Assembly: GCF_002777745.1 (NCBI RefSeq)
Contig: NZ_MEIO01000033.1
Coordinates: forward strand, 1-34,680
DNA: 34,680 bases
Source: Snodgrassella alvi
GTDB taxonomy: Bacteria > Pseudomonadota > Gammaproteobacteria > Burkholderiales > Neisseriaceae
Direction: 5' to 3'
The position numbers and the translations under genes are program-made. The notes beneath the pieces are model-generated. The model was not told the origin of the DNA. It ran no database searches and saw only the letters and a list, made by a program, of their open reading frames with translations. Positions 1 to 34,680 of this stretch are shown piece by piece (position 1 is the first letter of the stretch; every line of letters starts with the position of its first letter).

Positions 1-108
1 TGTTCGGGTTGTTCGGGTTGTTCGGGTTGTTCGGGTTGTTCGGGTTGTTCGGGTTGTTCGGGTTGTTCGGGTTGTTCGGGTTGTTCGGGTTGTTCGGGTT
101 GTTTGGAT
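1..108 (-). repeat. 9-bp tandem repeat encoding Pro-Asn-Asn
   Basis: Eleven perfect copies of tgttcgggt occupy bases 1-99, and a diverged copy (tgtttggat) follows at 100-108. On the coding minus strand each unit reads CCG-AAC-AAC, giving Pro-Asn-Asn in the autotransporter frame. The array is cut by the window edge, so the true copy number is unknown. Because the unit is 9 bp, gain or loss of copies keeps the frame and would only lengthen or shorten the linker between passenger and barrel. Confidence 0.95.
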
Positions 109-2494
109 CGTCAGGTTCTGCTAGTTGAGAGCGTAAATACCAGTTGCTGTTCTGGCCATTAATATTGCCTTTGTACAAATGATATTCGTAAGCACCAGCA
201 TCAATATGGTCGTTTTGCAGATTAAAGGCATTGTTGGTACTGTTACCTGTAATGTTGATAATTTCTATTCCATCGGTGGTGCCGGTATCTGCACCAAGTC
301 CGCCTATATTATTCATTCGAACTGTGGTTTGACCGGAGGCATTGCCATTGATAAACAATTTATCGGTTGCGCTGTTATTATCTTGAGATATGGTATCAAG
401 GGAAATTGTGCCATTGTTACCGATATAGTTGCCATTGATGGTTAAATGGTCACCTGCTTGATTATTGTTTAGGCTGATATTACCGGAATTTGTAATGTTG
501 CCGTTAATAGTTGTTTGATGTAGGGAGGGTGTGAGGGCTAGGGTTGCAGTAGGATTGATATTAAGGCTGCTGGTATTTAAGTTGCCGGTTAGGGTGAGTG
601 TGCTTTGTTGTTGGAGATTAATATTTTCCCAGTTGCGGATAGCGATATTTCCGGCCGTTCCGTTGCTGGTCGATGATCCAGTCAATGGCTGGCCGATATT
701 GAGTGTATCAATCATGCCATCTGTATTTTCGGTATCATCACCTCCGTCAAGTACGGTAATTGCTGATGTATCTGCTCCGCTGTTAATAGTTAAAGTATCA
801 CTGCCATTACCCAATGTGATTTCTCCTGTTACTTTGGATCCATTATTTAGGGTAACGATAGCGTTGTCATCAGCATCGCGGATGGCTATGCCTGAGGTGG
901 CTTCAATATTGGCCCCACTATTAAGTGTGATTGATGTGGTGGTTCCGGCGTTACCACTAGTATAAATACCTGCGCCTGTACCACCCTTTACGCTTCCTGC
1001 TATGGTAAGGGTGTTATTTCCATGTGCGGTTCGGTTGAGAACATCAATGCCGTCTAGCGCTCCAGAAATGGAACCATTTGTCTGATTGACGCTGATATCT
1101 GTAGCTGTTTGGTTGTTTTCTGTGTGGATGCCATATTGGTGTAGGCCTTGTATGGTGCCGGAGGTGGTGATTGAGGTGGAGCCGGTTCCGTTATTGATGA
1201 CGTATATACCGTTTAGGTTGGCGTTGATATTCTTTGCGTCGATGTTTAGGTTGCCTGCTGTATTTAAGTTTTGTGCAAATATACCGGTGCTATTGGCGGC
1301 GATAATATCATTACTGACAGTTATGGAGGTAATGCCTGTACCGTTGTTGGTGGTATATATGCCGTTCATTTTGGCATTTACGTTATCTGTTTTGATAATT
1401 AGGTCTTTGGTATTGCTTTTATTCTCAATATGAATGGCATCGCTGTTGGTTGCAGTTATGTTGCCTTTGGCTGTTATTAAGGTGGAACCGGTACCTTCAT
1501 TAGTTGCATAAATTCCGCTTTGGGAACCCTGTACATTATGTGTGTTGATGGTTAGATCCTTACCATGATTGAATGCGTATATGCCGTTTTGATTGGTTGC
1601 GGTTATGTTGCCTTCTGCTGTCACTGTTGTTGAACCTGTGCCGAAGTTTGCGGCGTAGATACCATTATTTTTGCCGTTAATGGTTTTGGTATTGATGGTT
1701 AGATCTGTTGCGGTGGGGTCGTTTTCTGCATAGATGGCGTCACTATTGGCGGAGGTGACATCACCATTGATGGTGATAGAGGTGGCACCGGTACCACTAT
1801 TTTTGAGGTAAAGCCCATTTTGACTGGCATTGATTGTTTCGGTTGTGACTGTCAGGTCTGTGGTGTTATTGTTATTTTGTGCATAGATACCATTGCTACC
1901 GCTGGAGGTGATGTCTGCTGTGGTGATAGATGTGGCACCTGTACCATAGTTTACTGCGTAGATTGCGTTTGTCTGGCTGTTAATGTTTTTGGTGTTGAGG
2001 GTGAGATTTGTGCCGGCGTTGCTCACTGAGATGCCAAAACCATTGGGTGTTGTCATATCTGTGGTTGTGGTTATGGATATTGCTGCGTTTTCTGAGTTAT
2101 TAAGGGAGTATATATTTTTTATATTTGTATTTTTTACTGTAACTGCCAGATCGCCAGCTCCAGAATTGTTCATGATGGTTAATGTGTTATTTAATGGGTT
2201 GTCGCTAGTTGAAATATTGACTGGATCTGTGTTGTCATTTGCGATATAGCCATCCTGATTGACGGTGTACCCGCTATATGTTGATGGAGACGAGTCTGTT
2301 TCTTTGGTAATGCAAATTTTATTAGAAGATGAGGTAGAGCAGTTGGCATATACTTCGCTTGTTGAGAAAGAGATTATGCCGATAATTGCCATTAATTGAG
2401 CCAATGTTGTTTTTCTGAAATCTGGCTTTGGCATGGATGCTGTAATATATGTTTTTGTTCTGATTTGCCATTTGGGGTGGTAAGTTTTATCCAT
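1..2494 (-). CDS. Pertactin-type autotransporter adhesin, N-terminal part (runs off left edge)
   Basis: An uninterrupted minus-strand frame of 831 codons starts at ATG 2494-2492, with AGGAAA just upstream as ribosome site, and is still open at base 1. It starts MDKTYHPKWQ, which resembles the extended signal peptides of large autotransporters. A hydrophobic stretch follows (LAQLMAIIGIISFSTSEVYA, cleavage likely after YA). Residues about 175-460 are imperfect repeats of about 51 residues, rich in Asn, Thr, Gly and Ser, as expected of a beta-helix passenger. Residues about 700-795 match the pertactin-like end of a passenger (ATDKLFINGNASG, later GNINGQNSNWYLRS). From about residue 796 the chain becomes Pro-Asn-Asn repeats, a linker before the beta-barrel. 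The barrel itself is outside the window. Likely role: surface adhesion or host interaction, secreted by type V secretion. Family call is firm; the ligand is unknown. Confidence 0.9.
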   Translation of the reverse strand, partial: MDKTYHPKWQIRTKTYITASMPKPDFRKTTLAQLMAIIGIISFSTSEVYANCSTSSSNKICITKETDSSPSTYSGYTVNQDGYIANDNTDPVNISTSDNPLNNTLTIMNNSGAGDLAVTVKNTNIKNIYSLNNSENAAISITTTTDMTTPNGFGISVSNAGTNLTLNTKNINSQTNAIYAVNYGTGATSITTADITSSGSNGIYAQNNNNTTDLTVTTETINASQNGLYLKNSGTGATSITINGDVTSANSDAIYAENDPTATDLTINTKTINGKNNGIYAANFGTGSTTVTAEGNITATNQNGIYAFNHGKDLTINTHNVQGSQSGIYATNEGTGSTLITAKGNITATNSDAIHIENKSNTKDLIIKTDNVNAKMNGIYTTNNGTGITSITVSNDIIAANSTGIFAQNLNTAGNLNIDAKNINANLNGIYVINNGTGSTSITTSGTIQGLHQYGIHTENNQTATDISVNQTNGSISGALDGIDVLNRTAHGNNTLTIAGSVKGGTGAGIYTSGNAGTTTSITLNSGANIEATSGIAIRDADDNAIVTLNNGSKVTGEITLGNGSDTLTINSGADTSAITVLDGGDDTENTDGMIDTLNIGQPLTGSSTSNGTAGNIAIRNWENINLQQQSTLTLTGNLNTSSLNINPTATLALTPSLHQTTINGNITNSGNISLNNNQAGDHLTINGNYIGNNGTISLDTISQDNNSATDKLFINGNASGQTTVRMNNIGGLGADTGTTDGIEIINITGNSTNNAFNLQNDHIDAGAYEYHLYKGNINGQNSNWYLRSQLAEPDDPNNPNNPNNPNNPNNPNNPNNPNNPNNPNNPNNPN
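1110..1970 (-). repeat. Imperfect ~51-residue passenger repeats in the autotransporter
   Basis: On the minus strand the protein repeats a pattern of the form NGIYA-N-GTG-TSIT-G-ITATNSDAIYAEN-TDLTI-TK-I about every 49-51 residues, some five to six times. Examples begin NGLYLKNSGTGATSIT, NGIYAANFGTGSTTVT, SGIYATNEGTGSTLIT and NGIYTTNNGTGITSIT. The copies differ clearly at DNA level, so this is an old protein repeat rather than a fresh duplication. Boundaries are approximate. Confidence 0.8.
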
Positions 2495-3504
2495 TTGAGT
2501 TTCCTGATTCCGTATGCTGAAGTTGTGCTGCCAGGGAAATATCTAGTCTGAGATAAGCCAATGTAAAGCTTTATAAATTAAATCTGCTTGTTGTATTCGA
2601 CTACAAAGCTGGTTATTAGTCAAAATGTAAATTATTGAATTAATTTAAGAAAATATTATTTTTATTAATTTAAGTTTTTAGATGTTATTTTTAGTAGGTT
2701 TTATTTGTATGTTTTTATTGGCTGATTGCTGAATGTGGTTATCTTAATTATTACTGTATAGAGGTTGAGTTAATTTGGTGGATATCATGTTGTTTAATTT
2801 TGGTTTAATTTTTTAGTATTTTTTTACTTAATTTGTAGTGTGATTAATGCTGATATCTGCTTTGTTTTTCTTCAGATTTAGAAATTGATGGTTGATGCTA
2901 TTGTGTTATCTAGATGTAAATATATTTGTGGTGGGGTATTGCCAGAATTATTTTTCTAAATAGTTTATGTATTTGAGTTGGTAATGAGGCTGGAAATGAT
3001 TTTCGGAAGTTTATGTGATAGATCGGCAGAATATGGTGAAGTTGCCGATTTTAGATAGGATTGCTGATGTGAGTTGTTTGTAAGGCTGTTTATTTTTGCT
3101 GTATTAGGGCTGTATTTATTGGTTGTGCGTGTTTATATATATGAAGGGGTGCGGGCTGCTTTTTGGTATGTTGGTTACTGTAGATGGTTTATGTATTAGT
3201 TAGTTTGGATAAGAATATATAACCGGATTTTGGGGGATATTTGTGTGAGATTTAATGGTTAAGGATATATGGTGTTTATCAGTTAGTTGTTTATTGTGCA
3301 ATTTTTGTGAGTGTATGTTGGTGATGCTGTTTTTAAGGATATGTTGGTTGGTTATGGTATCGGGCGCAGGTGGTTTGCGTGTTAAAATGGATATTTTGGA
3401 TTAGAATAAGTAGTTATTTTCTGGTTGATTAATGTCACAGCTAGGCTAATGTTTTTGTTTGGTGGCTACAGGAAAAAACTAATTATTATGGTATAGGAAT
3501 GCAT
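2495..3504. other. Non-coding spacer, strongly G/T-rich on the plus strand
   Basis: About 1 kb separates the divergent autotransporter and lysS starts. I find no credible gene or RNA in it. It must hold both promoters, but I could place neither with confidence. On the minus strand TTGACT followed 17 bases later by TCGAAT (roughly 2600-2630) is one weak candidate for the autotransporter. C is strikingly rare on the plus strand: bases 3061-3120 hold about 16 G and 4 C by eye. Confidence 0.6.
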
Positions 3505-5028
3505 ATGAGTGAACAACATAATGCGTCGGTTGGTGGCGCACGCGAAGAGCAACTGGATGAAAATCAGATTATGGCAAACCGTCGCGATAAGTTGACGGCA
3601 ATTCGTACACAGGGTATTGCGTTTCCAAATGACTTTAAGCGTGATGCTTTTGCTGGTGATCTGCATGAGCAGTATGAGCAGTTTGATAAAGATGTTCTGG
3701 CTGAAAGGGCTATTCCAGTTAAGGTTGCGGGTCGTATTATGTTGAAGCGTCATATGGGTAAAGCCAGTTTTGCCACGATTCAGGATATGACCGGACGTAT
3801 TCAGCTATATGTTAATAATCAGGGTGTGGGTGAGCAGGTACATGATGCGTTTAAACACTGGGATCTAGGAGATATTGTTGGCGCAGAAGGTGAGCTGATG
3901 AAAACTAATCATGGTGAGCTGACTGTACGGGTATCATCTCTGCGCCTGCTTACTAAATCGTTACGTCCATTACCAGATAAGTTCCATGGGTTGGCTGATC
4001 AGGAGCAGAAATATCGGCAGCGTTATGTGGATTTGATTACTAATGAGCAGACGCGGGATACTTTTGTGAAGCGCAGCCGGATCATTCAGGCGGTTCGTAA
4101 TGTGATGGTTGGTGAGCGTTATCTGGAAGTGGAGACGCCTATGATGCACCCTATTCCGGGTGGTGCAACGGCAAAACCGTTTGTAACACATCATAATGCT
4201 CTGGATATGGATTTATTTCTACGGGTAGCACCTGAGCTTTATTTGAAACGGCTGGTTGTGGGAGGGCTGGAGCGTGTATTTGAAATTAACCGCAATTTCC
4301 GCAATGAAGGTATGAGTACGCGTCATAATCCAGAATTTACTATGATGGAATTCTATGAAGCTTATGGCGATTACCGGCGTATGATGGATATGACGGAAAA
4401 GGTGATTCGTACGGCTGCTATTGAGGCTACTGGTAGTGCGGTAGTGAGTTATAACGGTAAGGAGGTGGATTTAAGCCAGCCGTTTGCGCGGATGACTATT
4501 GTGGAGGCAATCAAACATTTTAATCCGCAATATGCTGATGAGCAGTTGGCAGATGAGGTATGGCTGAAATCTGAAATTAAAAAGCTGGGCGGGTCTTTAC
4601 CTGTAGCGCAGGGGCTGGGCAGCTTACAGCTGGCACTGTTTGAGGAATGTGCTGAAGCCCAATTATGGCAACCGACATTTATTGTTGACTATCCGGTAGA
4701 GGTATCACCACTGGCACGGGCTTCTGATACTAAACCTGGTTTAACTGAACGTTTTGAGTTGTTTGTGGTTGGGCGTGAACTGGCTAATGGCTATTCGGAA
4801 TTGAATGACTCAGAGGATCAGGCTGCACGTTTTAGAGCTCAGGTGGCACAGTTGGATGCGGGGGATGATGAGGCTATGCACTATGATGCGGATTACATTC
4901 GTGCCATGGAGTATGGTTTGCCGCCAACCGGTGGTTGTGGCATTGGAATGGATCGTTTGATAATGTTGCTGACGGACGCGCAGACAATACGCGATGTGAT
5001 TCTATTCCCACAAATGCGTTTAGAGTAA
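3505..5028 (+). CDS. lysS: Lysyl-tRNA synthetase, class II
   Basis: Charges tRNA-Lys with lysine in the cytoplasm. The 507-residue product has the usual LysRS layout: an N-terminal OB-fold anticodon-binding domain (about residues 60-145, with [19 protein letters not shown]), then the class II catalytic core. Motif 1 is around RYVDLI and YLEVETPMM, motif 2 is [20 protein letters not shown], and motif 3 is [12 protein letters not shown] near the end. I chose ATG 3505 (MSEQ) rather than ATG 3499 because AGGA at 3495-3498 sits 6 bases before 3505 but touches 3499. It is single and monocistronic-looking, followed by a hairpin terminator. Length and motifs are normal for the family. Confidence 0.97.
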
Positions 5029-5044
5029 AGAAGTATAACGAAGT

Positions 5045-5082
5045 AAAGCCGCCGGACATGCTCCGTGTGGCTTTTGGTTTTT
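5045..5082. terminator. Probable terminator between lysS and fxsA
   Basis: AAAGCC(5045-5050)...CGGA pairs with TCCG...GGCTTT (to 5074), followed by TTTTGGTTTTT. It lies directly between the convergent lysS and fxsA stops. The T-rich tail is on the lysS side; the AAAG arm could also serve the other direction. Confidence 0.65.
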
Positions 5083-5092
5083 AGTAATCAGA

Positions 5093-5554
5093 TTATCTGG
5101 GTGGCAGATGTTGCTGCCCTTCGGAATGATGTTTCTGTCTGTTGTCGTTTTCTACGGTGAATTCACCTTCGATAATATCGTTTTGATCTGATTGTGGTGC
5201 GCGGGAAAAAGGATGGCTGCTGGCGCTGGTTAAGGGTTTACCTTTGATGGGCAGCAGTAGCAGGGCGGCGAATATATCAGATACAAATCCGGGGCTGATA
5301 AGCATGATGGCTGCCAGTACGTAACGCAGTGGCCATAATAACTGGTAGATGGATACATTGCTGCCGGTGCGGATGGTAGCTACGGCAAGAAATAAGCCAG
5401 ACAGGCCGATATTACGCAACATAAATACACCGCATGCACTGGATAGTATGATGAGAAGTAATGTCCAGCCACCGCCAATCAGATTACTAACCAGAATAAT
5501 GGAAATAACTTCCATTGCTGCCAGTATCAGTAATGCCCAACCTATATATCGCAT
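5093..5554 (-). CDS. fxsA: FxsA family cytoplasmic membrane protein
   Basis: A 153-residue membrane protein of the FxsA family. The start MRYIGWALLILAAMEVISII and the segment ISPGFVSDIFAALLLLP are family hallmarks. Three to four hydrophobic segments fall roughly at residues 2-22, 26-46, 68-90 and 88-105. The C-terminal tail is hydrophilic and contains IIEGEF, as is common in the family. In E. coli the fxsA name comes from suppression of F exclusion of phage T7; the normal cell role is not known. ATG 5554 is preceded by AAGGGAAA. It converges with lysS and shares the terminator between them. Confidence 0.85.
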   Translation of the reverse strand: MRYIGWALLILAAMEVISIILVSNLIGGGWTLLLIILSSACGVFMLRNIGLSGLFLAVATIRTGSNVSIYQLLWPLRYVLAAIMLISPGFVSDIFAALLLLPIKGKPLTSASSHPFSRAPQSDQNDIIEGEFTVENDNRQKHHSEGQQHLPPR

Positions 5555-5762
5555 CTAAGTTTCCCTTTTTAGCTATAACAACTTTTATAGATGGTTGCAG
5601 GATTGGGTAATTCAATATGTCAGATTATAAAATGGACATCTGTACCTGTTGGCAGGGCGCTCTGGTGGCTGGCAGGTATAAGGGAAAGCTGTGTTAATAT
5701 CAAATGCAGGGTAACTAAGCCCGTTATGCTATACGGATTATTATTAGGATTGTGATAGATTA

Positions 5763-6503
5763 ATGATACAGATATGGAAGTTGTACGGGATATTGTGGCG
5801 GTTTGGTTTATGTTTAATCCCATGTATGGGATTGTTATTGGGTGGATGTAAGAGTAACAGTGTATCAAGCAGGGCACCGGTAATGAATGGTAGTGCACAA
5901 AATGGTTTTTACCGTGTGCAGCGTGGAGATACTTTATACCGGATTGGTTTACGCTTTAATCAGAATGTGAATACGCTGGTACGCTGGAATAATCTGGCTA
6001 ATGCTAATGCAATTGAGGTGGGGCAACTGATTCGTGTGCGCAAGCCGGCAGCGGTGTCAGGCCGTCCGGCTGGAGTAAAACCGCCGTCTGGCCGTGTTGC
6101 AGGTCAGTCTGAAGCAGTGGCTACCAGTACGGCAACTCCTGATATTCGTTTGCAATGGCCGGTACGCGGAAAGGTAATCAGTATGTTTAATGGCCAGACG
6201 CAAAAAGGTATTGATATTGCTGGTAGCCGTGGTACACCAGTTAAGGCTGCGGCTGCGGGTACGGTGCAGTATGCTGGTGATGAGTTACGTGGATATGGCA
6301 GACTGGTGCTGATTAAACATACTAATAGTACGATGACTGCTTATGCATACAATGATTCGTTGAAAGTGCGTAATGGGCAGAGTGTGCAGGCCGGGCAGAC
6401 GATTGCAACGATGGGTGACAGTGGTACGACTGGGGTAAAACTGCATTTTGAGGTAAGGGTGAATAGTCAGGCAGTTAATCCGTTGCGGTACTTGTCTGAT
6501 TAG
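5763..6503 (+). CDS. nlpD: NlpD-like lipoprotein: LysM plus degenerate LytM (M23) domain
   Basis: A 246-residue lipoprotein. A signal peptide ends in a lipobox LLGGC with Cys29. A LysM domain at about residues 47-93 (FYRVQRGDTLYRIGLRF) binds peptidoglycan. An M23/LytM fold covers about 130-246 (ends LHFEVRVNSQAVNPLRYL). The zinc site is broken: the first His of HxGxD is Gln147 (QKGID, Asp151 kept), the AYAH His is Tyr196, and the HxH pair keeps only His228 (Lys226 precedes). E. coli NlpD is degenerate in the same places and works as an activator of amidase AmiC in daughter-cell separation, so that role is inferred here. No strong ribosome site is visible before ATG 5763. NlpD is often next to rpoS in other bacteria; here it is not. 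Confidence 0.88.
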   Translation: MIQIWKLYGILWRFGLCLIPCMGLLLGGCKSNSVSSRAPVMNGSAQNGFYRVQRGDTLYRIGLRFNQNVNTLVRWNNLANANAIEVGQLIRVRKPAAVSGRPAGVKPPSGRVAGQSEAVATSTATPDIRLQWPVRGKVISMFNGQTQKGIDIAGSRGTPVKAAAAGTVQYAGDELRGYGRLVLIKHTNSTMTAYAYNDSLKVRNGQSVQAGQTIATMGDSGTTGVKLHFEVRVNSQAVNPLRYLSD

Positions 6504-6561
6504 AAATGCTAGCTGGTGTTGGTGGTTTTTATTAATGGGCAGGTACTGTTTAGCCGGTAGG

Positions 6562-6588
6562 TTGATGGCAATGGTTTTATTTTATAAT
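6562..6588 (+). promoter_or_regulatory. Candidate promoter for rsmA
   Basis: TTGATG at 6562-6567 and a perfect TATAAT at 6583-6588, separated by 15 bases, lie 24 bases before the rsmA start. The -10 is consensus, but the spacer is shorter than the usual 16-18, so the -35 assignment is uncertain. Confidence 0.45.
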
Positions 6589-6611
6589 AGGGCAAATTTG
6601 AAGGAAGTGAT

Positions 6612-7439
6612 ATGAAAGAACATCGTGCCCGTAAACGCTTTGGCCAGAATTTCTTGCAGGATAAAAGTATTATTCAGGATATTGTGCGTGCGGTGCGCCC
6701 ACAGCCGGAAGATACTGTGCTTGAAATTGGTCCGGGACTGGCTGCAATTACGGCACCTCTGGCCGCAGCTGTTAAGAAGCTGCATGTAATTGAGATTGAC
6801 CGTGATATTGTGGCGCATTTACGTACTTTGCCATTTGCATCCAAACTGGTTATTCATGAAGGTGATGTATTGCAGTTTGATTTTGCTAGTGTACCTGGCA
6901 GAAAAAAAATTGTGGGTAATTTACCTTATAATATTTCTACGCCATTGTTATTTCGCTTTGGTCAATATGCTGATGACATTGTTGATATGCACTTTATGCT
7001 GCAAAAAGAAGTGGTTGAGAGAATGGTGGCAGGTGCGGGTAGTAATGACTACGGTCGTTTGAGTGTGATGTTGCAGTACTTTTTTGAGATGGAAAGTTTG
7101 CTTGATGTGCCACCACAGGCATTTACTCCTGCGCCGAAGGTAGATTCTGCGGTGGTAAGGATGATTCCACAGTGCGGTCGTATTGGAATTGCGCAGGATT
7201 TTAATCATTTTTCTGCTCTGGTCAAACAGGCTTTTCAACAGCGACGTAAAACCATTCATAATAATTTGAAGGGATGGGTGGAGGATGCAACATTAATGGC
7301 AGTAGGAATTGATCCTAGCTGTCGGCCTGAGCGAATTACGCCAGAGCTTTATGTGGCATTAAGTAATTATTTGTTGCAAAACGGTGTATCTATCGGAATG
7401 GTTGATGCAGACAGTTCCAGGATGTGGGGGAATACATGA
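6612..7439 (+). CDS. rsmA: 16S rRNA (adenine-1518/1519-N6,N6)-dimethyltransferase
   Basis: RsmA (KsgA) dimethylates two adjacent adenines near the 3' end of 16S rRNA, using S-adenosylmethionine, late in 30S assembly. The 275-residue product opens with the family signature [10 protein letters not shown], has the SAM-binding motif [11 protein letters not shown] (residues 37-47; the common form is GPGLGALT) and the catalytic NLPYNIS around Asn103. The C-terminal helical part carries [17 protein letters not shown] 6612 is preceded by GAAGGAAGTGAT. Its TGA stop overlaps the start of the next gene in an ATGA, so the two are probably translationally coupled. Confidence 0.96.
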
Positions 7440-8164
7440 TTGAATTTAAAAATGTCCATAAATGGTTTAAGGATTTGCATGTTATTAATGGGGTAAATCT
7501 GAGTGTTGCTCAAGGGGAAGTGGTGGTTGTGTGTGGCCCATCCGGTAGTGGCAAATCTACGTTGATTCGTACTGTAAATCAGCTGGAAAAAATTCAGCAG
7601 GGTGAAATCTGGGTGGACGGGATTAATGTTGCTGATCCGAAAGCCGATTTAAATTGGGTGCGTACTGAGGTTGGATTTGTATTTCAGCATTTTAATCTGT
7701 ACCCACATCTGACAGTTCTGGAAAATATTATTTTGTCACCGATGAAGGTGAAAAAACAAAGCCGTACAGAGGCTGAAGCTAAGGCACAGGAACTTTTGGC
7801 TAAGGTGGGGCTTGCACATAAATGTGATGCTTTCCCGCAGCAGTTATCCGGCGGGCAGCAGCAACGGGTAGCAATTGCACGTGGTTTGGCCATGGAACCA
7901 CGGGTAATGCTGTTTGATGAACCTACTTCAGCCTTAGACCCCGAAATGATTGGTGAAGTGCTAAAGGTAATGAAGGACTTGGCACTCAGTGGCATGACAA
8001 TGATGGTGGTAACTCATGAGATGGGTTTTGCTCGTGAAGTTGCAGATAGGATAGTATTTATTGATCATGGTGAAATTGTTGAAGAGGCTGCTCCAGAAGA
8101 GTTTTTCCAGCGGCCACAGCATGAACGTGCTCGACAGTTTTTGAATCAGTTGTTAACGCATTAG
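7436..8164 (+). CDS. Polar amino-acid ABC transporter ATP-binding protein (GlnQ/HisP type)
   Basis: A 242-residue ABC ATPase of the polar amino acid uptake family. Walker A is GPSGSGKST (34-42), the signature is LSGGQQQRV (about 137-145), Walker B is VMLFDEP (about 157-163), and the H-loop lies in VVTHEMGFA. The best matches from memory are GlnQ, AapP and HisP. I chose ATG 7436, which shares the ATGA with the rsmA stop and has GGGGGA upstream; an upstream GTG at 7424 is possible but less attractive. No permease or binding protein gene is in the window, so its membrane partners must be elsewhere and the substrate cannot be named. A strong terminator follows. Confidence 0.9.
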
Positions 8165-8228
8165 TATTGTGTTGTGACTGGATAGAGATAGGTTGATTGA
8201 TAGACAGTCTGTAATAGATTATCCATAT

Positions 8229-8265
8229 AGCCCCTTTTCATTGATGTGATAGGGGCTTTTTATTT
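8229..8265 (+). terminator. Rho-independent terminator after rsmA-ABC ATPase
   Basis: AGCCCCT (8229-8235) pairs perfectly with AGGGGCT (8251-8257), with a 15-base loop, followed by TTTTTATTT. It ends the rsmA operon about 65 bases after the ABC ATPase stop. Confidence 0.88.
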
Positions 8266-8353
8266 GTATGGAATTTTATATAAGGAGTAAATTTACATAG
8301 GTAATTATTAAACTGAACAGTTTTATGTGCGGTATTTTTAACATTTATTTGAG

Positions 8354-9187
8354 TCAGTAACCCAAGCGTTGGCATATGGTAGAAACAAGCCCCGCCTGAT
8401 TAAGGGTATAAAAATGTAAACTGGGTGCACCCTGTTGTAGTAAATGGTCGCACATCTCGGTTACTACATCTAGCCCCAGTGCTTTAATTGATGCAGTATC
8501 GTCAGCGTAGGACTGAAGTTTTAGACGTAACCAGCGTGGAATTTCTGCACCACATGTTTCAGAAAAACGAGCCAATTTGGAGAAGCTGGCAATGGGCATT
8601 ATGCCTGGGATAATGGGAATATTCACTCCACGACTCTGTACTTCATCTACAAACCAGAAATAGCTATCTGTATTGAAAAAGTATTGGGTAATAGCTGAAT
8701 CAGCACCAGCCTGGCATTTGCGCACAAAGTGGTTGATATCGTCTTCGGCACTGCGGGATTGCGGGTGAAATTCGGGGTACGCAGCGATTTCTATATGAAA
8801 CCAGTCACCAAATTCCTGACGGATGAGTCCAACCAATTCATTGGCATAGCGTAAGCCTTGATGTCCGAAGCCTACGCCGGAGGGAACGTCGCCGCGTAAT
8901 GCTACGATATGGCGGATACCCATGTTTTTGTAGGTTTGAAGCAGGCTGGTCATTTCTTCACGGCTGGCACCAATACAGGCTAGATGAGGTGCGGCAGCTA
9001 CGCCTTCATTCATGATATCAGTAATGGTTTGCAGCGTACCGGCGCGGGTAGCTCCACCTGCGCCGTAGGTACATGAAAAATATTCAGGTTGATATTGACT
9101 TAGCTGCTTGCGGGTAATGGCAAGTTTACGCCGGCCTTCTTCTGTACGTGGCGGGAAAAATTCAAAGCTCAGTGGGGTGAAACTCAT
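8354..9187 (-). CDS. metF: 5,10-methylenetetrahydrofolate reductase
   Basis: Reduces 5,10-methylene-THF to 5-methyl-THF, the methyl donor for methionine synthesis; FAD enzyme of the cytoplasm. The 277-residue product is a standard bacterial MetF. SFEFFPPRT at residues 7-15 includes the catalytic Glu, and SCTYGAGGATRAGT, HIVALRGDVP, EIAAYPEFHPQS, AGADSAITQYFFN and IIPGIMPI are all family blocks. GAGAGG lies about 10 bases upstream of ATG 9187. The 157-bp gap to ntrX would hold its promoter, but I see no convincing MetJ or MetR site there. Confidence 0.96.
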   Translation of the reverse strand: MSFTPLSFEFFPPRTEEGRRKLAITRKQLSQYQPEYFSCTYGAGGATRAGTLQTITDIMNEGVAAAPHLACIGASREEMTSLLQTYKNMGIRHIVALRGDVPSGVGFGHQGLRYANELVGLIRQEFGDWFHIEIAAYPEFHPQSRSAEDDINHFVRKCQAGADSAITQYFFNTDSYFWFVDEVQSRGVNIPIIPGIMPIASFSKLARFSETCGAEIPRWLRLKLQSYADDTASIKALGLDVVTEMCDHLLQQGAPSLHFYTLNQAGLVSTICQRLGY

Positions 9188-9344
9188 GATTAAACAGCCT
9201 CTCCAGTAGTTATTGGTAGATATCTAACCATAACGTTTCAGGCATGCTCAATCAATGCTTTATTGCATATTTTCTTTGAAAAATCCGTCAGTTATTATGA
9301 ATAAAATTAATCCTCAGGTTTATGGCAGATTTTATCTGTGCCAA

Positions 9345-10625
9345 TCAACAGGATTTGTTTTCAGTCTGGCGTCGTGAAAATTGAATACCAAGCTGTTTTA
9401 GTTTGCGATAAAGATGGGTACGCTCCAAACCTACTTTCTGGGCTACTTTGCTCATGTTATGTCCTTCCTGAGCAATGTGGTATTCGAAATAGCGCCTTTC
9501 CAGATCTTCACGCAATTCACGCAGAGGTAAGTCGAAATTAAAGCCAGTCATGCTTTCATGCGGATGATTATATTTAAACTGATTCAGGATAGTACTGATG
9601 GCATTAACATCGATTTCGCTATTTTCTGTTGTTAGCATCAGGCTTTTAACAACACTGCGCAGCTGTTCCAGATTACCCGGCCAGTCATACTGACGTAGTT
9701 CATTCAGGGCGGCTGTAGTGAATTTTACTGGCGGAATTTTCTGGCTTTCTGCCAGCTCTGTAGTAATTTGTTCTACCAGAAATACCATGTCATCCAGTTG
9801 TGAACGCAACGGGGGAATGGCAACGATTAGTGATGAGAGTGTGTTAAGCAGTTTGTTATCTTGTAATGGATCGGTAATCATTTCCTTGATTGGCCGACTA
9901 CAAACGCAGATGATACGTACATTATAGCGATCTGCTTTGGTCAGGATAAAGCCGATGCTTTGCTGTGTGCTTTTGCCATATTGGGCAATATCACCTAGAT
10001 ACAGTATGCCTCCGGTGGCTTTTTGCAACAATTCAATGGGTGCATCAACAATTTGTTCTACTTTTGATGGTTCTACCCAAGGAGTTGCACTTTTATGGAA
10101 TGAACGTGCAACCAGTTCAAAAGGTGAACCCAGTTCTCCAGTCAGCAGTACTGGGGTACTGAATTTAGCTATCCGTTCTAAGTGCTGATTTAGTTCTTTG
10201 ATAGCAGGACTATGGCCGAGTTTGTCCAGTGACAGGTTCGAAGCAGCCTGCATCTGTCCATATTTCAGGGCACGGTCCACTGTGCTGAGCAGTTTTTGCA
10301 GGGAAATGGGTTTTTCTAGAAAATCCAGCGCTCCAATTTTGGTTGCTTCTATCGCCGTATCAATGCTGGCGTGACCACTCATCATCACTACCGGCATGGT
10401 TAGCTGACCAGATTTTGCCCATTCTTTCAGTAAGGTAATGCCATCACAGTCGGGCATCCAGATATCCAGCAATACCATTGCAGGACGGGTTTGCTGACGC
10501 AGTTGGCGGGCGGTATCAGCATTTTCGGCCGTGGTAACGGTATAACCTTCATCTTGCAGGATTTCCGATAATAAGTCGCGGATACCTACTTCATCGTCAA
10601 CAATTAAAATATCACTGCTTCGCAT
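9345..10625 (-). CDS. ntrX: NtrX-type response regulator with degenerate AAA+ domain
   Basis: A 426-residue response regulator paired with the adjacent kinase. The receiver domain (1-120) is intact: Asp10/Asp11, phospho-acceptor Asp54 in VLLDIWMPD, Ser83, Lys105. The central AAA+ domain is worn down. The Walker A position reads GELGSPFE (163-170) instead of GExGTGKE, the GAFTGA loop that contacts sigma-54 is missing through a shortening after RSFHKSATPW, and Walker B reads GGILYLGDI (205-213) without the DE pair. The C-terminal Fis-like helix-turn-helix (NMSKVAQKVGLERTHLYRKL) is intact. It probably binds DNA but cannot be a sigma-54 ATPase activator. Its start overlaps the ntrY end by 14 bp. 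Loss of these motifs is, as I recall, a Neisseriaceae trait, linked in Neisseria to control of respiratory genes. Confidence 0.9.
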   Translation of the reverse strand: MRSSDILIVDDEVGIRDLLSEILQDEGYTVTTAENADTARQLRQQTRPAMVLLDIWMPDCDGITLLKEWAKSGQLTMPVVMMSGHASIDTAIEATKIGALDFLEKPISLQKLLSTVDRALKYGQMQAASNLSLDKLGHSPAIKELNQHLERIAKFSTPVLLTGELGSPFELVARSFHKSATPWVEPSKVEQIVDAPIELLQKATGGILYLGDIAQYGKSTQQSIGFILTKADRYNVRIICVCSRPIKEMITDPLQDNKLLNTLSSLIVAIPPLRSQLDDMVFLVEQITTELAESQKIPPVKFTTAALNELRQYDWPGNLEQLRSVVKSLMLTTENSEIDVNAISTILNQFKYNHPHESMTGFNFDLPLRELREDLERRYFEYHIAQEGHNMSKVAQKVGLERTHLYRKLKQLGIQFSRRQTENKSC

Positions 10626-12714
10626 TTCTATTCACCTGTAAGGGTAAGGTTATTTTGACACAAGCCAGTCCATTTTTCTGATTACTGATTTGGATCCGTC
10701 CGCCGTGTTCTTCAATGATTTTTTTTACTACTGGCAATCCCAGTCCGGTACCACCAGGTTTGTCTGTTACATAAGGGTCAAATGCATGTAATAACATCTC
10801 CTGACTAAATGTTTTACCATTGTTGCGTACATAGAAAAAAGTACCTTCGTTATTTAGTTCGGTCAGTACGCTGACTTCGGGTGAAGTATCAGCTGCGGCT
10901 GCCTCAACTGCGTTTTTTAGCAGGTTATGAATAACCTGACGTAATGCTCCGCTGTCAGCGTTAACATTTATTGCTATCTTACTCAAATTAACCGTAAATG
11001 TACAACTACTACCTTCGTAAAGTACCAAAACTTCGCGTATTAATTCATTTAAATCTAGATTTGTAAATTTTAAGGCTGGTGTGCGGGAATAATTACGGAA
11101 TGCTTCAACCATATCTTTCATTGCTGCCACCTGTCGAATAATGGTATTAGTGGCACGGTTGAGAATCTGGACATCTGCTTCGCTGAGTTTGTCATGGAGT
11201 TTCCATGCCAGCCGTTCGGCAGATAATTGGATGGGTGTTAGTGGATTGCGGATTTCATGCGCCAGCCGTTGCGCAACCTCACCCCAAGCAGCTTCTTTTT
11301 GCGCGCGCACCAGAGTGGTGACGTCATCAAATACCAGTACAGTACCGCCGCCACTATCTTTGGGTAGTGGTGTGGCTTTGCCAAGCAAGATCAGAGTTTC
11401 GTCTTTGTGATTATAGGTGATTTGTACCGGTTTGTTCTGGTATTGTGTTGCCAGAATTTGCTGGAATACATCCGCGAGCATTGCTGCCTGCGGTCCTTGT
11501 TCGGCCAGTAGGTTGATGTTCTGTCCAGAAATTGGGTTCAGATTTTGTCCAAGTATGTTTTCTGCCATCTGGTTAAAAGTAATCAGGCAGTTTTCTGAAT
11601 TAAGGGTAACTACGCCGGTAGTCAGGCTGTTAAGGATATATTCCAGATAATGCCTTGCGGCTTCCTGCTGTTCTCGTGAGTGGCGTAGTTGAACTGTCAT
11701 ATGATTAAACAGGCTGGTTAGTTTGCCCAGTTCGTCGTTGCGATAGATGGTTTGTTGTACATCCAGATCACCTTTGGCTACCGCTCGGGCTCCGTCTGCC
11801 AGTGACAGTATCGGTGCAACAAACTGGCGGGCAAAATATAGGGCTAACAGTAAGGCTAAAACAATTGCCAGCAAAGTGGCCATCAATAGGGTAGCTAGAA
11901 AAAAGGTTTGCAGGCTTTTTTTGGTAAAACTCAGTTCACCATATTTGGCACGAGCTGCCTCAATCAGAGTAGCATCCTGTGCAACTTTAGCAGGGATGGG
12001 TTGACGGAAAAACAACACATTGTTGTTATTGTGACTCGGTAAAATTAGCCAGCCCTGAGCATAAAGAATGTTATTGATACTTTCAATTTCACGTACTGAA
12101 CCTGTGGTATGCAGCTGGTGTATCAGATTCTCGTTAAGTTCAGGTGTGGAAAGATGCAGTGGATTATATTCAGCAATAAGCTGGCTATTGTCGAGATTAC
12201 GGATATTTAGCTGGCTGAACTGTTTGCTTTTGCCATTACTTTCAAGAATCGGTAAAAGCGGTTCTTCTAGGCCGTTGGCGGCAATCAAGGCAACCTGGAT
12301 ATTGGCTGCTCGGCGGACACTGTTATCCACTTCGTAATCCAGAGCGGATTTACTCAGACTAATACTACGGTTGAGTGCTTCTTCAGTATCGTTACCAAAC
12401 CATGAATGAATACTGTGTGAAATAAACTGTGCGGATACGCCGAATAGGAACAAACCGGGTAATACGGCCACTAGTGTAAACATTGAGGCCAGACGCATGG
12501 CAATTTTGGAACCGAATTCATGCCGGTGCCGGCTTTGTAATAGTTTCCACCAGTAGGAACCGGCCATCAGTGCCAGTGTAAGCACTAACAGTGAGGCAAA
12601 GCCGAACGCAAACCAGAAGTATTGTGATAGAACACCAGTATTGCCAGTGGCGACGGCCAGAATATATAGGGTCACTACACAGAGCACCGCCATAACTAGA
12701 ATTAGCCGTCTCAT
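10612..12714 (-). CDS. ntrY: NtrY-type membrane sensor histidine kinase
   Basis: A 700-residue sensor kinase. N-terminal hydrophobic segments (about residues 4-24, 33-52 and 78-98) are followed by an extracytoplasmic region and a further membrane helix near 265-292 (FFLATLLMATLLAIVLALLLALYF is visible there in shorter blocks). A HAMP region follows (about 293-345, LADGARAVAKGDL), then a PAS-like domain (about 355-460), HisKA with phospho-acceptor His486 in HEIRNPLTPIQL, and a HATPase with NLLKNAVEAA and GTGLGLPVVKKIIEEHGG. This is the classical NtrY layout; it phosphorylates NtrX. The gene lies 5 bp after the DUF4390 gene and overlaps ntrX, so one transcript is likely. The signal sensed cannot be read from sequence. 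Confidence 0.93.
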   Translation of the reverse strand: MRRLILVMAVLCVVTLYILAVATGNTGVLSQYFWFAFGFASLLVLTLALMAGSYWWKLLQSRHRHEFGSKIAMRLASMFTLVAVLPGLFLFGVSAQFISHSIHSWFGNDTEEALNRSISLSKSALDYEVDNSVRRAANIQVALIAANGLEEPLLPILESNGKSKQFSQLNIRNLDNSQLIAEYNPLHLSTPELNENLIHQLHTTGSVREIESINNILYAQGWLILPSHNNNNVLFFRQPIPAKVAQDATLIEAARAKYGELSFTKKSLQTFFLATLLMATLLAIVLALLLALYFARQFVAPILSLADGARAVAKGDLDVQQTIYRNDELGKLTSLFNHMTVQLRHSREQQEAARHYLEYILNSLTTGVVTLNSENCLITFNQMAENILGQNLNPISGQNINLLAEQGPQAAMLADVFQQILATQYQNKPVQITYNHKDETLILLGKATPLPKDSGGGTVLVFDDVTTLVRAQKEAAWGEVAQRLAHEIRNPLTPIQLSAERLAWKLHDKLSEADVQILNRATNTIIRQVAAMKDMVEAFRNYSRTPALKFTNLDLNELIREVLVLYEGSSCTFTVNLSKIAINVNADSGALRQVIHNLLKNAVEAAAADTSPEVSVLTELNNEGTFFYVRNNGKTFSQEMLLHAFDPYVTDKPGGTGLGLPVVKKIIEEHGGRIQISNQKNGLACVKITLPLQVNRNAKQ

Positions 12715-12719
12715 TTTGA

Positions 12720-13316
12720 TTAATCCGCGTTGATAATAAGACGATGCCAGCCAGAATCCAGTTGCCAGCTATGAGAAGTCAGTGCATTGATTTGAAATGG
12801 CTTTGGCAGCTGGCTGATGCTTAGACTCAGGCGTACGTCGGCACGAACTTCTCCTGCTGATACACCACTGAGTGTACCGCTGCTGAGTACACGCCAGTTA
12901 GCTGCTGAACCAATGGCTCTAAGTGCGGTATCAAGAGTGTTGTACTCAGTAGAGAAAGTTGATCCCATGCTGACACGATAGCGACTGGTAAGTGGGTGAT
13001 AGGCCAGTTTGTATTGAATAAGATTATCGCCAGTGATCAGGTTGTTAATCCTGTTGCGGTAGGAAGCGAGTGTAGGTGAGGTAAGCTGATAATTTAAGTC
13101 AAAATTTAATGGTACACCTTGAGTTAACGCCTGTTTTAACTGATCAGGTAGTTGAGTATTGAAACGTGTATTGATGGAAAGCTGACCATTACTGGTAATG
13201 TAAGCTTGAGCACGCGTAGAGCTAATGCCCTCTGCCTTTACTATGGTAATATTCAGGCAGAGAAGACAGGCAAAAAATAGACTAGATTTTATCGATAAGC
13301 GCGTAAAAAAAGCCAT
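12720..13316 (-). CDS. DUF4390 family exported protein
   Basis: A 198-residue product from ATG 13316: MAFFTRLSIKSSLFFACLLC is a signal peptide, with likely cleavage after VKA. The mature part (AEGISSTRAQAYITSNGQLSIN, later LNFDLNYQLTSP, RYRVSMGSTFSTEYNTLDTALRAIGSAANWRVL and LDSGWHRLIINAD at the end) has the beta-rich character and location of DUF4390 proteins, which sit between rsmB and ntrY in betaproteobacteria. The frame extends upstream to 13370, but the signal peptide makes 13316 the better start. It overlaps the end of rsmB by 35 bp. Function is unknown; an envelope role tied to NtrY sensing is only a guess from its position. Confidence 0.78.
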   Translation of the reverse strand: MAFFTRLSIKSSLFFACLLCLNITIVKAEGISSTRAQAYITSNGQLSINTRFNTQLPDQLKQALTQGVPLNFDLNYQLTSPTLASYRNRINNLITGDNLIQYKLAYHPLTSRYRVSMGSTFSTEYNTLDTALRAIGSAANWRVLSSGTLSGVSAGEVRADVRLSLSISQLPKPFQINALTSHSWQLDSGWHRLIINAD

Positions 13317-14535
13317 CTTGTCTGCTGTCCGGTAACAATACACGTGATTGACGCTGGCGGGCATCCGCATGTCGGGTTAAAAAACGGGTTAACTGTTGCT
13401 GATTTTCTTCCATAAAAATCGAACAGGTAGCTAAAAGCAAGCGACCACCCGATTTTAGTGTTAGCCACAGACTGTCTAGTAAGGCTTCCTGCTGTAACGC
13501 AGTTTTCCGGCTGTCCTGTGGCTGGCGTAGCCATTTGATGTCTGGATGGCGTTTTACTACACCTGAAGCTGTACATGGTACATCAGCCAGAATGGCATCA
13601 AAAGTGTTGTTATCATACCATGAGTGCAGCTCTTTTGCGTCAGCACAATGTAAGTGTGCTTGTAGCTGCAAGCGTTGCAGATTGTCCTGTACACGTTGCA
13701 GGCGCATGGGATCAATATCCAGCGCGGTGACATCACAGTTTGCCCATTCGAGTATGTGTCCGGTTTTGCCACCCGGAGCAGCACAGGCGTCCAGTATACG
13801 TTCACCAGACTGTGGATTAAGCATCGGGATAGCCTGCTGGGCTCCAAAATCTTGGACAGACACGTGACCGGCTGTAAAATCTGGCAGCTTCTGTACAGCT
13901 ATTGCCTGTTGCAGCATGATACTATGGGTATCCAGAATTCTGGCCGGAATACCCGCAGCCGTCAATTTTACCAGATATTGTTCAGCATCTGTATAACGGC
14001 GGTTGACCCGCAATGTCATAGGCGGATGTTTCGCCATAGCTGTGACCATATTGTGCCAGTGCTGAGGATAATGCTTTTTCAGATAATTTAACCACCATGC
14101 AGGCAGATTGTAACGCGCTTCATTTTGCTTGAGTGCATTGGTTAATAAGGTTTCGCGTTCACGTAAAAAACGTCGGAGCAAAGCATTAACTAGCTTCTGG
14201 TAACGACCGCCATGCAATTGGCGAGCATGATTAACGGCTTCATTAACTACAGCATGAGTTGCATTGCGAGTAAAATGCAGTTGATATAAAGCAATGACGA
14301 GAAGGTATCTAATTTCTACAGGTGGTAAAGTCTTTGTCATTTGCTGCACAAGTTGTTGCAACAGACCTAAATGGCGCAGACTACCATGACTGAGATCCTG
14401 TAAAGCTCCTTTATCGGCAGCCGAAAGTTCTGGATTTTGTTGCATTACCTGAACCAGAATTTCGCTGAGATTACTTCCGCTTAATACTTCGCTTATGGTG
14501 TGGGTTGCCAGTTGCTGGACATGCGCCATGCTCAT
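13282..14535 (-). CDS. rsmB: 16S rRNA (cytosine-967-C5)-methyltransferase
   Basis: RsmB (Sun/Fmu) methylates C967 of 16S rRNA. The 417-residue protein has an N-terminal NusB-like RNA-binding domain (about 5-130, with NPELSAADKGALQDLSHG and VVNEAVNHARQLHGG) and a C-terminal SAM domain. The SAM motif DACAAPGGKTGHILEW lies near residue 250. The two catalytic cysteines of m5C methyltransferases are in VPCTASGVVKRHPDIKW (near 318) and ATCSIFMEEN (near 369). Start ATG 14535 overlaps the fmt stop in an ATGA, so translation is probably coupled. Confidence 0.95.
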   Translation of the reverse strand: MSMAHVQQLATHTISEVLSGSNLSEILVQVMQQNPELSAADKGALQDLSHGSLRHLGLLQQLVQQMTKTLPPVEIRYLLVIALYQLHFTRNATHAVVNEAVNHARQLHGGRYQKLVNALLRRFLRERETLLTNALKQNEARYNLPAWWLNYLKKHYPQHWHNMVTAMAKHPPMTLRVNRRYTDAEQYLVKLTAAGIPARILDTHSIMLQQAIAVQKLPDFTAGHVSVQDFGAQQAIPMLNPQSGERILDACAAPGGKTGHILEWANCDVTALDIDPMRLQRVQDNLQRLQLQAHLHCADAKELHSWYDNNTFDAILADVPCTASGVVKRHPDIKWLRQPQDSRKTALQQEALLDSLWLTLKSGGRLLLATCSIFMEENQQQLTRFLTRHADARQRQSRVLLPDSRQDGFFYALIDKI

Positions 14536-15473
14536 GCCTTGTTCTCCACTGATGTCAGTACTGTGCCCGGCAGTAAAGTATTGCCAGTCTGAAATGCTGC
14601 AATAGGCATGGCCCTGCTGCCAGCTTTCTGTATTTCCTCGATACTGATGGCGTCACGACCGCAGGCAATAATCAGTTCATGCTCGTTACTATGTAATACT
14701 GTGCCCGGTGCTCCAGTATGCGAAATAACTTGTGCACGCCAGATCTTAAGTGGTTTATCCTGCCAGACAGTCCACGCACCTGGTACCGGATTAAATGCAC
14801 GGATTTTACGAACAATTTCCGTGGCAGGACGTGTCCAGTCAATTTGTGCTTCAGCCTTGCTTAATTTGTGAGCGTAGGTTACACCCGTTTCGCTTTGTGC
14901 AGTGGGGCATAATCGCGTGATCTGTTGTAAATCAGCAACAATGGCATTTGCACCCAGATGCATCAGTGCATCGTGTACTTCAGCCGCCGTATCATCAGTA
15001 CCGATGGTATAGATGTGCTGGCTAATTACTGCACCAGTATCAAGACCAGCATCCATTTGCATAATACATACACCGGTTTTCTGATCACCTGCTTCAATAG
15101 CTCGCTGAATTGGCGCGGCACCACGCCAGCGCGGCAGCAGCGATGCATGAATATTCAGACAGCCATATCTGGGAATATCCAGCACAGCCTGAGGTAACAA
15201 TAACCCATAAGCAGCAACAACCATTACGTCGGCATTCTGCTCTTGTAATATTGCCTGCGCTTCAGCCGTTTTCAGTGTAGTTGGCTGAATTACAGTGAGT
15301 CCATGTGTCAGTGCAGCCTTTTTGACTGCGCTAGGTTGTAACTTTAATCCGCGGCCACTGGGGCGGTCTGGCTGGGTTAATACCAGCGGGACATCAAAAC
15401 CGGCAGCAACAATAGCATTAAGAGCTGTTGCCGCAAAATCAGGCGTTCCCGCAAAAATAACAGAAGGCTTCAT
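14532..15473 (-). CDS. fmt: Methionyl-tRNA formyltransferase
   Basis: Adds a formyl group from 10-formyl-THF to initiator Met-tRNA. From ATG 15473 the 313-residue product starts MKPSVIFAGTPDFAATAL and contains LTQPDRPSGRG, the active-site block CLNIHASLLPRWRGAAPIQR, and the C-terminal OB-like domain (ALP-like NPVPGAWTVWQDKPLKIW). An in-frame TTG at 15488 would add five residues but breaks the usual N-terminus. It follows def (77 bp gap) and overlaps rsmB, the standard def-fmt-rsmB arrangement. Confidence 0.96.
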   Translation of the reverse strand: MKPSVIFAGTPDFAATALNAIVAAGFDVPLVLTQPDRPSGRGLKLQPSAVKKAALTHGLTVIQPTTLKTAEAQAILQEQNADVMVVAAYGLLLPQAVLDIPRYGCLNIHASLLPRWRGAAPIQRAIEAGDQKTGVCIMQMDAGLDTGAVISQHIYTIGTDDTAAEVHDALMHLGANAIVADLQQITRLCPTAQSETGVTYAHKLSKAEAQIDWTRPATEIVRKIRAFNPVPGAWTVWQDKPLKIWRAQVISHTGAPGTVLHSNEHELIIACGRDAISIEEIQKAGSRAMPIAAFQTGNTLLPGTVLTSVENKA

Positions 15474-15492
15474 GCAACAAATCCACAAAAGA

Positions 15493-15519
15493 CACCATCT
15501 CTATCATTTGAAGATGGTG
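15493..15519. other. 8-bp perfect inverted repeat between def and fmt
   Basis: CACCATCT (15493-15500) and AGATGGTG (15512-15519) are perfect inverted copies around an 11-base loop. On the minus strand the hairpin would fall 20 bases before the fmt start and is followed by TCTTTTG, too weak a T-run for a confident terminator. It could be a partial attenuator or affect fmt translation. Confidence 0.4.
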
Positions 15520-15550
15520 GTACAAATATCAGGGCTGACAACTGAGTTAT

Positions 15551-16054
15551 TTACATTTTTTCGCGTGCGCGTTTTTTCATTTTGGTTTTGATGCGATTCT
15601 GTTTTAATGGTGACAGATATTCAACAAATACCTTGCCAGCGAGATGGTCCAGTTCATGCTGAATGCAGATAGCCAGTAGACCATCCGCTTCAAGTATGAA
15701 TTTTTCACCATGTTCATCATATGCTTCTACAGTGATGCGCTCCGAACGATGCACTACCTCATAAATACCGGGTACAGACAGGCAGCCCTCTTCATATTCC
15801 GTATCACCTTCTCTGGCCGTAATAACTGGATTAATGAATACGCGCAGCTCGTTACGTTCTTCGGAGAGATCCATCACTACTACACGTTCATGAACATTAA
15901 CCTGAGTTGCGGCTAGCCCGATGCCGCGTGCTTCGTACATGGTTTCGGCCATATCTTGTACTAGAGTGCGGATCCTGTCATCAAATTGAGTCACAGATTG
16001 CGCAACAGTATGTAAACGCTCATCAGGATATTGTAAAATGTTTAGTAGAGCCAT
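15551..16054 (-). CDS. def: Peptide deformylase
   Basis: Removes the formyl group from nascent proteins; Fe2+ metalloenzyme. All three motifs are intact in the 167-residue product: GIGLAATQ (44-51), EGCLS (89-93, metal ligand Cys91) and QHELDH (132-137, metal ligands His133 and His137, catalytic Glu134). The C-terminal tail is basic ([17 protein letters not shown]). AAGGAA lies 10 bases upstream of ATG 16054. It heads the minus-strand run def-fmt-rsmB-DUF4390-ntrY-ntrX and is divergent from the LysM gene. Confidence 0.97.
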
Positions 16055-16211
16055 TGTGTGTTTAATTCCTTGTTCAATCTGACCAGATTACATGATGGCA
16101 ATATGGATTTTTTAAAGATTGTTGATATGGATTCAGGTAAACTGGTATTAATATCCATACTATGACATATAACAACCATTTAAAACGGTAATCTCCCTAA
16201 GGATACTTTAC
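16055..16211. promoter_or_regulatory. Divergent promoter region of def and the LysM gene, with repeated ATATGGAT
   Basis: The 157-bp spacer must hold both promoters. The octamer ATATGGAT occurs at about 16101 and at 16125, and the inverted heptamer ATCCATA at 16153-16159 forms TATGGAT/ATCCATA arms 20 bases apart. A possible plus-strand promoter is TTGATA (16122) with TATTAA (16146) after 18 bases, inside these arms. AAGGA sits 8 bases before ATG 16212. The regulator, if any, is unknown. Confidence 0.4.
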
Positions 16212-17429
16212 ATGCATAAACATATTATAACCCTGCTGTGTACGTTGGGCATGGCGATATCTGCACCTGCAATGGCTGAGCTGAAATTACGTCCGGATGC
16301 GCCAACACAATATGTAGTGAAAAACGGCGATACTCTGTGGAGCATATCTGGTAAGTACCTTTACAGCCCGTGGCAATGGCCTCAACTGTGGGGTTCTAAT
16401 CGTGCCCAGATTCAAAATCCACAAAAAATCTATCCAGGACAGGTTTTAACCCTTCGCTATGTTGATGGTCAACCCCGCCTTGGTTTTGACGACAATAGTG
16501 GTATTCCAACTATTAAACTACAGCCACGGGTGCGTAATATGTCGTCTGGTTATGGTATCAATACCGTAGATGTCGATTTTTACCGCATATTTATGCAACA
16601 TCCGCAGGTAATCGACAAACAACAAACCAGAAAGGCGCCACGTCTTATCGCAGGGCCTGAAAGTCGCGTTATGTTTGCAACAGGTGATCGTGTATATGCT
16701 GATCGCCCATTAGAGTCAGGTAATTATTTGGTTTACCGGATCGAAAAAAATATTACCGACCCAGATACACATAAATATCTGGGGCAGTTAGTACGCTTCA
16801 GTGGTGAAGTGGCAACTCTGGCAGGACAAAACAGTGCTTTGGCTGAACGCAGCCCAAGTGAAGCTGCCAGCTTGCCCAAAGATGAATATTATACACGTGT
16901 GAATCCACTGATTAAATTACCTACACAAACCGCCCAGCCACTGGTTGTTACTAATACTGCATCAGAAATTAGTAAAGGTGATTACCTGTTAAAAATAACC
17001 GATGAGCATGATTCGTTCCAGATGATGCCTCATGCACCCAAGACTCAGGTTAAAGGCAAAATCATTTCTGTTATGGACGGAACCGATGAAGCGGGAACTT
17101 ATCATACAATTACCCTTAATTTGGGAAGCAATGATGGGGTAGATAAAGGCACAGTAGTGAGCCTGTACAAAAAGAGCCACCAGCTTAAAACTGGTATACC
17201 TACTAATTCTGAAGCATCACACAGCGTAGTTAAATACCTGAGTATCCCCGCAGAGGAAGTAGGTTTGGCTCTGATTTATCGTGTTAGCGACAAACTATCT
17301 TCAGCTCTTATTATAAGTACGTCTAGTTCTGTGAAAGTAGGGGATATGGTGATGAATCCTGGCCACGATCTAGATGATGTGACCCAGCATCCACGGCATA
17401 CTTCTAATTCATCAGAGAATTTGCGCTAA
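16212..17429 (+). CDS. Exported LysM peptidoglycan-binding protein
   Basis: A 405-residue protein with a signal peptide (MHKHIITLLCTLGMAISAPAMA, likely cut before ELKLRP). One LysM domain at about 33-83 has the classical YVVKNGDTLWSISGKYL...NPQKIYPGQVLTL pattern. The remaining 320 residues show no enzyme motif I recognise. Two stretches (VMFATGDRVYADRP...YLVYRIEKN and LNLGSNDGVDKGTVVSLYKK...SVKVGDMV) look like small beta-barrel segments. The family is conserved beside def in betaproteobacteria and is annotated only as LysM domain protein. Binding to peptidoglycan in the periplasm is the safe inference. Confidence 0.88.
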   Translation: MHKHIITLLCTLGMAISAPAMAELKLRPDAPTQYVVKNGDTLWSISGKYLYSPWQWPQLWGSNRAQIQNPQKIYPGQVLTLRYVDGQPRLGFDDNSGIPTIKLQPRVRNMSSGYGINTVDVDFYRIFMQHPQVIDKQQTRKAPRLIAGPESRVMFATGDRVYADRPLESGNYLVYRIEKNITDPDTHKYLGQLVRFSGEVATLAGQNSALAERSPSEAASLPKDEYYTRVNPLIKLPTQTAQPLVVTNTASEISKGDYLLKITDEHDSFQMMPHAPKTQVKGKIISVMDGTDEAGTYHTITLNLGSNDGVDKGTVVSLYKKSHQLKTGIPTNSEASHSVVKYLSIPAEEVGLALIYRVSDKLSSALIISTSSSVKVGDMVMNPGHDLDDVTQHPRHTSNSSENLR

Positions 17430-17511
17430 CAGTTGTGGCAACAGGCAAATTATGGGCATTGCTAATTCATAAGCATGTTTAAATTATATTGTTGATGAAT
17501 TTTTTTGAATA

Positions 17512-17543
17512 AAAAAGTGTGGATTTATCCACACTTTTTCTTT
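17512..17543. terminator. Strong terminator after the LysM gene
   Basis: A perfect 12-bp stem, AAAAAGTGTGGA (17512-17523) with TCCACACTTTTT (17528-17539), closes on a 4-base loop and ends in TTTTTCTTT. The flanking A and T runs make it work in either direction on paper. Confidence 0.92.
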
Positions 17544-18325
17544 ATGTGATTGGTAGCAATATGAATAAATTGCTGTAGAAATAAATGGGAAGACAAATTA
17601 TCGATAGTTAAAGCAAATCATACTTTAGCCTGCCAGACTGTTTTAATAATGGCAATGATTTTAAGATAGGTAGTAAAACAGCGTATTTAGATGGGTTGGG
17701 TAATTATTATTTACGGATCAAATGTTTATTTATGAAATGAGTTTAATGGGAATATGTCTTATTGCAGTGTAAAACTAAGCCAAATTAATCACCCGTTTGT
17801 CCAATACTCGTGTGAAAATAACACTCATCATTATTTTATCGCTCTGTCTGTTTTTATCATTTCACAGACTCGTCAATCACATAGGTTTAATTTCTGACTA
17901 AAATGTTTTAGAATATGCAGTTTATTTGACTAAATTTTCCAGATATCTTAGCTATCTGAATAATGGGTATCTGCTGAGCATGGGGGATGCGGCTAGTGGC
18001 CAACAAGTAATTCGAATTCTAGTCGGACACATTGCACATTCCTGAGAGTATTCTTGTTTGTATCAATAATATTGAACTGAAATTCATATTTAAAATGAAT
18101 GGATACCAATCAGTTGATATATTTCGATTATGCCTTAATCTCAGGCTGGTAAATCACGGTTTCAATTGCTTGCAATATAGAGCAATAAATCGTGATTGGC
18201 ACAAAACTGGGTATGTTGGTTATATTGACTGCATACAAATACATTCAATCATTTTGAATAATCCATATTTTTCTTTTGTTTCAACGCCAGCCTATTTTCA
18301 TTTGTAATTTTTTACTCGGAATAAT
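17544..18325. other. AT-rich spacer with a long imperfect hairpin
   Basis: About 780 bases hold no convincing gene. A 91-codon frame at 18032-18307 has no ribosome site and no recognisable protein character. A nested inverted repeat lies at 18152-18197: outer arms AATCACG (18152-18158) and CGTGATT (18191-18197), inner arms ATTGC (18165-18169) and GCAAT (18182-18186). The promoter of the following five-gene plus-strand set should be here; I could not fix it. TTGACT at 17926 has no good -10 partner. Confidence 0.55.
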
Positions 18326-19072
18326 ATGAGTTGTTTCACTCCTCTTGTTGAAAATCAGACTGGTCACAATCCATTCTTTTATGCTAATGGTTTAGAGAAG
18401 TATATTATACTGTGTGATTTTGACGGTACTATCAGTGAAAAAGATGTTACGGATACCTTACTGGATCATTTCGGTAATGATCAATGTGCCTTATTAGAGC
18501 AGCAATGGCTCAAAGGCATTATTGGTTCGCGTGAATGTATGCGTCAGCAAATTGCTAATATGCAAGCCAGTCAGATTGAACTGGACAGCGTGCTGGCGCA
18601 AATCAAAATCGATCCTACATTTAGCGAATTTATTGATATAGCGCGGGAAGCACATTTGAATGTGCAGATTGTCAGTGATGGGTTGGATTATGCAATTCAG
18701 TCAATTTTGAAACGGTATAATCTTGATTTGCTGCCTATTTATGCTAATAGATTATTGCATAATCAACAACAAGGCTGGAAATTAGATTTTCCTTATACCA
18801 ATCAACATTGTCTTAAAGCAAGTGGCAATTGTAAATGTCAGCATCGCCGGCAGTTGGCTGGTTTTCAGAAGATTTTTTATGTTGGTGATGGTACTTCGGA
18901 TTTTTGTGTAGCCGACAAAGTGGATCTGGTCTTTGCCAAAGATAAGTTGATTGATTTTTGTCGGCAGCACGGCATTCATCACTACCCGATTAAGAATTTT
19001 GGTGATGTTGTGGCCATTCTACCCAATCTAATTAAAACATCGGTTGAAAATCACTGCCTGTCTCCAGCATAA
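18326..19072 (+). CDS. HAD-IB family phosphatase (MtnX / phosphoserine phosphatase-like)
   Basis: A 248-residue haloacid-dehalogenase-type phosphatase. Motif I is DFDGT with Asp31 (nucleophile) and Asp33; motif II is VSDG (116-119); motif IV is GDGTSDFCVA with Asp188 and Asp192. The order and spacing fit subclass IB, which includes phosphoserine phosphatase and MtnX of methionine salvage. No other salvage gene is nearby, so MtnX function is not supported. A short cysteine/histidine group (ASGNCKCQHRRQ, residues about 167-178) is typical of MtnX-like members. It is the first gene of a plus-strand set reaching 21935; GGA sits 7 bases before ATG 18326. The substrate is unknown but probably belongs to the pathway of its neighbours. 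Confidence 0.82.
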   Translation: MSCFTPLVENQTGHNPFFYANGLEKYIILCDFDGTISEKDVTDTLLDHFGNDQCALLEQQWLKGIIGSRECMRQQIANMQASQIELDSVLAQIKIDPTFSEFIDIAREAHLNVQIVSDGLDYAIQSILKRYNLDLLPIYANRLLHNQQQGWKLDFPYTNQHCLKASGNCKCQHRRQLAGFQKIFYVGDGTSDFCVADKVDLVFAKDKLIDFCRQHGIHHYPIKNFGDVVAILPNLIKTSVENHCLSPA

Positions 19073-19096
19073 CGCTTTAATAGCTTATTTGTAATT

Positions 19097-19918
19097 ATGA
19101 TTCAAGATTCTTCTTATTTTTTACCTGGTAATCGCAATGGTGTACTTCTGATTCACGGTTTAACAGGTACACCAAATGAAATGCGTATTCTAGCCAAAGG
19201 GCTACATCAGGCAGGTTTTACAGTATATGCAATGCAACTTGCTGGTCATTGTGGTGACGAAGCTGATTTATGTCAGACCACATGGCTTGATTGGTATACC
19301 AGTGTGCAAGAGGCTGCGCAGTTTTTACAGCAACACGTTGATTGTCTGTTCGTTGGCGGATTATCGATGGGCGCATTACTGGCACTGAAGCTCGCAGCCG
19401 ATCAGCCGGAGCTGGTAAAAGGTGTTGGCGTCTATGGGGTAACGTTTAAATATGATGGCTGGTCTGTTCCTTTTTGGGCAAAAAAGTGTTTTGTTTTGTT
19501 GCCGTTTTTTAAAAGAATTCATTTATTTCAGAAAACCTCTTTTATTGAAAAACCACCATACGGACTGAAAGATGAGCGTCTTCGTGCCACAGTCGCCGCC
19601 AGCATGTTCAGTGGTGACAGTGCCAGTGCTGGTCTGGCTGGTAATCCATTCCCAGCACTGGCGGAAATGCAAGTACTGGCTAAACTTATGCGGCAGCAGC
19701 TGTCACAGGTAATTGCCCCGTGTCTGATTATGCATTCCGGTCACGATGATATTGCCAATATCAATACCAATGCCCGTCTGGTAGAAAAGCATGTTAGCGG
19801 TGCGACCCAATTCGTAGTTTTGGATGATAGCTATCATTTGATTACCATTGACCGGCAGCGACGCGAAGTCATCAACCGGTCAGTTGCCTTTTTTGAGAAT
19901 ATCGCTCAGTCAGCTTAA
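19097..19918 (+). CDS. Alpha/beta-fold hydrolase (carboxylesterase / lysophospholipase-like)
   Basis: A 273-residue serine hydrolase without signal peptide. The oxyanion-hole block GVLLIHGLTGTPNEM is near the start; the nucleophile elbow is GLSMG with Ser90; the acid is probably Asp217 or Asp218 in SGHDDIAN; the base is His247 in DSYHLIT. This triad layout resembles the Est30-type carboxylesterases and monoglyceride-lipase-like enzymes. It starts 24 bp after the phosphatase gene, so co-transcription is likely. The natural substrate could be an ester or thioester intermediate of the local pathway, but that is inference. ATG 19097 has no strong ribosome site. Confidence 0.85.
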   Translation: MIQDSSYFLPGNRNGVLLIHGLTGTPNEMRILAKGLHQAGFTVYAMQLAGHCGDEADLCQTTWLDWYTSVQEAAQFLQQHVDCLFVGGLSMGALLALKLAADQPELVKGVGVYGVTFKYDGWSVPFWAKKCFVLLPFFKRIHLFQKTSFIEKPPYGLKDERLRATVAASMFSGDSASAGLAGNPFPALAEMQVLAKLMRQQLSQVIAPCLIMHSGHDDIANINTNARLVEKHVSGATQFVVLDDSYHLITIDRQRREVINRSVAFFENIAQSA

Positions 19919-19953
19919 GTGAATACTCATCTCATAGCAGAAAGAAATATCAT

Positions 19954-20310
19954 ATGACCCTGATTGTGTTCATCTTATGGTTTGCTAATATCTGTTTTGA
20001 TACGCTTGGACAAACAGCGTTTAAATATGCAGCCATCGCACCAAACAACCGCAATGGTTGGTATTACTGGGTTGACCTGTTCAGAAATTATTGGTTATGG
20101 ATTGGTATTGGTTCCTATGTCGCTGAATTTCTGTTATGGCTAGCGTTTTTAAGTCAGGTGCCTTTGTCACAGGGTATTTTACTGGGGTCAATTAATATCA
20201 TTGTATTGATGCTGGTTGGGCGGGTTCTGTTTCAGGAAAAACTTACCAGTTTTCGGCTCACAGGCATGTTTTTTATCACCATCGGTGTAGTACTGGTAGG
20301 AGCGTCATAA
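19954..20310 (+). CDS. Four-helix SMR/DMT-like transporter, subunit 1 of a pair
   Basis: A 118-residue protein with four predicted membrane helices (about 1-22, 46-66, 73-93, 98-117), the size of a small multidrug resistance (SMR) subunit. Helix 1 contains FDTLGQTAFK. Aligned by eye with EmrE (AEVIGTTLMK), Asp16 takes the place of the essential Glu14 that couples substrate and protons. The next gene encodes a paralogue and starts on the last base of this stop codon, so the two probably form a heterodimer. In SMR proteins, paired subunits often serve specific cations or amines such as guanidinium compounds, polyamines or amino-sugar lipids; which applies is unknown. AGAAAGA precedes ATG 19954. 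Confidence 0.8.
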   Translation: MTLIVFILWFANICFDTLGQTAFKYAAIAPNNRNGWYYWVDLFRNYWLWIGIGSYVAEFLLWLAFLSQVPLSQGILLGSINIIVLMLVGRVLFQEKLTSFRLTGMFFITIGVVLVGAS

Positions 20311-20717
20311 TGCGTAAATTTTATTTGATAGGTTTTGCGCTCTTATTATTGTTCGATACGCTGGGGCAAAGCAGTTTTAAACTAACTGCTATTCATGCCC
20401 AGCCACTCGAAGCCAATTTAGGCTGGATTATTCGAGTATTTACCCAGCCATGGGTCTATATTGCTATTGCTGGCTATATTGGGGCATTTTTTACTTGGAT
20501 GATGTTACTTAAAAAAGCTCCTGTTGGTCCGGCATTTGCTGCCTCGCATCTAGAAGTAGTGACAGTAATGCTGGTTTCGGCTTTCTTATTTCATGAACAT
20601 ATTACAGCTATCCGTATTATTGGGGCAGTATTTATTGTGATTGGTATTATCTTTTTGGCTTTAGCTGAAAGAGAGCTCATACAAACCGAACACAGCAAAG
20701 ATGATAAACCGTGTTAA
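20310..20717 (+). CDS. Four-helix SMR/DMT-like transporter, subunit 2 of a pair
   Basis: A 135-residue paralogue of the preceding protein, again with four hydrophobic helices (about 4-24, 44-66, 74-94, 101-121) and a hydrophilic tail (AERELIQTEHSKDDKPC). Helix 1 carries FDTLGQSSFK with Asp16 at the same position as its partner. Its start ATG overlaps the previous stop in TAATG, so the two are translationally coupled. The matching charged residue in both subunits and the coupling support a working heterodimer that moves a cationic or zwitterionic small molecule, likely the product or substrate of the flanking enzymes. Confidence 0.8.
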   Translation: MRKFYLIGFALLLLFDTLGQSSFKLTAIHAQPLEANLGWIIRVFTQPWVYIAIAGYIGAFFTWMMLLKKAPVGPAFAASHLEVVTVMLVSAFLFHEHITAIRIIGAVFIVIGIIFLALAERELIQTEHSKDDKPC

Positions 20718-20747
20718 ATTTTCTGAGTCTGAATTTTAGTGCCATTT

Positions 20748-21935
20748 ATGCCGTACTATTATGAAAACCCGCCTACTGCCGGTTTGCCGCTGAAATGGCG
20801 TGACTGGTGGCCGACACGGCAATCATTGCCAGAAACTGTCAGTGCACAATTACATTTGCCGCCATTACAGGTAACCTGTTCTGGTACGGCAGCGTTGATT
20901 ATTGCCTTAACCGCACTGACACAACAACAGCCTCAACGCAAAACAGTAATTGTTCCGGCGTATACCTGTCCACTGGTGGCTTTGGCCATTCACCATTGCG
21001 GTTTGCAAATACAGCTATGTGATTTAAAGCCAAACAGTATTGATCTGGATACTGCGCAATTAACTACCCTGCTGAATGAGCATGTATTGGCTGTAATACC
21101 CACCCATCTGGGCGGACGAGTAACCGATGTAGCAATCGTTAAACAACTGGTACAGCCATATCAGATTAGCGTAATAGAAGATGCAGCTCAGGCATTGGGT
21201 GCTGAAGTTGGCAAGTATGGAGATATTGTATTGTTCAGCCTGGCTGCCGGTAAAGGACTAACCATATATGAAGGTGGTTTGCTAACCGCAGCTAATGCAC
21301 AGTTATGTAGCAGTTTACAAACCATAGCTAATAAATTACTGCCGTGTCGGCTCAGGTGGGAACTATTGCGAACTCTCGAACTTTTAGGATATACCGCGTT
21401 ATATAATCCTACAGGTTTACATTTTGCCTATGGTCATAGTCGGCGAAAATCCCTGCGTAAGCAGCAATGGATTGCAGCAGTAGGTGATAATTTTGATTAT
21501 GCCATCCCTTTGCATCGGGTTAGTCGCCGACGTCAGAATGTTGCGGCGAATGCCTTGCAGCGCCTACCGGCATTTTTACATACCCTGCAACAACAAGCGC
21601 AGCAACGTATTCAGCAGTTACAGAATATTTCTGGTATACAGGTGATCGTTGATCAGCATGGTCAGGGAGTATGGCCATTTTTGATGGTGTTATTGCCTAC
21701 GAGTCAGTGCCGCGATGCAGTATTAGATCAGTTATGGACCAGTCCCTTAGGCATAACCCGTTTATTTATTCATACACTGGCACAATACGACTACTTACGG
21801 CCAATTGTGCCAGCTGTGTCCATGCCAAATGCTGAAGATTTTGCAGCACGTATGTTAACTATTACCAATAGCCCATGGCTTACCGATACACAATTTTTTC
21901 GAATATGTCAGGTCATTCAGAATACTGTTTGCTGA
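20748..21935 (+). CDS. DegT/DnrJ/EryC1-type PLP-dependent aminotransferase
   Basis: A PLP enzyme of about 395 residues. Numbered from the alternative GTG at 20739, Asp148 in VIEDAAQALGAE binds the pyridine nitrogen and Lys172 in FSLAAGKGLTIYEGG is the Schiff-base lysine; VPAYTCPLVALAI and VTCSGTAALIIAL are further fold blocks. The family aminates keto sugars, cyclitols and related ketones. It differs from typical sugar aminotransferases in the AAGK-G lysine motif, where SFHxxK is common. No clear ribosome site precedes GTG 20739 or ATG 20748; I prefer ATG. The last gene of the plus-strand set, it runs 19 bp into the tail of the opposing arginase-like gene. Confidence 0.82.
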   Translation: MPYYYENPPTAGLPLKWRDWWPTRQSLPETVSAQLHLPPLQVTCSGTAALIIALTALTQQQPQRKTVIVPAYTCPLVALAIHHCGLQIQLCDLKPNSIDLDTAQLTTLLNEHVLAVIPTHLGGRVTDVAIVKQLVQPYQISVIEDAAQALGAEVGKYGDIVLFSLAAGKGLTIYEGGLLTAANAQLCSSLQTIANKLLPCRLRWELLRTLELLGYTALYNPTGLHFAYGHSRRKSLRKQQWIAAVGDNFDYAIPLHRVSRRRQNVAANALQRLPAFLHTLQQQAQQRIQQLQNISGIQVIVDQHGQGVWPFLMVLLPTSQCRDAVLDQLWTSPLGITRLFIHTLAQYDYLRPIVPAVSMPNAEDFAARMLTITNSPWLTDTQFFRICQVIQNTVC

Positions 21936-22807
21936 TACTGAGCCAAAGCAGTGAGCAGTTGTAGATTAACAGCATGGTGTTGCTCCTGCCATGCTGTCAA
22001 TGTGGCAGCAGGAATTGGTTCCTGTTTATCCATTGCGCTGAGTAGACGCTTGAGCAAACTGGTGTATTGCCATTGAGATACTTCACCGGTAATGTCACTA
22101 CCAACAATACGCTGATTCAGGGCAGTAATCACAGTCAAGAGATGCCCTATCTGCATGCGACCCTGATCCCAATTGGTTTGCACCACATTCTTATCCAGCA
22201 CATCCTTATCAATCGAAACATATACTGGTTCGCTGGTTTGTTGTTGTGCCTGTATAAAGGCGCTAACCAGTTCTTCTGGTGAAGCAAAGGCGCGAAAAGC
22301 TTGTTGCAGCCCGATTTTTTCAGCCCAGCTAACCTGTACATCCATGCACCAGTAAGTTAATTTACCTTGAAACAATGGCGCCAGCCGATTTTCCCAACAG
22401 TGAGCAAGGCCAATATCATTTGAAGTAATACCCAGTACATGCACATGGCTGACAAAAGGCAATTGCGCCACATAGCTTACCCATGAACCACAATGAATCC
22501 CAAACAGATAACGCATATTATCTGGGTGATTATCAAAAATAACTACCTGTATCGGGTTGGCAGCACTGAAATACTGTTGTAAACGTTTAATCAATAACAG
22601 TGAAATATGGTGATAGTCACCACTACCCATCAGTACCGTGCCATAGCACTCAGGTATTTGCTGTGCTAGTTCAGCCTGTAACTGTTTGAATTTGGCTTGC
22701 GAACAACCAAAACGAATGGCTTCCTGCCATTGCCACAGTTCAATTCTAACTGCATCTGCTATTGAACCTGTACTGTGGTCAAAATCCAGAATAATCGTTT
22801 TATTCAT
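21917..22807 (-). CDS. Arginase/deacetylase-fold metallohydrolase of unknown substrate
   Basis: From ATG 22807 the product has 296 residues and an apparently full binuclear metal site: His66/His67 in GSGDYHHIS, Asp92-His94-Asp96 in FDNHPD, Asp200 and Asp202 in SIDKDVLD, and a Glu in GSDITGE (242). Arginases have DAHxDxx and SxDxDxxDP at these places, so chemistry is likely preserved, but the rest is diverged and the substrate is not clear. Ureohydrolases cut guanidino groups; other fold members deacylate amines. An upstream start at 22867 is possible, but 22807 gives a compact N-terminus MNKTIILDFDHSTG and overlaps the preceding stop by 8 bp (ATGAATAA), showing coupling with the acyltransferase gene. 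Confidence 0.8.
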   Translation of the reverse strand: MNKTIILDFDHSTGSIADAVRIELWQWQEAIRFGCSQAKFKQLQAELAQQIPECYGTVLMGSGDYHHISLLLIKRLQQYFSAANPIQVVIFDNHPDNMRYLFGIHCGSWVSYVAQLPFVSHVHVLGITSNDIGLAHCWENRLAPLFQGKLTYWCMDVQVSWAEKIGLQQAFRAFASPEELVSAFIQAQQQTSEPVYVSIDKDVLDKNVVQTNWDQGRMQIGHLLTVITALNQRIVGSDITGEVSQWQYTSLLKRLLSAMDKQEPIPAATLTAWQEQHHAVNLQLLTALAQYQQTVF

Positions 22808-23888
22808 GTTTTTTGCCGTCCTGACTATGTTGCTTACTGGTTTCTTGCCAGATTTTATCCTGCTCAAAACGACTACTCATTTTGCCTAATAAAACTCTCA
22901 AAACAGGATTACGGACATATACCATATGTTTAGTAAACGTGAACCGAGCGCCTAGAGACGCTTTCACTTGCGGATCAGTCCAGCCGGCTACATAAAAATC
23001 TAATCCATGCTGCCTAGCAAAATTCAGATTATAAAACCAACTCAGATAATACAGATTCAGTTTCCGTGCTAGAGGATAAACAAAGCCAATATATTTATCC
23101 ACCAGCATATTATTCACAACAAAACAAATATTGTATCCAATCAATTGCTGTTGATAATGATAAGTAAAAATTCTCGCCTGATTGCTGCTATCCTGTAACA
23201 GCCGCACAAAAAATTCTCTGGTTAATAAATCAAAATGAATTTCACTTTGAGCATAAACATTCAAATATAACTGATAATACTGCTCTAAGACCGCCTCATC
23301 CTGAAAGCATGCATCTCCACTATGTAAACAACCAATTTCAACCAATGATTGCGTTTTTAACTTGCGCCGAAAATTTTTACGGCGCTGATAGGATAAGCGA
23401 CTCAGATATTCATCAATATCTTGAAAATCAATGGGTACCCATGCCAAAGCCTGACCTTCTACCGCAATAAATCCCTGCTGCTGCAATGACTGAATCAGTG
23501 TGGCCGCATATTCATTTGCCTGAGTATCCAATAATGGCGATTGCTGCGGAATATCTTTTACAATCAGTAGCGGGTATTTTTTTCCGTAATTCTGTTTTAT
23601 TTCTAAAGCTAATTGCTGTGCAGCTTGTTGTTGAGTGAATAAAGCATATTCAGATACCGTTGTGCCAATAAAACACGTAAGCGGTTGCAGAAAGCGTTGC
23701 CACCAGCGAAATAGCGGCCAAAGACGAATTTTCTGCTGAAATTCTGAATCAGCAGTAGTGAGTAAATCAAACCGTGCAGCAAAAGCAGGTACACCACCCG
23801 TAAGTTGCCAAGCAGTAAAATCCTGTGGAGGACTGGCCAGAAAAGTCTCCACCAGTTCATCCGGTTCCAGTTGCGTCAGATAATTCAT
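22800..23888 (-). CDS. GNAT-fold acyltransferase, FemAB / COG3146-like
   Basis: A 362-residue cytoplasmic protein. The C-terminal half looks like a FemAB/GNAT acyltransferase: LSYQRRKNFRRKLKTQS near 175 resembles the RKN-R-R motif of COG3146-type proteins, followed by LEQYYQLYLNVY, HFDLLTREFFVRLL and a core (QQLIGYNICFVVNNMLVDKYIGF). FARQHGLDFYVAGWTDPQVKASLGARF near the end is a typical FemAB-type ending. The N-terminal 130 residues are less conserved in appearance. FemAB proteins transfer aminoacyl groups and GNATs transfer acyl groups to amines, so an amine acylation is inferred. It sits 58 bp after the class III aminotransferase gene and overlaps the arginase-like gene by 8 bp. Confidence 0.68.
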   Translation of the reverse strand: MNYLTQLEPDELVETFLASPPQDFTAWQLTGGVPAFAARFDLLTTADSEFQQKIRLWPLFRWWQRFLQPLTCFIGTTVSEYALFTQQQAAQQLALEIKQNYGKKYPLLIVKDIPQQSPLLDTQANEYAATLIQSLQQQGFIAVEGQALAWVPIDFQDIDEYLSRLSYQRRKNFRRKLKTQSLVEIGCLHSGDACFQDEAVLEQYYQLYLNVYAQSEIHFDLLTREFFVRLLQDSSNQARIFTYHYQQQLIGYNICFVVNNMLVDKYIGFVYPLARKLNLYYLSWFYNLNFARQHGLDFYVAGWTDPQVKASLGARFTFTKHMVYVRNPVLRVLLGKMSSRFEQDKIWQETSKQHSQDGKKHE

Positions 23889-23900
23889 AAAATCTCATAC

Positions 23901-23934
23901 GGCAGCCGCCGGCTTAAATGCCAGCCAAGCTGCC
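23901..23934. other. Inverted repeat between class III aminotransferase and acyltransferase genes
   Basis: GGCAGC (23901-23906) pairs with GCTGCC (23929-23934), with GGC/GCC inside. It lies in the 58-bp gap of the minus-strand set and has no T-run, so it is more likely an mRNA processing or stability hairpin than a terminator. Confidence 0.35.
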
Positions 23935-23946
23935 ATCTTACGTGGA

Positions 23947-25374
23947 TTAAGCGTTTAACTCTTTTTTAGCACGCGTAATCAACTGATCTAGCAATTCAAT
24001 GCCTTGATCAATTTCCTGTTTTGTAATATGCAACGATGGGGCAAAAGTAATCACATTCTTGTAATACCCACCAATATCCAGTACCAGCCCCATTTTTTGT
24101 CCTTGCCAGTCTAGATCACCAGACATGCCGATATCTACCATCTTGTCTACTAAAGCCTTATTTGGTGTAAAGCCGTCTTCAGTGCAGATTTCGGCACGTA
24201 GTGCCAGTCCCAGACCATCTACTTCGCCGATCTCCTTATGACGCTGTTCCAAAGTTTTCAAACCTTCAAGGAAATAAGCGCCACTTTCCATAACCATTTT
24301 TTCATAATCAGTTTCTGCCATCATTCTGAATACTTCTAGCCCTACGGCAGTTCCCAGTGGATTAGAAGCAAAAGTAGAATGAGTAGAACCAGCAGGGAAT
24401 ACCTGTGGGTTAATTAATTCTTCCCGTGCCCACAGACCACCGAGTGGATTCAAACCATTGGTCAATGCCTTAGCAAATACCAGCATATCCGGTTTTACAT
24501 CAAAATGTTCAATCGACCACAGCTTACCAGTGCGGTAGAAGCCCATCTGAATTTCATCAACTACCAGCAAAATACCATACTGGTCTAAAACCTTTTTCAA
24601 TCCTTTAAAATAATTACGTGGTGGCACAATATAACCACCCGTACCTTGTAGCGGCTCTATATAGAATGCAGCATATTCAGCCTGACCTGCTTTCGGATCC
24701 CACACACCGTGGTATTCAGTTTCAAATAGACGGGCGAAATCAGCCACCAGATGTTCCCCATATTCCTCAGCTGTCATACCTTTAGGGCGACGGAACGGGT
24801 AGGGAAACGGAATAAACATTGCGCGATCGCCAAAATGACCATACCTACGGCGATAGCGGAAACTGGAAGTAATAGAAGATGCACCCAGAGTACGACCGTG
24901 ATAGCCACCTTCAAACGCAAACATCAATGAACGACCTTCAGACGCATTACGAATAATTTTCAGCGAATCCTCAATACATTGAGAACCGCCAACATTAAAA
25001 TGCACCCGACCATCGTGGCCAAATTTGCATTTCATGTCCTGAGCAATGGTTTTTGCTAGCTCAATTTTGGTTGGATGCAAATACTGACTCGCACACTGTG
25101 GCAAAGTATCTACCTGCTGCTTTAACACAGCATTCAGGCGTTCATTAGCATAACCAAAATTACAAGCCGAATACCACATCTGCAAGTCAAGATAGGGTGT
25201 GCCATTTTTATCATACATATAGCTGCCCTCGCAGCCATCAAAAATTTTTGGCGGATTAACATAATGCACCGTATCACCAAAAGAACAATACTTTGCTTCA
25301 TCTGCAAGCAATTGCACATCGTCCGGACGATTTTCAAGTATCTGAGCACTAGGCTTACTCATCATTAATTCCAT
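23947..25374 (-). CDS. Class III PLP-dependent aminotransferase
   Basis: A 475-residue fold-type I enzyme. Landmarks: GGSQCIEDSLKIIRNA (129-144), FEGGYHGRTLGA (154-165), EPLQGTGGY (240-248), VVDEIQMGFYRTGKLW (271-286, PLP Asp273) and the Schiff-base Lys302 in FAKALTNG. The family covers acetylornithine, GABA, diaminobutyrate and polyamine transaminases, which act on terminal amino or keto groups. The EPLQGTGG block and long insertion (RRRYGHFGDRAMFIPFPYPF) do not point to one member, so I leave the substrate open. First gene of the minus-strand set; internal ATGs at 25365 and 25362 (MMSKPS) have GGAATTA upstream and may be the real start. Co-directional with the acyltransferase and arginase-like genes. 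Confidence 0.88.
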   Translation of the reverse strand: MELMMSKPSAQILENRPDDVQLLADEAKYCSFGDTVHYVNPPKIFDGCEGSYMYDKNGTPYLDLQMWYSACNFGYANERLNAVLKQQVDTLPQCASQYLHPTKIELAKTIAQDMKCKFGHDGRVHFNVGGSQCIEDSLKIIRNASEGRSLMFAFEGGYHGRTLGASSITSSFRYRRRYGHFGDRAMFIPFPYPFRRPKGMTAEEYGEHLVADFARLFETEYHGVWDPKAGQAEYAAFYIEPLQGTGGYIVPPRNYFKGLKKVLDQYGILLVVDEIQMGFYRTGKLWSIEHFDVKPDMLVFAKALTNGLNPLGGLWAREELINPQVFPAGSTHSTFASNPLGTAVGLEVFRMMAETDYEKMVMESGAYFLEGLKTLEQRHKEIGEVDGLGLALRAEICTEDGFTPNKALVDKMVDIGMSGDLDWQGQKMGLVLDIGGYYKNVITFAPSLHITKQEIDQGIELLDQLITRAKKELNA

Positions 25375-25761
25375 TCATTCCAAATAAAACAGCTTATAAA
25401 AAAGTACAAAATCAATACTATTATATCCTGTTAAAGTATAAGACCTGTAGAAAACAATACCCTAAGGGTCAGATACCGTCATTCACTGTGACAAATAAAA
25501 TTATATCGGCATTAAAACTAAAGACATAAAATCTAACAATATAAAGTGCTTAACGACTACAACAAAATAAATCGCTTACAAGTACATAGCAGTACCAAAT
25601 TTTATACTTCACAACGATTAACATAATCAAGATAAAAACAGCACATCGTATGCTATAAAGTAAAAACAGCATTTTTACTAATATTTCTCAATCAATTAAA
25701 CTAAAATCATAACAAACATACAATTAGCTTGGGTGCAACACATCCGCATACTAACACATCT
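25375..25761. other. Non-coding divergent spacer, A/C-rich on the plus strand
   Basis: About 390 bases lie between the aminotransferase and MFS genes. No gene or RNA is visible. It should hold both promoters, but the AT content gives many weak matches and I place none. Bases 25381-25620 hold about 43 C against 25 G by eye. Confidence 0.55.
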
Positions 25762-26961
25762 ATGAACACAGAATCTGACCGCATTCCCCATCCGAATTGG
25801 CTATTATTTGCTCTTGCAGTTGGCGGTTTCGCCATCGGTACCACTGAATTTGCAACCATGAGTGTTTTGCCCTATATCGCTAGCGGCTTACACATCAGCG
25901 AACCCATCGCAGGACATCTGATCAGTATTTACGCTCTTGGCGTTGTTATAGGCGCTCCTGTTATTGCCATATTTGGCGCGCGTTTCAGCCGGCGCAGCCT
26001 GTTACTGGTGCTCATGGCATTTTTTGCTTTAGCACATCTAGGCACCATGCTTGCTCCCAGTTATAACAGCATGATGTTATTTCGCTTTTTAAGCGGTTTG
26101 CCACATGGAGCCTATTTTGGTGTTGGCGCTCTGGTTGCTGCTGCCATGGTAACGCCAGAGAAAAGAACACAAGCTGTTGGATTAATGATGCTTGGTTTAA
26201 CCATAGCCACTACCCTCGGCGTACCTTTAAGCAGCTGGCTCGCACAGGCGGTAGGTTGGCGTGTCGTCTTTTTCATCGTTGCTATACTGGCATCCATCAC
26301 CGTCATTTTAGTGGCACTTTTTTTACCACCAAACTGTATGCAAGGTAGCGGCAGCAGTGCAGTGCGTGAACTCAGTGCACTCACCAATCGTCAGATTTGG
26401 CTGACACTAGCCATAGGTGCCATCGGATTTGGTGGCATGTTTGGTATATATGCCTACATGGCCTCCACCCTTGAAGATATTACTGGGATGTCACCCAAAA
26501 GCGTACCATTGGTTATGTGTCTGTATGGCGTAGGCATGACATTAGGTAACATCATCGTACCACGTCTGGTTGGCCGTCATGTCATGTCAGGACTAGCATG
26601 GTTACTGGTCTGGTCGGCTGTCATGTTAGCCTTATATCCTTTTGCAGTACATTATCCGTACTGGATATGCATACAAGTCGTCCTCATTGGCATGAGTGGC
26701 GCCGTAGGTACATTATTACAAATTCGCCTGATGGACGTAGCCAAAGATGCCCAAACTCTGGCTGCCGCACTGAACCATAGTGCCTTCAACGCAGCCAATG
26801 CCCTAGGACCTTATTTGGGTGGCTTAACTATTGCCGCAGGCTGGGGCTGGACCAGTACCGCTTGGGTTGGTGTTATACTGGCAATAATCGGCATAATTGT
26901 ATGGTGGTTTACCGTATGTGAAGAAAAGCATACTAATATTAAAAGCCAGCTACCAAAATAA
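25762..26961 (+). CDS. MFS (DHA1 family) efflux transporter, AraJ/YdhP-like
   Basis: A 399-residue major facilitator with twelve predicted helices. Helix 1 block FALAVGGFAIGTTEFATMSVLPYIA and the loop 2-3 region GARFSRRSLLLVLM are those of the DHA1 drug:H+ antiporters; LFRFLSGLPHGAYFGVGALVAA is the helix-4 block seen in AraJ, YdhP and NepI relatives. Such proteins export sugars, nucleosides or drugs; the substrate cannot be named. The frame opens at a TTG (25729), but ATG 25762 begins a normal N-terminus (MNTESDRIPHPNWLLF). Neither start has a clear ribosome site. Whether it belongs to the neighbouring pathway is open; it diverges from the aminotransferase gene. Confidence 0.88.
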   Translation: MNTESDRIPHPNWLLFALAVGGFAIGTTEFATMSVLPYIASGLHISEPIAGHLISIYALGVVIGAPVIAIFGARFSRRSLLLVLMAFFALAHLGTMLAPSYNSMMLFRFLSGLPHGAYFGVGALVAAAMVTPEKRTQAVGLMMLGLTIATTLGVPLSSWLAQAVGWRVVFFIVAILASITVILVALFLPPNCMQGSGSSAVRELSALTNRQIWLTLAIGAIGFGGMFGIYAYMASTLEDITGMSPKSVPLVMCLYGVGMTLGNIIVPRLVGRHVMSGLAWLLVWSAVMLALYPFAVHYPYWICIQVVLIGMSGAVGTLLQIRLMDVAKDAQTLAAALNHSAFNAANALGPYLGGLTIAAGWGWTSTAWVGVILAIIGIIVWWFTVCEEKHTNIKSQLPK

Positions 26962-27156
26962 TTTATTCCATAACTGCAACAAGGCAGATAACCATTCTCC
27001 CCAAAAACCTATCTAGCCTTAAAATATTAAATTATGAATAAAATTGTAATGTAAAAACGCGTAACTCAATTTGCAAATCATTGTTATCATTAATATTCTG
27101 TTTAAGCAACTAAAATTTATTTAGCTATTAACAATTAAACGGCAAAGGAAATAATA

Positions 27157-28026
27157 ATGATCGATAAACAGTTACAACCAGAAGCAGAAATACCCGACAT
27201 CAAACAGATAGAAAAACAAAGTGAAATCAGTACCGAAAAAAATACCAAACACAAAAAGTTAACGAAAAAGAAATACTACAAAGAGTTAGAAAAACTGCAA
27301 GGTGAACTGGTTGCACTACAAGAGTGGGTAAAATCTTCTGGGCAAAAAGTTTGCATCATTTTCGAAGGGCGTGATGGTGCTGGCAAGGGTGGAACGATTA
27401 AAGCAGTTACCGAAAGAATCAGCCCACGCATATTTCAGGTAGTGGCATTACCAGCACCGAGTGAACGCCAGAAAACACAAATGTACATGCAGCGATACAT
27501 TCCCCATTTACCTGCAGCCGGGGAAGTTATTATCTTCGACCGTAGCTGGTATAACCGTGCCGGAGTAGAGCGTGTCATGGGATTCTGCACCGAACAGGAA
27601 AGCAAAGAATTCCTCGAAATCATCCCTTTTATGGAAAAAGCTATTATCAATTCCGGTATCATCCTGCTTAAATACTGGCTTGAAGTAAACATGGAAGAAC
27701 AACACAGACGCATGCTCGGTCGTATTAATGATCCACGTAAGATCTGGAAACTTTCGCCCATGGATATCAAATCTTACAGTCGCTGGTACGATTACTCCCG
27801 TGCTCGCGACGAAATGATCATGGCTACTGACACCTCATGGGCTCCATGGTATGTCGTAGATTCCAACGACAAAAAGAAAGCGCGTTTAAACATCATCAAA
27901 CACATACTCAGCGAAATTCCATACAAAAAAACGCCACGAAAAAAAGTCGAATTACCAAAGCGACAGGATAAAGGTGATTATCAAGAGCCCAACTACCCTT
28001 ATCGTTACATTCCAGAAAAATACTAA
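27157..28026 (+). CDS. ppk2: Polyphosphate kinase 2
   Basis: Uses polyphosphate to phosphorylate nucleotides, or the reverse. The 289-residue product has a charged, Lys-rich leader (1-40) and the PPK2 catalytic domain: Walker A GRDGAGKGGT (71-80), Walker B DRSWYNRAGVERVMGF (128-143), and the lid RMLGRINDPRKIWKLSPMD. The single-domain length fits class I PPK2 (nucleoside diphosphate substrate), which is an inference. AAAGGA lies 8 bases before ATG 27157. It stands alone between an MFS gene and rsmE. Confidence 0.95.
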   Translation: MIDKQLQPEAEIPDIKQIEKQSEISTEKNTKHKKLTKKKYYKELEKLQGELVALQEWVKSSGQKVCIIFEGRDGAGKGGTIKAVTERISPRIFQVVALPAPSERQKTQMYMQRYIPHLPAAGEVIIFDRSWYNRAGVERVMGFCTEQESKEFLEIIPFMEKAIINSGIILLKYWLEVNMEEQHRRMLGRINDPRKIWKLSPMDIKSYSRWYDYSRARDEMIMATDTSWAPWYVVDSNDKKKARLNIIKHILSEIPYKKTPRKKVELPKRQDKGDYQEPNYPYRYIPEKY

Positions 28027-28033
28027 ACCCGTA

Positions 28034-28065
28034 ACCAGCCAGATTAACTAAACAAACTGGCTGGT
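28034..28065. other. 9-bp inverted repeat between ppk2 and rsmE, possible terminator
   Basis: ACCAGCCAG (28034-28042) and CTGGCTGGT (28057-28065) are perfect inverted copies with a 14-base loop. They lie between the convergent ppk2 and rsmE stops. No T-run follows on either strand, so terminator function is uncertain. Confidence 0.5.
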
Positions 28066-28097
28066 GCTCTCGTTACTCCCCTAATATCTATTCAAAT

Positions 28098-28823
28098 CTA
28101 TCTACGAAAATCACCCCATAACACCTGCATCGCGGCAATTGCCGCCAGCGAAGCTGTTTCCGTGCGCAATACCCGCGGTCCCAGACTGATAGCAGCAAAA
28201 CCATGCCTGATTGCAAGTTCTTCCTCAGCATTACTCAGCCCGCCTTCAGGGCCTATTAACAACGTTACCGCCTGTGGCTGTGCAAACTCATTTAATGCCT
28301 GTGGTCGGCATAAACTCATCAGCAGCTTCAAATCATCAGTAGCCAAACCAGCCAATGCATTAGCCAAATCCAACACCGGCCGAATTTCTGGCACCCTCGT
28401 CCGTCCGCATTGTTCACATGCACCAATCGCAATATCCTGCCATCGCTCCAGCTTTTTCAACGCCCGTTCACCACTTAAACGCTGACTGCTACGTTCCGTC
28501 AGCACTGGCTGAATCAGCGTAACGCCTAATTCCACAGCTTTCTGGATGGTCATATCCATCCGCTCACTGCTTGAAACCGATTGTAGCAACGTAATCGCCA
28601 ATGGAGACTCAAGCGTAACAATCTCACTGCCACGGATCTGCACATCCACATTTTTCTTACCCATAGCTGTAATTTCAGCTTGGTAAACAGTACCAAGACC
28701 ATCAAACAATTCAATCAGCTCACCCGGCTGGCAGCGCAAAACCTGTACATGGCGCGCAGTTGCATCCGGTAAAGAAAACGTCTCTGAATGACAAATACTA
28801 GACGGAACATAAAAACGAGGCAT
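28098..28823 (-). CDS. rsmE: 16S rRNA (uracil-1498-N3)-methyltransferase
   Basis: Methylates N3 of U1498 in 16S rRNA; SPOUT-class (knotted) SAM enzyme. From ATG 28823 the 241-residue product starts MPRFYVPS and contains the PUA-like N-terminal part (HVQVLRCQPGELIELFDGLG) and the catalytic knot: SERMDMTIQKAVELGV, ERSSQRL, EQCGRTRVPEI, LLIGPEGGLSNAEEE and LGPRVLRTETASLAAIA. The frame opens upstream at TTG 28841, but MPRFYV is the usual start. No strong ribosome site is visible. Confidence 0.95.
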   Translation of the reverse strand: MPRFYVPSSICHSETFSLPDATARHVQVLRCQPGELIELFDGLGTVYQAEITAMGKKNVDVQIRGSEIVTLESPLAITLLQSVSSSERMDMTIQKAVELGVTLIQPVLTERSSQRLSGERALKKLERWQDIAIGACEQCGRTRVPEIRPVLDLANALAGLATDDLKLLMSLCRPQALNEFAQPQAVTLLIGPEGGLSNAEEELAIRHGFAAISLGPRVLRTETASLAAIAAMQVLWGDFRR

Positions 28824-29400
28824 AATAATGAAAAAATCCAATAATAATCAAACAAGCCAAATAGCAAGATTAGAAACTAATAAAATAAACTGCTTCCTGA
28901 TTAAACCAGCCCTAACCACAATCAGCAACTTATCAGTTTTATTTATCAGCAAATATAAAATTCTGCCATACAGTCATTTATTGTTTCAGATAGAAGTAAA
29001 ACAAAAGCACTAGCAAATGAAATGACAACCATATTGAAACAGTAAAACCATAATTAATAATAGGCCTGCCTATAAGCAACAGCGTAGACAAGCTTAATTA
29101 AGATATAGAAGTAACATATATATCTATATATAGATATAGAATTATCAAAATCACAAACTATACAACGGCAACATAAACATATAAGTCCAGACACAACAAC
29201 TAAAACAGAAATATATATGGATAAAACAGCAGCAGATTAATCAGAAATACAGGAATGGCAGATTAATTAGTACTAAGGAATGACTGAGTAAAAGGGAAAA
29301 ATTTAAATAGACAAGCGAAAATAGAGTCAAAAGCACTAAAAATAAAATATTAAAAAAACAGTCATATGCTATATTTTCCAAAAATAATCGGAAGAAGTTG
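28824..29400. other. AT-rich spacer upstream of the rRNA promoter
   Basis: About 580 bases without a credible gene. A 20-base perfect AT palindrome lies at 29119-29138. The 60 bases just before the rrn -35 are A/T-rich and could act as an UP element. The plus strand is C-rich relative to G at the left of this spacer (14 C to 6 G in 28861-28920) and G-rich near the right (6 C to 12 G in 29281-29340). Confidence 0.55.
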
Positions 29401-29429
29401 TTGACAGTGGTACTTCGGGGGCGTATAGT
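29401..29429 (+). promoter_or_regulatory. rRNA operon promoter
   Basis: TTGACA (29401-29406), a 17-base spacer, and TATAGT (29424-29429). Both hexamers are at or next to sigma-70 consensus. AT-rich DNA lies upstream and transcription would start near 29436, about 215 bases before 16S. Confidence 0.88.
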
Positions 29430-29500
29430 TCGCCTTCTTCGCTGATGACGCGACACGAAACGAACTAAACAGTTTAAAGTAGAACGCAGTCGAAAGCAAC

Positions 29501-29511
29501 GCTCTTTAACA
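29501..29511 (+). promoter_or_regulatory. Leader boxA antitermination site
   Basis: GCTCTTTAACA matches the boxA consensus (TGCTCTTTAACA) bound by NusB-S10, in the leader before 16S. It allows the transcription complex to resist Rho in untranslated RNA. Confidence 0.75.
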
Positions 29512-29518
29512 GAACAGA

Positions 29519-29544
29519 TTACCGATAAGTGTGAGTGCGGATAA
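29519..29544 (+). other. 5' arm of the 16S processing stem
   Basis: These bases are complementary to 31208-31233 beyond the 16S 3' end (26 positions with two G-U type changes). Such a stem encloses the whole 16S and is cut by RNase III. The same bases can form a local hairpin: AGTGTGAG (29528-29535) with CTCACACT (29547-29554). Confidence 0.8.
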
Positions 29545-29650
29545 GCCTCACACTGATTCAGAGAGACGAGATAAAAACATATCTTGTCAATAACTTTGAA
29601 GCAGACCAGTGATACTAAAGGGAACTTTGGTATTGCAACAAGCTAAGATT

Positions 29651-31192
<1,542 letters not shown>

Positions 31193-31207
31193 GAGAAAAG
31201 AAGAGGG

Positions 31208-31233
31208 TTATTCGCATTCACACTTATCGGTAA
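31208..31233 (+). other. 3' arm of the 16S processing stem
   Basis: Complement of 29519-29544 in the leader, just after the 16S 3' end; see that entry. Confidence 0.8.
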
Positions 31234-31266
31234 ACTGAAAAGATGCGAGAAGAGACTGAATAAACT

Positions 31267-31343
<77 letters not shown>

Positions 31344-31358
31344 CTTATTTAAGGACGA

Positions 31359-31434
31359 GGGGGCATAGCTCAGTTGGTAGAGCACCTGCTTTGCAAGCAG
31401 GGGGTCATCGGTTCGATCCCGTTTGCCTCCACCA
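31359..31434 (+). tRNA. alaT: tRNA-Ala (anticodon UGC)
   Basis: A 76-nt cloverleaf with encoded CCA. Acceptor GGGGGCA pairs with TGCCTCC (one G-U), and the anticodon stem-loop CCTGC-TTTGCAA-GCAGG has TGC at 31392-31394. The T arm contains GGTTCGATCCC. It follows tRNA-Ile by 15 bases. Confidence 0.97.
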
Positions 31435-31544
31435 AGACTCTGTATGAAGAGGGAAGTTGAATCAGGATACTTTGGAAATTAAAGGTAGTTTAGTCTGAAG
31501 ACAGACGAAGCAGAAGCTGGCTTTAATTTGCGAAGTAACGCATC

Positions 31545-31555
31545 GATCTTTAACA
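31545..31555 (+). promoter_or_regulatory. Spacer boxA-like antitermination site
   Basis: GATCTTTAACA resembles boxA and lies in the 16S-23S spacer, where a second boxA before 23S is common. About 350 bases of spacer (31435-31787) hold this site and the 23S processing arm, with no other gene visible. Confidence 0.6.
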
Positions 31556-31787
31556 AATTGGAAAGCCGAAATCAACAAACAAAGATTGAGGCACAGGAAG
31601 CTGGTTCCGGAGACGGAGCCAAGTGGAAAGTGCTGAAAGAATTGGGTGATGATTGTATCGCTGAACAACGAAGACAAAAGGCGTTGTTCAGACAACCAAA
31701 GCAGTAAGCTTTATGAGAGTAAAGGCCTTAAGTCTGGATTCAGTCAACGGGATATCAGACGAAGTCAAGAGGTTCTTGAAATGATAG

Positions 31788-34677
<2,890 letters not shown>

Positions 34678-34680
34678 ATC

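Follow-up and report, generated by a model that had tools for sequence, protein, structure and literature searches.

Eight neighbouring genes of Snodgrassella alvi behave as one unit and not as chance neighbours. They lie in the window, i.e. the whole stretch of 34,680 nucleotides that was analysed (contig NZ_MEIO01000033.1). The reading that we prefer, at a probability of about 0.38, is that the eight genes are a horizontally spread pathway, by which a cationic amphiphile is made and placed on the outer face of the inner membrane, and which in some relatives is probably controlled by envelope two-component systems. Neither a description of the pathway nor an assigned product was found in the full text of one open-access library, which lacks most subscription papers and any bioRxiv preprint. 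Within these limits, the statement of an earlier note on this DNA that no such pathway is described holds.

Gene set and layout

The earlier note had described two converging gene sets at positions 18326 to 25374. All eight ORFs were present and open there, and they form two convergent operon-like sets, five genes on the plus strand and three on the minus strand (Table 1). The families that had been named were recovered with Pfam and NCBIfam models, with a refinement for GNAT (see Proposed pathway).

Table 1. Positions of the eight genes in the window, with the main evidence for their families
Gene	Position	Strand	Evidence and remarks
HAD-IB phosphatase, MtnX-like (HAD)	18326-19072	+	TIGR01489, 105.7 bits
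Alpha/beta hydrolase, monoacylglycerol-lipase/Est30-like (ABH)	19097-19918	+	PF12146, 71.3 bits
SMR/EamA half-transporter 1 (SMR1)	19954-20310	+	EamA, 21.6 bits (cut-off 28.2)
SMR/EamA half-transporter 2 (SMR2)	20310-20717	+	EamA, 36.2 bits
DegT/DnrJ/EryC1/StrS-type PLP aminotransferase (DegT)	20739-21935	+	GTG start; PF01041, 132.4 bits
Arginase-fold metallohydrolase (ARG)	21917-22807 (longer TTG ORF to 22867)	-	Arginase fold, metal-site motifs
FemAB-like tandem GNAT (GNAT)	22800-23888	-	Predicted fold: putative aminoacyl-tRNA-dependent transferase
Class III PLP aminotransferase (AT3)	23947-25374	-	PF00202, 243 bits

The stop codon of SMR1 and the start codon of SMR2 overlap as TAATG. The most likely start of ARG is the ATG at 22807, giving a protein of 296 aa and an overlap of 8 nt with the GNAT stop; the same length is given in a table of PMC9239279. 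Promoter-like sites were rarer than in shuffled sequences (20 vs a mean of 25.9), and 11 terminator-like sites were found vs a shuffle mean of 7.4 (sd 3.1). Therefore, no transcript ends are claimed.

Conservation in other genomes

Related loci were retrieved by ARG alone. Of at least 569 confirmed relatives, the 80 best were analysed, many of them from Rhodanobacter, Dyella and Gilliamella. A locus was considered complete if both its flanks were 9 kb or longer, which applied to 66 of the 80; in the other 14, one flank is shorter than 9 kb. GNAT adjoined ARG in all of these best 80 loci. All six core partners were found in 50 of the 66 complete loci of this sample, and the core partners together with DegT in 31. 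ABH occurred in 57 of the 66 and DegT in 42, being absent from 24. Among the best 80, SMR1 and SMR2 were on the same strand in each of the 73 loci having both, and 15 loci had no AT3 nearby, of which the nine complete ones were examined further. Where HAD and AT3 were jointly relocated away from the cluster, they were still paired (8 of 8 cases).

Among 397 genomes of the phylum, 20 (~5%, the window's own included) carried ARG, and all 20 also carried AT3 and GNAT. GNAT was counted as present in 26 of 41 genomes at E <1e-35, a threshold set after viewing the list; the 15 genomes dropped had partial matches (E 1.5e-16 to 8.4e-11). AT3 occurred without ARG in seven genomes, five of which were inspected (G085, G143, G147, G167 and G233) and two left out (G187 and G190). 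The hypergeometric figures for the co-occurrence of ARG, GNAT and AT3 in the 397 genomes are based on hand-compiled sets and ignore shared ancestry. In-match stop codons were seen in some copies (ARG of G079, GNAT of G259 and AT3 of G187).

The case for a joint pathway had been made to depend on the genes being kept together in relatives, and their co-occurrence strongly favours one unit. The unit is modular: HAD, AT3 and ABH are the core, GNAT and ARG a decoration, the SMR pair a further module, and DegT is optional. Related loci were found in Snodgrassella, Gilliamella, Frischella and Bartonella. AT3 is 67–80% identical to copies in Bartonella, Xanthomonas, Agrobacterium, Rhizobium and Sinorhizobium, and it is far better conserved than ARG or GNAT across distant copies. 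Gene trees were calculated with FastTree from 34 selected loci and the window, out of 73 loci having all three genes concerned. The cluster is common to many unrelated bacteria, and the pathway is probably horizontally spread.

Active sites

We checked the catalytic motifs, which had been called intact, in aligned relatives (window row included in all counts). In HAD, the motifs DFDGT, SDG and GDGxSD were kept at 67–68 of 68 sequences per position, and C162, C169 and C171 were found in 68 of 68. S90 of ABH was kept in 74 of 79 and H247 in 79 of 79 sequences, and Lys172 of DegT in 57 of 57. The three motifs of HAD and these positions of ABH and DegT are what we take to be catalytic residues; the binuclear metal motifs of ARG additionally align with those of arginases. 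ARG has D84, H86, H87, D112, H114, D116, D220 and D222 invariant in 41 sequences. In the SMR pair, Asp16 was found in 78 of 84 (SMR1) and 77 of 81 (SMR2) sequences.

HAD passes the model of the MtnX-like HAD-IB subfamily TIGR01489 (cut-off 81.55 bits) and has the solved relative 2fea, which it shares with the methionine-salvage phosphatase MtnX. In contrast to MtnX, it misses both equivalog models (NF007103: 103.6 vs 292 bits; TIGR03333: 85.2 vs 303.2 bits), and an identity with MtnX of methionine salvage was rejected. The closest solved relative of ABH by sequence is a thermostable monoacylglycerol lipase (5.2e-30).

Proposed pathway

GNAT (362 aa) is predicted to be soluble, with a mixed alpha/beta fold over the entire model and no membrane domain. 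The nearest folds in Foldseek were aminoacyl-tRNA-dependent transferases (MprF and FemX), which GNAT resembles in its predicted fold, and it may be an enzyme of this type. This link comes from the predicted structure: among the sequences of solved structures, a sequence search gave none and a profile search one row at chance level. An initial idea of a lipid-acyl (OlsB-like) role was dropped, as the fold search indicated aminoacyl-tRNA transferases. With MprF and other aminoacyl-phosphatidylglycerol synthases, GNAT shares the predicted tandem-GNAT catalytic fold. Unlike MprF, it has no flippase membrane domain; the flippase would be the separate SMR pair, and the cluster adds PLP, phosphatase and arginase-fold enzymes.

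Some relatives have extra genes at the locus, i.e. KAS/ACP, desaturase, cyclopropane-type, two-component and exporter genes. ORF clusters of the relatives contained antisense artefacts in GC-rich loci and served as leads only. The absence of a carrier protein, as claimed in the earlier note, is true for the eight genes but not for the relatives, where ACP and KAS genes occurred in 40 of the 80 loci (best 80 of at least 569). The closest models of a two-component pair in Rhizobium include QseBC and PmrAB. These accessory genes shifted the reading towards a lipid and envelope control, and in some relatives the pathway is probably controlled by envelope two-component systems. Of the initial proposal that the genes jointly make, modify and export a small amine or similar compound, the conserved unit stands, while its content has changed to a modular set with an aminoacyl-tRNA-type GNAT and hints of a lipid or envelope product.

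The steps may be as follows. AT3 would aminate a phosphorylated keto precursor, which HAD would then dephosphorylate to an amino alcohol or amine head; this order is proposed because HAD and AT3 are persistently paired. Acyl parts could be supplied by general lipid metabolism or by the dedicated KAS/ACP, desaturase and cyclopropane-synthase partners of relatives. ABH, being monoacylglycerol-lipase-like, might trim or transfer an ester. GNAT, by its predicted MprF/FemX-like fold, would attach an amino acid from aminoacyl-tRNA. ARG, with its predicted fold and metal-site motifs, would then hydrolyse an amidine or guanidine group, e.g. arginine to ornithine on the product. DegT may add a second, optional amino group, and the SMR pair would flip or export the product.

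Alternative explanations

The product could also be soluble, i.e. an amine or small peptide. Its assembly would involve a peptide-bond enzyme that depends on aminoacyl-tRNA, as for streptothricin, and the SMR pair would export it, with the lipid genes of relatives as tailoring. The top Foldseek matches of GNAT were the streptothricin peptide synthases Sbb17/Sba18 and FemX, but identity in those rows is 10–15%. Against a soluble product, none of the eight genes is for carboxylate activation or an NRPS, and two features are atypical of a soluble antibiotic: the monoacylglycerol-lipase-like ABH in most complete loci, and the KAS/ACP, desaturase, CMAS-type and two-component genes of relatives. We regard a soluble product as only a little less likely than the preferred reading.

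An Arn-like modification is unlikely. Here, DegT and AT3 would make a lipid-carried amino sugar, an ArnEF-type flippase would be formed by the SMR pair, and the sugar would be added to lipid A or another envelope polymer. The cluster has a DegT-type aminotransferase related to PseC/ArnB and a small EamA-type pair in common with the Arn pathway (ArnB and ArnEF; aminoarabinose modification), and the Rhizobium two-component models agree with this. The EamA cut-off is exceeded by SMR2 but not by SMR1; for Multi_Drug_Res in Pfam, SMR2 reached 20.0 bits vs a cut-off of 23.7 and SMR1 had no match at E 0.01. The ArnE and ArnF matches are weak, 24.4 and 26.0 bits for SMR1 and 31.5 and 31.6 bits for SMR2, and far from the cut-offs of 92 and 99 bits; DegT has 76.8 bits vs 631 for ArnB. 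No glycosyltransferase, nucleotide-sugar enzyme or counterpart of ArnA, ArnC, ArnD or ArnT is among the eight genes, and DegT is absent from 24 of the complete loci.

Ordinary arginine/ornithine catabolism, i.e. an arginase and an ornithine aminotransferase beside unrelated genes, was disfavoured as very improbable. ARG shares the predicted arginase fold and the metal residues with ureohydrolases (guanidinopropionase, arginase and agmatinase), and the solved proteins closest to AT3 in sequence are an alanine/serine racemase and an aminotransferase whose deposited name is hypothetical 4-aminobutyrate aminotransferase. This explanation was rejected because ARG misses the agmatinase equivalog, the one listed (25.5 vs 174.3 bits), and has the loop TNWDQG in place of SHIEPGG of plant arginase. 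In the 41 aligned sequences, D234 of this loop is kept in at least 90% (Glu in Roseomonas) and the other five letters are invariant. AT3 reached no NCBIfam cut-off for a named class III activity among the best 25 of 69 models, and the set co-occurs with GNAT, HAD, ABH and SMR genes. An accidental neighbourhood of genes with separate housekeeping roles has a negligible chance and was rejected, as it is contradicted by the co-occurrence in loci and genomes and nothing was found in its favour.

Significance

Within the preferred reading of a cationic amphiphile, the product could tentatively be a new kind of membrane lipid. It would be amino-alcohol-based via the AT3-HAD-ABH core, receive a tRNA-derived amino acid from a soluble MprF-like enzyme, be trimmed by ARG and be flipped by a heterodimeric SMR flippase. 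It would be common to symbionts of the bee gut and to bacteria associated with plants and soil, in some of them under envelope two-component systems.

Passages of PMC11547076 gave no sign of the cluster. In PMC9239279, seven of the genes are apparently classed as Snodgrassella-specific. If the product is a cationic envelope component, these seemingly Snodgrassella-specific genes would gain a role, and the pathway would join Arn and MprF as a third logic.

Gene content and arrangement

The eight ORFs named in the earlier note were confirmed in the window by ORF calls and family models. The plus strand carries, in this order, a HAD-IB phosphatase (HAD, MtnX-like), an alpha/beta hydrolase (ABH), two half-transporters of EamA/SMR size (SMR1 and SMR2) and a PLP aminotransferase (DegT). 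The minus strand carries a class III aminotransferase (AT3), a FemAB-like tandem GNAT with a predicted MprF/FemX-like fold and an arginase-fold metallohydrolase (ARG). The two sets converge, and their ends overlap by 19 bases. Intergenic gaps within the sets were 21–58 bases, and SMR1 and SMR2 overlap as TAATG. The window (34,680 bases) lies on contig C33 of the 2.6-Mb genome of a Snodgrassella-like bacterium. Among the matches listed, the closest named relatives of ARG were from Snodgrassella alvi (91%); the family search matched 11 of 14 members of the genus and none of 69 other genomes.

All HAD homologues (68/68) had an invariant C162...G167-x-C169-K170-C171 motif, possibly a metal or redox site.

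Features with coordinates in the window and in related loci
Sequence	Position	Feature
Window	18326-19072	HAD
Window	22807	ATG of ARG, overlapping the GNAT stop
L016, Roseomonas mucosa TT14	7497-8839	Class III aminotransferase annotated as two overlapping pieces, both matching GSA-aminomutase models
L016, Roseomonas mucosa plasmid	12043-14928	One 961-aa protein: GNAT fused to HAMP, HisKA and HATPase (histidine kinase)
L089, Pigmentiphaga	10857-13478	Cyanophycin synthetase (1239 bits) between ARG and DegT
L012, Bartonella sp. plasmid	15472-17999	MBOAT O-acyltransferase and a gene annotated hypothetical, after ARG

Conservation of the gene set

Loci from named genomes (the best 80 of 569 relatives) were retrieved with the ARG profile alone and then searched for the other genes. 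GNAT adjoined ARG in all 80, followed by SMR2 (74), SMR1 (73), ABH (69), AT3 (65), HAD (62) and DegT (54). Where at least 9 kb was available on each side (66 of these 80 loci), ARG was found with all six core partners in 50 loci and with DegT in addition in 31. Hosts among the best 80 include Snodgrassella, Gilliamella, Frischella, Orbus, Bartonella, Dyella, Rhodanobacter, Frateuria, Luteibacter, Wohlfahrtiimonas, Oxalobacter, Pigmentiphaga and Delftia. Plasmid-borne copies, some with fewer genes, occurred in Bartonella, Xanthomonas, Agrobacterium, Rhizobium, Sinorhizobium, Roseomonas, Aureimonas and Azospirillum. An exception was L061, with ARG and GNAT only, in a genome without AT3; four loci (L087, L095, L096 and L100) had no ABH, SMR or DegT genes within 10 kb.

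Independently of neighbourhood, one set of 397 genomes from the phylum was searched for each of three genes. ARG was present in 20 genomes and AT3 in 27 (E ≤ 1e-190). For GNAT the count was 41 at a cut-off of 1e-10 and 26 when E had to lie below 1e-35. Every ARG genome had both AT3 and GNAT (20/20; 13/13 by genus). The hypergeometric probability of ARG within the AT3 set, ancestry ignored, was 4e-28 when genomes were counted and 4e-18 when genera were. The three ARG-less genomes of the window's genus, one just 60% complete, also lacked AT3 and GNAT. The claim that the genes belong together was borne out by the best 80 of 569 loci and the 397 genomes, and it is strongly supported that the eight genes form one unit.

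Modules within the set

In nine complete loci without AT3 nearby, AT3 was located elsewhere in eight of the nine genomes, each time beside HAD (8/8). Seven genomes had AT3 and no ARG; in all five fetched, AT3 stood together with HAD and ABH. One of them, G085 (100% complete), also had SMR1 and SMR2 there, and no GNAT was found in it. Because AT3 stays with HAD, and with HAD and ABH in the five ARG-less genomes, GNAT and ARG seem to be a decoration on top of a HAD-AT3-ABH core. DegT is an optional member: none was found in the Gilliamella, Orbus, Wohlfahrtiimonas and Delftia loci among the best 80 of 569, nor in the Rhizobium, Sinorhizobium and Agrobacterium stretches.

The class III enzyme of the Aureimonas and Roseomonas copies was of the GSA-aminomutase type. 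In two genomes (loci L141 and L146), HAD-AT3-ABH and GNAT lay apart; GNAT was accompanied there by SMR genes and by a class III enzyme with only 25–26% identity to AT3 along part of the sequence. A single Azospirillum stretch (L021) holds SMR genes, such AT3-distant class III enzymes, HAD, ARG, ABH and GNAT. The Bartonella sp. plasmid of L012 carries a DegT homologue too, at a different place on that plasmid.

Accessory genes in relatives

A FabF-like KAS and an ACP were found in 40 of the best 80 loci (of 569), and also beside HAD-AT3-ABH in two ARG-less genomes. The Xanthomonas KAS passed subfamily PRK07314 (408 bits vs 387) and missed fabF (421 bits vs 494). One Rhizobium copy had an extra PF00487 desaturase and a CMAS-type gene. 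Two-component genes flanked HAD in the Gilliamella, Orbus, Wohlfahrtiimonas, Bartonella tamiae and Rhizobium representatives; the nearest models, all under cut-off, were RstB for one Orbaceae kinase and QseBC/PmrAB for one Rhizobium pair. The Roseomonas GNAT fusion links the pathway to a two-component system. Several lineages had MipA or ABC/HlyD/TolC exporter genes, which we read as MacB-like, near the cluster. None of these accessory genes (KAS/ACP, desaturase, CMAS-type, two-component, exporter, MipA) stood beside the cluster in the window.

Homologues of the cyanophycin synthetase (ORF cluster 59) also occurred in the similar loci L063, L075 and L085.

Proposed function

The earlier note had proposed an amino-compound pathway with its own transporter. 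The analysis shows the unity, modules, motifs and predicted folds of the set; every substrate named below is an inference. AT3 would aminate a phosphorylated ketone and HAD would dephosphorylate it; the amine may be incorporated into an amphiphile with ABH. GNAT would transfer an amino acid from tRNA, ARG would hydrolyse an amidine or guanidine group, and the SMR pair would flip or export the product. This amphiphile pathway is the most likely reading, at a tentative probability of 0.38. A serious rival, only slightly less probable, is that the product is a soluble peptide-like compound. The set does not resemble the standard metabolism of arginine or methionine. In its working, the proposed amphiphile pathway is most like the Arn and MprF systems; in membership tests, however, the eight genes fell into neither.

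Earlier literature and spread

The table of specific genes in PMC9239279 contains an esterase, two EmrE-like proteins (135 and 118 aa), SpeB (296 aa), MtnX (248 aa), ArgD (471 aa) and an unknown protein of 359 aa. Judging by their names and sizes, we infer that these entries are seven of the eight genes, and that they belong to the 25 genes which that paper calls common to all Snodgrassella it sampled. In contrast, ARG, AT3 and GNAT were all absent from G076 and G078, two genomes of the genus (both 99% complete). PMC9239279 does not appear to connect these genes as a pathway. It describes little evidence of transfer for the genes that it lists as specific, which counts against an exchange in the bee gut.

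When AT3, GNAT and ARG were concatenated, the tree placed Snodgrassella (Neisseriaceae) with Gilliamella and another member of the Orbaceae (local support 0.996). The single-gene trees of AT3 (0.993) and ARG (0.851) had the same grouping, and in the GNAT tree Frischella joined it (0.900). These groupings fit an exchange of the gene set within the bee gut.
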